From NCBI RefSeq assembly GCF_964019385.1, contig NC_088653.1, positions 9,042,290-9,106,289 of the forward strand: a stretch of DNA of 64,000 nucleotides. Direction: 5' to 3'. The position numbers and the translations under genes were made by a program. Every line of letters begins with the position of its first letter. Positions within the stretch are counted from its first letter, which is position 1. The DNA comes from Sycon ciliatum (Eukaryota > Porifera > Calcarea > Leucosolenida > Sycettidae). Positions 1-64,000 of this stretch are shown here, one piece after another. The notes under the pieces were generated by a model. The model ran no database searches. It was not told the origin of the DNA and saw only the letters and a program-made list of their open reading frames with translations.

Positions 1-92
1 CTGGCGCTAGCCAGGGTCCACACAGCTTCTAAGCTCTCTCGATTATTGAGACTCTTTGTAGTTCTCTCGCAGCCATTTACAGCACGACAAAC

Positions 93-1198
93 ATGTTGTT
101 TACCTCTGAAGCATGTCGTATGAAAGTGTCGGACTTCCGGGCCGAGCTGGAAGGCCGTGGGCTCAATTCGAGCGGAACAAACCCAACGCTACTTGCCCGT
201 TTGCTGCTCAGTATCGAGGACACGTCAAGCACGGGAACCTCTAGTCCCGTCGGCCACGGCATCCTTGCAGCGCGCGCCAGAGCAGGAACAAGAGCAGGAT
301 CTGGAGAGTGTTGCAGCAGCCTCTCCGAGTCCTCTGGTCCAAGACCGGAGTAGGAATGTCGATTTGTACCAGATTGTGCGGCAGGAAGTACACTCCGCCG
401 TCAATGTTGCCTTGTCGGAGGCCATCTCTCCAATGCTGGCCACCAGTTCTGCCCCTGGATCTGGAACTCAACCTTCGGCGGAGTCTTCGAACCCTGGTAA
501 TCTCGCCATTCCCCAGACTTTACGAGAGAAAATAATGAAGGGTGACTTTGTACATTTCACCCAGCTGCTGCACGATGCCATGGCAACCTCGTATTCTGCT
601 CCACGCCAGCTTCAGTTGCAGTTCAGCAGTGGCGGCAAGTCTTTGGAGGTGGTGGAAGGTGACGCTACCCAGCCCACTCGTCGACGTATTCACGACTTGT
701 CGACATGGCTGGAGGCATGGACTCTCTTTATGACTGTCGTGTGGTCTGCCAACCTGTCCCGCCTACAGGAGATGCTCTCATACCAAGCTACCATTGTTGC
801 TGTAGGCTTGGCTGTAGTACTACAACCAGTTTTTCTCTGCCATTGCTGGTCAGGCAGGCAAGCGCTTCGACGTCATCGACATTAATCTGAGGCAAATGCC
901 AGTGACAAGCCGATCAAGACCCACATGTGAGTCATGCCGCCTCGTACATCCCGCAGGCAGCCAGTGTACCTTTCGTCCCCAACGTAGCAACCAGCAATCC
1001 TTCAACGGAGTCCGTACGGTGTCTAATGACCAACCAATCTGCCGCAACTTTAATGCTGGGCGTTGCAGTCTGGGCATGTGCAAGTACGCCCATGTCTGTA
1101 TGTCGGTTCCAAGTGCGGTAGGCGCCAGCAACTCTGCTGCTTTGGCTGCAAGCTACCGCGATTGTAAATATTTCTTCCTGCACTTCAAGTTCTACTGA
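93..1198 (+). pseudogene. DIRS-like retrotransposon gag (SAP-like plus CCCH zinc finger), frameshifted
   Basis: The reading frame is split over three phases (about 93-350, 157-885 and 896-1198), so this is a broken copy. The N-terminus holds a SAP-like DNA-binding helix pair (MKVSDFRAELEGRGLNSSG, then a leucine-rich LLARLLLSIED). The middle contains a helical segment ending in RRIHDLSTWLEAW. The C-terminal frame carries a CCCH-type finger at 1040-1099 (CRNFNAGRCSLGMCKYAH). The order SAP-like, helical body, CCCH finger followed by RT and RNase H is what I expect of DIRS-group gag proteins that bind element RNA. A related gag lies on the - strand at 7,000-7,620 and 23,100-24,290 (compare KVHDIATWLKA). 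The window starts at or near its 5' end. Confidence 0.6.
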
Positions 1199-1559
1199 CT
1201 TCACAAGCGCATGTACTGCTGTCCACACACCTCTCTCTCTGTTTCTCGCTTCAAACTACTGCTCCGTAGCCACCCTGACAGTTCATTGGCTTCGTATGTT
1301 ATTAACAACCTCCGCTGCGGCTTTGACATTGGCTTTACCGGCAACTGCATAACTAACCAGCACTTGTCAAACCTCTCATCAGCACACAGCTCACTGGTTC
1401 CTGCAATGCTGGCTACATGGCTGGCCCGTTTGATTCACCCACATTCCCATTTATGTACTGCTCTGGCATTGGCGTCGTTCCAAAAATGAATGGCAAGCTA
1501 CACTTGATACACCACCTGTCCAGCCCTGCTGGCTCCAGCGTTAACGGCCGGCGAGCATT

Positions 1560-2003
1560 TCTCTTCGCAGTACATCAGCAATGATGAAGCCATTAACATC
1601 AATATGTCCTCCCTGTCTCCTGTCCACCTCTATAAACTTGATGTGAAGAGCGCTTTTCGCAACAATACCTAATTGGCATCTCCTTGGTGTCCTGTGGCAG
1701 GGGAAGTACAACTACGACCGTGTCTTGCCATTTGGGCTCCGCTCTAGCCCGGCGGCATTTGATGCTGTGGCAAACACCATCGAAAGGATAATGCACCACA
1801 AATTCTCCATTCCTAATTTGTTGCATTTCCTGGACGACTACTTATGCGTGACCGCGGGCCGAGCAGTGGCGACTCGGCAGCTGGCTATTCTCCTCCGTGA
1901 GTGGTCATACCTCGGAGTCCCGCTCACACCTGCAAAGGTGGAAGGCCCGTCTCGTATCCTGACATTCATGAGCATCATGGATTGTGAGAAGATGGAAGCC
2001 TGA
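1560..2003 (+). pseudogene. DIRS-like reverse transcriptase fragment
   Basis: RT motif A (YKLDVKSAFR) is readable at 1631-1660. It is followed after a frameshift and stop by the conserved block MPFGLRSSPAAFDAVAN (from 1725) and the catalytic FLDD box at 1827-1838 (LLHFLDDYLCV). The MPFGL/SSP and FLDDYL spellings are typical of DIRS/PAT/Ngaro-group RT rather than Ty3/gypsy. A frameshift near 1670 and a stop at 2001 disable it. The 5' half of the RT (finger region) is missing or too decayed to see between 1200 and 1560. No tyrosine recombinase or methyltransferase domain was found in the window, so the element is incomplete. Confidence 0.6.
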
Positions 2004-2269
2004 CACCTGACGACAATTGGGCTGACATCAAGCGCCTATTGACTCCAGCGAGCATCAACCTCACCATGTGCCAGCGCGGACTCGAATCTCTTCTGGGGAA
2101 ACTCTCCTTCGCTGCAGGAGTCATCGTTACCGGCCGGATATTTGTGCGGCGCCTGTAGTCTATTTACAGTCACAACCAGCAGCCTCACTACCGCATCAGT
2201 CTGACTACCGAGTGCCAGGAAGATATTCAATGGTGGCTTAGGCTCCTGGAATAATGGAACAGAAAGTCA

Positions 2270-2716
2270 TTATTGCTGTTCCCAGATGAGACACCATCTC
2301 GAGACTTGGAGCTGTTCACTGATGCCAGCGGCACACTGGGTTGGGGCGCATTCTACAGCAGCCGCTGGCTTCAAGGGACCTGGTTGCCTGCGAAACTCGC
2401 TCACAACATTGAGTTGAAGGAGCACTACGGTTTGGTCACAGCTTGCTGCACCTGGGGCAAGGAATGGTGCCAGCTTCGTATAACAATGCACTGTGACAAC
2501 AAGGCTGTGGTTGATTGCATCCGCTCCGCCACATTCATGTCACCGCCAGTGAGGACCCTGCTCAGGGAGCTGTTCTTTGTGTGCGCCCGCTTCAAATTCA
2601 CCATCACTGCTGCTCACGTTGCTGGCCAGTCTAACTGCATTGCCGATTTGCTGCCTCGTTTCCGCATGGAGGAATTCCGGGGTGTCGCCGTAGCTGCTCA
2701 AGCACAACCAGACTGA
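2270..2716 (+). CDS. DIRS-like RNase H domain (copy 1)
   Basis: An uninterrupted 147-codon frame covers a complete RNase H domain: LELFTDASGTLGWGAF with the first catalytic Asp, the ELKEHYGLVTA helix with the expected Glu, MHCDNKAVVDC with the second Asp, and TAAHVAGQSNCIADLLPR near the end, which supplies the His/Asp region. The domain removes the RNA strand during reverse transcription. It follows the RT fragment in another phase, so the polyprotein is broken although this domain reads cleanly. The same domain recurs at 17,594-18,070 with stops, and as short pieces at 6,003-6,130 and 21,911-22,050. Confidence 0.65.
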   Translation, partial: LLLFPDETPSRDLELFTDASGTLGWGAFYSSRWLQGTWLPAKLAHNIELKEHYGLVTACCTWGKEWCQLRITMHCDNKAVVDCIRSATFMSPPVRTLLRELFFVCARFKFTITAAHVAGQSNCIADLLPRFRMEEFRGVAVAAQAQPD

Positions 2717-3660
2717 GCAGTGCTGCCATTCCAGTCGATGTAGTAAGGCCTTGACATACAGGTACCGATTGCCATTGCAAATTTGCTGTGCTGAGAACCT
2801 GCGTTGGATTTTATCCATCTGCATGCCTCCGTTTATCCCCCTCATGCCTTAACCCTTTGCATGCTGGGCCCCTTTTCTCCAATAGGCCGGCTGTCCAGCG
2901 CACTGACTCTCTTGGTGAAGTTTGCGCGCAGGTCCGAAAGAAATTTATTCTCATTTAACTCCACCTTGACAGATTTTATCATCCTGGGCTTGTTGGAAAG
3001 ATCAGGACCAAGCGAATACATCAAGGTAGCCCTCAGCGACATAGACACACCAGAGCCACTTCCACCTCCTCTCCAAACCACTCCACCATGCCTCGGAACT
3101 GCACAACAACTCAATTTCACGTTCTTGGTCGGCATCTTGCCAAAATTCAACCGATTTTCACAATTCAAACTGCATGGCGAAGCTGAGATCCCAGGGCTTC
3201 ATTTGATGCTTATCAAGCATGCGACGTGCCATACATAGACACTTAGTCACTTCCACCTCCTCTCCAAACTACTCCACCATCCCTCGGAACGCCACAACAA
3301 CTCAATTTCACGTTCTTGTTCGCCATCTTGCCAAATTCAACCGAGTTTCACGATTCAAACTGCACTGCGAAGCAGAGATCCCAGCGCTTCATTTGATGCC
3401 TATCAAGCATGAGATGTGCCAAAGGGAAATCCCCCAGTACGCTCCAATAAATTGAAGTCATGAACAAAAAATTCTTGTTCGCTCTGTGGCGTGATTTCCA
3501 TGTTCATCTTGTCACCGCTCAGTGAATCTTTATCCTATCGTGAAGAACGTTATTATCACCGGAAAGATGAGCTCAAGACCTTTCCAACGGTTTATTGATT
3601 GTTGCTATGTGTTTATGTCTCACGGAGTTACGATAGTTTGTACACTGGTCTAAGCACTGC
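2717..3660 (+). repeat. DIRS 3' noncoding repeat with internal duplication (copy A)
   Basis: This non-coding stretch follows the RNase H and recurs at 18,071-18,975, and in shorter form at 6,131-6,815 and 22,040-22,715. It contains an internal duplication: a segment of about 190 bp with ccacttccacctcctctcc and aacaactcaatttcacgttc occurs at 3,057-3,236 and 3,247-3,430, whereas the 6.1 and 22.0 kb copies have one unit. A TTAACCCTTTG start at 2,849 resembles the piggyBac-like MITE terminus at 58,330. Short ORFs here are not conserved as protein and I do not call a gene. Confidence 0.6.
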
Positions 3661-3700
3661 AATATAATGCGCGAATTTTCATAGTTTCAGAGCGCATATA

Positions 3701-3797
3701 CCGTAAAGTCGCGGATAAAAGCCGGGTTTGCGTCCAAGCACATCGTGGATAGAAGCCTGAACATCAAACGGGCCAAATGCATATAAGCCTGTCTGTA
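3701..3797. mobile_element. Truncated TA-flanked MITE (copy A)
   Basis: Left end CCGTAAAGTCGCGGATAAAA after a TA dinucleotide, matching the full element at 19,022-19,347. The right half is absent: the sequence jumps at about 3,797 to protease-coding sequence that in copy B lies near 19,660. Copy A therefore has a deletion of roughly half a kilobase here. Confidence 0.55.
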
Positions 3798-5215
3798 CCC
3801 AGGATGCGGTGAACACTTTCCGCAAACATTTGTTTCCAAGGTAGTGTGAAACATTCAGTTAATCTCTACCCAAAAAGGAGGGACCGTCGTTTTCAACCAC
3901 CCGTATTAGGACATTCTCGGTATTCTTGGCAATCGTAACTGACATTGTAGTTTCCCCAATACATTCGATCTTAGTACCGGAAAACCCTTTTAGCAGAACC
4001 GTTGATTTCTGCAATGTACGCTTATCACCACCACATTTTTGAAATCACTTTTCGTCAAAAATGACACATCGCTGCCTGTGTCTAATTCCATTTCGACCAC
4101 TAAGGGCCCGGTCACACATGCACTCGAAAGTAGCGTATACGCTGAAGCGAGGTCGCAGGAGCGAAAAATGGCATGGCAACGGCGAAAAGCGGAACTTCCG
4201 CTTCAGCGGAAACTCCAATCCGCTTCCTCCAAAATTTTCGAAGCGAGACTGTCGCTTCTGCGGATTCGCTTCAGCGGAAAACACCACGGTCTGCTGTATA
4301 TGGACTTGCAACGAGAAATTTGTATGCGTATGATGTCCATGCAACAAAAATGCGTGCAAGATAGTCATTGACCTCGTCTATTCTCCGTACCGTATGCACC
4401 ACAGTCTCATGTTCCTCCAAAGTAGGAGTTGTGCCCTGTTTGTATGTGTGACCACACACACGTGGTTTCGCTGGAGCGACACCAGGCTCGCTGCCGCCGA
4501 ACCTCGTCGCCGAAGCGAATCCCAGTGCATGTGTGACCGGGCCCTAAACCATTCATAGTGACCGGTACAAACAGTGGACCATTAGAACCCTTTTCAGTAG
4601 ACTGAGATACATTGCACACGTGAAACAACGGTACACTCTCACCAGTATCATCATCATCATCGTACGTCGTGTCGTCATCCAACTGATGGGTATCTTGTTG
4701 GCGTTTCTTCGACCGGAAAACGCACTCGAGATGCCCCATGCTCTTGCAGGAACGGCACTTCGTCGACTTGTGGGTACACCCGTCTGCCAAGTGACTCTCT
4801 GAACCACACCGGTAAAACGTTTTCTTTACACCAGACATGCCATGAATTGTCGACCTTGCTGGTGTGCGGTTTCGAGTACAAGTTGGAGTAGAGGTACGCC
4901 TCGACCTCGAGTCTGACGACTTGACAGCATTTAGAGACGTAGTGCCAGGACTCATCTCTGCAGCAAACTTTGCCGCACTCTTCTCACTCAGAGTAATCTT
5001 ACTGATTTTCTGAAATGTGTCGCCATCTCCGTCTGGCTTCTCCAGAATCAATCGTTGCACTGCAACACTCCGCAAACCACTGATGAACTGGTCCGATAGG
5101 GCTGTATCAAAATGGCTCTCACACTTGCAGTCTCCAGCACTGCACTGCAGTCGATGCGAAAAGTCAGTTACTGACTCGGTCGGAAGTTGATTACAGTTCC
5201 TGAAAGCGTAAAAGC
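3798..5215 (-). pseudogene. Ty3/gypsy gag-protease remnant (copy A)
   Basis: On the - strand this holds gag with two zinc knuckles (CYRCGSESHSADGC-type and C-SCKSMGHLECV) at about 4,730-4,850, an Asp-rich linker, then the retropepsin region at 3,800-4,100. It is a near-identical sister of the longer 19,500-20,749 copy. Differences disable it: a 441-bp MITE (4,104-4,544) sits inside the protease, the first CCHC has C replaced (TFYRCGSES), and the upstream gag is cut near 5,215 by a deletion relative to copy B. Gag would package RNA and the protease would cut the polyprotein. No RT is attached. Confidence 0.6.
4104..4544. mobile_element. PIF/Harbinger-type MITE
   Basis: Inverted termini GGGCCCGGTCACACATGCACT and its complement (AGTGCATGTGTGACCGGGCCC) bound a 441-bp insert, flanked by a 3-bp TAA duplication (4,101-4,103 and 4,545-4,547). 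The empty site is visible in copy B near 19,970, where the sequence runs straight through. A 3-bp TWA target and GGGCC ends are the signature of PIF/Harbinger. No transposase is inside, so it is non-autonomous. Confidence 0.8.
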
Positions 5216-6002
5216 GTGCGTCACGTCACCAAGAGGAAAGACCATGTTTTTCTTACGCATACGCATTAGGCTGTCGAAGTGCTTACGTCACACTGCCTGA
5301 AAACTCGTACTTACACGTCGTTACAAGGCCAAGTGGTGACAAACAAAAGTCACGTCACCTGCACTTGTCGTGTTTCCGGCGGTCACGGCATCACTTTGAC
5401 AGGGGCGCGATGGTGCAAGATCGCGACTTCAATTTTTGTTTTACTAAGAAGTTTCTCATTCGCTCTCTAGCCATCATGCAGTGTTTTCCTGCTCAGTGTT
5501 CACCAGCACCTGAGAGATAGGAGTTCTGGTTTTCGCTTGCCGCTGGACAAGGAAACAAATCCGGAGTTGGTAGGTCTCAGAACTGAAAGAAATCAGCAAT
5601 CGCTGCGATAGAAATAACGGAGACACCCATCATTGCTTCTTGGCCGGCGACTACATGTAAAGCCGGATGACAGTACAGGCACAGCAGTGGCCAATCAAAA
5701 AATCAGCTACAGCTTCTCCTTCTTGCTAAAGCGAAAACTACAAGCTCGGCGACAAGTAGCAGTTAATTTGAAATAAAATAATCTCGTTCGCGCTCCTCGG
5801 TCAAAAATGATGCTGTAGCTGTGTTCATTGCATGCTGCTGGCACTGTCCACACGACAAGTGCCGATTTCGCGACTTTTGTTTGTCACCACTTGGCACAGT
5901 AACTACGCGTTGTCAAGAAGCTGTGACGTCAGACTTCAACGGCCCATATGACATGTGAACATGTAGTCATCATATAATAACTACACTACATAGCAGGAGC
6001 AC
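5216..6002. repeat. Non-coding repeat shared with copy B (21,130-21,910)
   Basis: About 780 bp nearly identical to 21,135-21,910. No conserved protein reading was seen. It links the gypsy gag remnant to the second DIRS RNase H piece, so the junctions of copies A and B are the same and the block moved or duplicated as a unit. Confidence 0.6.
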
Positions 6003-6860
6003 TTTGTGTTGGTCACAGCTTGCTGCCCCTGGGGCAAGGAATGGTGCCAGCTTCGTATCTCGATGCACTGTGACAAGGCTGTGGTAGATTGCATCCGCTC
6101 CGCCACATTCATGTCACCGCCAGTGATGACCCTTCTCAGAACCTGCGTTGGATTTTATCCATCTGCATGCCTACATTTATCCACCTCGTGCCTTAACCTT
6201 TTCCATGCTGAGCCCCTTTTCTCCAATAGGCCGGCTGTCCAGCGCACTGACTCTCCTGGTGAAGTTTGAGCGCAAAGCTCCGAAAGAAATTTATTCTCAT
6301 TTTACTCCACCTCGACGGATTTTCATCATCCTGGGCTCGTTGGAAAGATCAGGACCAAGCGATTACATCATGGTAGCCATCGGCGACATAGACACACCAG
6401 GACCATTTGCACCTCCTCTCCAAACTACTCCACAGTCCCTCGGAACGCCACAACAACTCAATTTCATGTTCTTGTTCGCCATCTTGCCAAATTCAACCAA
6501 GTTTCACGATTCAAACTGCACTGCGAAGCTGAGAACCCAGCGCTTCATTTGATGCCTATCAAGCATGAGACGTGCCAAAGGGAAATCCCCTTGTACGCTC
6601 CAAAAACACTGCGAAGTTATGAACAAAAAAATGCCCGTTCGGTCTGGGGAGTAATTTCCGTGTTCATCTTGGCACCGCTCAGTGAATCTTTATCCTACGG
6701 CGAAGAACAATATATCACCGGAAATATGAGCTCAAGATCTTTCCAACGGTTTAGTGACTGTTGCGGTGCATATGTGTCTCATGGAGTTACGATAGTTTGT
6801 ACACTGGTCTAAGCACTGCAACGTTATACGCGAATTTTCATAGGTCAGAGTGCATATATG
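6003..6860 (+). repeat. Second DIRS RNase H scrap and 3' repeat (copy A)
   Basis: Starts with a piece of RNase H (LVTACCPWGKEWCQLRI, CDKAVVDC) and joins directly to the DIRS 3' region, deleting the end of the RNase H. The same internal deletion is present at 21,911-22,780, so both derive from one deleted master. Confidence 0.6.
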
Positions 6861-6989
6861 CAGTCCTGGCTCGAAAAGGAATAATAACTTGTTCTTAGCT
6901 CTCGTGCATTGGTGGTGAACGCTTGCTGAGGTGTTGTGTACTGGTTTTCTGGGAACAGCTTCCTTCAACTAGCTGCTTAGCTGCTACTA

Positions 6990-7625
6990 TCGCTGTTTGA
7001 AATTGTGTACTATTGGTCGGCAAACAAACAAACAAACTGAGGGTACACAAACAGTTCAGCAGTGCAATGTGGGGCAGCAGCCGTGATAACAAACATGTAT
7101 GTGGTACAGGCCTCGAGCCAGGTAGCTATATCGTGAACCTTGCGACACACCTGCTTCGCGTCATCTCACTCAACGATATTTAGCTGGCTATCGCTATTCG
7201 GGCTATGCGCCAGCCGGATTGTTCGGGGGGTGGGGGTGGGATGGAAGATATCAGTAAACAAACTTGAAATATCTACGAACGTCCCTCGAAAGATACATTC
7301 TTGCACAGCCTTGGGCACAGCTGGTGCAGGTGGCTGAACGGGCGGGTTGCAAGAGCGTGGGCCTTGGGCGGGCGTAGCGGCGGCAGCAGTTGCATTGCCT
7401 TGGCCTTGCGTGAGGTGCAACATATAGTACTTTCAGCAATAGGGGCCGAAAAAGTCGACTGTACCTCGTCCCATACTAGAGCGCGGAGGTCCATTGAGCC
7501 CGCGTCACCTGACCTGGTCGAGGAGACATTTGTTCCAGTCGGGCTCCTGGGCTCGCGAGCCGTGTCCGCACTGTCATGTTGCTGGTTTTCGAGGCCAGAG
7601 CAGACCTCACTACCATGGGATAACT
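6990..7625 (-). pseudogene. DIRS-like gag remnant (copy A, - strand)
   Basis: Reading the - strand, ALVWDEVQSTFSAPIAES is followed by an Ala/Gln-rich linker and VPKAVQECIFRGTFVDISSL, then the helical KVHDIATWLKA stretch that matches the gag at 500-720. Several frames are needed, so it is a pseudogene. The zinc-finger C-terminus seen in copy B (23,103-23,444) is missing: sequence jumps at about 7,020, a deletion of about 760 bp. A caaacaaacaaac run at the junction suggests a slippage or microhomology origin. Confidence 0.55.
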
Positions 7626-8095
7626 ATGACAGCTGACGGTCTTGTAAAAATATAAATACTTTTATTTCCTTTCGGGTTCAAGCCGCACTGGTAAAGCTCG
7701 CCGCGGAGGGCTTGGCAAGTCATTGCCTTCACAGTGTCTACAGTTAGGTCAGGTATGCTGAAGAAATACAGTGTCGAGGTGACATTCGGGCTGACAGCAA
7801 TGTTACGAAAGGAAAAGGAAAACTAAAAAGAAACACTGCTGAAGCACGATCTGTTGTCTGCAGGAACACAATGGGGCAAGCAAGATGTGTTTTCTTTTCA
7901 GAAAGACACGCTGGGTGTCATTTGTAATTACGCAGCAAAGCAAAGCGCATAACGTCAGTCTTGATTGCAGTACAAAGCTAACGAGTACTAGCACAGCTTT
8001 TATGTAGTTACCCTATATTCTCAATATGCAGAAGACGTTACTTCAGTAACGTCTGGCGCTAGCCAGGGTCCACACAGCTTTAATTCCCTTTTTGT
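7626..8095. repeat. Non-coding repeat with palindromic CTGGCGCTAGCCAG motif
   Basis: Shared with 24,290-24,780. It contains ctggcgctagccagg at 8,053, which also opens the window (position 1) and recurs at 24,734. The motif is self-complementary (CTGGC/GCCAG arms) and marks a border shared by several repeat units. No gene seen. Confidence 0.45.
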
Positions 8096-8149
8096 GTGTT
8101 TGTGCCGTCGGCATGCCTGGCGCTATCTCGTGCCTGTCCCGTACCGTAC

Positions 8150-8440
8150 CATCAAAGACAGCTGGCCACAATATTCAAACAGGGCTATCAAATGCAAGAT
8201 CGTAATGTGAATCAACTTGGAAGAATGAGTAGATATGCGCAGTGTATCGGGGGGAATGCATGCAGGGCGATAGTGCGGTTTCGAATCCCAGGTCATGTTC
8301 TGAAAAAAAATAGGAGAAATGAAAAATGTATAACATCCCTATGCTTCTTTTGCTTAGGTCATCAAGGTGGTAGACGGTGTCGTATTACCCTCGAATGCAA
8401 AGAGAAAGTTTATTTCTTTCGCTCAGGGTCCTACCGTATG
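8150..8440 (+). repeat. tRNA-like SINE unit 1
   Basis: Holds an RNA polymerase III B-box-like element (ggtttcgaatcccagg near 8,277-8,292) preceded at tRNA-like spacing by an A-box-like gcgcagtgtatcgggg (8,237-8,252). An A-rich stretch and a common tail (aaggtggtagacggtg) follow. Further units with the same head lie at 10,097-10,385, 24,832-25,019 and 28,883-28,966. I infer a tRNA-derived SINE; it does not fold into a credible functional tRNA. Confidence 0.45.
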
Positions 8441-10096
8441 CTTTTTTGCCTAGCTCATCATGCATGCTATTCGAACAGATGGAACGTTTTGCAGTACAAT
8501 GATGTAGCGAATCAATTCGTCGTGGTATGGTTGGGAATTGTAGCCGTCATGGTGGATGTAAACACTATTTGCATACACAAGCTCGGGGAGCAAAAGTCTC
8601 CCTGTCCCAAACGCTGCACGTACCAACTAAATAACATGCACTTCACACGAGCTGACTTGCACGTGTGGCCCTTTTCACGAACCCAGAAAAAAAGATTCGT
8701 CTATTATAACGCATGTGTGAAGTCACTAGATTACACCCGCACCAGAGATGAAAGGCGATCGAGCTGTCGCGGAAGAAGCCTAGAAGGGCAAACGGAAAAG
8801 ATACCTGGCGCTATCCCGTGCCTGTCCCGTACCGTACCATCAACTGGGGCGTCACAGGTTTCTGTGAGTGGTATGACGGGGTAGGGGGTGTCCCCTGAGA
8901 AAAAAATAAGGATTTTTCGGCTAACAGGCCACGTTTTAGCACTCTACAGCCGCAAAGGAGGGTTCCCCTAGCACTTATTAGACAAACATACATACTCCAA
9001 AAACATACTTCTCATGGATTTTTGGGTATTTTCTGTACATTGTAGTTAGCCAAGCAAGGCAAAAGGAACCCATTGCCCTCGAAAAATCGCAAAATCCGAA
9101 GTACAAGTGTGCTGCCCGTTCTAGCACCAGCCGCTGTCCAAAAACGTATGTTATGTTCTGCACAAGTCCGCAGTGTCGCATGCACTATGTACACGGCCGG
9201 CCTGGACAGTCGCAAAGTAATACTTTGGTTGTTTTTAGAGAGAGAAGAAGATCCTTTTTTATTCGGTGGGATCGAAAGATCTGCCAGTGGACCGAAGAGC
9301 TACAACACTGGAAGCAGAAGAAAGGGCTTGCGGAATCTTCTCTGTCTTCGTGGCAACAGGACTTTAGTTTGCGAGAGACTTTCGTCCTGTCGTCGCAGAC
9401 GCAATTCTTGCTGCTGCTACCAAAAAACTCGGAGAACGAAACGATCGTAAATCGTTGGGTGAAGCGGGTCGTGTCGGTGAACAGCTGCAGAATATTTTGC
9501 CGCCGTGGAGCAGCAGTCCAAACACTTTTCTAGTTCGGAGAATGAAGCGTTTCCCTTTTCCATTGACAAGCGCGGCTTTCGCGGGTGTAATGCATTTTCG
9601 CATTAGCTTGCAGTAGATCGTCAGGAGCCAGAAGTACTAGGTAGGTGTCGTTGTGGAAAGAATATAATTATGTTGTACCTGACAAGTGACATACATGTAG
9701 TGTCTCTTGACCGTGCTGATCGCCATTTTAACACGGTAGATCTTGGACATTTTTAGTTCTGGACCCAGTGATCGCCGCCAGCTCAGCTCTGTTTCTGTCA
9801 AGTTTTCAGTGAATGCGTCCGTGAGGAATCCATCGTCTGGTTGGTCCTACCCATGACTCCAACCGCCTATCGTAATGGATAGTCGCCTGGAGTCTTGGGC
9901 AATAACTAACTGCTAGTGCTAGGCATCAAGTCTGTATGCTCCTCCTTGCAATGAAAGTAATTTGTTGCGATGTTTTGTACAAGTCCGAAGATCCTTGAAT
10001 TTTTTATTGCTTTTTCGATGAATTGGGCGGACTATCCTGGACGAAAAGTGGTACGACCATGGTGGTAGTGGTCGTGCCGTGTGTGACGCCCTTGAT
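8441..10096. repeat. Repeat interior shared with 26,200-28,880
   Basis: Nearly identical to copy B after removing the B-only 993-bp insertion. An open stretch at 9,073-9,600 matches the longer uninterrupted 169-codon frame at 27,900-28,409, but here it is broken by a stop (ctt tag ttt) and shifts. I do not recognise a protein family. 8,096-8,884 is open for 262 codons but overlaps the SINE unit and is not called as a gene. Confidence 0.45.
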
Positions 10097-10385
10097 CAAA
10101 GACAGCTGGCCACAATATTCAAATAGGGCTTTCAAATGCAAGATCATAACGTGAAGCAACTTGGAAGAATGAGTATGTAAGCGAAGTGTATCGGGGTAAT
10201 GCACACCGGACGATAATGCGGGTTCGAATCCTTGGTTATGTCTTAAAAAAATATAAAAAATACATAACACCTCTATACACAACATCTATACATAACATCT
10301 CTATGCTTTTTTGCCTAGGTCAGCAAGGTGGTAGACGGTGTTGTATTACCCTCGAATGCAAAGAGAAAGTTTATATAACCCAATA
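10097..10385 (+). repeat. tRNA-like SINE unit 2
   Basis: Contains an exact B-box consensus ggttcgaatcc at about 10,207-10,217, an upstream gcgaagtgtatcgggg and an A-rich linker, then the shared tail. This marks the right end of composite copy A. Confidence 0.5.
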
Positions 10386-10721
10386 AATTCTGCAATCACT
10401 TTTGCCTAACTCATATTCAAACTGATTGTATCGTTTGTGCAAAACAATGATGTAACCAATCAATGGAAAAAAATATGTCCATCAGTTCCAATAACATGCA
10501 TGATGAGCTAGGCAAAAAAAGCATGGTGTATGGCCCTGAGCTTCCAAGCTCTCTCGTTAATAATTCTTTTTTCAAACGGGTCCAAGTAACCCGCCTCCCC
10601 CCCCCCCCCCAGCCCCCCCCCCCCCCCAGTTTCGCTGACCTGCCTGAACCGGCACTGGAGCTGATACTACTCAAAGCCCATAACCAACTTAATTGAAGAC
10701 CAACCCATCTCAGATGCTAAG
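10386..10721. other. Intron-like spacer with C-rich tract
   Basis: No gene. 10,600-10,627 is a run of C broken by a single AG, so the - strand carries long G runs able to form G-quadruplexes. Confidence 0.4.
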
Positions 10722-10723
10722 TA

Positions 10724-10912
10724 CAGTAAAACCTGTAACTAAAGACCACCGTGACTAGCGACCAGCCTGGTACTAAAGACCACTTCGTCAGGCACGGAAG
10801 GTCTCACATTCATACATGGTTGGGTGGTGCAAACCTGTAATTAAGGACCACCTGCCACTAAAGACCACTTTCTCTGGCCCCAAGGGGTGGTTGTTAGTCA
10901 CAGGTTTCACTG
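10724..10912. mobile_element. Tc1/mariner-type MITE (189 bp)
   Basis: TA target sites at 10,722-10,723 and 10,913-10,914 flank inverted ends CAGTAAAACCTGTAACTAA and its near-complement (TTAGTCACAGGTTTCACTG). The interior contains two internal repeats of taaagaccac. It is too short to code for a transposase. Confidence 0.75.
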
Positions 10913-12215
10913 TAGAAGGCATCAATTCCCTACGAATTCTTCATCCATAAGGATGCGGAACTCTCTATGCCAGTGCCGGTGTTGCCTTTACTAACTAAGG
11001 GAGCATCTCATAAGTTCTCATTTTATTTGAAAAAAGTATCGCATTTCGAATAGACTTTACCCCCTACCTCCCCCCTCCCCCCCTCTATTTGAAGGTCTTA
11101 TCGCACATTATCTGTGTAGATCTACTGTACCTGTGTTCATGCCTCATGCTATGGTATGTACATGTCTACAGCATTGGGTATGTATATGTGTACAGCATTG
11201 GGTATGTACATGGATATGAATGTTTTGCTAGTGAAGTACTGTAGTGCATCCAGTAGTTACATTCATTACTGAAAAACATCTTCAGATATCTTCAGATGTG
11301 ACGTTAGACGTCCGTCATGATTTGTTGGCTTTCACTTGGCATCTACTTTTCACCTATCTTTGTCACTACCTCAGTACCATTTGTGACGTGTAAGCTAGCG
11401 CAACCTATTCCTGTGTACCTCTTCTTCTCGGTGTGAATGATTTAGCACTTGTGATAGTTGTGTCTGGTAGGGTTCAGAACACCTCCATTCTGCACTATAC
11501 CTTTTGTGTTGATATTTCACATATGTGAGTTAGTTGAGTGTTTACACCTCAGTGCGCCAATATCTTTTCTATAAAAATAATAGCATTTTTCAGCTAAACC
11601 CCTTCATTCAACAACTGCTTCTCCTCTGATGAGTTCCCTGTTATTATCTCCATGGAACGAAACAAGACTTGTCAGGAGTACTACTACTTGCTTTCGTGGA
11701 GTGTGGCTGATGAACTGTTCGTGCTGTGATCGGCAAGCGTCGTGTGGTCTCGTCCGGTCAAATGAACAACCTATTACTATTCATAACTGAGTACAAGAAC
11801 AATCAATGACGTGTAGTCATCAATGGTCATGTACACACATAAATGTACATGTAGTTCCTCCAATTCCCCCTCCATAACAGCTGTGCATGTACAGTGTACA
11901 ATGTCAATGTACTGCTGTATAAAAAGCTGGCCAGGTACACCGTTTGATCAGGCTGGTGTGACATTTGACACCTCTGAGTAGCCTGCATGCATGCATACAG
12001 TGCAAGGGTTAGCTGATCTGCAAACACAGGTAGATCCACACCTAAACCATGTAAACACAGTTATCTGAAGCGATCTAGCGCATGGACAGCACAGTGTTGT
12101 ACACTTCCAAAAAAAAGTGCGAACTGTCATTTTTCTATTCGAAAAGGGCGCTACCCCCCCCCCCCACACCCCCGTTTCGAAATGCCTTACGTTTAGAAAA
12201 AATGCGAACTTATGA
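10913..12215. other. Intron sequence, partly homologous to 30,530-30,610
   Basis: No confident gene. 10,930-11,000 aligns base for base with 30,530-30,605 and in one phase both read a similar peptide (EFFIHKDAELSMPVPV against EIFIDNDPELPMPLPL). This may be an ancient exon relic or simply intron homology carried along with the ankyrin exon duplication. The rest is AT-rich spacer with short tandem bits (attgggtatgta). Confidence 0.35.
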
Positions 12216-12412
12216 GATATGTGTGTGTTTGTGTATGTATATGTGTGTGTGTGTATGTATGTGTGTGTGTGTGTGTGTGTGTGCGCACGCGCTTGTGTGC
12301 ATGTGTGCGCATGCACATGCGCGCACATGCGTGTATGTGTGCATGTGTATGAATCTGCATGTGTATGCATGTATGTGTATGTGTTTGTGTGTGTTTGTGT
12401 GTACATGGTTTG
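12216..12412. repeat. GT-rich microsatellite
   Basis: Imperfect (GT)n interrupted by GCAT steps, immediately upstream of the ankyrin exon. The matching exon at 30,902 also has a GT tract upstream (30,648-30,716). ORFs rich in C/V or H/T across it are artefacts of the repeat. Confidence 0.9.
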
Positions 12413-12437
12413 TATTCATTAACGATGCTACATCCAG

Positions 12438-12536
12438 ATTGGTGGGACACCACTCCACCTTGCAGCATCCGGAGGTCATGTGTCCGTACTAGAATGTCTG
12501 TTGAATGCTGGACATCCGTTGGAAGCGAAAGATTTG
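12438..12536 (+). CDS. Ankyrin-repeat exon 1 (one 33-residue repeat)
   Basis: A 99-bp exon bounded by an AG acceptor (ctacatccag) and a GTAAGT donor at 12,537, both in phase 0. It encodes exactly one ankyrin repeat: the TPLHLAASGGHVSVLECLL core shows the TPLH turn, the GH-(V/I) step and the second helix, and ends NAGHPLEAKDL before the splice site. Ankyrin repeats are protein-binding scaffolds. A single-repeat, phase-0 exon is a classic unit for repeat expansion. The only other exon seen of this gene is at 30,902; the remaining exons must lie outside the window or be hidden. The gene's function cannot be inferred from one repeat. Confidence 0.8.
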
Positions 12537-13600
12537 GTAAGTCAGGATATCCCTCGTGCATGCTTGTTTGTGTGGGAGCAGAAAAGAAGGATTACCGTAC
12601 TTTCGCGATTAGAGCCCTCTCTTGAATAGTGCTCTATGTTGAAGAGTGCCCCAGTCTCTATGAGCATGTGAAAAAAATATATAGCCCTCCCTTGGATTGT
12701 GCCCCCCCCCCCCTCTCCCCCCGGCTTGTAACCAAGCGCATGTGCACGTTTTGAGTTCCAGGCCATGTGATAAGGGTCGTACTGACGTAATGTCCTGACA
12801 CTTCCCGGACTTGCCATTTTGCCTCACATGTCGCTGAAAGGCAACATTTTTTTAATTCTCGACCGAACGATATGAACGAACACAATTTCCTTGGAAACTG
12901 CACACAAACCTTGCACCTAACCACATCATCCCTGCCTGATCATCTTTGCATCTCTCATACTCCCCGTCGAAAGGTCCTTGTCACGCTCAGCAGTCCACTT
13001 GTCAAAAATGGTGGCACGCACAGCGCGGAGCTTCGTGCCATGAGGAGGGCCACCATGGCCGCCTTTTCTCTTGCCAATCCTTAAGGACTAGAACTGATCT
13101 CAGAAAATTCGAAATCGGCATTCTTGCACATACTTCTCCCACGATAAGTTGAATAACTCCACTAATAACTTGTAGGTCGATTTTCACTATCTCTGACTTT
13201 CTGTTAGGCTCTATCCATAAGTAATACATTTCCTGTAGACATGACAAGCATCAACGTAAATGTACAGTGAGGGAAGCAATGTCAATTGCTAGCGAAATAC
13301 ACATCGCAACGCAATTCCCTCAAAGTTTATCGTAGAGCACTGGGATTTTGCAAAGACCTCTGGATTCCGGTAGCATGATTTTGGTCATAGCACCTGGCTG
13401 GCTAGGGACGCGCAAAAATGGACAAATCCCCAGCTGAAGTGCATTTTACAAGCTCATAATACAGCTTGAGATATAGCCCGACTACAGGACCTTGGGTCGC
13501 GTTCGTTCGGGTTTCTTCAAGACGACAGCTGAGAGTTTTCTGTTGCCGATAGATCTCAGTAGTATGTATAAAGCCGGTTCTGTGAGAGGTACATGATCCA
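12537..13600. other. Intron or spacer, no gene recognised
   Basis: The first 60 bases after the exon match the intron start after 31,001 (gtaagtcaggatatccc, cagaaaagaaggatt). 12,597-12,760 begins with ccgtactttcgcgattagagccc, resembling the TIR of the 19,022 MITE, but no partner end was found. A C run lies at 12,702-12,712. Nothing else was recognised. Confidence 0.4.
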
Positions 13601-13601
13601 G

Positions 13602-13688
13602 CCCGAAAAAATGGGGTTCTATTGATAGTACCCCATTTTTGGGGTAAAAACCGGGCGCTGGTTTTTACGTTAAAAATGATTTTTCGGG
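13602..13688. repeat. Nested hairpins forming a possible three-way junction
   Basis: Outer arms CCCGAAAAA (13,602-13,610) and TTTTTCGGG (13,680-13,688) enclose two perfect hairpins: AAAATGGGGT/ACCCCATTTT around 13,608-13,639 and GTAAAAACC/GGTTTTTAC (13,644-13,652 and 13,660-13,668). An alternative TACCCC/GGGGTA pair overlaps. It sits immediately before the gene cluster and may be a terminal, recombination or RNA element. Confidence 0.55.
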
Positions 13689-13694
13689 TGAAGG

Positions 13695-14473
13695 GTGGAT
13701 TGTACCCCACCTTTTGAATTTGAGATCTTACGTGCCTATGTACGTGAAAAGAGACTTTGTGAAGAAGAAGAAGAAGAAGAAGAAGATCAAGAAGGGGAGG
13801 AAAACTGTGTCATCATCTCGATAATGTTGTTCATGAAGGAAGATACGTATGTTCTTCTTGTGGACTTGTCATGGATGTGGTTTACTTACCTGAAGTTGAT
13901 GTGCATAAGAGATGTAGTTTGATGAAGAAGCCTTACGCTGCAGATGAGCGGTTATGTGGTGTGGATCGTCATCTTTTGCATTTTCTTTCGAAAACTGAAC
14001 TCTTATCCGATCAGCTTCGTGTACACCCTCTTCGAGAGCAGATATGTGCGATGAAGAAGTCCTGTTTGTACAAGAGTACAAACTATGCTATAGCATTATC
14101 CTGTAAAGTAGACGATACGAATGTGGATGCATTACGTAAACTGCATTCTTATTTACCTCATAGCAATTTATCCTGGTTGAGGTTCAGTCGAATCATGAAA
14201 CCTCTTCCTCAGCATTTTCCACTCCTATACATACTGCATCTCATGGAGTCGACCAGGATGGAGTCTTCATTGCAACTGTTCACGTTGCGTTCGAATTTGC
14301 TGCTTTTATCCCCATCTGATATATCTCTTATGACATCATTGATTGCTGCTTATTGCTGGGAAACCTATTCAGTTGATCACGTGATCCAGAACATGCACAC
14401 GTTTGACTGTGATCTTCTTTCCATACTGTATCAATTCACTAAGGTGGCGGTATCATGTAAGGAATCTTTATAA
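13695..14473 (+). pseudogene. TFIIB-like transcription factor (zinc ribbon plus cyclin-like repeats), one frameshift
   Basis: The second frame (ATG 13,871, 200 codons) continues upstream without a stop into a zinc-ribbon signature: YVCSSCGLVMD with the CxxC at 13,850-13,861, plus an upstream Cys-His pair at 13,808-13,816. TFIIB-family proteins have this C-x2-C-G-L-V hallmark near the N-terminus. Downstream, two helical segments fit the cyclin-like repeats of the family: one with NYAIALSCKVDD then LSWLRFSRIMKPL (about 14,075-14,200), the other with SLMTSLIAAYCW then DLLSILYQFTKV (about 14,325-14,450). The likely start is ATG 13,695 in another phase, with a run of eight Glu. A GTGT dinucleotide run at 13,806-13,810 is the likely frameshift site. 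TFIIB recruits RNA polymerase II, and homologues occur in nucleocytoplasmic large DNA viruses. It is intronless and heads a same-strand cluster. The family call is by eye; a divergent host TFIIB-related gene remains possible. Confidence 0.5.
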
Positions 14474-14482
14474 CGAGATATG

Positions 14483-14613
14483 ATTTTGGCGGGCACGATG
14501 CTGATTGATCAAATGTTTTTGGCGCGCTTGATGCTGATTGGTGAAAAGTTTTTGGCAGGCTTGATGCTGATTGGTCAAATGTTTTGGGCGGGCTTGATGC
14601 TGATTGGTTAACA
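14483..14613 (+). promoter_or_regulatory. Four-copy CCAAT-box array
   Basis: The core GATGCTGATTG (inverted CCAAT: ATTGG in three of four copies) occurs at 14,498, 14,530, 14,563 and 14,596, spaced 32-33 bp, with a conserved GGCGGGC/GGCGCGC segment before each. The 33-bp period places the sites on one face of the helix. It stands 40 bp before a TATA box, so I read it as the activator array of the 230-aa gene. The first copy has ATTGA. Confidence 0.7.
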
Positions 14614-14652
14614 CATATCTTATCATTTCAATCCACCTCCCTCTCTGACTCG

Positions 14653-14660
14653 TATAAATA
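14653..14660 (+). promoter_or_regulatory. TATA box
   Basis: TATAAATA, 74 bp before the ATG at 14,727, with room for a start site near 14,685. The combination with the CCAAT array indicates an RNA polymerase II promoter. Confidence 0.65.
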
Positions 14661-14726
14661 CGAATGATTGTCCTGCAGTTGAGTCATTCGTTCATCGTGA
14701 GTTGTCCTGACTTCACTTCCTAGAAG

Positions 14727-15419
14727 ATGGCTTCCCTATACGAGCGACAGATGAAGAAGAATTCCGCTCTTCCTGCTGACCCTCCTCGAGTTGTGCTCTC
14801 TTCGAAGCCAGTACCGGCTAAGCGTCGCTATGTATTACCTGCTTCTACCAAGCTCCACAAAGAAATTGTGGTGGATGGGTTTCAGGAGGATATGCAGCTG
14901 TCCTACAAGTTATCGGGTGAATCCTTCTACAAACCTGGTTATAAGATGTACTTCCCTTCGGAAGCTCTGCCAGCCTGTGGTAGTATGGCAACAGCCCGCA
15001 AAGATGCTCAAGGACAAGTTTACATCGAACTGAACGAGTCCAAAGAGTTCATCATTACGAACTTGATCAAGACTTGTCCATCGCTCCGTGACACTCTCCG
15101 AAGTGGACGTGTGGAGAAGATCAAGACCAACTTCTACACATCACGTTCGTCCGACGGTCAATGTCGGGTGAACATCAACGGTGAAAACAAGCTAGTCCCG
15201 ACCAGCTCGATCAAACTGGATGTGGAACAAGATGTACTCATCTACCCCGGGGCAGTCTCCCTCGACACTGACGAGCAAGTGATTAAGGTACGTCTTGCTG
15301 TTGCTCCAATCATCTGCATCAACGTGGAACCCAGATGTTTTCATCGTGCTCTGGACGCACACATGACACTTTCTATCACGGAACTGAAACAGCTGACTGA
15401 GAGCTTCACATCATTATGA
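14727..15419 (+). CDS. Unknown 230-aa protein, intact and intronless
   Basis: This is the only complete gene in the cluster, with a strong promoter upstream. ATG 14,727 is the first ATG after the predicted transcription start. The product has a basic, Pro-rich N-terminus (about residues 1-45), then a mixed alpha/beta body with alternating hydrophobic strands (for example QDVLIYPGAVSLDTDEQVIK and VRLAVAPIICINV) and a helical C-terminus ending TELKQLTESFTSL. There is no signal peptide or membrane segment. I do not recognise the family. A nucleic-acid-binding (OB-fold-like) or capsid-associated beta protein would fit the context, but this is inference. Codon use is balanced, unlike the surrounding decayed repeats, and there are no stops, so it may be young or under selection. 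No clear AATAAA follows; ccaataagtctttaatgaac lies after the stop. Confidence 0.6.
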   Translation: MASLYERQMKKNSALPADPPRVVLSSKPVPAKRRYVLPASTKLHKEIVVDGFQEDMQLSYKLSGESFYKPGYKMYFPSEALPACGSMATARKDAQGQVYIELNESKEFIITNLIKTCPSLRDTLRSGRVEKIKTNFYTSRSSDGQCRVNINGENKLVPTSSIKLDVEQDVLIYPGAVSLDTDEQVIKVRLAVAPIICINVEPRCFHRALDAHMTLSITELKQLTESFTSL

Positions 15420-15596
15420 AGTGTCGTCGTCCAACAAGACGATCAGCTGGTAGAGACCTTCCAATAAGTCTTTAATGAACTGCCTTCTTTACCACACAGC
15501 TGATCATTCATTCTTATTCTATCCTATACTATCCTATACTACTTTCTACGGCAATATCTCATGATACTCATTAAAAAAAACTTCTAAAGAACAAGT
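15420..15596. other. Intergenic spacer in the cluster
   Basis: Contains a short tandem (tatcctatac twice) and an A-rich stretch just before the next ATG. No gene. Confidence 0.4.
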
Positions 15597-16278
15597 ATGG
15601 GTGGTGTCGTGTCGAGTAGTACGTCCACGGAAGAGTGCTGCCTTACCTCTTCGGACTCTAGTATCCCCCACTGCTACTAGTGGAGAATGGGTTGCAGGAT
15701 GTGAAAAGAATGGAATTGGGAAAGATGAACCAGGGTCATCTCATTTGCACACCATCAAGGAATGCGTCATTCATGACAAGATCAATCACCTGCTAGTACG
15801 AGTTGCTGACCATGTTCTTGCGACATATGCAAAGGATGAAGGTGAATGCTCGGAGACTCGTCATGACATTGACCATTTGTTCGTTCGTGATTCGACATTG
15901 TTTCACACGTGGACATCTGCTTAACATGTTGCTATGAAGAGACCTGACATTCTCAAGTATGCTGTGAGCTTTACTGTTGGCGATGGTGATCGTGAACAAG
16001 CTGAACGACTTGAAAGTTGCATATGCGGCATCATGGAAGGTTTATGGAGTCATGCGTCAAACGACATCGTTGCCCTGGAGATGACCTTTGCATATTCAGT
16101 GACTCTATTGGACATGCTGGCACGGAAAGGCGATCGTGCGAAGGTGTTGTTAGCGCGAGATTTCCTCATGAAACACATCCATGCTCAATCGAGGAGGAGG
16201 ATGAATGGTCCACTCATCAACACGATGACTGTGGCCCTTGTTTTCTGTGCATTGCCTATTGTTTACCTGTTCTTATGA
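15597..16278 (+). pseudogene. Broken membrane protein with myristoylation-type start
   Basis: The first ATG reads MGGVVSSSTSTEE, a good N-myristoylation start (Gly2, Ser6/7). That phase ends after about 27 codons. A second phase is open from about 15,601 to a TAA at 15,922, and the same phase reopens at once and continues to 16,278. So one frameshift (likely in the cccccac run near 15,667) and one stop separate three collinear parts. The last part is helical (LESCICGIMEGLW, IVALEMTFAYSVTLLDML) and ends in a hydrophobic segment (MTVALVFCALPIVYLFL) suited to membrane anchoring. Myristoylated, tail-anchored proteins of this size are common virion or entry-complex components of large DNA viruses, but the family is not recognised. 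Confidence 0.45.
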
Positions 16279-16330
16279 GCATCATAAAGTTTTTTTGAGA
16301 AAGAAAATATTTCCTATCATAATTAGTACA

Positions 16331-16360
16331 GTGTTTGTGTGTGTGTGTGTGTGTGTGTGA
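16331..16360. repeat. GT microsatellite
   Basis: Pure (GT) run of about 15 units inside the cluster, just before the fibre-like gene. It may have displaced its original start. Confidence 0.8.
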
Positions 16361-17593
16361 AGGTGGCGTACTGGGCTACGCATTTCCATAGGAGTGATGG
16401 TGACGAGGCCTCCCTCAAACACATGCAAAGCATGCGGAATGACATTGTCAAGATGCAATCGGTTGTGGGGAACGATGACACCGAAAACACCTTGGTTCGT
16501 AATGTGGAGAAACTGAAAATGATGAGAAAGCCGATGAGAGCAAAGTGGAAGATGTGGAAAACAGATCTACGCGCTACACAGATCAAGCCATAGCAGCTGA
16601 TGAGCTGCACGTTAAAACAGACAGATCCGTGTCCATGAATGCTAACCTTGACATGAACGAGCATTCCATCTGTAATTAGGCGTACGATGATAGCTCTTTG
16701 ACATGTGCTGTCCCTGTCGGTTGGGTCAAGAATGAAATCCGTCAATCATCTTCGAGATTGCACCACGATATCGACGCTGTGCGCACGATGAAAGGTCCTC
16801 GTGGTGATCGGGGATTGGGATGGCTTAGCGGAGGTGGCATGCTATTGAACTCTATAGGGAGAAATGGTGACTTCTATCTCGATGCAACCACGCTCATCAT
16901 GTACAAGAAATTCAGCTCGAAATGGATGGCTTTCAGTCAGCTTCATGGATCAAGAGGTGAAGATGGTCCACGTGGAGAACGTGGATCGATCGGTCCCGAA
17001 GGTGAGACTGGAATTAGAGGAACTAATGGGCAAAGTGGTGAACGCGGTCAAAAAGGTGATCAAGGAATACCTCGTCCAGAAGGTCCCAGAGGTGAAGTTG
17101 GAGAACGTGGATTAGTCGGTCCTGAAGGTGAGATTGGACCTAGAGGCGAAGATGGACAAGACGTCCCACAAGGTGAACGTGGTGTGCAAAGTGATCAAGA
17201 AGCTGTAGGTCCCGTGGGTCCCCAAGGAACCATCAGTGCAACCGGTCCTCCAGGAAACAGAGGTCCTGTGGGCCCCCAAGGAATCATCTGCCCAGGTCCT
17301 TCAGGAGCCAGAGGGCCCGTGGGTCCGCAATCAAATCAGAACCTATCCGATCCGTTTCATCTATTACCTCACATTCGGAGAAACGCTTACCTCTACATAT
17401 ACTCTCATCCTAGCAGATTTGAATCCGTCAACAGGGTGAGCAGAAAAAGATACAGAGGGGAAATCTCGTTGATTTGAAGGACAAGACAATCAACGTGAAC
17501 AGCATCGACATGTTCCGAGACGGTCACTTCTACCTCAACATTTCACAACGCAAGCAAGTTTCCATTAGAGAACGATTCGTCTATCTGAACAGA
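16361..17593 (+). pseudogene. Collagen-like fibre protein, broken
   Basis: In order: a helical, charged segment (about 16,390-16,590), then in a shifted phase VKTDRSVSMNANLDMNEHSI ending at a TAG (16,678), then TCAVPVGWVKNEIRQS. The N-term pattern of an NLDMN-x-HSI element followed by a VKNEI-type helix is a module I associate with trimeric tail-fibre-like proteins. Next come NGDFYLDATTLIMYKK (from 16,861) and a Gly-X-Y collagen-like domain (about 16,950-17,330) with several imperfect triplets. A beta-rich C-terminal part (YLTFGETLTSTYTLILADL; GHFYLNIS) is broken by frameshifts and cut at 17,593 by composite copy B. Such proteins form surface fibres on phages and giant viruses; host short-chain collagens are the alternative, but those have introns and signal peptides, absent here. 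Confidence 0.55.
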
Positions 17594-18070
17594 AAGTCAT
17601 TATTGCTGTTCCCAGATAGGACACCATCTCCAGACTTGGAGCTGTTCACTGATGCCAGCGGCACACTGGTTTGGGGCGCTTTCTACAGCGGCCGCTGGCT
17701 TCAAGGAACCTAGTTGCCTGCGCAACTCGCTCACAACATTGAGTGGAAGGAGCACTTCGGTTTGGTCACAGCTTGCTGCACCTGGGGCAAGGAATGGTGC
17801 CAGCTTCGTATCACAATGCACTGTGACAACAAGGCTGTGGTAGATTGAATCCGCTCCGCCACATTCATGTCACCGCCAGTGAGGACCCTCAGGAAGCTGT
17901 TCTTCGTGTGCGCCCGCTTTAAATTCACCATCACTGCTGCTCACGTTGCTGGCCATTCTAACTGCATTGCCGATTTGCTGCCTTGTTTCCACATGGAGGA
18001 ACTCCGCGGTGTAACCGCAGCTGGTCAAGCACAACCAGACCGAGCAGTCCTGCCATTCCAGTCGATGTAG
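17594..18070 (+). pseudogene. DIRS-like RNase H (copy B)
   Basis: Starts abruptly at the sequence equal to 2,260 (gaacagaaagtcattattgc) and encodes the same RNase H with several lesions: TAG at 17,711, TGA at 17,846 and a small deletion before LRKLFFVCARF. The catalytic motifs FTDASGTL and HCDNKAVVD remain legible. The left junction with the fibre gene is sharp, with no RT upstream. Confidence 0.65.
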
Positions 18071-19019
18071 TAAGGCCTTGACATACAGGTACTGATTGTC
18101 ATTCCAAATTTGCTGTGCTGAGAACCTGCGTTGGATTTATCCATCTGCATGCCTACGTTTATCCCCCTCATGCCTAACCCTTTGCATGCTGGGCCCCTTT
18201 TCTCCAATAGGCCGGCTGTCCAGCGCACTGACTCTCTTGGTGAAGTTTGCGCGCACAGGTCCGAAAGAAATTTATTCTCATTTCACTCCACCTTGACGGA
18301 TTTCATCATCCTGGGCTTGTTGGAAAGATCAGGACCAAGCGAATAGACCCTGGTAGCCCTCAGCGACATAGACACACCAGAGCCACTTCCATCTCCTCTC
18401 CAAACTACTACACCGTGCCTCGGAATGGCACAACAACTCAATTTCACGTTCTTGTTCGGCATCTTGCCAAAATTCAACCGATTGTCACAATTCAAACTGC
18501 ATGGCGAAGCTGAGATCCCAGCGCTTCATTTCATGCCTATCAAGCATGCGACGTGCCATACATAGACACTTTGCCACTTCCACCTCCTCTCCAAACTACT
18601 CCACCATCCCTCGGAACGCCACAACTCCATTTCACGTTCTTGTTCGCCATCTTGCCAAATTCAACCGAGTCTCACCGTTCAAACTGCTCTGCGAAGCAGA
18701 GATCCCAGCGCTTCATTTGATGCCTATCAAGCATGAGATGTGCCAAAGGGAAATCCCCTGGTACGCACCAAAAAATTGAAAAGTCATGAACAAAAAATTC
18801 CCGTTCGCTCTGGGCCTTGATTTCCGTGTTCATCACCGCTCAGTGAATCTTTATACTATCGTGAAGAACGTTATTATCACCGGAAAGATGAGCTCAAGAC
18901 CTTTCCAACGGTTGATTTATTGTTGCTATGCGTTTATGTCTCACGGAGTTACGATAGTTTGTACACTGGTCTAAGCACTGCAATATAATGCGCGAATTTT
19001 CATAATTTCAAATCGCATA
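18071..19019 (+). repeat. DIRS 3' noncoding repeat (copy B)
   Basis: Collinear with 2,717-3,698 including the internal duplicate (18,390-18,570 and 18,575-18,740). No gene. Confidence 0.6.
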
Positions 19020-19021
19020 TA

Positions 19022-19347
19022 CCGTAAAATCGCAGATAAAAGCCGGGTTTGCATACAAGCACATCGCGGGTAGAAGCCTGAAAATCAAACGGGTCAAATG
19101 CATATAATCCTGTCGCGCATAGAAGCCTGGCGTCTATGCAAGCGCGGATCGGGTAGGTCAGGAGTGCATGTGCGATGTACGGTGCATAGTAAAACTGTCG
19201 CCGGTAGTCAGTGCTAGATGTACGCGTGTCGCGCATATCATTGGTGCATATAAGCATGGTTTGCATACAAGCCTGGTTTTCATTGTAGCCTGATGCAGAA
19301 AGCGGCTTATATGCTTATAGGCCCGGCTTTTGTCCGCGACTTTACAG
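19022..19347. mobile_element. Full TA-flanked MITE (326 bp)
   Basis: Bounded by TA (19,020-19,021 and 19,348-19,349), with inverted ends CCGTAAAATCGCAGATAAAA and TTTTGTCCGCGACTTTACAG. The interior has an internal repeat series (gcatataagcctg, gcatacaagcctgg). TA target and CMGTAAA ends suggest a Tc1/mariner-related MITE. Confidence 0.7.
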
Positions 19348-19479
19348 TATGCGCTTCTTGCTTGAAAAGGAATAATAACTTGTTCTTAGCTCTCGTGCAT
19401 TGGTGGTGAACGCTTGCTGGAGTGCCGTGTACTGGTTTTCTGGGAACAGCTTCCTCACCTAGTTGTTTTGCTGCTACTA

Positions 19480-20749
19480 TCTCTGCTTAAAATTGCGTAC
19501 TATTGGTCGGCTGTGCTCGGATGTGAAACGGCACAGATCGTGGCTTGAAGAACATTGGTTTTGAGTCATCTACATGCAGGGTGTCTTGAACACCTTTCAT
19601 TTTACCCAGTGACGATTGCTCGAGTAATGCAGGGAAGTCTTTCTTGATTGTATCTGTACCCAGGATGCGGTGAACACTTTCCGCAAACATTTGTTTCCAA
19701 GGTAGTGTCAAAACATTCAGTTAATCTCTACCCAATAAGGAGGGACCGTCGTTTTCAACCACCTGTCTTAGGACATTCTCGGTATTCCTGGCAATCGTAA
19801 CTGACATTGTAGTTTCCCCAATACATTCGATCTTAGTACCGAAAAACCCTTTTAGCAGAAACCTTGGTTTCTGCAATGTACGCTTATCACCACCACATTT
19901 TTTGTAATCACTTTTCGTCAAAACTGACACATCACTGCCTGTGTCTAATTCCATTTCGACAACTAAACCATTCATAGTGACCGGTACAAACAGTGGACCA
20001 TTAAAACCCTTTTCAGTAGACTGAGATACATTGCTCACGTGAAACAACGGTACACTCTCACCAGTATCATCATCATCATCATCATCATCGTACATCGTGT
20101 CGTCATCCAACTGATGGGTATCTTGTTGGCGTTTCTTCGACCGGCAAACGCGCTCCAGATGCTCCATGCGCTTGCAGAAACGGCACTTTGTCGACTTGTG
20201 GGTACATCCGTCTGCCGAGTGACTCTCTGAACCACACCGGTAACACGTTTTCGTTACACCAGGCATGCCATGATTTGTCAACCTTGCTGGTGTGCGGTTT
20301 TGAGTACAAGTGGCAGTAGAGGTACGCCTCGACCTCGAGTTTGACGACTTGACACCATTTAGAGACGTAGTGCCAGGACACATCTCTGCAGCAAACTTTG
20401 CCGCACTCTTCTCACTCGGAGTAATCTTACTGATTTTCTGAAATGTGTCGCCATCTCCGTCTGGCTTCGCCAGAATTAATCGTTTCACTGCAACACTCCG
20501 CAAACCACTGATGAACTGGTCCGATAGTGCTCTATCCAAATGGCTCTCACACTTGCAGTCTCCAGCACTGCACTGCAGTTGATGGGAAAAGTCAGTCACT
20601 GACTCGGTCGGAAGTTGATTACAGTTCCTGGAAGCGTGAGTCACGCTCGATCGTGATGTTTGAACCTTGTAATGATCCGTCAGTTTTCCCCCGATCTCCT
20701 GATACTTAAAATCACTCGCAGCTTTAGGTAAACAAAGAGTCTTCAACAA
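19480..20749 (-). CDS. Ty3/gypsy gag-protease (copy B, - strand)
   Basis: A 342-codon frame (20,749 to 19,721) encodes the C-terminal half of gag, two zinc knuckles (CYRCGSESHSADGC and CRFCKRMEHLERVC), an Asp-rich linker and an aspartic protease with ELDTGSDVSVL, ending at PSLLGRD. The protease motif is intact. A second frame (19,711 to 19,487) continues into the segment that precedes RT in Ty3/gypsy pol (SLGKMKGVQDTLHVDDSKP, then FFKPRSVPFHIR). It stops there: RT, RNase H and integrase are missing, replaced by repeats. Its start lies above 20,749 and the upstream gag is not seen beyond about 20,790. The Asp run is a GAT trinucleotide repeat that is longer here (8 Asp) than in copy A (5). Confidence 0.7.
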
Positions 20750-20789
20750 TCGACGAGAAGACTGATGACAGTCACAAGAAAACGTTATG

Positions 20790-21910
20790 GAACTTGACTT
20801 TCTTCATTTTTGCTGTTGTTATGAGTGCACAATTTATCTTAAACCATTTTACTCAGAAGAGAGATAAGATAAGCTGATACCCGTTTTTCACAACGAGTCT
20901 TTTCAGCCGTACTGCCATTCGCCGCCACAACTCCTATTTCGTTTGCACAAAAGAAAAAAATACAGTTTCTCTCGCCATTCATCAAAATCTCCGCTGTCAA
21001 ATGGCTCTATCGTGGCCTTGGCCATGGCAATGGAAACAATTCGTAACTATCACGACTGTAGTACCAGGACAACTCTATTAATAATAATATCTTTGTCGCC
21101 ATTGTTGTGTCTACGCTCACACAAAGTACTCTTCAAGTTCACCAAGAGGAAAGACCATGTTTTTCTTACGCATACGCATTAGGCTGTCGAAGTGCCTACG
21201 TCACACTGCCTGAAAACTCATAGTTACACGTAAATACAAGTCCAAGTGGTGACAAACAAAAGTCGCGTCACCTGCACTTGTCGTGTTTCCGACGGTCACG
21301 GCATCACTTTGACAGGGGCGCGCTGGTGCAAGATCGCGACTTCAAATTTTGTTTTACTAAGAAGTTTCTCCTTCGCTCTCTAGCCATCGTGCAGTGTTTT
21401 CCTGCTGAGTGTTCACCAGCACTTGAGAGATAGGAGTTCTGGTTTTCGCTTACCGCTGGACAAGGAAACAAACCCGGTGTTGGTTGGTCTCAGAACTAAA
21501 AGAAATCAGCAATCGTTGCGCTAGAAGTAACGGAGACACCCATCATTGCTTCTTGGCCGGCGACTACATGTAAAGCCGGATGACAGTACAGGCACAGCAG
21601 TGGCCAGAAGCAGCTACAGCTTCTCCTTCTTGCTAAAGCGAAAACTACAAGCTCGGCGACAAGTAGCAGTTAATTTGAAATAAAATAATCTCGTTTGCGC
21701 GCTCCTCGGTCAAAAATGATGCTGTAGCTGTGTTCATTGCATGCTGCTGGCACTGGAAACACGACAAATGCCGGTTTCGCGACTTTCGTTTGTCACCACT
21801 TGGCACAATAACTACACGTTGTCAAGAAGCTGTGACGTCAGACTTCGACGGCCTATATGATATGTGAACATGTAGTCATCATATAATAACTACACTACAT
21901 AGCAGGAGCA
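20790..21910. repeat. Non-coding repeat (copy B), 5' flank of gag
   Basis: The first 340 bp have no counterpart in copy A (deleted there); 21,135-21,910 equals 5,223-6,002. Possibly leader or LTR sequence of the gypsy element, but no matching LTR partner was identified. No gene. Confidence 0.45.
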
Positions 21911-22800
21911 CTACGTGTTGGTCACAGCTTGCTGCCCCTGGGGCAAGGAATGGTGCCAGCTTCGTATCACAATGCACTGTGACAACAAGGCTGTGGTAGA
22001 TTGCATCCGCTCCGCCACATTCATATCACCGCCAGTGATGACCCTGCTCAGAACCTGCGTTGGATTTTATCCCTCTGCATGCCTACATTTATCCACCTCG
22101 TGCCTTAACCTTTTCCATGCTAAGCCCCCTTTCTCCAATAGGCCGGCTGTCCAGCGCACTGACTCTCCTGTTGAAGTTTGAGCGCAAAGCTCCGAAAGAA
22201 ATTTATTCTCATTTTACTCCACCTCGACGGATTTTCATCATCCTGGGCTCGTTGGAAAGATCAGGACCAAGCGATTACATCATGGTAGCTATCGGCGACA
22301 TAGACACACCAGGACCATTTCCACCTCCTCTCCAAACTACTCCACCGTCCCTCGGAACGCCACAACAACTCATTTTCATTTTCTTTTTCGTCATCTTGCC
22401 AAATTCAACCAAATTTCACGATTCAAACTGCACTGCGAAGCTGAGAACCCAGCGTTTCATTTGAAGCCTATCAAGCATGAGACGTGCCAAAGGAAAACAC
22501 CTAGTACGCTCCAAAAACACTGCGAAGTTATGAACAAAAAAATTCCCGTTCGCTCTGGGGAGTGATTTCCGTGTTCATCTTGTCACCACTCAGTGAATCT
22601 TTATCCTACGGCAAAGAACATTATATCAACGGAAAGATGAGCTCAAGACCTTTCCAACGGTTTAGTGACTGTTGCGGTGCATATGTGTCTCATGGAGTTA
22701 CGATAGTTTGAACACTGGTCTAAGCACTGCAACGTAATACGCGAATTTTCATAAGTCAGAGTGCAAATAATTAAGCAGTCCTGGCTCGAAAAGGAATAAT
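21911..22800 (+). repeat. Second DIRS RNase H scrap and 3' repeat (copy B)
   Basis: Same deleted structure as 6,003-6,860 (RNase H scrap CCPWGKEWCQLRI, then 3' region). Confidence 0.6.
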
Positions 22801-22924
22801 AACTTGTTCTTAGCTCTCGTGCATTGGTGGTGAACGCTTGCTGTGGTGTCGTGTACTGGTTTTCTGGGAACAGCTTCCTTCAACTAGTTGCTTAGCTGCT
22901 ACTATCTCTGTTTGAAATTGTGTA

Positions 22925-24290
22925 CTATTGGTCAGCTGTTTGCGACGCCAATCAGCAGTCATTGCACCCGGTTGCTGGTACTATTGCCGCTCAAGCATGA
23001 ACGATTGCTTTGGCCGTTTGCAACGCCAATTGGTTCACCCTGGTTCGCTGTTTGCAATATTGATCAGGTACCATGGCATCCGGTCGCGGGTACTGTTGCG
23101 GCTCACTCATGAGTGATCACTTTGGCTGTTTGCAGTGTGTATAGGAAAGAAGCTATGTACAGAGTCAATCGGTTTGGTGGTGGCCGATTTGCTCTGCGCT
23201 GCTCCTGCTTGCACCTGAGGTATGGGTGGTCCTTGCCACACTGGCTGCAGGTATGGGAGAAGTGGCACGACGACGACGAAGAAAAGGGACGTCTATTTAA
23301 GTTGCGGCAGATTTCTTGGCTGTCGCTGGTGCGAGTGCGACCACTGGAGGTAAGTGCTGCTGGCTTGGGGTATTGGCTTGGAGACGAAAAGGACACGGAC
23401 CCGCCCCTGGATGGAACGTCTTCCATTGAGCGCATGTTGGGCACGTATGCCTGTGAACTTGAGTGTGAAGGCTATCTGCTACAGGTTCACGTCGACGGTG
23501 TTCAACCTCTTCAGGTATTTGCTGGGCCGCGAGCATCCGCAGCTGGCGGTCGTATTATAGCCACGAGCTTGGGGAGAACTGGTGGTTAGCAGTCACTATC
23601 AACCTTCATCATTTTGCGAGAACTGTGGAAATACGTCCAGTGAGAAGGCAGATTTTGCCTGTGCTTCTGGTGAAGTAATATAAAGCTAAACAAACAAACA
23701 AACTGAGGGTACACAAACAGTTCAGCAGTGCAATGTGGGGCAGCAGCCGTGATAACAAACAAGTATATGGTACAGGCCTTGAGCCAGGTAGCTATATCGT
23801 GAACCTTGCGACACACCTCCTTCGCGTCATCAGACTCAACGATATTTAGCTGGCTATCGTTAGTCAGGCTATGTGCCAGCCGGATTGTTCGGGGGTTGGG
23901 GTGGGGATGGAAGATATCAGTAAACAAACTTGAAATATCTACGAACGCCCCTCGCAAGATACATTCTTGCACAGCCTTGGGCACAGTTGGTGCAGGTGGC
24001 TGAACGGGCGGGTTGCAAGAGCCTGGGCCTTGGGCTGGCGTAGCGGCGGCAGCAGTTGCATTGCCTTGGCCTTGCGAGAGGTGCAACATATAGTACTCTC
24101 AGCAATAGGGGCCGAAAAAGCCGACTGTACCTCGTCCCATACGAGAGCGCGGAGGTCCATTGAGCCCGCGTCACCTGACCTGGTCAAAGGTAACATTTGT
24201 TCCGGTCGGGCTTCTGGGCTCGCGAGCCGTGTCCGCACTGTCATGTTGCTGGTTTTCGAGGCAAGAGCAGACCTCACTACCATGGGATAG
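22925..24290 (-). pseudogene. DIRS-like gag (copy B, - strand, more complete)
   Basis: On the - strand, from 24,290: LVWDEVQSAFSAPIAEST; then VPKAVQECILRGAFVDISSL and KEVCRKVHDIATWLKA (24,089-23,586 frame); then, after a frame change, a zinc region QEICRNLNRRPFSSSSSC, HFSHTCSQCGKDHPYLRC (23,444-23,103 frame). The CCCH plus CGKDHP knuckle is the expected DIRS gag C-terminus, and it shows what copy A has lost. At least two frameshifts make it non-functional as one protein. Beyond 23,100 the sequence (gtttgcgacgccaat units) is non-coding. Confidence 0.55.
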
Positions 24291-24831
24291 CTATGACAGC
24301 TAACGGTCTTGTAAAAATAGAAAGACTTTTATTTCCTTTCGGGTTCAAGCCGCACTGGGAAAGCTCGCCGCGGAGGGCTTGGCCAGTCATTACCTTCACA
24401 GTGTCTACAGTTAGGTCAGGTATGCTGAAGAAACACAGTGTCGAGGTGACATTCGGGCTGGCAGCAATGTTACGAAAGGAAAAGGAAAACTAAAAAGAAA
24501 CACTGCTGAAGCACGATCTGTTGTCTGCAGGAACACCATGGGGCAGGCAAGATATGTTTTCTTTTTAGGAAAACAGGCTGGGTGTCATTTGTAATTACGC
24601 AGCAAAGCAAAGCGCATAACGTCAGTCTTGATTGCAGTACAATGCTAACGAGTACTAGCACAGCTGTTATGTAGTTACCCTATATTCTCAATTTATTCCC
24701 GTAGCTATGCAAAAGACGTTACTTCAGTAAAGTCTGGCGCTAGCCAAGGTCCACACAGCTTTAATTCCGTGTTTGTGTGTTTGTGCCGTCGGCATGCCTT
24801 GCGCTATCCCGTGCCTGTCCCGTACCGTACA
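24291..24831. repeat. Repeat shared with 7,626-8,149
   Basis: Collinear with copy A including the palindromic CTGGCGCTAGCCA motif at 24,734. No gene. Confidence 0.45.
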
Positions 24832-25019
24832 ATCAAAGACAGCTGGCCACAATATTCAAACAGGGCTTTCAAATGCCAGATCGTAATGTGAATCAACTTG
24901 GAAGAATGAGTAGGTATGCGCAGTGTATCGGGGGGAATGCATGCAGGGCGATAGTGCGGTTTCAAATCCCAGGTTATGTTATATAGGAGAAATGAAAGGA
25001 GAAATGAAAAATGTATAAC
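24832..25019 (+). repeat. tRNA-like SINE unit 3, split by a LINE
   Basis: Same head as units 1 and 2, with B-box ggtttcaaatccc mutated. Interrupted at gaaatgaaaaatgtataac by the LINE; the SINE tail resumes at 26,123 (catccctatgc), exactly continuing copy A at 8,333. Confidence 0.55.
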
Positions 25020-26122
25020 TGTCCCTAATTTTCACTGTTCGCCGATGACACCACAGTTTCCGCTTCAAGTAGTTGCAAGCAATTGCTAGTCAATGACCTC
25101 CAGAAAAAGATAAACTCCACCATTTCTTGGATGTCGACTTGGAAGCTGAGACCGAACACTAGTAAGACCAAAGTGATGTTCTTCTGTAGCGGTGCTAGTG
25201 ATCAGTTCTGCAATGTGTCTTTATCATGTCCTGGCAGCTCATCGACCATAGAAATTGTCCATGAACATAAGCACCTTGGTATAATTATTGACGACTGTCT
25301 AACATGGGCTCCTCATGTAGACTATATTTGCAAGAAAACTAGTAGTGTTCTCGGCATACTATATCCTCATCGTTCTCATTTGCCAAATACATGCCGTTCT
25401 ATGTTTTATCGCTCGTATCTATTACCTATTTTCCAGTATGCATGTCAGTCTTGGTGTAGTCTAAGTCAACATCTTGTGAACAAACTTGAAATCCCACATA
25501 AATCTCTTCTTAAAATATTGTTTAACAAGCAGAGTTTATTTCCTAGTCTTGAGCTCTATTGTATCAGCAATACTCAGCCACTGCAAGATAATCGCAAACA
25601 GCAGCTTTGCGTTTTGATCCACAGAATTCATCTCTCCGTATTCAATTGGTTTTCTCTGTCCCGGTCCACTCGTAATAGTCTCTCACTTCCCCGTGCTAAT
25701 TCAGCCGCATTTACCAACTCTCCTCTGTTTTTGTCCTACAGCCTTTGGCTGCAACTTCCCCAGCATGTTAAGACATCAAAATGTTTTTTCAGGTTTAAAA
25801 ATGCACTCCGATCGCATAATGTAGTAGAATTTCCCACCTTGCTCCCCCTTATGTTCTGGCTGCCCGTTTTGGATCCATCAGTTGCCTGATGATCGTAGAG
25901 ATACATGAAACTCGGAGTTGTGACAAAGCTTCCAAACTCTCTCTTGTGTGTAATGTGGTACGATAGGATCTCATTGCTGGATTCTTGTATATCATTCTTT
26001 CTTCTCTTTTTCTATATTCCTTTCTTTTCTTTTCTTGCCTTGGTTGGCTATCACATCTCTCTCGCACTTTGCGTGCCAATTGGTCATGAACCACGAGTTG
26101 AGTGAAATAAATAAATAAATAA
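25018..26122 (+). mobile_element. 5'-truncated LINE (non-LTR retrotransposon)
   Basis: Encodes the C-terminal part of a LINE reverse transcriptase in one long frame (25,083-25,889, 268 aa): SADDTTVSASS-like start just upstream (ttcgccgatgacaccaca, the FADDT active site near 25,041), then NTSKTKVMFFC, HLGIIIDDCLTWAPHVDYIC and the thumb region PIFQYACQSWC, ending RFKNALRSHNVV. HLG and W-x-x-H-V are standard LINE motifs. The 3' end is an (AAAT)n tail at 26,106-26,120. It is absent from copy A, where the target is uninterrupted. A short aac/taac repeat flanks it. I cannot assign the clade by eye (Jockey/CR1-like). Confidence 0.8.
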
Positions 26123-26812
26123 CATCCCTATGCTTTTTTTGCCTAGGTCATCAAGGTGGTAGACGGTGTTGTATTACCCTCGAATGCAAAGAGAAAGTTT
26201 ATTTCTTTCGCTCAGGGTCCTACCGTATGCCTTTTTGCCTAGCTCATCATGCATGCTATTCGAACAGATGGAACGTTTTGCAGTACAATGATGTAGCCGA
26301 TCAATTCGTCGTGGTATGGTAGGGAATTGTAGCCTTCAGGGTGGACGTAAAACACTATTTACATACACAAGCTCGGGGAGCAAATGTCTCTCTGTCCCAT
26401 TCGCTGCCACATACCAACTAAATGCAAAAACATGCACTTCACACCAGCTGACTTGCACGCGTGGCCCTTTTCACGAACCCAGAAAAAAGGATTCGTCTAT
26501 TATAACGCATGTGTGAAGTCACTAGATTACACCCGCACCAGAGATGAAAGGCGATCGAGCTGTCGCGGAAGAAGCCTAGAAGGGCAAACGGAAAAGATAC
26601 CTGGTGCTATCCCGTGCCTGTCCCGTACTGTACCAACAACTGGGGCGTCACAGGGCGGCTGTGAGTGGTATGACGGGGTTGGGGGTATCCCCTGAGAAAA
26701 ATAAGGATTTTTCGGCTAACAGGGCACGTTTTAGTATTCTACAGCCGCAAAGGAGGGTTCCCCTAACACTTATTCGACAACCCCACTGCAACTCCAAAAC
26801 ATACTTCTCATG
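26123..26812. repeat. Composite copy B continued
   Basis: SINE tail and repeat interior equal to 8,333-9,010. No gene called. Confidence 0.45.
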
Positions 26813-26814
26813 TA

Positions 26815-27807
26815 CTTCCTCCGCGTCATCGAAATTGTCGCAGTTTGACTAGTGACTTGTCACTTGTTACTGACAACTCCATAAGCTAAGCCAATCAAAA
26901 CTTATTACACAGTATGATAGTCTGAAGACTAGAGTAACGTTCCAGGACATTTGGACTGAGAGTTTTCATGCAGAGATGAAGTCCTCGTCGTCGCTGATGT
27001 CAATGGACGCAAAAACATCGTTCCGAAATATTTCAAGGAAGGTTGAAAGTTGGTCGCGCCTCATCTCAAACGCTTTGACTTTCTCCACAGGACAAGAGCT
27101 GCTATGCTTGTCGTCTACTAGCTCTGGATGATTTCTACTTCACCACCAAAGAAGTATGAATACACGATCGTTGCGAGGTCGGTTGATTACCGTCGGCGGA
27201 ATCACCTTGATCTTGAAATGAACTTTTTTTAGCCGTGGCATGCCCATATATTTTAACTGTGTGGTCACAGCTCGTGCAGGTAAGTGTACTATCACGTCAG
27301 CGCGACCTCTTTTTCAGCATCACTGGTACGGCACCTGGGCGTGCATCACTAGCACTACGTGTAGAGTCTACACGGCTCTTGCAGGTACAATCATGTACTG
27401 AGTGTCTCAGCCAGAGGGACAAATTTTATCGCTGTTGCATGCATTTAGTTTGCCTGACCCCTCGATGTTTCTCCAAGCGCTGCCACTTGTTCCACGAAGT
27501 CATTCTCACCCCAGCTAAGGTAAAACAGTGATGAGGCTTGAGTGGATGGCCATAAGCACGAGAAATGTGCAGGCTGCAACGCCTGACTGATCTCAGCGAG
27601 TCGAAATTACCATCGCAGCGACATCAGCGAAGAAATTGCGTCTAGTTCAAATATTTCAGCTTCCAATTTCAGAAAAAAGAACTTTGCCGTCACCCTATAC
27701 TGATGACTATCGCCTATGTCCGATTCCTGTATCACGAGTGCTGGTGAGTAAACACCCCGTTTTATTTCAAAAGTCAAACTGCGACAATTTCGATGACGCG
27801 GAGGAAG
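26815..27807. mobile_element. Non-autonomous DNA transposon, perfect 35-bp TIRs
   Basis: Left end CTTCCTCCGCGTCATCGAAA... (26,815-26,849) and right end 27,773-27,807 are perfect 35-nt reverse complements, flanked by TA on each side. The empty site is copy A near 9,013. The 993-bp interior has only short frames and no recognisable transposase. Perfect termini indicate recent activity of an autonomous partner elsewhere. Confidence 0.8.
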
Positions 27808-27899
27808 TATTTTTAGTATTTTCTGTACATTGTAGGTAGCCAAGCAAGGCAAAAGGAACCCATTGCCCTCGAAAAAATCGCAAAATCCGAAGTAGAAGC

Positions 27900-28409
27900 G
27901 TGCTGCCCGTTCTAGCGCCAGCCGCTGTGCAAAAACGTATGTTATGTTCTGCAAAGGTCCGCAGCGTCGCATGCACTATGTACACGGCCGGCCTGGACAG
28001 TCGCAAAGTAATATTTTGGTTGTTTTTAGAGAGAGAGAAGAAGATCCTTTTTTATTCGGTGGGATTGAAAGATCTGCCAGTGGACCGGAGAGCTACAACA
28101 CTGGAAGCAGAAGAAAGGGCTTGCGGAATCTTCTCTGTCTTCGTGGCAACAGGACTTTTGTTTGCGAGAGACTTTCGTCCTGTCGTCGCGGACGCAATTC
28201 TTGCTGCTGCTACCAAAAAACTCGGAGAACGATACGATCGTAAATCGTTAGGTGAAGCGGGTCGTGTCGGTGAACAGCTGCAGAATATTTTGCCGCTGTG
28301 GAGCAGCAGTCCAAACACTTTTCTAGTTCGGAGAATGAAGCATTTCCCTTTTCCATTTACAAGCGCGGCTTTCGCGGGTGTAATGCATTTTCGCATCAGC
28401 TTGCAGTAG
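27900..28409 (+). CDS. Unrecognised 169-codon ORF in repeat (copy B)
   Basis: Uninterrupted here, broken in copy A (9,073-9,600). The second half is protein-like in composition (VVADAILAAATKKLGERYD, LGEAGRVGEQLQNI). No family recognised. Its retention could mean part of a transposon ORF, or chance; no start context or promoter argues for expression. Confidence 0.2.
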   Translation: MLPVLAPAAVQKRMLCSAKVRSVACTMYTAGLDSRKVIFWLFLEREKKILFYSVGLKDLPVDRRATTLEAEERACGIFSVFVATGLLFARDFRPVVADAILAAATKKLGERYDRKSLGEAGRVGEQLQNILPLWSSSPNTFLVRRMKHFPFPFTSAAFAGVMHFRISLQ

Positions 28410-28966
28410 ATCGTCAGGAGCCAGAGGTACTAGGTAGGTGTCGTTGTGGAAAGAATATAATTATGTTGTAGCTGACAAGTGACATACATGTAGAGTCTCT
28501 TGACCGTGCTGATCGCCATTTTAACACGGTAGATCTTGGAAATTTTTAGTTCTGGACCCAGTGATCGCCGCCAGCTCAGCTCTGTTTCTGTCAAGTTTTC
28601 AGGGAATGCGTCCGTGAGGAATCGTCTAATTGGTCCTACCCGTGACTCCAACCGCCTATCGTAATGGATAACCGCCTGGAGTCTTGGGCAATAACTAACT
28701 GCTAGTGCTAGGCATCAAGTCTGTATGCTCCTCCTTGCAATGAAAGTAATTTGTTGCGATGTTTTGTACAAGTCCGAAGATCCTTGAATTTTTTATTGCT
28801 TTTTTCGATGAATTGGGCGGACTATCATGGACGAAAAGTGGTACGACCATGGTCGTAGTGGTCGTGCCGTGTGTGACGCCCTTGATCAAAGACAGCTGGC
28901 CACAATATTCAAATAGGGCTTTCAAAAGCAAGATCATAACGTGAAGCAACTTGGAAGAATGAGTAT
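28410..28966. repeat. End of composite copy B with truncated SINE unit 4
   Basis: Collinear with 9,600-10,168 and breaks off inside the SINE head (gaatgagta), where a gag fragment on - begins. Confidence 0.5.
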
Positions 28967-29185
28967 CTTTGGGCAATGCCTTTTAAAGTGGACCTGTTCT
29001 CCACAATGGTGGCAAAGCAGCGGTGACGGCGTAGCAACACTGTCTTGCACAAATGTGGAAGCTGCGGACACTGCACCAACTCTGGTGCCGGTTGCTGTTT
29101 GCAGTGCCCGGATCCTATCAAGGCATTCAGACACCTTCAGGTCCCTGCCTGCTATGGACAAACGGACATCCTTTGCAAACACTCA
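28934..29185 (-). pseudogene. Retrotransposon gag fragment with CCHC knuckle
   Basis: The - strand reads a helical segment DVRLSIAGRDLKVSECLDRI and a CCHC knuckle CHHCGEQVHFKRHCPK at about 28,972-29,020, cut at the junction with copy B. The source element family is unclear. Confidence 0.45.
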
Positions 29186-29189
29186 CAGC

Positions 29190-29440
29190 CCACTCGACAT
29201 TGAACCAATTACTTTATTTTGCACAAGAAGAACTAAAACTAAAAGAACAAAAGAAAAGGTATCAAGGCTCGCGACCAAGTGCACATGGACAAAATGGTGA
29301 CCTACGTCATTGTGTGCACTCACAATAAAACTAGAAAAATAATACTGGAAAATGGATGAACAGAGCGCGGATAAATAATGCAAAGCTTAATAAGAAATGA
29401 TACGTAGTGATCAATAGTAAATACATTCGATATCAAGAAA
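29190..29440. repeat. LTR-like piece of gypsy family E
   Basis: Matches 35,845-36,090 and 53,725-53,975 (actcgacattg, aagaactaaaactaaaa, tacgtcat, atcaagaaaggaatagag), which lie at the 3' end of the family-E elements. Here it stands alone, so probably a solo or truncated LTR. Confidence 0.5.
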
Positions 29441-29446
29441 GGAATA

Positions 29447-29487
29447 GAGAGAGTGAGAGAGAGAGGGAGAGGGAGAGAGAGAAAGAG

Positions 29488-29539
<52 letters not shown>

Positions 29540-29556
29540 AATACAGAGAGAGAGAG

Positions 29557-29614
<58 letters not shown>

Positions 29615-29621
29615 AGAGAGG

Positions 29622-29698
<77 letters not shown>
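29447..29698. repeat. GA-rich microsatellite
   Basis: About 250 bp of (GA)n with two caaatacag interruptions. It extends the short GA tract present at the same position in the 36.1 and 54.0 kb copies. The long RE or SL ORFs across it are artefacts. Confidence 0.9.
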
Positions 29699-29701
<3 letters not shown>

Positions 29702-29744
29702 CATACTCACCATCACAAACAAGTACCCCTTGCCCACACAAATA

Positions 29745-30279
29745 CAGTCAAACCTCGTTAGGACGAACTTCAAGGGACTGAACACATTTGTTTGTCTTAT
29801 CGGGAGTTCTTCTTATCCAGATCTGACCAAAAAAAATCGATATGCATATCAGATGGATTGTATTTACGTGAAGGTGCATGCTGTGGTACATGGAAAGCAT
29901 GTTATTCTTAGCATAAGCCAGAAACAGGTAAGTACAATGAAAAACTGAAAGTGCAATGTATCAAACACGCTTGAAAACAATTTGCACTGTACGTACAAAT
30001 GACCTCGACTATTGAAAAACAAGAAGAAAAAAGGCAGCCAGCGCACGCGCACGCTCATGGACTGAAAGTTCGTACTACATGTACATCTACATGACCACAC
30101 TGACTTTGTTCAAATCACACTTGAAAATAGTTCGTCTTCGCGAAAGTTCGCTGCACAGAAGTTCGTCGTAAACGAATAATTTTGACTTGAATTGATGCCT
30201 GGCCAACCATAGGATTGGCCTTAGTTCGTACTAATGGAAAGTTCGCCTTATCAGTGTTCGTCCTAACGAGGTTCGACTG
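29745..30279. mobile_element. Tc1/mariner-type MITE (535 bp)
   Basis: TA at both sides (29,743-29,744; 30,280-30,281). Ends CAGTCAAACCTCGTTAGGAC and GTCCTAACGAGGTTCGACTG match at all but one position. The interior keeps further inverted matches (gttcgtc, gttcgcc) but no transposase. Confidence 0.85.
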
Positions 30280-30529
30280 TACGTCACATACGCACACCTG
30301 CAGTAGCATGCATATGGAAAGTAAACGGCATGCTCTCATGCGCGCTAACACGTGTGTACGCCTGCCTGTGTGTGCTCAACATTCGTGGACATGCACGAGT
30401 GCACACACTCACACACAACATGCGCCATGCCATGTTCATTGGATTTTGCCTGTATTTCACCTGATGATCAGGCATGAAAGTATACTACTGAAAATTGCAT
30501 TCTTGTCTCCAAGGAAATTGTTCATCAAT

Positions 30530-30610
30530 GCCCATAGAAATCTTCATTGATAATGATCCAGAACTCCCTATGCCATTGCCTTTGTTACGTTTTCTCACTA
30601 ACTGTGTTTG
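30530..30610 (+). other. Block homologous to 10,930-11,005
   Basis: See 10,913-12,215. Both sit upstream of the GT tract and the ankyrin exon. No consensus splice sites were certain, so it is not called as an exon. Confidence 0.3.
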
Positions 30611-30645
30611 TTTGTTTGTTTGTGTGTGTTTTTGCACATACATAG

Positions 30646-30647
<2 letters not shown>

Positions 30648-30716
<69 letters not shown>
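30648..30716. repeat. GT microsatellite
   Basis: (GT) run of about 34 units upstream of ankyrin exon 2. Confidence 0.9.
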
Positions 30717-30718
<2 letters not shown>

Positions 30719-30901
30719 CGTGCGTGTGTGTTTTCATGCATATGCGTATTAATTTTTGTGTGTGGGAATCGGCATGTGTATGTGTGTATTTGTGTATGTT
30801 TATGTGTGTTTGTACAGCAAACAAGCCTTGATTGTCCTTGTTGTTCTGTTGTGTGTGTTTGTATGAACTTGGTTTGCATTCATTAACAATGCTACTTCCA
30901 G

Positions 30902-31000
30902 CTTGGTTGGACACCATTACACCGTGCAGCTTTGGGTGGACATGTTTCCGTAGCAGAATATCTACTTAATTCTGGACATTCGCTGGACCCAAAGGATAAT
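30902..31000 (+). CDS. Ankyrin-repeat exon 2 (one 33-residue repeat)
   Basis: 99 bp, acceptor gctacttccag and donor GTAAGT at 31,001, phase 0 on both sides. It encodes one ankyrin repeat (TPLHRAALGGHVSVAEYLL, then NSGHSLDPKDN). It is the paralogue of the 12,438 exon, and flanking intron is also similar on both sides. The two exons differ at about 30 percent of bases while the reading frame, TPLH, GGHVSV and LL-N-GH positions and splice sites are all kept. This suggests selection on both. Splicing them together would give an in-frame tandem pair. Confidence 0.8.
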
Positions 31001-31249
31001 GTAAGTCAGGATATCCCAGGTGCATCCTTGTTAGTGTATGAACAGAAAAGAAGGATTGTACGGGTGTACAAAGTCCTGTGCATGTGTACCAGGTCTTATG
31101 TTCATCAGTTGTACGCACAAAAATAACATGCACAACTGGAAAACGTTTTCCAAGAAGAACAACAGTTTTCACGATCTTCAACAGCCTACAAGAAAATTGG
31201 CGAGCACCCATGCTCATTCCCTGGGCACTGCAAATTCACAACACATTTC

Positions 31250-31310
31250 ATTTCAAAGAATCATTATCAATGTTTCGGCAAATTGCCATCATCAGGATGC
31301 AATATGAAGT
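31250..31310 (-). ncRNA. Hammerhead ribozyme motif (PLE, - strand)
   Basis: On the - strand, CTGATGA (31,295-31,289), stem II ggcaa/ttgcc, GAAA (31,276-31,273), then a short stem III CATT-gat-AATG. This is the core of type I hammerheads known in the terminal repeats of Penelope-like elements. A bulged A precedes the presumed ATT cleavage triplet; stem I is not obvious. Confidence 0.6.
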
Positions 31311-31610
31311 GGAAGTCTGCCCAGGAGCAGTTATATACACTAATTTGGGATTCTTAGGTGTTCATTATATTTCTATGACTACACCTCTTACCTCAGTGCT
31401 TGGAATATGACATGCCTAAAACTAGTGAAAGATCACAAGTTTTCACTGACTCATATGCTGGGTGTTGGTAATAAGTTAGCACAGCGCAGATGTCACCAAA
31501 TAACTTGAGAAATGTCTGAACAGGTTTCTCGCAAGCAATAGACGAATGTGACCATGCCAGTATTTTCCCGAAAATACTGTCACCTAGAGAACCGGTGCGG
31601 TGTGACTGTT

Positions 31611-33596
31611 TTAGAGTAATGACCATCCAGCACTGGTGTTGATCTCTGGGCCTTCATTTCGGATCTCCACTGCCTCCCGCAATTTGCGGCTTGCCCTGTC
31701 ACTGGCTCTTGCAATCACCGGCACTGCCCAGAAGATGCTGTTCCTGACACTCAGGTTGATCCATGCATATTTAGCTCGCCTGTAGTCACCCCATGGCTTA
31801 TCCACAGTGCCTCTACGAGCTTCACCATTCTGTTCCTCCAGTCTCGTCTCCAGTGTGCGACCCGTCTCTTCGATGTATTTTTCCCTGCACAACTTGCATT
31901 GCAGACGGTATATTACATTCCTCCTCAAACATATTTTTACTCCACCCAACTTACAAGTCTGACACGGTCCCATTGGGTGTCCTCTTCTCTTTGTCTTTCT
32001 GATGTTGGGCTCCTTAATGCAGCTGGGCGGACTTTGTGCTGAATGACTGAGCTGACGTTTGAGGCTACCCGCATGCTCGTAAGCCACCCGGACTGGTAAC
32101 TTGTGCTTCCGGATAGCTTTGCTGACGCTGTGATGCACCCCGTCCGACTTATATGGCAGCTTCAAAAACGCACAACACGGATTACCTCGGCAGAAACGCT
32201 TGGGTTTTCTTGCTGCTTCTCTTGCATTTTAAAATGATGAGGCTTTCTGGATAGTGGTTGAGTTGAAGTTGGTCTTGAATTTTCTGTTCACTTCCTTTAC
32301 ACATGGTGTCATCGGAAGACAGACGTTGTGCTCTTAAAAATTGAGACTGTGCAACAGCAAGTTTGATGTGATGAGGCACAGCAGATGTGTAGTCTATCAG
32401 CAATCCACTATTGCATGGCTTTGGGAAGAGCTTGTCAGTCACCTGGCCCGACTGTTGTATGGCAATTGTCATGTCCATGTATCAATCCAGCCTTTGCTAC
32501 TGCTGAGCTCGTAGGTGAACTTGAGTCGGTCGTGTCCTGCATTGAAGTGCTATATTAGCTCCAAGAGGCGTTTCTCACCGTGGGTCCAGAGAATGATCGC
32601 ATCATCAATGTACCGTGTGTACAGTACAGGCAGAACCGGTGATTCGGCAAGAAGGCGCGTTTCCAGAGAGTGCATGAACAATATTGCGAATGGTGGTGCT
32701 CGATTATTGCCCATTGCGACTCCCTCTAGCTGGTGTAAAATTTGTCGCCCGAATCTGAATAAATTGTAAGTGAGAACAAATTGAAGCAAGTCCTTGACTT
32801 CGCACACGTTAAGGCCGAACATGTTGATTCTTTTGAAATGCTGTTCCAATATTCCTCCCACTGCGTCGACTCCCTCTTCAATCGGAATGCTGGGGTACAG
32901 GCCCACGACATCCAAAGTGGCAAGAATTGTCCCCTCTGGAGCTTTAAGATCTGGGAATATAGTGCAGATGTCATCAAGGGCTTCATTCGTAATAGGGAGG
33001 TGCGCAGGGGCAAAGTCTAGCAACTGGTGTAGAATGCGTTCCAGTATGATTGATATGCCCGTGACAGGAGTATCACATGCCGACACGGCGCGTTGTAGGG
33101 GTAGGTTCTGCTTATGATCCTTTCGGAGACCATAGAACTCGGGGAATCTTGTATTATTGGGGAGAATCGACTTCAGCAGCTTGGAATCCATGTTCTTGCA
33201 TTTATCCCAAAGGACAGCTTTCACCCGAGACTCGAACTCGGTTATTGTTATGTCAACCTTTACGTACATAGCGCTATCCGATAGCAATGCGTCTGCCTTC
33301 TCCAGGTAGAGTTTTTGTTTCAGTGCGACCAACTTCTTACTTTTGTCTGACGGTTTGATGACTGTACTTGTGTGCTTGCAGAGTCTGGCCAGCTCATCTC
33401 GTTCCTCCTTGGTCATTTTAGACGTCGGTGGCTTGTGTTTGGTGTAGGCAGCGAGAACATCGTCCTTGAAATTCGCAAGCTTCCTTTCTTCATCGTCACA
33501 CATTTTTGGCGGTTGTTTAAACTCACGCTGCTTGAGCTTCCAGAGTTTTCTGTCGCCCACCGTGTCAGAAACAGTCTCGTTGTCTAGAACCTCCAC
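31611..33596 (-). pseudogene. Penelope-like RT and GIY-YIG endonuclease
   Basis: The main frame (33,596-32,550, 348 aa) has the PLE RT motifs: FPEFYGLRKDHK, ILATLDVVGLYPSIP (motif A), GVAMGNNRAPPFAILFM (motif B) and YTRYIDDAIILW (motif C, catalytic YIDD intact). The thumb follows in another frame (32,478-32,182: AVAQSQFLRAQRLS). The endonuclease frame (32,165-31,611) has a CQTCKLGG knuckle and a GIY-YIG-like VIYRLQCKLCREKYIEETGR. In it the Gly of YIG is Glu and a conserved His is Gln (RLEEQNGE), so cleavage is probably lost. Two frameshifts separate the parts. Confidence 0.8.
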
Positions 33597-33669
33597 CTCT
33601 TGAGGCTGGGCCTACTGACAGCGCAACGTGTAGGCCATCCGCTCGACAGACGTAATCACCTCCGAACGC

Positions 33670-34287
33670 TCACGATCCGTAAACGAGCCTGTCGAAGGAA
33701 CAAAGCTCTAAAATCCGCCTGATGCTTTCCGGCACACAATCATCCACAACCAATTCCCGGTGGGCACTGGATCCATCACATGTCGCCACACTACTAGTCC
33801 GAGCGCCAAGCTGGGCTTGTGATGCGGCTTGCGTAATTTCATGCTCTGGCTGGCCAGCTTCTGCACGAAGCGTGCCAAGCTTCCGGGCTAGCCTTGCATT
33901 CATATCGATGCACTCCTCTGTGGCTACGCAACGCATTTTGGTACGGATCCTTATGTAGTCCTCCCGAGAGAATGACCAGAGCTTGTCCCGAAAGTGCGTG
34001 CTCTGTCTGAAGCGAAAGTCCTTCTCTGCACACTTGTGTTCTATGGCGTCGCGCAGAAGGCGAAGGCAGGACTGGTGTCTTCTTCTTTGGCAGACTTGCT
34101 TGTGCCTGGAATACCTTGGCTGTTGGGTGCACTGGGTTATAAATCGCGAAATCAAATCCCTTCCGGCGTTGTAGCAGAAATGACAACTGACACTCGCTCC
34201 TTTGCAACTTCCATGCCCATTGCACATAGCGCCACAGTGCCTCGCTCCGGAAAGAGGAGAACCACGAACGAAGTAGGGGTGAGGCAT
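33670..34287 (-). pseudogene. Penelope-like N-terminal region
   Basis: A 205-codon frame upstream of the RT in transcription order. It has a Cys/His-rich start (CGAMCNGHGSC, CHFCYNAG), a basic helix region and ends DDCVPESIRRILELCSF, which resembles the entry to the PLE RT domain (VP-x-SVR). Separated from the RT frame by a frameshift near 33,600. Confidence 0.6.
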
Positions 34288-34299
34288 CCTGCAGCTTCA

Positions 34300-34850
34300 A
34301 TATGAAGTGGAAGTCTGCCCAGGAGCAGTTATATACACTAATTTGCTGTTCTTAGGTGTTGATAATATTTCTATGACTACACATGTTACCTCAGTACTAG
34401 GGATCATGACCCGGGAAAACACTGACATGGTCACATTCGTCTATTTCTTGCGAGACACCTGTTCAGACATTTCCCAAGTTATCTGGTGACATCTGCGCTG
34501 TGCTAACTTATTACCTATCCCCAGCATATGAGTCAGTGAAAACTTGGGATCTTTCATTAGTTTTAGACATGTCATATTCCTAGCACGGAGGTAACATGTG
34601 TTGTTATAGAAATATTATCAACACCTAAGAACACCAAATTAGTATATATAACTGCTCCTGGGCAGACTTCCACTTCATATTGCATCCTGATGATGGCAAT
34701 TTGCCGAAACGTTGAAAACGATTTTTTGAAATGAAAATTAATGTGTTGTGAAATTGCAGTGCCCAGGGAATGAGCATGTGTGCTCACCAATTCTCTTCGA
34801 GTTATGAAGCTGCAGGATGCCTCACCGTTACTTCGTTCAACAGCCTAGAC
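34300..34850. repeat. Inverted pair of Penelope terminal repeats
   Basis: 34,305-34,400 (ttcttaggtgttgataatat, catgttacctcagtactagg) is the reverse complement of about 34,575-34,685. The inner part 34,400-34,510 is the inverse of 31,460-31,575. 34,800-34,830 repeats the element's 5' start inverted. This is the end of a second copy inserted head to head. Confidence 0.6.
34680..34730 (+). ncRNA. Hammerhead ribozyme motif (PLE, + strand)
   Basis: CTGATGA at 34,687-34,693, stem II ggcaa/ttgcc, GAAA at 34,706-34,709, stem III CGTT-gaa-AACG (34,710-34,720). Compared with the 31,26x copy, stem III changes G-C to A-T on both arms, a compensatory pair. That supports a folded RNA. Confidence 0.65.
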
Positions 34851-35269
34851 AACACTATTGAGTTCCTTGCGTCACCTCAAAAGTACTTATAAGTCCAATG
34901 TCTCAATGAGATTTGGTGCATGTGTTTCATGTGAAATTGCACTGCACACCATTGCGGTTCTGTAAAGCAACCGGCTGCTAGATTGGAGATCTTTGGTATG
35001 TTATACACCTGCAAAATGTTACACTTTCCAGTGGCGGGTAAGATAGTTGGACAGCACAATCAGTTATGTCTTTGTGCGTAACCCGTACAGTAATGGTGGT
35101 TTGTTTAAATCTGCACGAAGAAGTCCCAGCCAAACTTGGTTGGTTCACTTTTAAGTGGCGTACTTTCTTGTCCTGAACAAAAACAATCTACCAACCCACA
35201 TGGGGAGAAAACTGGTTAGTGGCATCGATGCGACGTTTTTTTTGTTCATTGAAAGCATATGTTCTGAGA
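34851..35269. other. Spacer, no feature recognised
   Basis: Mixed composition; no coding or repeat structure identified by eye. Confidence 0.3.
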
Positions 35270-36168
35270 TTATGAACTGGCTCTCAGTGGCAGCAGAGGG
35301 TTGGGCGTATTTTCGAGGCTATTTGTAAATTCTTACCCTATACCTCACGCCCTCAAACTTATCCCAGACAATAACGACCTTTTTGGGAGACAGTATGCTG
35401 CTTTGAGTAACTTGTATTGTAATACAAATGTTCAACAAGCTTGAAAGCAACTCCACACTGCTGCCGGCAACCAGCTCGGGAATCCCCACAATACACTTAC
35501 AATATTTGTGAAGTGAAATACCAAGCAATGGACAGCAGCTGGTTAATGAGGAGCCATAGCTGACTTGTAATGAGCAGGAACAAGTGAGGCCAATGCCGGT
35601 TAGGAGGAGCAGAGCTAAATGCTCCAATCTACCGTATGGAAGATGATGTGATGTGAGAAATGAGGGGTGAACACTTAGCATGAGGTAGAAGCAAACATAT
35701 GTTGACGTTGCATGAATGGCATACGATAAAAAAGAAAGTGAAAGTAAGTAGTCAGTCACATGCAAAATCAATGTCATTATGGTTGGTGTTGTTGTGAACT
35801 ACCCCGTCTACACTGGCCAACAAGCAACACTCGATCACAGCCCACTCGACATTGGACTAGTTACTTGCTTTTGTACAAGAAGGACTAAAACTAAAATAGC
35901 TAGAGAAGAAGGATAAAGGCTTGCGCACCAAGATGACACGTACAAAATGGCGACCTACGTCATCGTGTGCACGCACAAGAGTACTAGAAAATGGAATACT
36001 GTCACGAACACAGTGCGAATTAATAATACAAAGCTCAAGAAGAATTGACACGTAGTGATCAACCGCAAATATGTTTGTTATCAAGAAAGGAATAGAGAGA
36101 GGGAAAGAGGGAGAGAGAGAGAGAGAGAGAGATGAGATGGCGTTGACAGTTACTTGGCCAACCTATTA
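35270..36168 (-). repeat. 3' terminal region (probable LTR) of gypsy family E copy 1
   Basis: Collinear with 53,155-54,050. On - the pol ends, a purine tract (agagggggaggtg) follows, then a TGTAATAG start near 36,168, as expected for PPT followed by 3' LTR. The LTR's outer end was not defined. A GA tract at 36,097-36,132 is the counterpart of the long one at 29,450. Confidence 0.45.
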
Positions 36169-36439
36169 CACCTCCCCCTCTAGACGCCACTAATCAGGAA
36201 CAATATTGCATTGGGCATCGACGGATAGCTGGGGCATGGAGATCATAGGGTGGGACCAAGTCAATGTCTCCGCCATCAAATTACAGGGCGACGCCTTCAC
36301 TATCACTAGCGTCACTTTCACTGTCACTCTTGGTAGGACTTGGCTAAGCGCTGTGGACATCAGTAGTAATGTAAGGCAATTCAAGTCATTCCTCCCTTTA
36401 CATCCTCAGTGTTCGGTAATACAGGAGCTCAGTCTAGCT

Positions 36440-37566
36440 TCAGCAGTAAATGTTGACCACTGTCTCTGCGTCATTGACATGGCTGATCACAACTGTTGAT
36501 GGTGACACACTCTTTTCCACTTTCCAGCCAGGCTCAAATGGCGGGAGCAGCTTCTGGTGATACCCGGGGCGTAGGAACAGTACTGCATCACCGAGACTGT
36601 AGGCTGACTGTTTGCTGCTGCGTGGTTGTGGAGGGCTCGATGCAGACAACTCTCTCCACAACATCACGTACATGGGCATCCGATCCATTCAGCTTGTTAA
36701 CCCACTCGCTCACGAAAGGCGCGGACAGGCACGCTACCAGAATTAATGACCGGGGCTTCCAGGCTCACATCGCGCGCATAGGCAACACTGTTGTCGAAGA
36801 ATACGACCGGGAACAGTAGTAAAACAGCAGGAGGTCCAGCGCCCTCCTCCAGACCGATACTTTATCTAGTACTTTCTTCATCAGCGTTATGAGAGTCCGA
36901 TTAATGCGCTCCATGCCGCCTTGTTACTGTGGGTGATGAACTGCTCCCGTCTTCACACCCACCCCGAACTGGGTGAGGAGGGCCTGGACAAGAGTATTCT
37001 GGAACTCCGTCCCGTTGTCCATTCTAGTCTTGTCGGGCGAACCCCACCTGCAGCAGATTCTAGTCATGCAGCGCTCCTGTAAGACTAGCAGCAACGTGTC
37101 ACGTAGTGGCTTTACATCGAACCGCTTGCTAAATACATCAGCTTACACGAGTGCACAGTGGTATTGTTGGCTCTAGTGTGTCCACTTGCTGCACACTCGA
37201 AGGGCGACGGGGGACATCTGGGTCAGTAGGTGGCACCGTCGCTCCACCGCGTCCATTTGCTGCACAGCACGCTTGCCAGTAATGGCAAAATTCTTGGCAG
37301 CGTAAGTTCATACCGGGAAAGTAGCAGATGCCGCACAACATCTCGTACATCACTGTCCAGCTACCGTGCTCGGACATCCGATGCGCTTCTTCCCCTACAT
37401 GTGGTATCAGGGATCCTGGGATGATCAGCACTGTCATATTTCCGACTGCCAGGAGCCTGAAGCTGCTAGATAGCTCTCCATCATCAATAACAAGCTGGTC
37501 TCTGATCCTGTTGAATGGTTTTACCTCGACTCGTTTGCCTAGCTGGACGGTCGACAGTACAGGCAT
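36440..37566 (-). pseudogene. Ty3/gypsy family E integrase (copy 1)
   Basis: On the - strand, GNMTVLIIPGSL, a His-Cys zinc region (HRMSEHGSWTVMYEML, then FCHYWQACCA) and a catalytic-core remnant at about 37,140-36,960 (DNGTEFQ counterpart is clearer in copy 2). Many stops and shifts. The last part is VNKLNGSD-like, and ends PGYHQKLLPPFEPGWKVEK. It would insert the element DNA into the genome. Confidence 0.6.
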
Positions 37567-37642
37567 AGGCTGGGGAGATGCTCTCTGGGCATGCTGTACT
37601 TTTTCGTGTGTGATGGCTTGTCCCTTTGCATCGTCAACTGCG

Positions 37643-37948
37643 CTAGCGTTGGGTGCAGTTTAATCGTTTGGTCTCCATCAGGTCAGTTGCCACTTGTAAA
37701 TGATGTTCTATGAGCACCATATGGAGGCCTACTACGCGAACACAGCATACATTCTCGGCAATTTCACATAGCAATCCAAATACAGCCTTGGAGTCGGTAA
37801 TGAGCTGCATGGATTCCATGCCCCACTCAACAGCCAGTGACAGGCCACGCATTGTGGCGTCGAATTCTGCGACGTTGATGTGTTTCCTGTCGTCTGCATC
37901 ACGTAGCCACTTGCCATCCTCAATGATGTGTCCATTGCGTCTCAGCAC
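37643..37948 (-). pseudogene. Family E RNase H (copy 1)
   Basis: - strand frame of 101 codons: LRRNGHIIEDGKWL, HINVAEFDATMRGLSLAVEW and MQLITDSKAVFGLL give the first Glu and second Asp of an RNase H. The spelling INVAE-x-DA...A-x-EW and TDS is that of archaeal-like RNase H in some animal gypsy lineages. Confidence 0.6.
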
Positions 37949-37984
37949 AACACCAGTTGCCAGGTCAGACGCGTCGCATTAGAC

Positions 37985-38800
37985 TGCCCAGTTGCCGTCA
38001 GACGTTGATGGCACACGCCAAACTCCACGCGCAAGGTCACCACATGCCAGATGCTCAAATACTTCCTCGGTACACCGTACATTGCATTACAGAACTGGAT
38101 CGTCCTTCCCAGTTGTTGTGCTTGCCATATGCTTCTAGTACGAACAAACGGGTTACGGCCAGGCGCATACTAGGTAGTGACAGGTCAGTCGTACGGTCCA
38201 CTGGAAGGCGCTTCGCTTTGTCAGGAGACACTCAAATGCAAGATGTATGCCATCTCGCCTCAACCATCTGGCGCTGGTAGCAGATGTCGACAGCTGCAAT
38301 GCAAAGACTCGTGCAGTAGACAGTAGCTCTGGTGGCTTTGTGGGCAGGCTGTAGCGCCAGTTCAGCTGCTACTGCTTCCTATGTTGATGCTGGCATCAGC
38401 ACATCATCAACATAATTGTCCACCTCAGGCCAAGGCCGTGTAACATAACTTTCTGGGCAATTGCTAGCCCAAGGCACACTCGCGTCATCACGGACAGCTT
38501 GTCACGACTGCCTGGTAGCATTGAAAAGCAGGATCGAAGTGCACTTGCAGGTAAGCCTCGTGTATGTCGACGAGCTCATACTGCTCTCCGACTTTCCGCC
38601 ATTAACGGATCTTCTCTGTACATGCGGGCGCATCCGTACTGGGCCTGGACTGGATCAGGTTATTCAGGCCTTGGTAGTCAAGGCACGGACGTACCGGAGT
38701 GCTAGCCTTGTGTGTCTGGCTCTTCATAAATAGTGGAATGAAGGCTCCAAGTGGGTGGCCTCATCAAGCTCTACTAGCCAACCCTTATCTACCCAAGCTC
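37985..38800 (-). pseudogene. Family E RT remnant (copy 1)
   Basis: Strongly decayed RT between protease and RNase H; 38,400-38,420 (catcatcaacataattgtcc on +) reads DNYVDDV on -, the RT YVDD box. The domain has no open frame over 90 codons. Confidence 0.5.
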
Positions 38801-38813
38801 TACTAGCCAACCC

Positions 38814-39440
38814 TTATCTACCCACGAGTCCACTTCTGCACAGAATTGAGCCTGTTGACCATCCAACAGAGCTCTGTGTGCGCACTGGCAAATGACTGAG
38901 CCGATCGGCCAGGTTGGCGCTTGTCTGTCCGTCCTTCCAGCGCCACTGCTCGGTGTTTTCATCCCACCGGATTAGACCGTTGTCGGCTTCTAGTGTTACC
39001 CCTATATCATCCTTCGTAATGGTCACATGACGTACGGGGTGGTCGCTGTCACACACCGTTGTTGCTGTGATGCCAGAGGTTGCTGTGCCCGGGCCAAACT
39101 TAGCAGGGTTTAACTCACCTGCTTCGTCATAGCCTATGCTGACACCTCCGATGCCAGCAATTACGTCTGCGCAGGGATGTACGTATGCGCCAACTGCTGA
39201 GAGTGATCTGACAACACTTGCTTTCACATGCACGCGTGGAAGAGACACAGGTCCATCTAGACGTTGAAGCTGGAGGTCTGCTTCAACTTGGATCTCAACA
39301 AGGTTGCCATCCAGGGCCACCACTAATGTATGTTGATCGATTCCGTATGAAATGTTGACGTGCTTGATAGATTTGCACTGTATTATTAATAATTGAGGAG
39401 CAAGAAAAGTGTTGTATGAAAGCCAAAGGAAAAGAGTCAA
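38814..39440 (-). pseudogene. Family E protease and linker (copy 1)
   Basis: - strand frame of 208 codons: VHVKASVVRSLSAVGAYVHP, DVIAGIGGVSIGYDEAGEL, then GLIRWDENTEQWRWKDG. The D-x-I-x-G-I-G-G-V-x-I segment corresponds to the C-terminal part of a retropepsin; the catalytic DTG is not visible. A parallel frame exists at 60,851-61,451. Confidence 0.5.
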
Positions 39441-39642
39441 GAGAAAGAGAAAGAGAGAGAGAAGGAAAAAGCAATAAGGAGAGACAGATGTGTTTATGGA
39501 AATTCATAGATACGGTACGGTCCGCCCAGGGACGTATGTGAGCAGGTACACTGAACCTGGGAGACGTATACAAATACGGAGATGCATAAATAAACTCTAC
39601 AGTACGGGAAATGTGTACAAGTCAATCTGAGGTCATGCAAAC
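39441..39642. other. 5' part of family E, no gene
   Basis: Collinear with 61,450-61,668; contains a GA-rich stretch. It ends exactly where the LTR of element M begins, so M inserted or recombined here. Confidence 0.4.
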
Positions 39643-39858
39643 TGTTGTGTCATGTACTGACATAAGGAAGTGGTCTATCTTACAGACAGATGAGTGTAGA
39701 TATAGTGAAGAATCAGGATGGCCATGCCCAGCAGAGCTTGGTATTGTGTGTAGCACGGGGGGTAGTGCGAGGTCACGTACCGTCTATACATGGCGACAGA
39801 CAGGGGGAAGGACTATTGCGTGAATGGTTGAAAGGATAACTTGATACAGGAAAGGACA
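39643..39858 (-). repeat. 3' LTR of Mag-like element M
   Basis: 216 bp, TG...CA, matching 51,506-51,718. On - it follows a purine tract (aaaaaaaggggaag). Confidence 0.65.
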
Positions 39859-39914
39859 TCTTCCCCTTTTTTTAATGAAAAGAGAGAAAAACATAACAGC
39901 TGGGAAAGAAACTG

Positions 39915-40790
39915 TTATTGAGCAAAGGCAAGACAGATACATGTACGGGTTGTACATAGCCAATCACATAGAACAGGACTATTCAATGTTTTGGAGAGGA
40001 ATAGCATGAAGCCAGAGAGAGTTATATGGTAGCAATCAATCTCTGCAGTGGCTGGATGTTGTTGCGAACACGGATAGTTGGCTGTGACGTAGACGCAGGC
40101 TGTTGTTGCGGGATTAGCGCGGCCGGTGGTACTGCTGGCACCGGTCCGGGAGGAGTCACTGGCTGGAGCAACTTCACAGAAGACCGGATGAGGTGGCGAT
40201 GTTGGAGGAGCGATCGGTGAGTTGCTCAACACTGTACCCTCGCCCTTGTCGTCGACCCACACTTTCGCTCCCAATGGCAGAATGGAGAGCGACTTGGCTG
40301 CGAAGCATTGGTCGAAGTGATCTTCTTGGCGATGCTTAGCCTCCTGCTCCTTGGCCCAGAGAGCGGTGATGTCTGGCCAGGATGGTTGCAGGAGATCAGG
40401 TGGGCACGGAAGACTAGTGCGGAGCCTGAGGGCGTACAAGAGTTCGGCGGGCAAATAGCTGTTGGCCAGGGGTGTAGAGCGATATGCTAAGAGAGACTGC
40501 TGTAGATCACCTGGCGCAGGGATGAGTCGTTTGGCAGTCTGCACGGCGCATTCTGCTTCGCCGTTGCTTTGAGGATGCTTTGGGCTGCTGGTCCGATGCG
40601 TCATGTTGCACGACGACATAAACTGTGCAAAAGCGTCGGAAGCGAACTGTGGCCTGTTATCACTGACGAAGATGTCTGGATAGAGTAATGACGGCTCGTG
40701 ACGTAGTCGATGAGAGACAAGCGACATCAATTTAACGGGAGGAATAGTCGACGGTGATCACGTACTGGTGGCCGTCGACGTCCCTGAGAA
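39915..40790 (-). pseudogene. Element M integrase core and C-terminus
   Basis: From about 40,790 on the - strand, GHQYVITVDY contains the first catalytic Asp. The frame from 40,730 has FVSDNRPQFASDAFAQFM (second Asp), SPKHPQSNGEAE (third Glu) and AYRSTPLANSYLPAELLY. This is a recognisable DDE integrase of the Mag/gypsy type. A retroposed insert interrupts it upstream of the first Asp, and a stop separates the two parts. Confidence 0.75.
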
Positions 40791-41015
40791 CCGATGCGAT
40801 ACCGACCGTCACCTTCTTGCTCAGGACTGGCTCTCTGCTACTGATGCACTTTGAATCTGCTCGCCAACGCTGTCACTGTTCTTATTAGTGTTCAGCTGCT
40901 CAACTTATAACCCTGCTGCAATCATCACCAATATTCTGATTCTCATGCACATGTCCCAGATTCTGCTATCCTTCGCAGTCCCCATCACCAAGAGCACTGT
41001 GATCTTCTATCTCCC

Positions 41016-41062
<47 letters not shown>

Positions 41063-41277
41063 TCTTCTCTTCTTCTCCCCCCCCAATCTTCCGATAAATA
41101 TTAGCCCCCGTTTTCTTTCGACGCGTTTGCTGTGCAGTGAAGCCGAGACCCTAGGTCGGTGGAGCACATCAGACCCCGTCACCACGTCCACGATTCATGC
41201 CTGCGATGCTGCACCGCTGCTTTGCATGTCATGATTGGAAGCTGTTGCCTAAGTAAAAAAAAAAGAAAAAAAGAAAC
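40791..41277 (+). mobile_element. Retroposed insert with A-tail in integrase gene
   Basis: A piece unrelated to integrase ends with aaaaaaaaaagaaaaaaagaaa at about 41,254-41,276, directly followed by integrase sequence (RPWQR on -). It contains a (CT)n tract at 41,018-41,060. The A-tail on + suggests a SINE or processed transcript. The left edge is approximate. Confidence 0.5.
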
Positions 41278-41842
41278 GCTGCCACGGACGCTCGGGGAAC
41301 GGAGTTGTCTGGAGTGGCTCTGGAAAGTTATGGAGCTGCTTGATACAGGTAGTGCACTTGGCGACGTACGCCTCGATGTCGGCAGAGATATCTGGCCAAC
41401 ACGACGAGAAGCGGTCTCGGGCTATACTATTTGTGACACCTTGGTGAACATCGTGCAGCTTCTGGAGAATCTCAGGCTGTAGCACGGACGGAACAACCAG
41501 GCGAAAGCCATGGAATAGGACACCTTGCAGGTGAGACAACTGGCCTTGCTGACGATAGAATGGCTTGATGTTGTCAGGAACGGTAACAGGCCAGCCATGG
41601 ATGACGTAGCACATCACACTGGATAACACGGGATCTTCAGACGTAGCCTTGGATACGTCGGCGAGAACGGATGGACTCGTGAGATCTTCGGCAGTAGTTG
41701 ATAAAACCATGCCTATGTCGTCTTGCAGAACGTTGTCAACTGACGCCGATGCTGGCGCTCTTGAAAGCGTGTCGGCCATCACCAGATCCTTGCCGGGAAC
41801 TTCTATGGCATGGACTTTGTACCGGAGGAAGCGGAGCAACAA
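41249..41842 (-). pseudogene. Element M RNase H end and integrase zinc domain
   Basis: - strand: YKVHAIEVPGKDLVMADTLS (end of RNase H), then LHDVHQGVTNSIARDRFSSC with the HHCC zinc finger of integrase (H...H, CTTCIKQLHNF) and PERPWQR before the insert. Confidence 0.75.
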
Positions 41843-41863
41843 TCGTTGGCATCAGATGGGAAC

Positions 41864-43000
41864 CTAGTCCAGGTCCTTCGTGTTGATCAGTGGCACTAGC
41901 GGCATGTGGTCTGTCTGCACGATGAACCGGGGCGCGCCGAAGAAGTACTGGTCTAACACTTCGCACGTCCACTTCGCTGCGAGGTATTCCTTTTCTATCT
42001 GCGCGTAGCCTTGTTCGGTCTTGGTCAGGGAACGGGAGGCGTAGGTCACTGGGCGCCAATCGCCATCGTTCTTCTGCAGAAGAACACCACCAATGCCATA
42101 GCTGCTGGCATCTGCACTGACCATGACGGGATGCTTGGGGTTATAGTGCACTAAGCACGGGGCTGAAACGGAAAGCTCTTTCAGCCGATCGAATGCGTCC
42201 TGGTGCGTTGAGTCCCAGAACCATTCAGTGTCGGTGTGCGGGAGCTGACGGAAGGGCGCTGAGATCGTAGCCAATTCCGGGATGAATCTGGTGACGTGTG
42301 TGAACAGACCCAAGGCACAGCGGAGGTCAGGAACATTCGTAGGGTCCTTGAGGTCTTCAATGGCGGATACTTTCCTGGGGTCGATGTGTCCCAGGTACTT
42401 GACTGACGACTGCTTAAGGTGGCATTTGTCGGGATTTAGAGTGATGCCGGCGTCGGCAAGGACCTGGCGCGTTGTGTCCAGCCGGCGGTTGTGTTCAGCT
42501 TCGTTAGTGGCGTGGACCAGAACATCGTTTATGAACCCCTCAGAACCTTTGACGTGAGACAGGAAATCCTGCAAGCGTCGCTGGAAGATCTCCGGTGCAG
42601 AGGTTATACCGAATGGCATCCAGAGGAATTGGAACCGACCCACAGGCATGATGAACGTGGTCAGCTTGGATGCAGACTCCGTGAGGGGCACTTGCCAGAA
42701 GCCGCTGTTGGCATCCAGTGTGGAAAAGACAGTAGAGCCGGCGAGCCTAGCCAGGGTGTCCTCAACTGTCGGAAGAGGAAAGTGCTCGCGCTTCATATTG
42801 CCGTTCCGCTTCTTTAGGTCTACGCAGATCCGTACGCGACCATTAGGTTTACGCACCGGCACCATAGGAGAGCACCAGTCAGAGGGACCCGTTTCCCGGA
42901 AGATGATGCCCATTTCCTCCATACACGCGAGCTCTTCTGTGACCTTGTCATGTAGAGGCAGAGGCACACTGTAACAGTTTTCCCCGGTTCGCTCTAACTT
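41864..43000 (-). pseudogene. Element M reverse transcriptase and RNase H, catalytic Asp lost
   Basis: A long frame (408 codons, 43,090 to 41,864) of which codons after about 43,000 are element sequence: VPVRKPNGRVRICVDLKKRN, STLDANSGFWQVPL (motif A), MPFGITSAPEIFQRR (motif B), GFINDVLVHA (motif C) and RNase H starting VMVSADASSYGIGGVLLQ. The YxDD box reads FIND: the first Asp is Asn, so polymerase activity should be gone although the frame is open. The first 30 codons of the frame come from the inserted chromovirus LTR. Confidence 0.8.
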
Positions 43001-43153
43001 TACACTCCCTCGCACCTCATGCATCTTCCGCCTGTCTATTAGCACCTTCATTGGCGCCATTGCCACATGCCATACTATCACCTTTTGCATATAACTGGTT
43101 GGGGCACGCTCAACCAGCTCTCTTACTTTTCAAGTTCGATTAAACCTGTTACA
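42970..43153 (+). repeat. 5' LTR of chromovirus C
   Basis: 184 bp, TGTAACAG...CTGTTACA, matching 50,122-50,300. Inserted in element M in opposite orientation. Confidence 0.8.
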
Positions 43154-43154
43154 C

Positions 43155-43173
43155 TGGTAGCAAGAGGATGGTT
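43155..43173 (+). other. Primer binding site, initiator tRNA-Met
   Basis: TGGTAGCAAGAGGATGGTT, one base after the LTR. It is complementary to the 3' end of eukaryotic initiator tRNA-Met, with one extra A. Confidence 0.7.
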
Positions 43174-43329
43174 ACTACTCTGCTTTTGGCAGGTGTTCTG
43201 GTCGCTCTGTTTACGCTCCTCGTACTCGTCGTTCGGCTGATAAACGATATCAAGGCCGCTCAGCGCGTTGTCCAAGGAAACCGAACGATACATCCGAACT
43301 CGGAACCGTGAGAGCCAACACTCCGCCTT

Positions 43330-44007
43330 ATGAAAGAGCCGCCTGTGTTTGGAGGAGATTCCGCTACATTCAAAGAATGGACGTTTGCAATGGACATGGC
43401 CCTGCGGTCGTTGGCACTCCCAAATGCGGCACAGAGGGTCGACTACGCGGCAGGATTTTTGACTGGAAATGCTCGTCTTTGGTTGATAGAAGCATTGGAA
43501 GCTAACCAAGTGTTTTCCGCCTGGCCTGCTCTGAAAGCGGCGCTTGGCGATGTGTACGGACTACGGCACAACGAGGAAACATCGCGTATGGGACTAATTT
43601 CCGAAGCGCAGCACGGGTCGTTGGACGCATACATTGCTGCTTTCACTCGCCTTAGCCTGCAAGTGCCCGAAATCGACCACCACACCAGAGCGCTCCTGTT
43701 CGCCAGGGGCCTAGTGCCACACATCCAGCGACAGGTCATGCGTGAGCATCCACGTACTCTGGAGCAAGCTGTCATGGCAGCAAACACCGTGGAGCAGTCA
43801 TCAGGGCCACCGGCGTCGGGGCCACCAGCCAGTAGAGAGTCGCGTTCCGTGCCCAGCTTCCGTGGCCAGGGCCTCCGCAAGCTGACGGACCAAGAGCGTG
43901 TCCAACTGCGAGCAAAGGGACACTGCTTTGCTTGCAGGAAGCCAGGCCACCTCGCCAAATACTGTACTGAGGGTGGACAGCGCTACCCAAACGGTGGTCG
44001 CCAGTAA
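43330..44007 (+). CDS. Chromovirus C gag
   Basis: 225 codons: PPVFGGDSATFKEWTFAMDM start of the capsid-like domain, helical body (FSAWPALKAALGDVYG; LISEAQHGSLDAYIAAFTRL), a Pro/Ser linker and a CCHC knuckle CFACRKPGHLAKYC near the end. This is a full-size gag for this lineage with no internal stop. Packages element RNA. Confidence 0.8.
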   Translation: MKEPPVFGGDSATFKEWTFAMDMALRSLALPNAAQRVDYAAGFLTGNARLWLIEALEANQVFSAWPALKAALGDVYGLRHNEETSRMGLISEAQHGSLDAYIAAFTRLSLQVPEIDHHTRALLFARGLVPHIQRQVMREHPRTLEQAVMAANTVEQSSGPPASGPPASRESRSVPSFRGQGLRKLTDQERVQLRAKGHCFACRKPGHLAKYCTEGGQRYPNGGRQ

Positions 44008-44129
44008 GAAAGGGGGTTCGCTTACTGGCGACGACCCAAGCACCCACGCCGTTACCAGTCGCTAACCGGTTCGGAGCTCTAGAGGTTGAAGACGTTGCTG
44101 TCCAGGAACCTGCGGAGTCGGACACACCC

Positions 44130-44435
44130 ATAGCTGTAGGAAATTGTCCTTTTGCAGAAAGGTGTCATGTCAGCAACGTCAGCGTCGGTAATGAACCTGA
44201 ACACGACCTACTGCACGTGCAGGGAAAGATCGGCGGTCGCCGTACAGTGATGCTTAAAGATTCCGGTTCGACGCATGACTTCATTGCAGACGGTTTTGTT
44301 CGAAAGCATCATCTTGACATGGATGCAAGCTCAGAAATGCTGAGCGTAACATTGGCGGACGGCTCGAACAGCGAGGTCCCCCAGATTTCCACATGCACGC
44401 TAAAAGTGACAGTCAGGGGCTTCAGTGAGGAATAG
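44130..44435 (+). pseudogene. Chromovirus C protease
   Basis: MLKDSGSTHDFI holds the DSG active site variant of retropepsins in this lineage, followed by SVTLADGSNSEVPQ. A TAG at 44,433 separates it from RT; the next codons (HFTVYPLIRYDAILGKPWL) continue the protease in the same phase, so one stop breaks it. Confidence 0.75.
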
Positions 44436-45650
44436 CACTTTACTGTGTATCCCCTGATTCGCTACGACGCTATTCTTGGCAAGCCGTGGCTTACAAGGAA
44501 CAACCCCAGCATCAACTTCCGTACGAACGAAGTTCAGGTAGACGGTGAGCCCTTTTTTACCAAATTGCATTCAGCTAACCCGCCGACAGCCGACCGGCCA
44601 ACTGTGGAAAGCATGTTTATCAGTGGCCGACAAGCTCGTCATGCCCTGAGGAGTGAAGCAGAGGGGTTTCTTGCATGGGTCACTGCTGCAAACGAGGAGA
44701 ATCGTTCCGGGCCACAACTCCAGGAATCAGAGCAACAGGACATCCAGAACATGCTCAAGAGGTACCAGGATTTATTTCCAGACGAGCTGCCGAATGAGCT
44801 TCTACCGAAGAGACCAGTCGACCATGAAATCCAGATAGAAGATGGAGCCAGACCACTGTCTCGACCCGGCTACCGCTTACCGAGATCAGAGATGGACGAG
44901 CTCCAGTCAGAGCTGTCAGAATTACTTGAGAAGGGATTCATTGAGCCAAGTAAGTCGCCATACGGTGCACCTGTGTTTTGTGTGAAGAAGTCGGGTGGTA
45001 CTCTGAGAATGGTGTGCGATTGGCGAAAATTGAAAAGAATTACGATCAAAAACAAAGCTTGTCTTCCTAATATTGATGACTTATTCGACACGATCCAGGG
45101 CAGTGCAAATTTCCCCAAGTTGGACTTGCGGTCGGGGTACAATCAAATCAGAATTCAAGACTCGGATGTTTCTAAGACGGCCATTAATATGTCGTTTGGC
45201 CACTTCCAATTAAAAGTCATGGGATTCGGGCTGACTAATGCCCCGGCCACCTTTCAGTCATTTATGAACTCTATTCTGCAACCGCATCTCCGAAAATTCG
45301 TTGTAGTATTCTTGGATGACATTCTAGTTTTCAGCAAGACCTAGGAAGATCATCAGCATCATCTTCAAACAGTTCTAGAAACACTTAGAAATAGTGAGCT
45401 GTATTGCAAACAGTCTTAATGCGAATTTGGCTTGAGAGAAGTTCTCTTCTTGGGGCATAAAATCAACGGCACATCAATTTCCCCTGATCCCAAGAAGATA
45501 AGTGCTGTGGAAACATGGCCAACTCCGTCGTCAGTAACTGATGTGAGGAAGTTTCTTGGCTTTGCAAACTATTTCGGAAAGTTCATAGATCGACACTCAA
45601 CCATCTCTCGTCCATTAGAAGAAATCACCGGAAAAAAATTCACGCTTTGA
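44436..45650 (+). pseudogene. Chromovirus C reverse transcriptase
   Basis: Frame 44,445-45,344: protease tail DAILGKPWL, then YLPRSEMDELQSELS-like entry, GTLRMVCDWRKLKRITIKN, FPKLDLRSGYNQIRI (motif A), GLTNAPATFQSFMN (motif B) and VVFLDDILVFSK (motif C, FLDD at 45,309-45,320, intact). A TAG at 45,342 and another stop near 45,418 break it before EVLFLGHKINGTSI and VRKFLGFANYFGKFI. Confidence 0.85.
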
Positions 45651-46363
45651 ATGGAGCGCTGCTAGACAGAAGGCATTCGAGTCTCTAAAATCAGCATTAC
45701 TCGAGGCGCCAGTGTTGCAACTGGCCGATGTTGAGAAAAGCTCCACAGTAGAAACTGACGCAAGTGACTTTGCCGCGGCGGGTGTGCTCCTGCAGCAGGG
45801 AGAAGATATGGATTTGCATCCCGTAGCCTATTGTAGTCGGAAACTGTCAGCTGCAGAACACAACTATACTGCGGCCGAGAGGGAAACGTTGGTTGTGGTA
45901 TTTGCATTAAAGTGCTGGAGAATCTATCTATTCCGCCACTTTGACCTGATGACTGATAATGTGGGTGTTGTCTATTTACGAACCAAACCGACTCTCACCA
46001 AGGGCGAGGCAAGATGGGTAGAGGTTTTAGCTGACTATGACTTTATGGTCTTTCACAAACCAGGAAAGAAAAACATTGCCAATCTGCTTTCACGCCGTCC
46101 AGATCTGTTCAGTGATTCTGAAATAGGCGGGTCATCCTCTCCTCCTAACATTCAGGTGAATGCCATAGAGCATACCCTAGAGATTAATCCAGACATAGCG
46201 CAGTTAATTGTCAGCGGTTACACGTGCGACAAGGATCTTGCTCCCATTATCAGGAGACTGAAAAATTCAAGCCATGACAATCTGCACGACCGTTACCTTT
46301 TACTTGAAGTAAATGAAACACCCGGGTATCTTTATCTCAGATCTTCACCACAGAACCGGTTAA
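45651..46363 (+). CDS. Chromovirus C RNase H
   Basis: SSTVETDASDFAAAGVLLQQ, HNYTAAERETLVVVFALKCW and LMTDNVGVVYL give the three acidic residues. It ends at FHKPGKKNIANLLSRRPDLF and the start of the integrase N-terminal extension, where the foldback element interrupts. Confidence 0.8.
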
Positions 46364-48607
46364 GAGAGCATGTCTGAGAAAACATATGACCGCAAGTCGA
46401 TCTCTCAGATTTCGCTCAAATTTTACAGGTAGGTTTGCTTTGGGGTGTAGATCGACATTCCAAAGCCCGCGCAAAATCTTTTGAAGGGAACCATGAAATT
46501 GGCACACCCCTCAATATTGGCCCAATATTGGCACGATTTATGGGTCTACAAACGAGCCACGGCACAGAGTACAAGAACAAGCTACGAACAAAACTCCATC
46601 AAGCCAACATTACCTCACCTTAGAAGAGTTCTTGGGACAGCACCACTTAGCCACGCCAGCATCCCAGAAGACGAGGGCAATCATCCCTTGACGCCACAAA
46701 TGATCGTCTTGAAAATAGCCAAATTACAAGCGCTGATAAAACAGCGAGCTACGTCCTCAATTAGCAAACACTATACACCGGCAGATAGTAGAACACTTCT
46801 TCTAGCACTGAGGACATGTCCCCCATCATCCTTTTGGGGTTTTCTTCAAATAAACAATTTTGAATTTTTCCACTCGACCATTCTGAAATACGTCCAAACT
46901 CATACCTGCGCAAGAAAGCTCGCCCCTCCGCGACGTCTAGTCAGCAATTTCTACTCCAACACCACTCCCAACGCTGCAGAACAAGTGTATTGTTGACTTT
47001 GACAAGGAAAAGCAGCGGTGATCACTTGTCTCTCCAAACGACAAGCTTCTCCTTGCGCCACCAACATTTTTCGTTGCAACAGTTGATGCAAAAGTGACTG
47101 AATGTTTGCGTGTAGTTGTTGGATTTAACTGCAAGAGGAATGATGAAATCACGTGCCTCGTGACACAAGAATGCCAGGTCTCGTAGATCACGGTTCAGCA
47201 GTTGTTCCGAGTCACCTTGATCAAGCGCTCCTGCACTTACATGGATCACCCGTTGATCTGGATCGGATCAAGTGCATCTTGATGTCCAGCTCAAGAGCAC
47301 GCATGTCGTGTTGCAGGCCTTCCAGCTGGGACTTTCCCTCAACATGCAGCAGCGAGTAGGGTCAAATCACGTTGTCCATGACGTAAGAAATCTGCCATGT
47401 GGGCGCGCCACATACTTCATGCAAGCAGTGCAGTGTTGGCCGCGCGCTGGTCAACTCCAAGCGACCTTAATGGCATGGACCACGCTCATTCCTTGCTGTT
47501 GCAGATCTACGTGGATCATCAGCATGTAAACCAGCCGTAGTTCCTGTTGAACCATGTTCGGGATGAGCGAGGTTAGTGTGAAAAAATGCATCCCTGTTCT
47601 TACTGCAAGAGGAAATATCTCAAAGAATCCTTGCCAATGCAATACTGCTGGCATTATAACGATAGTTTCTGCATGTTCTGAGCAGAGCATGCAAGAAATA
47701 TAATGCATCTTACCTCCTCCCTCATGGTCCGTTTCGAATAGCGCCTCAGGAACGATCGTGATCGTGTGCATTGTGTCGTGCACCAGAAAGTATTATTCTA
47801 CGTCACGATCCACGTGATTTCTTCATTCCTCTTGCAGTAAAATCCAAAAACTACACGCAAAAATTCAGCCACTTTTGCATCAACTGTTGCAACGAAAAAT
47901 GTTGGTGGCGAAAGGAGAAGCTTGTCGTTTGGAGTGACAAGTGATCACCGCTGCTTTTCCTTGTCAGAGTCAACAATACACTTTGTTCTGCAGCGTTGGG
48001 AGTGGTGTTGGAGTAGAAATTACTGACTAGACGTCGCGGAGGGGCGAGCTTTCCTGCGCAGGTATGAGTTTGGACGTATTTAAGAATGGTCGAGTGGAAA
48101 AATTCAAAATTGTTTATTTGAAGAAAACCCCAAAAGGATGATGGGGGACATGTCCTCAGTTCTAGAAGAGGTGTTCTGCTATCTGCCGTTGTATAGTGTT
48201 TGCTAATTGAGGACGTAGCTTGCTGTTTTATCAGCGCTTGTAATTTGGCTATTTTCAAGACGATCATTTGTGGCGTCAAGGGATGATTGCCCTCGTCTTC
48301 TGGGATGCTGGCCTGGCTAAGTAGTGCTGCCCCAAGAAATCTTCTAAGGTGAGGTAATGATGGCTTGATGGAGTTTTGTTCGTAGCTTGTTCTTGCACGC
48401 TGTGCCGTGGCTCGTTTGTTGACCCATAAATCGTGCCAATATTGGGCCAATATTGAGGGGTATACCAATTTCATGGTTCCCTTCAAAAGATTTTGTGCGG
48501 GCTTTGGAATGTCGATCTACACCCCAAAGCAAACCTACCTGCAAAATTTGAGCGAAATCTGAGAGATCGACTTGCACATATGTTCTGGTTTTCTCAGACA
48601 TGCTCTC
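46364..48607. mobile_element. Foldback element with long inverted arms, TTAA target
   Basis: Arms of about 790 bp (46,364-47,157 and 47,811-48,607) are near-perfect reverse complements (gagagcatgtctgagaaaac at the left; its complement at the right) around a 650-bp centre. TTAA at 46,360-46,363 and 48,608-48,611 is the duplicated target; the integrase frame continues directly after it. TTAA targets occur with piggyBac and Kolobok families. Frames through the arms (171 and 211 codons) mirror each other and are not a known protein; the centre has no transposase. Confidence 0.8.
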
Positions 48608-49375
48608 TTAAGCATTCGAAAGAGTAGCAAACTCCGACTCGCCCTGCTTCAAGAATACCATGACTGTGTGACTGCGGGGCATCCCGGTGGAGATCACACC
48701 TATTTCAGACTCGCTAGATATTTCTATTGGCCCAGAATGGGACTGGATGTAAAGGCGTTTGTCAAGTCATGTGACGTCTGCCAACGAGTTAAAGGCGGCC
48801 AGCTAAAAACTGGTCTCTTGCAGAACTTACCAGTGCCAAGTCAGCCGTGGGCGGATATCTCGATGGATGTTATCATGGGTTTGCCTAGGACCAATACAGG
48901 TCATGATGCTATTATATGTATTTGTAGACCGCTTGACAAAGTGTGTACATTTAGCACCTACTTCCTCTACTATTGACGCTAAAGGAAGTGCTGATCTGTA
49001 TATTCAACATGTATTTCTACTGCATGGTTTGAGTTCTAGTATTGTATGTGATCGTGATCCAAGATTTACTGCATCATTTTTTCAGGAATTTTTTGATCGC
49101 TTAGGAACGAAACTAGCATTTAGTACTGCCAATCACCCTCAGACAGATGGCCTAACTGAACGAGTAAACAGAAGAGTAGAGGATGTGCTGAGGGCTTTTG
49201 TAAATCATAGGCAAGATAACTGGGATATGCTCCTACCTCTCTGTGAGTTTTTATCAACAGCGCTACTCAATCATCTACAGGAAACACACCGTTCTTCTTA
49301 AATTACGGTCTAAATCCCAAAGCGCCACTCGACTTCCTCAACCCTATTCAGGGAGGCAGAGATTCAGCTGATTGG
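48608..49375 (+). pseudogene. Chromovirus C integrase
   Basis: Zinc domain EYHDCVTAGHPGGDHTYFRL with C-x2-C at CDVCQRV, core DISMDVIMGLP (first Asp), SIVCDRDPRFTASFFQEF (second Asp), STANHPQTDGLTERVNR (Glu). Frameshifts near 48,930 and 49,270. Confidence 0.8.
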
Positions 49376-49922
49376 TTGAAAGCAAGACAAGACGCGGTCA
49401 AGATCTCACAAGATGCGCTAGTGGCAGCTCAAGCTCGTCAGGCCTTCTATGCAGATCGGACAAGGGTCGAGGGAAAGCTGAAGGTGGGAGATTTGGTAAT
49501 GGTGTACCGGGATTTCCTCCTGACTCCTGAAGCTCGGGACCGACCATCCCACAAATAACGCCCCAAGTGGTTTGGCCCCTTTCCTATAACCAAGGTGGAC
49601 GGCCCGAATGCCTACAAGCTCAAGTTGCCTCATACCAGCCGCTGTCACCCGGTATTTAATGTGATGGCACTTCGTGCCTACGAGAAGAACGCTGTTCCTA
49701 ATAGGAGACAGCCTACGCCTCCGCCTATCACGGACCTTGATTGTCATACCCGCTACGTGGTGGAGAACATTCTCAGTCACCGCCGCCGGCAGAATCAGCT
49801 TCAGCACCTAGTCAAGTGGCAAGGCTAGTCTGATGCCACTTGGGAGCCTGAACATTATTTGTTGGATGAATCTGGTAATGACATTGTTCCACTTCAGAAG
49901 TACAAAACCTTGGCTTCTGCCC
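49376..49922 (+). pseudogene. Chromovirus C integrase C-terminus with chromodomain
   Basis: GPY-like segment (PFPITKVDGPNAYKLKLP in part across a TAA at 49,556) then a chromodomain: YVVENILSHRRRQNQLQHLV KWQG, a stop (TAG), and DATWEPEHYLL. Chromodomains read histone marks and direct integration to heterochromatin; this defines the element as a chromovirus. Confidence 0.75.
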
Positions 49923-50121
49923 GCTGAGTTTTGCAGTTGAACTTCTAGTTTTCACCTTACACATTTTTTGAGTTAATTACACTTTTATTTGCATGGAGTT
50001 TCAGTCGTCTTATTGTGTTAATTCAGTGCGAAGCCTTTTTTTACGTGTTTGCGCTTCTTGTACTCTATTCCACTTGAGCATTTGGGTTATAAGCTCCTTC
50101 CTCTCCATAGGAGGGGGATGA

Positions 50122-50300
50122 TGTAACAGTTTTCCCCTTGTTCGCTATAACTTTACACTCCCTCGCACCTTATGCATCTTACGCCTGTCTATTAGCACCT
50201 TCATTGGCGCCATTTCCATATGTATACTATCACCTTTTGCATATAACTGGTTGAGGCACGCTCAACCAGCTCTCTTACTTTTCAAGTTTGATTAAACCTG
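50122..50300 (+). repeat. 3' LTR of chromovirus C
   Basis: 179 bp, preceded by a polypurine tract (aggagggggatga). The final TTACA is missing against the 5' LTR. About 8 percent of bases differ between the LTRs by eye, so the insertion is not very recent. Confidence 0.75.
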
Positions 50301-51505
50301 GAGGCAGTCTATGCGACTCAACAGGTTGGTAGTTTAAGGACTATCAATACCTACCATCTACATAGAGAACAGTTCACTCTTGTGCATGGTGTCTGCAGTG
50401 AACTGACCCTTGATGGATAGATGTACACCAGATGGACCAAGGAGTATGGTACTGGGTGGTGTGAGTACAGGGCGTGATACACGATACATCGGCACCTGTG
50501 TCGATCTTGAATATCAAATTTGTCGAGCAAACAGGCCGACTTACCGACCAGGAGTCAGTGGACTGGGAAGAACTGGTGTTGGATGACTGCTTTGCCACAA
50601 CACCCATGAATGGCGACGGGGACGCGAGCCATTCATTTCCGACAGCTCCGGCACCACGCGTGATTGCTGGAGTGGAAAGACAGACGGCGGCGAAGTGGCC
50701 CTTCTTGCCGCATGAATTACACTTGCGACCAAACGCAGGACACGCAGGACGGTTGCTCTTGTGCGAACCAGCGTGACCACACCACGGACTTGCTGTAGTT
50801 CCGCTCTTCCTCTGCATTGACGGCGTTGGTGCAGGCTCGGGTGGAATGCTGCTGCGCTGGAGACGACTCCTTGCATCTTGCTGCTTTCCTCCAAAGTGGG
50901 ATGGGGCATTGACTTGCGGCCTGGCGGCTTGCGCTGCAACGTCTCCGGAGATTTTCTCGGTCTGCCTGGCCCTGAGAACTGCGTCCGTGACTGTGAGTTT
51001 CGCAGGCTCAATCTTCTGCAGCTCTTTAGCGACTTGACGATCCAGAATGTGAGCCACGAGGCGATCTAAATTTCTGTTGTTCTTCTGGTCACCGAAAGAA
51101 CAGAATTTAGCTACGGCGTGAAGTTTCCGAACTAATTCTTTCACGGACTCTCCTGGAAGACAGACGCATTGTTGGAAAATGGTCCTCTGATGAAACACGT
51201 TCAGTGCTGGCGTAAAGTAAGCGTCCAGCTTCGTCATGACCTTGTCATGCTTGTCCTTGTCTCCAACGGCGTCGAATATCAGTTGATCGAGGACAGTTTC
51301 GGCCTCTGAGGCTAGCCAGTAGAGCAAAGTAGAGATTTGTACTTTCTCGTCTTTCGCGTTGAGCTATGAGGCGAGGCGATATCCCGCAAACCGGCGTTTC
51401 CAAGCCGGCCAGGCATCTGGAATGGAGAAATCGCAGTCTGCAGGCGGCCCGAGCTTGGCCATTTCTACTCGAAGTGTAGACCTGATTGACTAACTTCTGA
51501 CACCA
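50301..51505 (-). pseudogene. Element M gag and protease start
   Basis: Frame 51,327-50,374: gag capsid-like body (DAVGDKDKHDKVMTKLDAYF, FHQRTIFQQCVCLPGESVKE), then two knuckles (CGHAGSHKSNRPACPAFG and CNSCGKKGHFAAVC), then IFKIDTGADVSCI, the retropepsin site. Typical of Mag-lineage gag-pro. On - the PBS TGGTGTCAGAAG lies at 51,505-51,494 next to the LTR. The segment between protease and RT is shortened where the chromovirus sits. Confidence 0.75.
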
Positions 51506-51718
51506 TGTTATGCCATGTACTGACATAAGGAAGTGGTTTATTTTACAGACAGATGAGTGTAGATATTGTGAAGAGTCAGAAAAGCCATGCCCAGCAAAGC
51601 ATGGCATAATGCGTAGCACGGGGGTAGTGCGAGGTCACGTACCGTGTATACATGTCGACAGACAGGGGAGGACTATGCCGTGAATGGGTGAAAGGATAAC
51701 ATAATACAGGATAGGACA
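51506..51718 (-). repeat. 5' LTR of element M
   Basis: 213 bp, pair of 39,643-39,858. Further LTR-like sequence (gggtgaaaggataacatgat) recurs at 52,458, beyond an integrase fragment, so an older copy of the family lies next to it. Confidence 0.65.
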
Positions 51719-51953
51719 CAAATGAAATGTACGGCCATGACGAATAAGAAACCTGCATGACGAATATAGAAAAGGGAAATGAAGGTTGCTGATGCGATTT
51801 CATGATAAGTATTTAATTCTATGCCCGAGGTCCGAGTCTAGACTCATACTGCCACAGTATTCCCACCCAGAGAACGAGTGCGGGAACAATCAAGTGAACT
51901 ATAATAATTCAAAAAATACAGGAAAGAAGTACAGTATGGAACACTAGTAGCGG

Positions 51954-52430
51954 AAAGAGGATGAGGCACAGTGCAGCAAGTCAATCAAGCAAATGCGCAG
52001 GCTTAACATGATCAACAGAGACAGTCTGGTCTTTACCATGGACACGCAGAGTAAAGTACTTGGGACTGCGCTTGGCCACGGGGAAAGGACCATCATACGG
52101 TGGTTGGAGTGGTAGCCGAACTGCGTCACAACGAAAATACACTTTAGCGGCTGTGTCCAAATCGTGGGGCAGATAGACAGGATTCATGCTAGTATGGACA
52201 GGAAGAGGACGGAGCTGCCACAGGAAGGTAGACAGACGAGATGCGTAATCACTGCGATTGCTGGCAGGAGTCAGGGAACTAGACGGGAAGAATTCACCAG
52301 GAAGGCGCAGCGTTGTACTGTAAGCCAATTTGGACGGTGAACAGTTGCTATTAGCTTCGGTCGATGTCCGGATGCTAAGCAGAATAGGCGGTAGCGCTTC
52401 CAGCCAGTGGGTTGAGTCAGAGAGAGTCCG
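51954..52430 (-). pseudogene. Integrase C-terminus of another Ty3/gypsy element
   Basis: - strand: STFLWQLRPLPVHTSMNPVY, then KVYFRCDAVRLPLQPPYDGP and KYFTLRVHGKDQTVSVDHVK. This is the common C-terminal integrase domain of Mag-like elements, not the C-terminus seen in M at 39.9 kb. Confidence 0.7.
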
Positions 52431-52497
52431 CAGTCATGACGTGACGTGCCGATGGAATGGGTGAAAGGATAACATGATACAGGAAAAGTAAGTTCCA

Positions 52498-52637
52498 GCA
52501 GTGCAGCAAAAGTAAGTTACAAAGAGTGCACATACGCATGAATGGACCGTAGTTGCATGTACTTCACACTTGGGAAGTTCGCCAGCCAACCGCGCAGGCA
52601 TGCAGAGACTCTTTGTAACTTACTTTTGCTGCACTGC
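52498..52637. repeat. Perfect 30-bp inverted repeat
   Basis: 52,498-52,527 and 52,608-52,637 are exact reverse complements (left arm starts gcagtgcagcaaaagtaag) around an 80-bp loop. Could be the ends of a tiny MITE or a hairpin. Confidence 0.75.
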
Positions 52638-52741
52638 ACGCTTAGTACTCTACTGTACATGACTTTCTTTCACTTTGTTTGGTGGTGTTTGGTGGCTCGC
52701 CAAAATTCTTAAACCATCACCTAGCCGTTAGAAAATTAATG

Positions 52742-52880
52742 TTAGCAGCTTGTGATTGAATTTCTCACCTGCAATTTTCTTGGAACCCCTGGCACTGTGT
52801 TGCTGGAGAGGTTAGCAGCTTGTGATTGGATTTCTCACCTCCCATTTCTTGGAATCCCTGGCACTGTGTTGCTGGAGAAT
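52742..52880. repeat. 69-bp tandem duplication
   Basis: Two adjacent units starting gttagcagcttgtgattg and ending gttgctggaga, differing at a few bases. Non-coding. Confidence 0.8.
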
Positions 52881-53154
52881 TGTAACTTCTCATTCTCACT
52901 CTTTTCCTGTAATCTTGCGCCCATGTTTTGTAATGTAAATCTGACCATCTCCACCTGATATCATCCTATTCAATATCACCTTCTCTGACGAGCCTTTTGA
53001 AGGCGAAACAGCTGTCAGGAGGAATTTCAGTATCTACCTGCAACCCTTCCTTGTATGGCTGTTGGTGTGGGTAATGGCTACCGAGGGTAGCAGTGAGTCG
53101 GCTGTGAGAGCGCATTGAGGAGAGGAGAGGAAGAGTTCTTTGCATCTGTGCTGA

Positions 53155-54055
53155 GCTAATGAATTGTCTCTCAATGGCAGCAGAGGGTTGGGCGTATTTT
53201 GAGGCTTCTTTTAAGTTCTAACCCTATCCCTCACACCCTCAAACTTATCACAGACAATAACGACATTTTTGGGAGACAGTGTGCTGCTTTGAGTAACTTG
53301 TATTGTAATGCAAATGTTCAACAAGCTTGAAAGCAATGCCATACTGCTGCCTGCAACTAGCTCCGGAATCCCCACAATACACTTACAATAGTTATGCAGT
53401 GAAACACCAAGCAATGGACATCAGCAGGCTAATGGGGAGCCATAGCTGGCTTGTAATGAGCGGGAACAAGTGAAGTCAATGGCCGGATAGGAGGAGCAGA
53501 GCAAAATGTTCCAATCTACCGTATCGAAGTTGATGTGATGTAAAAAATGGGTGGGGGGGGGGCTAGAAGCTAGAAGCAAACAGTTATGTTGACGTTGCAT
53601 TGATGGCATCAGTTAATAATAAAGTGAAAGTAAGCAGTCATGCACATGCAAGAACAATGTCATTATGGTTGGTGTTGTTGTGAACTACCCCGTCTGCACT
53701 GGCCAACATGCAACACTCGATCACAGCCCACTCGACATTGGACTAAATACTTGCTTTTGCACCAGAAGAACTAAAACTAAAAGAGGTAGAGAAAAAGGAT
53801 AAAGGCTCGCACACCAAGATTACACGGACAAAATGGCGACCTATGTCATCGTGTACACACACAATAGCACTGGAAAATGGAAGAACGTCACGAACACAGC
53901 GCGAATAAATAACACAGAGCTCAACAAGAATTGATACGTTGTGATCAACAGTAAATGTGTTCGTCATCAAGAAAGGAATAGAGTTAGAGATAGAGAGAGA
54001 TGAGATGGCGTCGACAGTTACTTGGTCAATCTATTACACCTCTCCCTCCAAATCC
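53155..54055 (-). repeat. 3' terminal region (probable LTR) of family E copy 2
   Basis: Collinear with 35,280-36,168. No gene. A G run at 53,555. Confidence 0.45.
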
Positions 54056-54337
54056 CACTACTCAGGAAAAATATCGCATTGGGCGTCGACGGATAGCTGG
54101 GACACTGAGATCATAACGTGGGACTGAGTCACTACCTCCACTGTTAAATTCCAGGCCGATGGCTCCGCTATCACTTGCGTCACTCTCACTGTCACTCTTG
54201 GCTGTGGACATCAGTAGTAATGTAAGGCAATTCAAGTCACCCCTCCATTTACATCCTCAGTGTTCGGTAATACAGGAGCTCAGTTTAGCTTCAGCAGTCA
54301 ATGTTGATCACTCTTTCTGTGCCATTGACATGGCTGA

Positions 54338-55266
54338 TCACAATGGGTGATGGTAACACACTCTACTCCACATTCCAGCCAGGCTCAAATGGCGGGAGCA
54401 GCTTCTGGTGACACCCAGGGCATCGGTACAGTAGGGCATCACGGGGAACGTAGGGTTGTGGGGTGGTTGTGGAGGGCTCGATGCAGACAATTCTGTCTCC
54501 ACAACATCGCATACATGGGCAGCCGATCCATTCAGCTTATCAACCCATTCGCTCGGCACAGGGGCGCCCGGGCACGCTTCCAGAACTAATGACCGGGGCT
54601 TCCAGCCACACATCGCGTGCATAGGCGACACTTTGGTCAAAGAATACGGCAGGGAAATGTAGTAGAACAGCAGGAGGTCCAGCTCCCTCCTCCAGTCCGA
54701 TACTTGATCTAGTACCTTCCTCATCAGCATTATGAAAGTCGGATTCATGCGCTCCACGCCGCTCCCCTTTTTACACGCACGCCGAACTGGGCGAGGAGGG
54801 CACGGACAAGAGCAGTCTGGAACTCGGTCCCGTTGTCCATTCTGATCTTGTCGGGCGGACCCCACCTGCAACAGATACTATTCAGCGCTCCTGCAAGACT
54901 TGTAGCAATTTGTCGCCGTAGTGGCTTCACCTCGACCCACTTGCTAAATACATCAGTGCACACGAGTACGCAGTGGTACTGTCCGCTGCGGTCTGCGCTA
55001 AGCTCCAGTGTGTTCACTTGCGTCACCCTCCACGGGCGACTGGGGATCTCTGGGGCAGTAGGTGGCACCACCGTTCCACCACTTCCATTCCCGGCACAGC
55101 ACGCTTGCCAGTTCTGGCAACATTCTTGGCTGCATGAGTTCATACCAGGGAAGTAGCAGATGCTGCGCAACATATCGTACATCACTATACAGCTACCGTG
55201 CTCGGACATCCGATCCGCTTCTTTCACTACACGTGTCAGAGATCCTGGGATGATCAGCACGGTCAT
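54338..55266 (-). pseudogene. Family E integrase (copy 2)
   Basis: - strand: MTVLIIPGSLTRVVKEADRM, zinc region CQNWQACCAGN, core HCVLVCTDVFSKWVEVKPLR (first Asp) and RWGPPDKIRMDNGTEFQ (second Asp); the third acidic residue lies after a frameshift in 54,871-54,338 (GVERMNPTFIMLMRKVL). Better preserved than copy 1. Confidence 0.7.
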
Positions 55267-55753
55267 ATTCCCAACTGCAAGGATCCTGAAGCTGCGAGAT
55301 AACTCTCCGTCATCCAGGAAAAGCTGGTCTCTTATCCTGTTGAATGACTTTATCTCGACTCGTTTGCCTATCTAGACGGTCGACAGTGCAGGCATCAGCT
55401 GAGGAGATGCTCTCTGGGCATGCTGTACTTCTTGGCGCGTGATGGCTTTGCTCCGTTGCATAGTCAACTGCGCTAGCGGCGGGTGTGGCATTCTCAGCAG
55501 CTGTATCGGGTCTGCACCACTTAGCCCAGTGCACCGGAACACGAGGCAGTTGGTCAGCTGGGTTCTCCTCAGTGAGCTTTCACTCAACACGCACCTTTAG
55601 TCGTCCGGTCTCCATCAGGTCAGTTTCAACTTGTAAACGATGTACAATGAGCACCTTATGCAGGCCTACTATGCGAACATGGCATACATTCTCGGCAACT
55701 TCACATAGCCATCCAACTACAGGCTTGGAGCCAGTAATGAGCTGCACTGTTTC

Positions 55754-55917
55754 CTAGCCCCACTCAACAGCCAGTGACAGGCCACACATTGCCACGTCGA
55801 GTTCTGCGACGTTGATGTGTTTCCTGTTGTCTGCATCACGTAGCCACGTTCTATCCTCAATGATATCTCCATTGCGTTTCAGCACAACGCCAGTTGCCAG
55901 GTCAGACGCATTGCAGT
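55754..55917 (-). pseudogene. Family E RNase H (copy 2), cut by TR-GAG insertion
   Basis: DLATGVVLKRNGDIIED and HINVAELDVAMCGLSLAVEW. The frame continues into the inserted LTR at 55,918; the rest of the domain resumes at 57,784. Confidence 0.6.
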
Positions 55918-57783
55918 TGTTGTGAAACCACAAGTTCTCGAGAGTGAAAGGCCTTCTCGCTTGTGACATTGTGTTCGTTCCAATGCAGTTGTATTCCGAC
56001 TCCGCCGTACCGTTGATGTTTACGACGTAGTATACGCTACATACGCTATGTGCGGTTTGCTGAGTGCGCTGTAGTTGTATGTTGTATGTGTATGCTTTTC
56101 TCATATACGCTGTCATTTTCACGCTATAACTACCTGGTGGTTTTAGTGTTAGTTATTCAGTTCATTCAGTTGTTCAGTTCATTCAGTTGTTCAGTTCATT
56201 CAGTTGTTCAGTTCATTCAGTTGTTCAGTTCATTCAGTTGTTCCATTCATTGTTCATTGTTATTAGTCGATGGAAGTGAAAGATATTGTTGAGAATAAAT
56301 AGTTGTCCTCGTGCCGTGTGGGGTCGTTCGTTCCTGATACTTTAGAGAACCAGAGGGTTCACAACATTTGGCGACCACGCCAGGATACGAAGCGAGCATG
56401 GCACAGGAACTATGGATCATTGAAGCCAGCTTTATCGCCAACGGAATTCGGTATGGATTTGAAGGCGATAGGTTGAGAGAATACGTGGAGAAGAGGCTCC
56501 GACAGAGCGAGGAGTTTGAAGAGCGCAGTGCTAGACGGCAAGAGTGTGCGCTCCGCGCAGAGTTTAACGAAAAGCTCAAGAAGATGGCCGAGCGCATCGC
56601 CGTCAGTACATATTATGAGGAAGCAAAGCGAGATTTGCTTGCCTCGCCCGGAAGGACGCCGGACAAGGCGTGTAAGACTTTGCTTACAGACAAGCAGCGG
56701 TCAGAAGAGTATTCGAAGCCAGTGGGAGGATCAGATCCAAGGCCCACTGGGTCGGTGCAGTGCATGGTGACATCGGTCGGAGACGCTCAGAAGCAGCTGG
56801 AGTCTCGGCCGAACGACGTAGAGGCGCAAGAGGCGCAAGAGTTAGAGGCGCAAGAGGCGCAAGAGTTAGAGGCGCAAGAGTTAGAGGCGCAAGAGTTAGA
56901 GGCGCAAGAGTTAGAGGCGCAAGAGTTAAAGGCGCAAGAGTTAGAGGCGCAAGACTTAGAAACGCAAGGCGTAGAAGCCGAGAAAATGAGAAGGGCGATA
57001 CTACTGGTTAGCACGGAAGAAGTAAGCGGCGAGACTGTGTGGAACACAGAGATCCGATGTGTGTCCTCGGATTCTGCGCCCGCCCCGGGTCGAAGCAGTG
57101 TACCGGTGACCATGTCGTGTGTGACAGCCCACATCGTCGAGCTTTATGACATTATCGGTTGTGTGTTGTCTGGTCCAGCGTCTGCCCCATGTCGAAGTGG
57201 ATCGGTGACAGTGTCGTGTGCGACAGTCCACAGCGGCAAGCTTCGCGATGTCGAGTTTTCTGAATTGGTGGGCATTAGTGATATTCTACCATGGCCACCA
57301 CCGCAGCAGCAGATGACGCGTAGTAAGCCCCAAATCGTTTGACTTGTGAGTTTGTACGGCGGTGAGAAGCCCTTTGGTGGGGAGAATGTTGTGAAACCAC
57401 AAGTTCTCGAGAGTGAAAGGCCTTCTCGCTTGTGACATTGTGTTCGTTCCAATGCAGTTGTATTCCGACTCCGCCGTACCGTTGATGTTTACGACGTAGT
57501 ATACGCTACATGCGCTATGTGCGGTTTGCTGAGTGCGCTGTAGTTGTATGTTGTATGTGTATGCTTTTCTCATATACGCTGTCATTTTCACGCTATAACT
57601 ACCTGGTGGTTTTAGTGTTAGTTATTCAGTTAGTTCAGTTCATTCAGTTGTTCAGTTGTTCATTCATTGTTCATTGTTATTAGTCGATGGAAGTGAAATA
57701 TACTGTTGAGAATAAATAGTTGTCCTCGTGCCGTGTGGGGTCGTTCGTTCCTGACACTTTAGAGAACCAGAGGGTTCACAACA
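55918..57783 (+). mobile_element. Non-autonomous LTR element (TR-GAG type)
   Basis: 1,866 bp. LTRs 55,918-56,366 and 57,387-57,783 both run TGTTGTGAA...TTCACAACA. A perfect 5-bp GCAGT duplication flanks the element (55,913-55,917 and 57,784-57,788). A PBS-like tggcgaccacgcc follows the 5' LTR and a purine tract (ggtggggagaa) precedes the 3' LTR. The LTRs differ mostly in the copy number of a ttcattcagttgttcag repeat. It has a gag-like ORF but no pol, so it must borrow enzymes. Confidence 0.9.
56368..57342 (+). CDS. Gag-like protein of the TR-GAG element
   Basis: 324 codons, open. The N-terminal third is helical (FIANGIRYGFEGDRLREYVE, then a long charged helix FEERSARRQECALRAEF), plausible as a capsid or coiled-coil region. 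Residues about 150-205 are a 5-aa tandem repeat (LEAQE) from a 15-bp DNA repeat (gcgcaagagttagag). The C-terminus has two similar blocks (MSCVTAHIVELYD and VSCATVHSGKLRD). No zinc knuckle is seen. ATG at 56,368 is immediately after the LTR; ATG 56,398 is an alternative. Function as gag is inferred from position. Confidence 0.6.
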   Translation: MATTPGYEASMAQELWIIEASFIANGIRYGFEGDRLREYVEKRLRQSEEFEERSARRQECALRAEFNEKLKKMAERIAVSTYYEEAKRDLLASPGRTPDKACKTLLTDKQRSEEYSKPVGGSDPRPTGSVQCMVTSVGDAQKQLESRPNDVEAQEAQELEAQEAQELEAQELEAQELEAQELEAQELKAQELEAQDLETQGVEAEKMRRAILLVSTEEVSGETVWNTEIRCVSSDSAPAPGRSSVPVTMSCVTAHIVELYDIIGCVLSGPASAPCRSGSVTVSCATVHSGKLRDVEFSELVGISDILPWPPPQQQMTRSKPQIV

Positions 57784-58329
57784 GCAGTAGGCTGCCCAGT
57801 AGCCGTCAGACGTTGATGACACGCGCCAAACTCCACGCGCAGGGTCCCCACATGCCAGATGCTCAACTACTTCCTTAGCACACCGTACAATGCCTTACAG
57901 AACTGGATCGTTCTTCCCAGTAGTTGTGCTTGCCATACGCTCAGATACGAGTAGACGGGTTGCAGCCAGGCGCATACTGGTTAGTGATTTCTCAGTCATC
58001 CAGTCCACTGGAAGACGCTTCGCTTTGTCAGGGAACACTCAAATGCAAGATGTATGCCATATTGCCGCAACCATCTGGCGCTGTTAGCAGATGTCGACAG
58101 CTGCAATGCAAAGACTCGTACTGTAGACAGTAACTCTGGTGGCTTTGTGGGCAGGCTGTAGCCCACCTGTTAAGTAGCTACTGTTTCTCGTGTCAATGCT
58201 GTCGTCAGCACATCATCAACATAATTGTCCACCGCAGGCCACGGCCGTGTAACATAAACTTCTAGGCAATTGCTAGCCCAAAGCACGGTCGCGCCATCAC
58301 GTAAAGCTTGTCACGACTGCCTGGTAGCT
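57784..58329 (-). pseudogene. Family E RT remnant (copy 2)
   Basis: Collinear with 37,985-38,520; RT box (DNYVDDV) at about 58,206-58,230 on -. Decayed. Confidence 0.5.
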
Positions 58330-58333
58330 TTAA

Positions 58334-58944
58334 CCCTTTGGAGTCCATAACTTTTTTGCTTCCTCAGTATTTGTGGCCGTCACGAAAGTGCACACTCAAT
58401 TTCCAACATAACTTTGGTTCTACTTCACCGATTTTGAAGATCCTGGGCTCGTTGGAAAGCTCTTAATGAGAGAAATACAATGAGCCCAAACTCGCCAAGA
58501 GCACTACTCATTGTCCGCCACAACGCGCTCTAAACGCGGGTCCAGCTCCAGATCTGAGACGAAATCGGTCTCTTGCAGCCATTTCACTGAATCTAGCTCG
58601 GAACTGTTCACATTATTTCGAGTAGCAGCTTACTTTGCCGTGACTTCGAGCCGCGCCGGTCCTGGCACGTGCCGCCTGTCCTGAAGCTGGGAAAATCCTT
58701 TTTTTTACACACTACTGACCCCCAGCACGCAGCGCAGAAATTTCAAAATGTTCGATCGCTCGCCGCTCACTCGAACTTCATCGGAGAGACTTCGGACCTG
58801 TTCGAGGCGACAGCTGAGAGTTTTCTCTACCACCCCTTCGATTGTTAAATTTGGTCAAGATTTGGCCGAGAACCGAAAGTTTGACTGCGCCCACATGCAT
58901 ACAAAATGCCCATGATTCGAAATCGAACCATGGACTCCAAAGGG
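58334..58944. mobile_element. piggyBac-like MITE (611 bp)
   Basis: TTAA at 58,330-58,333 and 58,945-58,948; inverted ends CCCTTTGGAGTCCA and TGGACTCCAAAGGG. TTAA plus CCC...GGG ends is the piggyBac signature. Absent from copy 1 at 38,520, which gives the empty site. No transposase inside. Confidence 0.85.
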
Positions 58945-59209
58945 TTAAAAAGCAGGAACAACGTGCACTTGCAAGCAAGCCTTGCTTATGTCGATGAGCT
59001 TATACTGCTCTCCGAATTTCCGCCATTAAAGGATCTTCTCCGCACATGCAGGCGCATCCTTACCGGGCCTGGACTGGATCAGGTTATTCAGGCCATGGTA
59101 GTCTAGGCACAGACATCAGTGGCGTGTCCAGGATTTGGCTGAGGGGGGGTTGCGGCCGGGATCAAGGCGGGATGGGGTGGGGGTAGATGACATCATGGTA
59201 CTGTCCCAG

Positions 59210-59860
59210 GTCAGCCATTTTGAAAACCGATGTCAAGAAGCTCCTCCTGTAGCCCCCTTCTTCAACAGTTATTCACCCGAACGGCCCCAGAGACTGTTCC
59301 GGAGGATCAGCGCACCACACGGGGACAAGTGTCGAACTTGCTTCAAGTTCCCTTTCTTCGTGGGCCTGCGGGACGATCGACCATGATGTTTCGGGGAAGC
59401 ATTCTCTGGAACGCTCTCCCCTCTGATTTTAGAGTGATACGTGTCCCTGGTCCCTTCCGAAAAGCTCTTTCTGCCATTGATATACTGGCTTACTTTGTGA
59501 ATATCCTCGTTAAACTTTTATTATCTGCCATAAATTCCAACCTTCTCATCTATCACATTTGTGCATGCATGTCTATAAAATCAACGACGTGTTCCTGACT
59601 CCATGAGATTGTCTTTCTATTCTTTGACTCCATGAAATTATTGTCTTTCTATTTCTGACACCATGAAATTGTCTTCATATAAATTTTTCCTTTTCTTCTT
59701 TTGGTCCTTTCTGTCTTATAATTATTATTATTATTATCATTTCTTGTTTTCCCTTGCATATCATCCCTTCATCATTCTGTGAGAACCTGTCCTATGGGCA
59801 GGTGAGAAGGCATCTCTGCCTGCTCATTTGGTGAAGTAAAATAAACAACAACAACAAGCC
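59210..59860 (+). mobile_element. 5'-truncated LINE tail
   Basis: Frame 59,230-59,560 has the LINE C-terminal block RSTMMFRGSILWNALPSDFR and FRKALSAIDIL (compare the W-N-x-LP motif). Ends aaaataaacaacaacaacaa at 59,838-59,857, a simple-repeat tail. Confidence 0.7.
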
Positions 59861-60270
59861 GTAAATCTCACACACCACGAGCAGTATTTCTGTACACGCA
59901 GCAACAATGTACATTGTAAACTTCAAATTTGCCGTTAGGTGAGCGAATCAACTGCAATTATTTATGCGAGTCCAACAATTTCTCACCGCTCTCAAAGAGT
60001 CAAAGCATCCTTTACATAGGCAGCGGTACTTGTCACTGTGCGCTGTTCTTCATGTTCTGGCTACTCGCTGACAACAGATTCTTCCGCGTCTGGCGGAGTG
60101 TGACTGTCAGTCCGCTCCGAAAGTTCAACTGGAATAACAGCGACTTCATCACTCCCACTGTTTGCTGTTGGAGCGGCAGCAGGAGTTGCGCCGCCACAGG
60201 AACGCTTTACAAAAATTCCAGGCTCTGCTGGCTAGAGCTTGGCCTTTTGGGATGTCCCTGAGACATCAAA

Positions 60271-60377
60271 GAAAAGCCTTCGAGTCAACCAAAATGAAAA
60301 CACGATTCGAACGAGGATGATCGCCTGAGCCCTCGGCATTCGAATCGTGTTTTGGTTGACTCGATCGAAGACTTTTC
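60271..60377. repeat. Imperfect hairpin, arms about 40 bp
   Basis: cttcgagtcaaccaaaa...cacgattcgaa at 60,278-60,311 pairs with ttcgaatcgtg...ttggttgactcgatcgaag at 60,339-60,370 around a 27-bp loop. Confidence 0.75.
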
Positions 60378-60850
60378 TTCCATGTTTGTACCGTTGAAGA
60401 CGCGTCGAGCGCGTCCCAGCAGGGATCACACTGTACAATAGTACACAGTCAGGTCACCATGTTTCTGTAGCCGCGCATTGCATGCTCACTGTACGTAGAC
60501 TCTACTCTGTAGACTGTACTAGTCTGTAGTGTGTACAATCAACACCAGCTCGACCGTGCAACCGCTTTTGGACAATCGTTTCAGGCCGCGCGCGCCCCGA
60601 ACGAGTCTAGCTCGATCGACCCGGCGCCCTAGCGCCCTGCCTATTATTAATTTTTTCGAAACCTAGGTCGAAATTTTTGAGGGGGGGGGCGTGCACCCCC
60701 CGCGCCCCCCCCTAAACCCGCCACTGTACATACCGGTGTGCTAGCCTTGTGCGTCTGGCTCTTCGTCACTTGTGGAATGAATTCTGCAACGCATCCGTGG
60801 GTTGCTTCATCAAGCTCTACTAGCCAACCCTTCTTTACCCACAATTCCAC

Positions 60851-61451
60851 TTAGGCACATAATTGAGCCTCTTCCTCTTGGGACAGATCTCTGTGTGCGT
60901 ATTGACAAATGACTGAGCCAATCTGCCAGTCATTGGCGCTTGTCTGTCCGTCCTTCCAGCGCCACTGCTCAGTGTCTTCATCCCACCGGATTAGACCGTT
61001 GTCGGCTTCTAACGTTACCCCTATATCATCCTTCGTAACGGTCACATGACGTACGGGGTGTTCGCCGGCAAACACGGTTGTTGCTGTGATGCCAGAAGTT
61101 GCTGTGCCCGGGCCAAACGTAGCAGAGTTGAACTCACCTGCTTCGTCATAGCCTATGCTGACATCTCCGATGCCAGCAATTACGTCTGCGCAGAGATGTG
61201 CATATGCGCCAACAGATGTGAGTGATCCGACAACACTTGCTTTCACATGCAGGTGTACGAGACACAGGTCCAACTAGACGTTGAAGCTGGAGGTCTGCTT
61301 CAACTAGGATCTCAACAGAGTTGCCATCCACGGCCACTACTAATGTCTGTCGGTCGATTCCGTATGAAATTTTGTCATGCTCGATAGATTTGCACTGTAT
61401 TATTAATAATTGAGGACCAAGAAAAGTGTTACCAAACAGTATGAATGCCAA
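60851..61451 (-). pseudogene. Family E protease and linker (copy 2)
   Basis: Collinear with 38,814-39,440: VHLHVKASVVGSLTSVGAYA, DVIAGIGDVSIGYDEAGE, LIRWDEDTEQWRWKDG. One frameshift at about 61,260. Confidence 0.5.
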
Positions 61452-61860
61452 AGGAAAAGAGCCAAGAGAAAGAGAAAGAGTGAGAAGGAAACATCAATTA
61501 GGAGAGACAAATGCGTTTATGGAAATTCGTAGACACGGTACGGTCCGCAGAGGGATGTATATGAGAAGGTACACTGAACCTGGGAGACGTATACAAATAC
61601 GGGGGTGCATAAATAAACTCTACTGTATGGGGAAAGTGTACCAGTCAATCTGAGGTCATGCAAACTGGGCACTGCCGGCACAACTGCAGCCGCAGGGACA
61701 TGCAGCTCTGGCTCGGAACGCCGCACCATCCCATGCCCGACCTGCTCTGGGAAGTTCACACGTCCCCAGTACCTGGCTCAACACAAATGCAAGAAGTAAA
61801 TCTGCCCTCCTTGCCTCTTTGAGGCACTGGATCACCTTTAGGTGGCAGTTTCAAGGTTCA

Positions 61861-61862
<2 letters not shown>

Positions 61863-61920
<58 letters not shown>

Positions 61921-61928
61921 GTGTGTGT
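61863..61928. repeat. GT microsatellite
   Basis: (GT)n of about 32 units, preceded by aaggttcaagg, which recurs before a GT tract at 62,501. Confidence 0.9.
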
Positions 61929-61929
61929 A

Positions 61930-62462
61930 CGGAGCAGAGACGTGGACACCGAAGGCACCGGACCAGCGCTCTCTCAACACCTTTCATCACTAGTGTGTTC
62001 GCATCATCGTTGGCGTATCCAGGCGAGACCAGTGGGACAACCGCGTAACCTCCGTTACCACGGCCCGAACCCTCGGCATTGACTGTGACGTCGCGTACAT
62101 CATCCGGGAATATCGACTGCGTTGGCTTGGCCATGTTGGCCGGATGAACAACGACCGCATATGGAAGCGAGTTTTGTTTGGGGACCTCCCTGCAACACAC
62201 CCTCGCCATGGTCCACGCAAGCGGTGGTGTGATGTCATCGTGGATGATCTCCGCTCCATCAGCCCCCCCCCCCCCCGTGCCTTCTGCCTGCTGGTTTGAT
62301 ACTGCCCAGGATCGCTCTGCCTGGAGGCAGATTGCTCATCGTTGTCCTCCCGCCCATGCTCCTTCTGATCCTGACTCTGGCTTCCGCTGCGCATGTGGAA
62401 AGGTCTGCCGTCGTCCCAGGGACCTCAAGCACCACGCTCCGTGCTGCAAAGCTAGCAGATAG
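61930..62462 (+). pseudogene. LINE C-terminal fragment with zinc finger
   Basis: In the phase over 61,950-62,250: CVRIIVGVSRRDQWDNRVT, IDCDVAYIIREYRLRWLGHV, LPATHPRHGPRKRWCDVI. This WLGHV-x-R-M and R-x-G-R-x-R-W block is the C-terminal tail of CR1/RTE-like LINEs. It then shifts at a C run (62,264-62,276) to WRQIAHRCPPA and a C2HC-type finger FRCACGKVCRRPRDLKHHAP. 5'-truncated and frameshifted. Confidence 0.75.
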
Positions 62463-63700
62463 TCCCTTCGCGGTCATTGCCATCGGCAATGGGCACGTGC
62501 AAGGTTCAAGGTGTGTGTGCGTGCGTGCGTGCGTGTGGTTGGTTGGTTGGTTGATTGTGTTTATTTGAATTCGCAAACCGAACGGACTGAACATGTCCAA
62601 TGACAAGGAAGCGAATGAAGTCCAAGTAACCCAGGAATGGGGACACAGATGAAAAGAAAATATGGTAACAGAAGGCCCTCAGCAAAGGAAGAAGACAAAA
62701 GTAGAAAAGAAAAAGAATAGAGGAGAAGTGTGTGTAGCATTATGGTGATAATGCAGATTAATGGATACACACAGCTTTGTGCTACCGCTCAATCTATGCT
62801 GCTATGATTGATAGTGCTGTGACTGCATGCAAATGCTTTCCTGCTGGTTCTGCACATCACGGTGATCATGTTGACCAAAAAAGCATAGTGCATGCACATT
62901 TGGTACTCTACGTCGCTTGGTGCTCTACGTTACATTGAACATGTCTCTCAATATGGCATTCATGTGTGGTGCTCAACTCTGATGTGGGAGGCGTGCTACG
63001 TGGCATCACCATGGCATTTGTATGTGGCGCTCAACCTGGGCGACATTCGAAATTTGTTCGACGTCGCACTCGAAGTGTCTTGCTAGAGTTTGCCTGACTA
63101 TATATGTAGTACTCGGTGACCAGTCAAGGCCCCATGACCAATCACGGTCCCTGTGACCAGTCAAACAGTCACAAACTCCCCATGACCAGTCACAAATTAG
63201 TTTACATGTACATGTGTAAAGCACACAGTTCGTGACTGCTCGCGGAGTGCTTCGTACTGCAGGATTTGTTGTGGAAACTATAATTCCCTTTGAGCGGTCA
63301 CAAAATACAGTTGTGACCACTATAATTCCAAGCGAACAGTTATATGCGGAATGTACAGTTACGGCCACTCTTTCACAGTGAGTAGTCACAGGCAGAATAT
63401 AGGCATTTCTGTATTACAAGAGAGATTGGAAGCTTTGTCACAACTCTGAGTTTCACGTATTACTACGATCGTCAGGCAACTGATGGCTCCAAAACGGGCA
63501 GCCTGAACATAAGGGGGAGTAAGGTGGGATATTCTGAGGGGTATCATAGGCAACGTGTATCATAGCGCAAGAGTCAGGTGCAGGCGTGAAGTTGCCAAGT
63601 CTTCAGACTTGGAGCTATGCAGCAGCATTTCCAGCGTGAATGATATAGAATAGAGCTGGGGACTTAAATGCCAAATCCACACATGCCCACACCATTACAC
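62463..63700. other. Spacer with tgaccagtca motif series
   Basis: No gene seen. 63,117-63,190 has four close copies of tgaccagtca/tgaccaatca. 62,900-63,060 has weak internal repeats (tggtgctctacgt, gtggtgctcaac). Confidence 0.4.
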
Positions 63701-63703
63701 ACA

Positions 63704-63773
<70 letters not shown>

Positions 63774-63820
63774 CCCTTTTCTCACATACACGCTCACGCG
63801 CGTACACGCACACACACATC

Positions 63821-63851
<31 letters not shown>

Positions 63852-63905
63852 ACACACACACACACATGTGCACACACACACACTCTCTCTCACACACACA
63901 CATGC
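63701..63905. repeat. CA microsatellite
   Basis: (CA)n of about 30 units at 63,711-63,768, then degenerate CA/CG tracts. Frames over it are artefacts. Confidence 0.9.
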
Positions 63906-64000
63906 TGCCGTGGCCAGTGACTTTCACCTCATTGTGCCTCGTGGATCTGACACCACACGTTTATACCGCAACTATCACCGGATAAACCACGATCACTTCC

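Follow-up and report, generated by a model that had tools for sequence, protein, structure and literature searches.

Probable decayed left end of an endogenous Maverick-like virus, with longer relatives and palindromic companions, in the genome of Sycon ciliatum

The genome of the sponge Sycon ciliatum very probably carries, at positions 13558-17587 of the stretch analyzed here (64,000 nucleotides of contig NC_088653.1, hereafter the window), the left end, now decayed, of an integrated, endogenous double-stranded DNA virus that is Maverick-like. An earlier sequence-only reading had proposed the remnant of an integrated DNA virus whose other parts may lie elsewhere in the genome. Both proposals were supported by longer, collinear relatives in the same genome that carry capsid-like, ATPase-like, protease and integrase genes; among the viral hallmark genes that had been named, DNA polymerase B was absent from the complete copy examined. 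The same reading had described a compact, intronless cluster of four genes in one orientation. Its positions and single strand were confirmed and no introns were visible, but all four genes proved to be damaged (Table 1).

Table 1. Features of the virus-derived segment in the window and of its borders
Feature	Position	Strand	Remark
Candidate left half of 6-bp target duplication	13552..13557	.	Directly precedes AGTAGT; right half lost with right end
Probable left terminus AGTAGT	13558..13563	+	50 bases 5' of conserved palindrome versus 43 in L015
Inverted repeat ATGGGGT...ACCCCAT	13607..13640	.	Core of larger fold-back; conserved in terminal repeats of other copies
Gene A, zinc-ribbon (TFIIB-like pattern) protein, broken	13712..14473	+	Open frame 13763-14473; relatives P0006-P0019
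33-bp tandem repeat, 3.9 copies, ATTGG boxes	14480..14608	+	Upstream of B
TATAAA	14653..14658	+	74 bases before B start
Gene B, 230 aa, no Pfam family	14727..15419	+	Frame open
Gene C, MGGVVSSS start, hydrophobic C-end, broken	15597..16278	+	Stop after 27 codons
Gene D, collagen-like fibre, broken and truncated	16327..17587	+	PF01391 E 1.1e-14
Repeated retroelement-like block cutting the virus	17587..20500	.	93.5% copy at 2257-3793, others in window

Gene A belongs to a genuine protein family, with 14 members at E ≤ 0.01, in whose zinc ribbon C-x-H and C-x2-C are nearly invariant; in the window, its N-terminal part lies in a different frame from 13763-14473. PF08271 matched the window protein at 15.1 bits, below the 29-bit cut-off, and 8 of 11 scanned relatives at no more than 18.1 bits (cut-off 29), with no match in the other three. 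Profile comparison with archaeal TFB aligned 14 columns at a probability of 35%, no cyclin fold was detected by profile comparison or by sequence search of the PDB, and a single-sequence AlphaFold model (pLDDT 36.7) was too poor to judge the fold. Identification of A as a plain TFIIB was set aside, with support for it confined to the zinc ribbon. Gene B had been described as an unassigned 230-aa protein with its own CCAAT/TATA promoter, in agreement with TATAAA at -74 and three inverted CCAAT boxes (ATTGG) at -190, -157 and -124, within or beside the 33-bp tandem repeat. The B protein is 230 aa long in the window, versus 246 aa in the relative L015 and 256 aa in the palindromic elements described below. 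Beyond codon 27, the remainder of C lies in another frame with one further stop, and about 260 bp found in relatives (262 extra bases in L015) are missing. The pieces of D are spread over three frames up to the cut-off point at 17587, the start of a repeat also present at 2257, and the counterpart in L015 (at 4163-5932) encodes 589 aa. In the sequence-only reading, C was a myristoylation-type membrane protein and D a collagen-like fibre; both are broken here, and D is truncated as well.

The start of the cluster had been placed at 13600; the left border lies closer to 13558. Between AGTAGT and the conserved palindrome, the window copy and L015 have GGTACATGA in common. AGTAGT is present 13 times in the window and by itself is weak evidence for a terminus. 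Because L019, on the same contig, resembles the window copy also to the left of 13558, as far as 13084, the left terminus at 13558 is probable rather than proven. The ATGGGGT...ACCCCAT palindrome was matched in L041, L034 and L035 and in each of the two terminal repeats of L015/L031. When 3,194 sliding stretches of the window were compared, the fold-back around it (13581-13710) ranked second in strength among distinct sites (z = -5.84; equally stable shuffles, 0 of 200). Its three-armed shape (about 13590-13710) resembles parvovirus terminal repeats, but it sits some 45-50 bases in from the end, and conservation is confined to its simple palindrome core. A parvovirus-type terminus was rejected, since in complete copies the conserved palindrome forms part of a longer terminal repeat; no NS1-like gene was recognized by Pfam in the ORFs scanned. 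On the right, the cut by a repeat block was confirmed: the virus copies cease to match at 17587, where the repeated block, which may be DIRS-like, begins. The window copy probably inserted at about 13558, decayed, was duplicated along with its flanking DNA (giving L019), and was cut at 17587.

In the 538-Mb genome, 416 B-gene candidates were found, and all 150 of those scored matched. The window cluster is collinear with its close relatives up to 17587 at 92-93% identity, and past this point the relatives continue with penton-like, 533-aa capsid-like, basic core-like and packaging-ATPase-like genes and a protease-integrase fusion. Three complete capsid-bearing copies measured 14.83-14.85 kb, started with AGTAGTTAG, had terminal inverted repeats roughly 1.24 kb long, and were flanked in all three cases by perfect 6-bp target duplications. 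Gene content was taken from L015/L031/L039. The order on one strand was the A remnant (A is almost wholly deleted in L015), B, C, the collagen fibre and genes for 251, 201 and 533 aa, followed by those for a basic 260-aa protein, a P-loop ATPase, a 353-aa protein and the fusion, in which protease and integrase share one frame. The rve integrase matched PF00665 at 41.8 bits (cut-off 32.6), and its D227, D289 and E323 have the spacing of a DDE triad; a possible C-terminal chromodomain reached only 12.8 bits (PF00385, E 0.11). The candidate adenovirus-type protease scored 20.6 bits with PF00770 (E 3.8e-4), just below the 21.3-bit cut-off. Walker A and B are visible in the ATPase (GQSNMGKS and YVIIDD), for which the only Pfam match was AAA_14 at 19 bits versus a cut-off of 27. 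The 533-aa and 251-aa proteins gave no relevant Pfam match, and a sequence search of the PDB found no relative of the 533-aa protein. Judged by order, size and known relatives, not by fold, the 251-aa protein would be the penton and the 533-aa protein the major capsid protein; the same criteria suggest an adenovirus pX/pVI-like core protein for the 260-aa product.

The complete copy L015/L031 contained neither a PolB motif nor a suitable frame, and nor did the left part (L041) or one palindrome examined; for this reason we call the element Maverick-like and do not file it as a Polinton. Replication would use a polymerase from outside the element, supplied by the host or by another element. We consider the chances evenly balanced that the 14.85-kb copies are non-autonomous, with PolB-bearing Mavericks in the same genome, now or until recently, driving both them and the palindromes. 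The accessible text of PMC3671162 names pPolB as one of four core Polinton genes, and its absence from the complete copy fits this reading; moreover, A is nearly all deleted in L015, so deletion derivatives do spread. Against it, both left-end arrangements examined (L015 and L041) are without PolB, and so is the right end of L015/L031, the only one of the two arrangements followed that far. This reading would refine the best explanation rather than conflict with it.

For an endogenous Maverick-like virus, the following life cycle can be proposed. A and B would act early, with the zinc ribbon of A helping to bring host RNA polymerase II to the CCAAT/TATA promoters of the virus. The products of the capsid set would package the linear genome, about 14.8 kb long, the collagen fibre would bind cells, and the integrase would insert the DNA. 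Alternatively, the elements could now be plain transposons that carry capsid genes as baggage and form no particle. IMG/VR scans with the A, B, capsid-like and integrase proteins found no relative, and many near-identical insertions lie inside one genome, both of which are compatible with such transposons. However, among 231 capsid-like gene candidates, all 81 scored were 98-100% identical and 80 of them had no stop, and dN/dS between lineages was 0.12 for the 251-aa and 201-aa genes (0.12-0.31 with the fibre gene included); the intact capsid-like genes and the value of 0.12 make the transposon reading unlikely. The near-identity and the intact frames also point to a recent burst. Fibre-to-capsid halves that are 95.6% alike were found next to A genes whose proteins share only about 54%, indicating that modules were exchanged between lineages.

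Among the 150 scored B-gene copies, 90 form 45 head-to-head pairs. The pairs examined were palindromes that lack capsid genes and share the end motif of the capsid-bearing copies; those with both ends visible measured 14.4-15.4 kb. Their two mirror-image arms contain just A and B, a RING-type gene and short ORFs. Inverted repeats are known to trouble genome assembly, one of three palindromes had no matching duplication, and the 5'-5' distance was outside 2248-2413 in 9 of the 45 pairs. An assembly artefact is nevertheless very unlikely: the pairs are spread over many contigs, the other two palindromes have matching 6-bp target duplications, the arms within one palindrome differ by 2-5 bases of 1175-1230 (six palindromes), and of six centres tested, five lack the exact symmetry that a folded-back read would give. 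Gap columns between arms numbered 4 in four elements and 110 in one. Right arms of different palindromes differ by 1-10 bases, so that arms of one element are not clearly the closest, and homogenization of the arms in each cycle was not supported. The palindrome centre was also rejected as an equivalent of the virus left terminus, since the distance was similar but the sequences were unlike by eye.

Having A and B but no capsid genes, the palindromes would most likely be non-autonomous satellites that borrow integrase and capsid. We tentatively propose, with rather less than even confidence, a two-part system in which a recently active, capsid-bearing Maverick-like virus without its own DNA polymerase inserts and packages a palindromic satellite of similar length (14.4-15.4 kb). 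If true, Mavericks would have their own equivalent of a virophage-helper pair, the satellite palindrome being kept at a length that fits the capsid of the helper. As in virophage/helper and satellite pairs, the companions are capsid-less, of similar length and equipped with the same end motif; unlike in those pairs, the companions are palindromes over their whole length and a Maverick would serve as their helper; their dependence is putative.

The complete copies resemble Maverick/Polinton elements, as described in the accessible parts of PMC4028283 and PMC8097293, in size, in their AGTAGT ends, terminal inverted repeats and 6-bp target duplications, in the rve integrase, and in carrying a candidate adenovirus-type protease, a P-loop ATPase of putative packaging type and capsid-like genes. 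AGTAGT ends and 6-bp duplications are given as Maverick features in the latter. AGT-type ends, terminal inverted repeats and a 6-bp duplication occurred together in all three capsid-bearing copies and in two of three palindromes, and the integrase is of the rve type by both PF00665 and its DDE residues. The present elements differ in the lack of PolB in the complete copy examined, the single frame for protease and integrase, the A+B left module, the collagen fibre and the palindromic companions. With adintoviruses the present elements share an animal genome, an integrase with, here, a possible C-terminal chromodomain, and a myristoylation-type protein, but the accessible text of PMC11071296 defines them by a PolB with an OTU-like domain and a BLASTp-recognizable hexon, and such a PolB is absent from the copies examined here. 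Polinton-like viruses, mostly without pPolB and rve integrase according to the part of PMC11071308 available, share a capsid module without pPolB, whereas an rve integrase is present here and no replacement replication protein was recognized.

An ordinary host gene cluster can be dismissed: small host genes need no introns and a gene model exists in a source database for B-type proteins (P0003), but the defined mobile units, with at least 150 B copies, terminal repeats, target duplications and an integrase, already contradict it. Just as improbable is a fragment of a giant virus, for although a zinc-ribbon factor, a myristoylated membrane protein and a collagen-like fibre are all known from nucleocytoplasmic large DNA viruses, the complete units are only 14.8 kb with defined ends, and the four proteins scanned are without relatives in IMG/VR.

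Mavericks are held to be viruses living as transposons, and particles have not been observed according to the accessible text of PMC8097293. Among the listed titles and opening lines of abstracts, largely outside subscription journals, no description of sponge Mavericks or palindromic Mavericks was found. A genome in which at least 81 near-identical capsid-like genes occur, all but one of them unbroken, offers an opportunity to search for Maverick particles, and the missing polymerase together with the palindromic companions makes the replication mode and possible mutual parasitism of such elements testable.

The sequence-only reading took the cluster for a possible remnant of an integrated DNA virus whose remainder might lie elsewhere in the genome, and both parts were borne out. 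Capsid-bearing copies in the same genome (L015, L016, L017 and L018) were collinear with the cluster and matched it at 92-93% up to 17587, and complete copies of 14,828-14,850 bp carried capsid-like, ATPase, protease-like and integrase genes. As had been described, the four genes (A, zinc-ribbon protein; B, 230-aa protein; C, membrane protein; D, collagen-like fibre) share one strand and no introns are visible, but every gene is damaged in the window copy. Gene A has a different frame for its N-terminal part, B has 16 codons fewer than in L015, C has a stop after 27 codons and lacks ~260 bp, and D lies in pieces in three frames and breaks off at 17587, the start of a repeated block that has a 93.5% copy at 2257. 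A related protein, P0003, is B-like with 87% identity.

Positions of the cluster genes and parts of the complete capsid-bearing copy
Feature	Position	Strand	Remark
Gene A	about 13712-14473	+	reading region, broken
Gene B	14727-15419	+	reading region
Gene C	15597-16278	+	reading region, broken
Gene D	16327-17587	+	reading region, broken, truncated
Complete copy	C1:1709500-1724349		L015 501 to L031 5350
Collagen fibre, C1 copy			589 aa; PF01391
260-aa protein, C1 copy			basic
ATPase			250 aa; whole reading from sister copy L039
499-aa frame, C1 copy			protease-like part and rve integrase part

Elsewhere in the window, a retroelement-like block is repeated at 85-95% identity (17587-20500, 2257-3793, 4544-5072, 5995-7021, 21904-22939). 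A 314-aa ORF with EAQEL repeats (56398-57342) matched the PF25296 Decapeptide repeat weakly (21.6 bits, cut-off 45). Fold-backs at 60241-60410 and 52501-52630 (-38.5 and -31.8 kcal/mol as DNA) are among the most stable found in 3,194 sliding stretches of the window.

Gene A had been called a TFIIB-like factor. Its 14 relatives at E <= 0.01 have C-x-H...C-x2-C in common, and NYAIAL.C lies in a core that is likewise conserved. PF08271 matched below cut-off in window A and 8 of the 11 relatives scanned, with no match in P0007, P0008 and P0013. No relation to TFIIB was found outside the zinc ribbon, and the product is to be taken as a putative zinc-ribbon protein of TFIIB-like pattern. Long (GAA)n runs lie inside gene A of two copies (L032:8008-8424 and L034 about 7200-7525); in L032/L017 the remainder of A is ~3 kb beyond the run, and the frame break in window A is also close to a GAA run.

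At the left end, AGTAGT at 13558 lies 50 bases upstream of a conserved ATGGGGT...ACCCCAT palindrome, which in L015 is 43 bases inside the element end; GGTACATGA precedes this palindrome in both. Because AGTAGT occurs 13 times within the window, the case for a terminus at 13558 rests on the motif, palindrome and GGTACATGA combined. Another locus, L019 (C12:10.53 Mb), resembles the window also left of 13558, as far as 13084 (97%), which is best read as a later duplication of the locus.

Three complete copies measured 14,850, 14,832 and 14,828 bp between ends, with terminal repeats of ~1.24 kb and 6-bp duplications in all three (CATGCG, CGTAAC, CCCGTT). Over the overlapping stretches compared, four copies were 99.1-99.99% alike, the comparison of the C11 copy not extending to its left end. 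The C1 copy retains only the final part of A (match from window 14367); B and a C remnant are followed by fibre, 251 aa (penton-like by size and order), 201 aa, 533 aa (capsid-like likewise), 260 aa, ATPase, 353-355 aa and the 499-aa frame. Both terminal inverted repeats carry one more ORF (L015:873-1637, - strand; L031:4123-4953), with no Pfam family above cut-off.

No PolB motif A or C was found in the complete copy examined, where the longest frame is the 599-aa fibre and the ATPase is the sole P-loop among frames of at least 100 aa. According to excerpts of PMC3671162 and PMC8097293, core Polinton genes include pPolB, and PMC11071296, as excerpted, gives PolB as the defining feature of adintoviruses. 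Since the complete copy differs from both, we named the element Maverick-like and filed it as neither. The latter excerpt (PMC11071296) also mentions genomes whose virion proteins are of adenovirus class but in which neither PolB nor integrase is recognisable; an integrase is present here.

Searching the genome (538,412,230 bases, 313 contigs) for gene B gave 416 candidates; all 150 scored matched, 147 without internal stop. Ninety of these formed 45 head-to-head pairs, with 5'-5' distances of 946-2724 bases (2248-2413 in 36). Of the 60 single copies, 27 were followed in the same orientation, at 5.0-5.96 kb downstream, by one of the scored capsid-like genes, whereas none of these genes lay within 15 kb of the 45 pairs, these counts covering scored copies of both genes and leaving 266 B and 150 capsid candidates unscored. 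The 533-aa gene gave 231 candidates; all 81 scored were 98-100% identical and 80 were without a stop, indicating that the capsid-bearing elements represent a recent burst.

The head-to-head pairs examined belong to palindromes. In C10:26194517-26208877 the arms were complementary at 99.5% (5.5 kb) and 99.9% (3.4 kb), and the centre was perfectly symmetric for 114 bases each side; in the other five tested the centre itself was not exactly symmetric. Moving outwards from the centre, A and B come first in each arm, then a low-complexity QQPTT repeat, next a RING-type ORF (PF00097, 24.7 bits, cut-off 21) and lastly short ORFs without Pfam matches. The RING-type ORF of each arm (for example L022:5935-6702, - strand) contains HREDGPA repeats, and repeats of such appearance are known from large DNA viruses. 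Palindromic A+B is 88-89% identical to that of the capsid-bearing copies; the outer parts had no match in L015 or L031. The termini are AGTAGTTAGTGCGGGG, between which lengths were 14,361, 15,396 and 15,008 bp, and 6-bp duplications matched in two of three (GTGGAG, CACGTT), C12:8.87 Mb being the exception. Sharing of the end motif and of the duplication length with the capsid-bearing copies suggests an integrase of the same kind, and the similar overall length suggests the same capsid. Across six palindromes, arms differed by 2-5 bases within an element and equal-side arms by 1-10 between elements, indicating that the palindrome arose before its spread and is inherited whole. In the window, 46359-46760 and 48207-48611 hold a repeat ~95% identical to L021 3339-3745, which adjoins a palindrome on another contig.

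In a second lineage (L041), A is intact at 270 aa, B is represented by a homologue with 23% identity to window B (E 2e-13), and no gene C separates B from the fibre. Its fibre, 251-aa and 201-aa genes and the start of its capsid-like gene are 95.6% identical to L015 in DNA. Between lineages, dS (Nei-Gojobori, single pairs, as for dN/dS) was 1.8-2.0 for A versus 0.05 for the 251-aa gene, indicating that the left (A+B) and right modules have been exchanged by recombination. The 251-aa and 201-aa genes both had a dN/dS of 0.12 and the fibre one of 0.31; A gave 0.21-0.25 when lineages were compared and 0.41 for the window versus a palindrome, and B gave 0.32-0.57. The higher values come from comparisons involving the decayed window copy. 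This kind of element is already known; what sets the present one apart as new is that the complete copy examined encodes no polymerase, that A and B form a left module, that a collagen-like fibre is present, that protease-like and integrase parts share one frame, and that palindromic companions occur in the genome.
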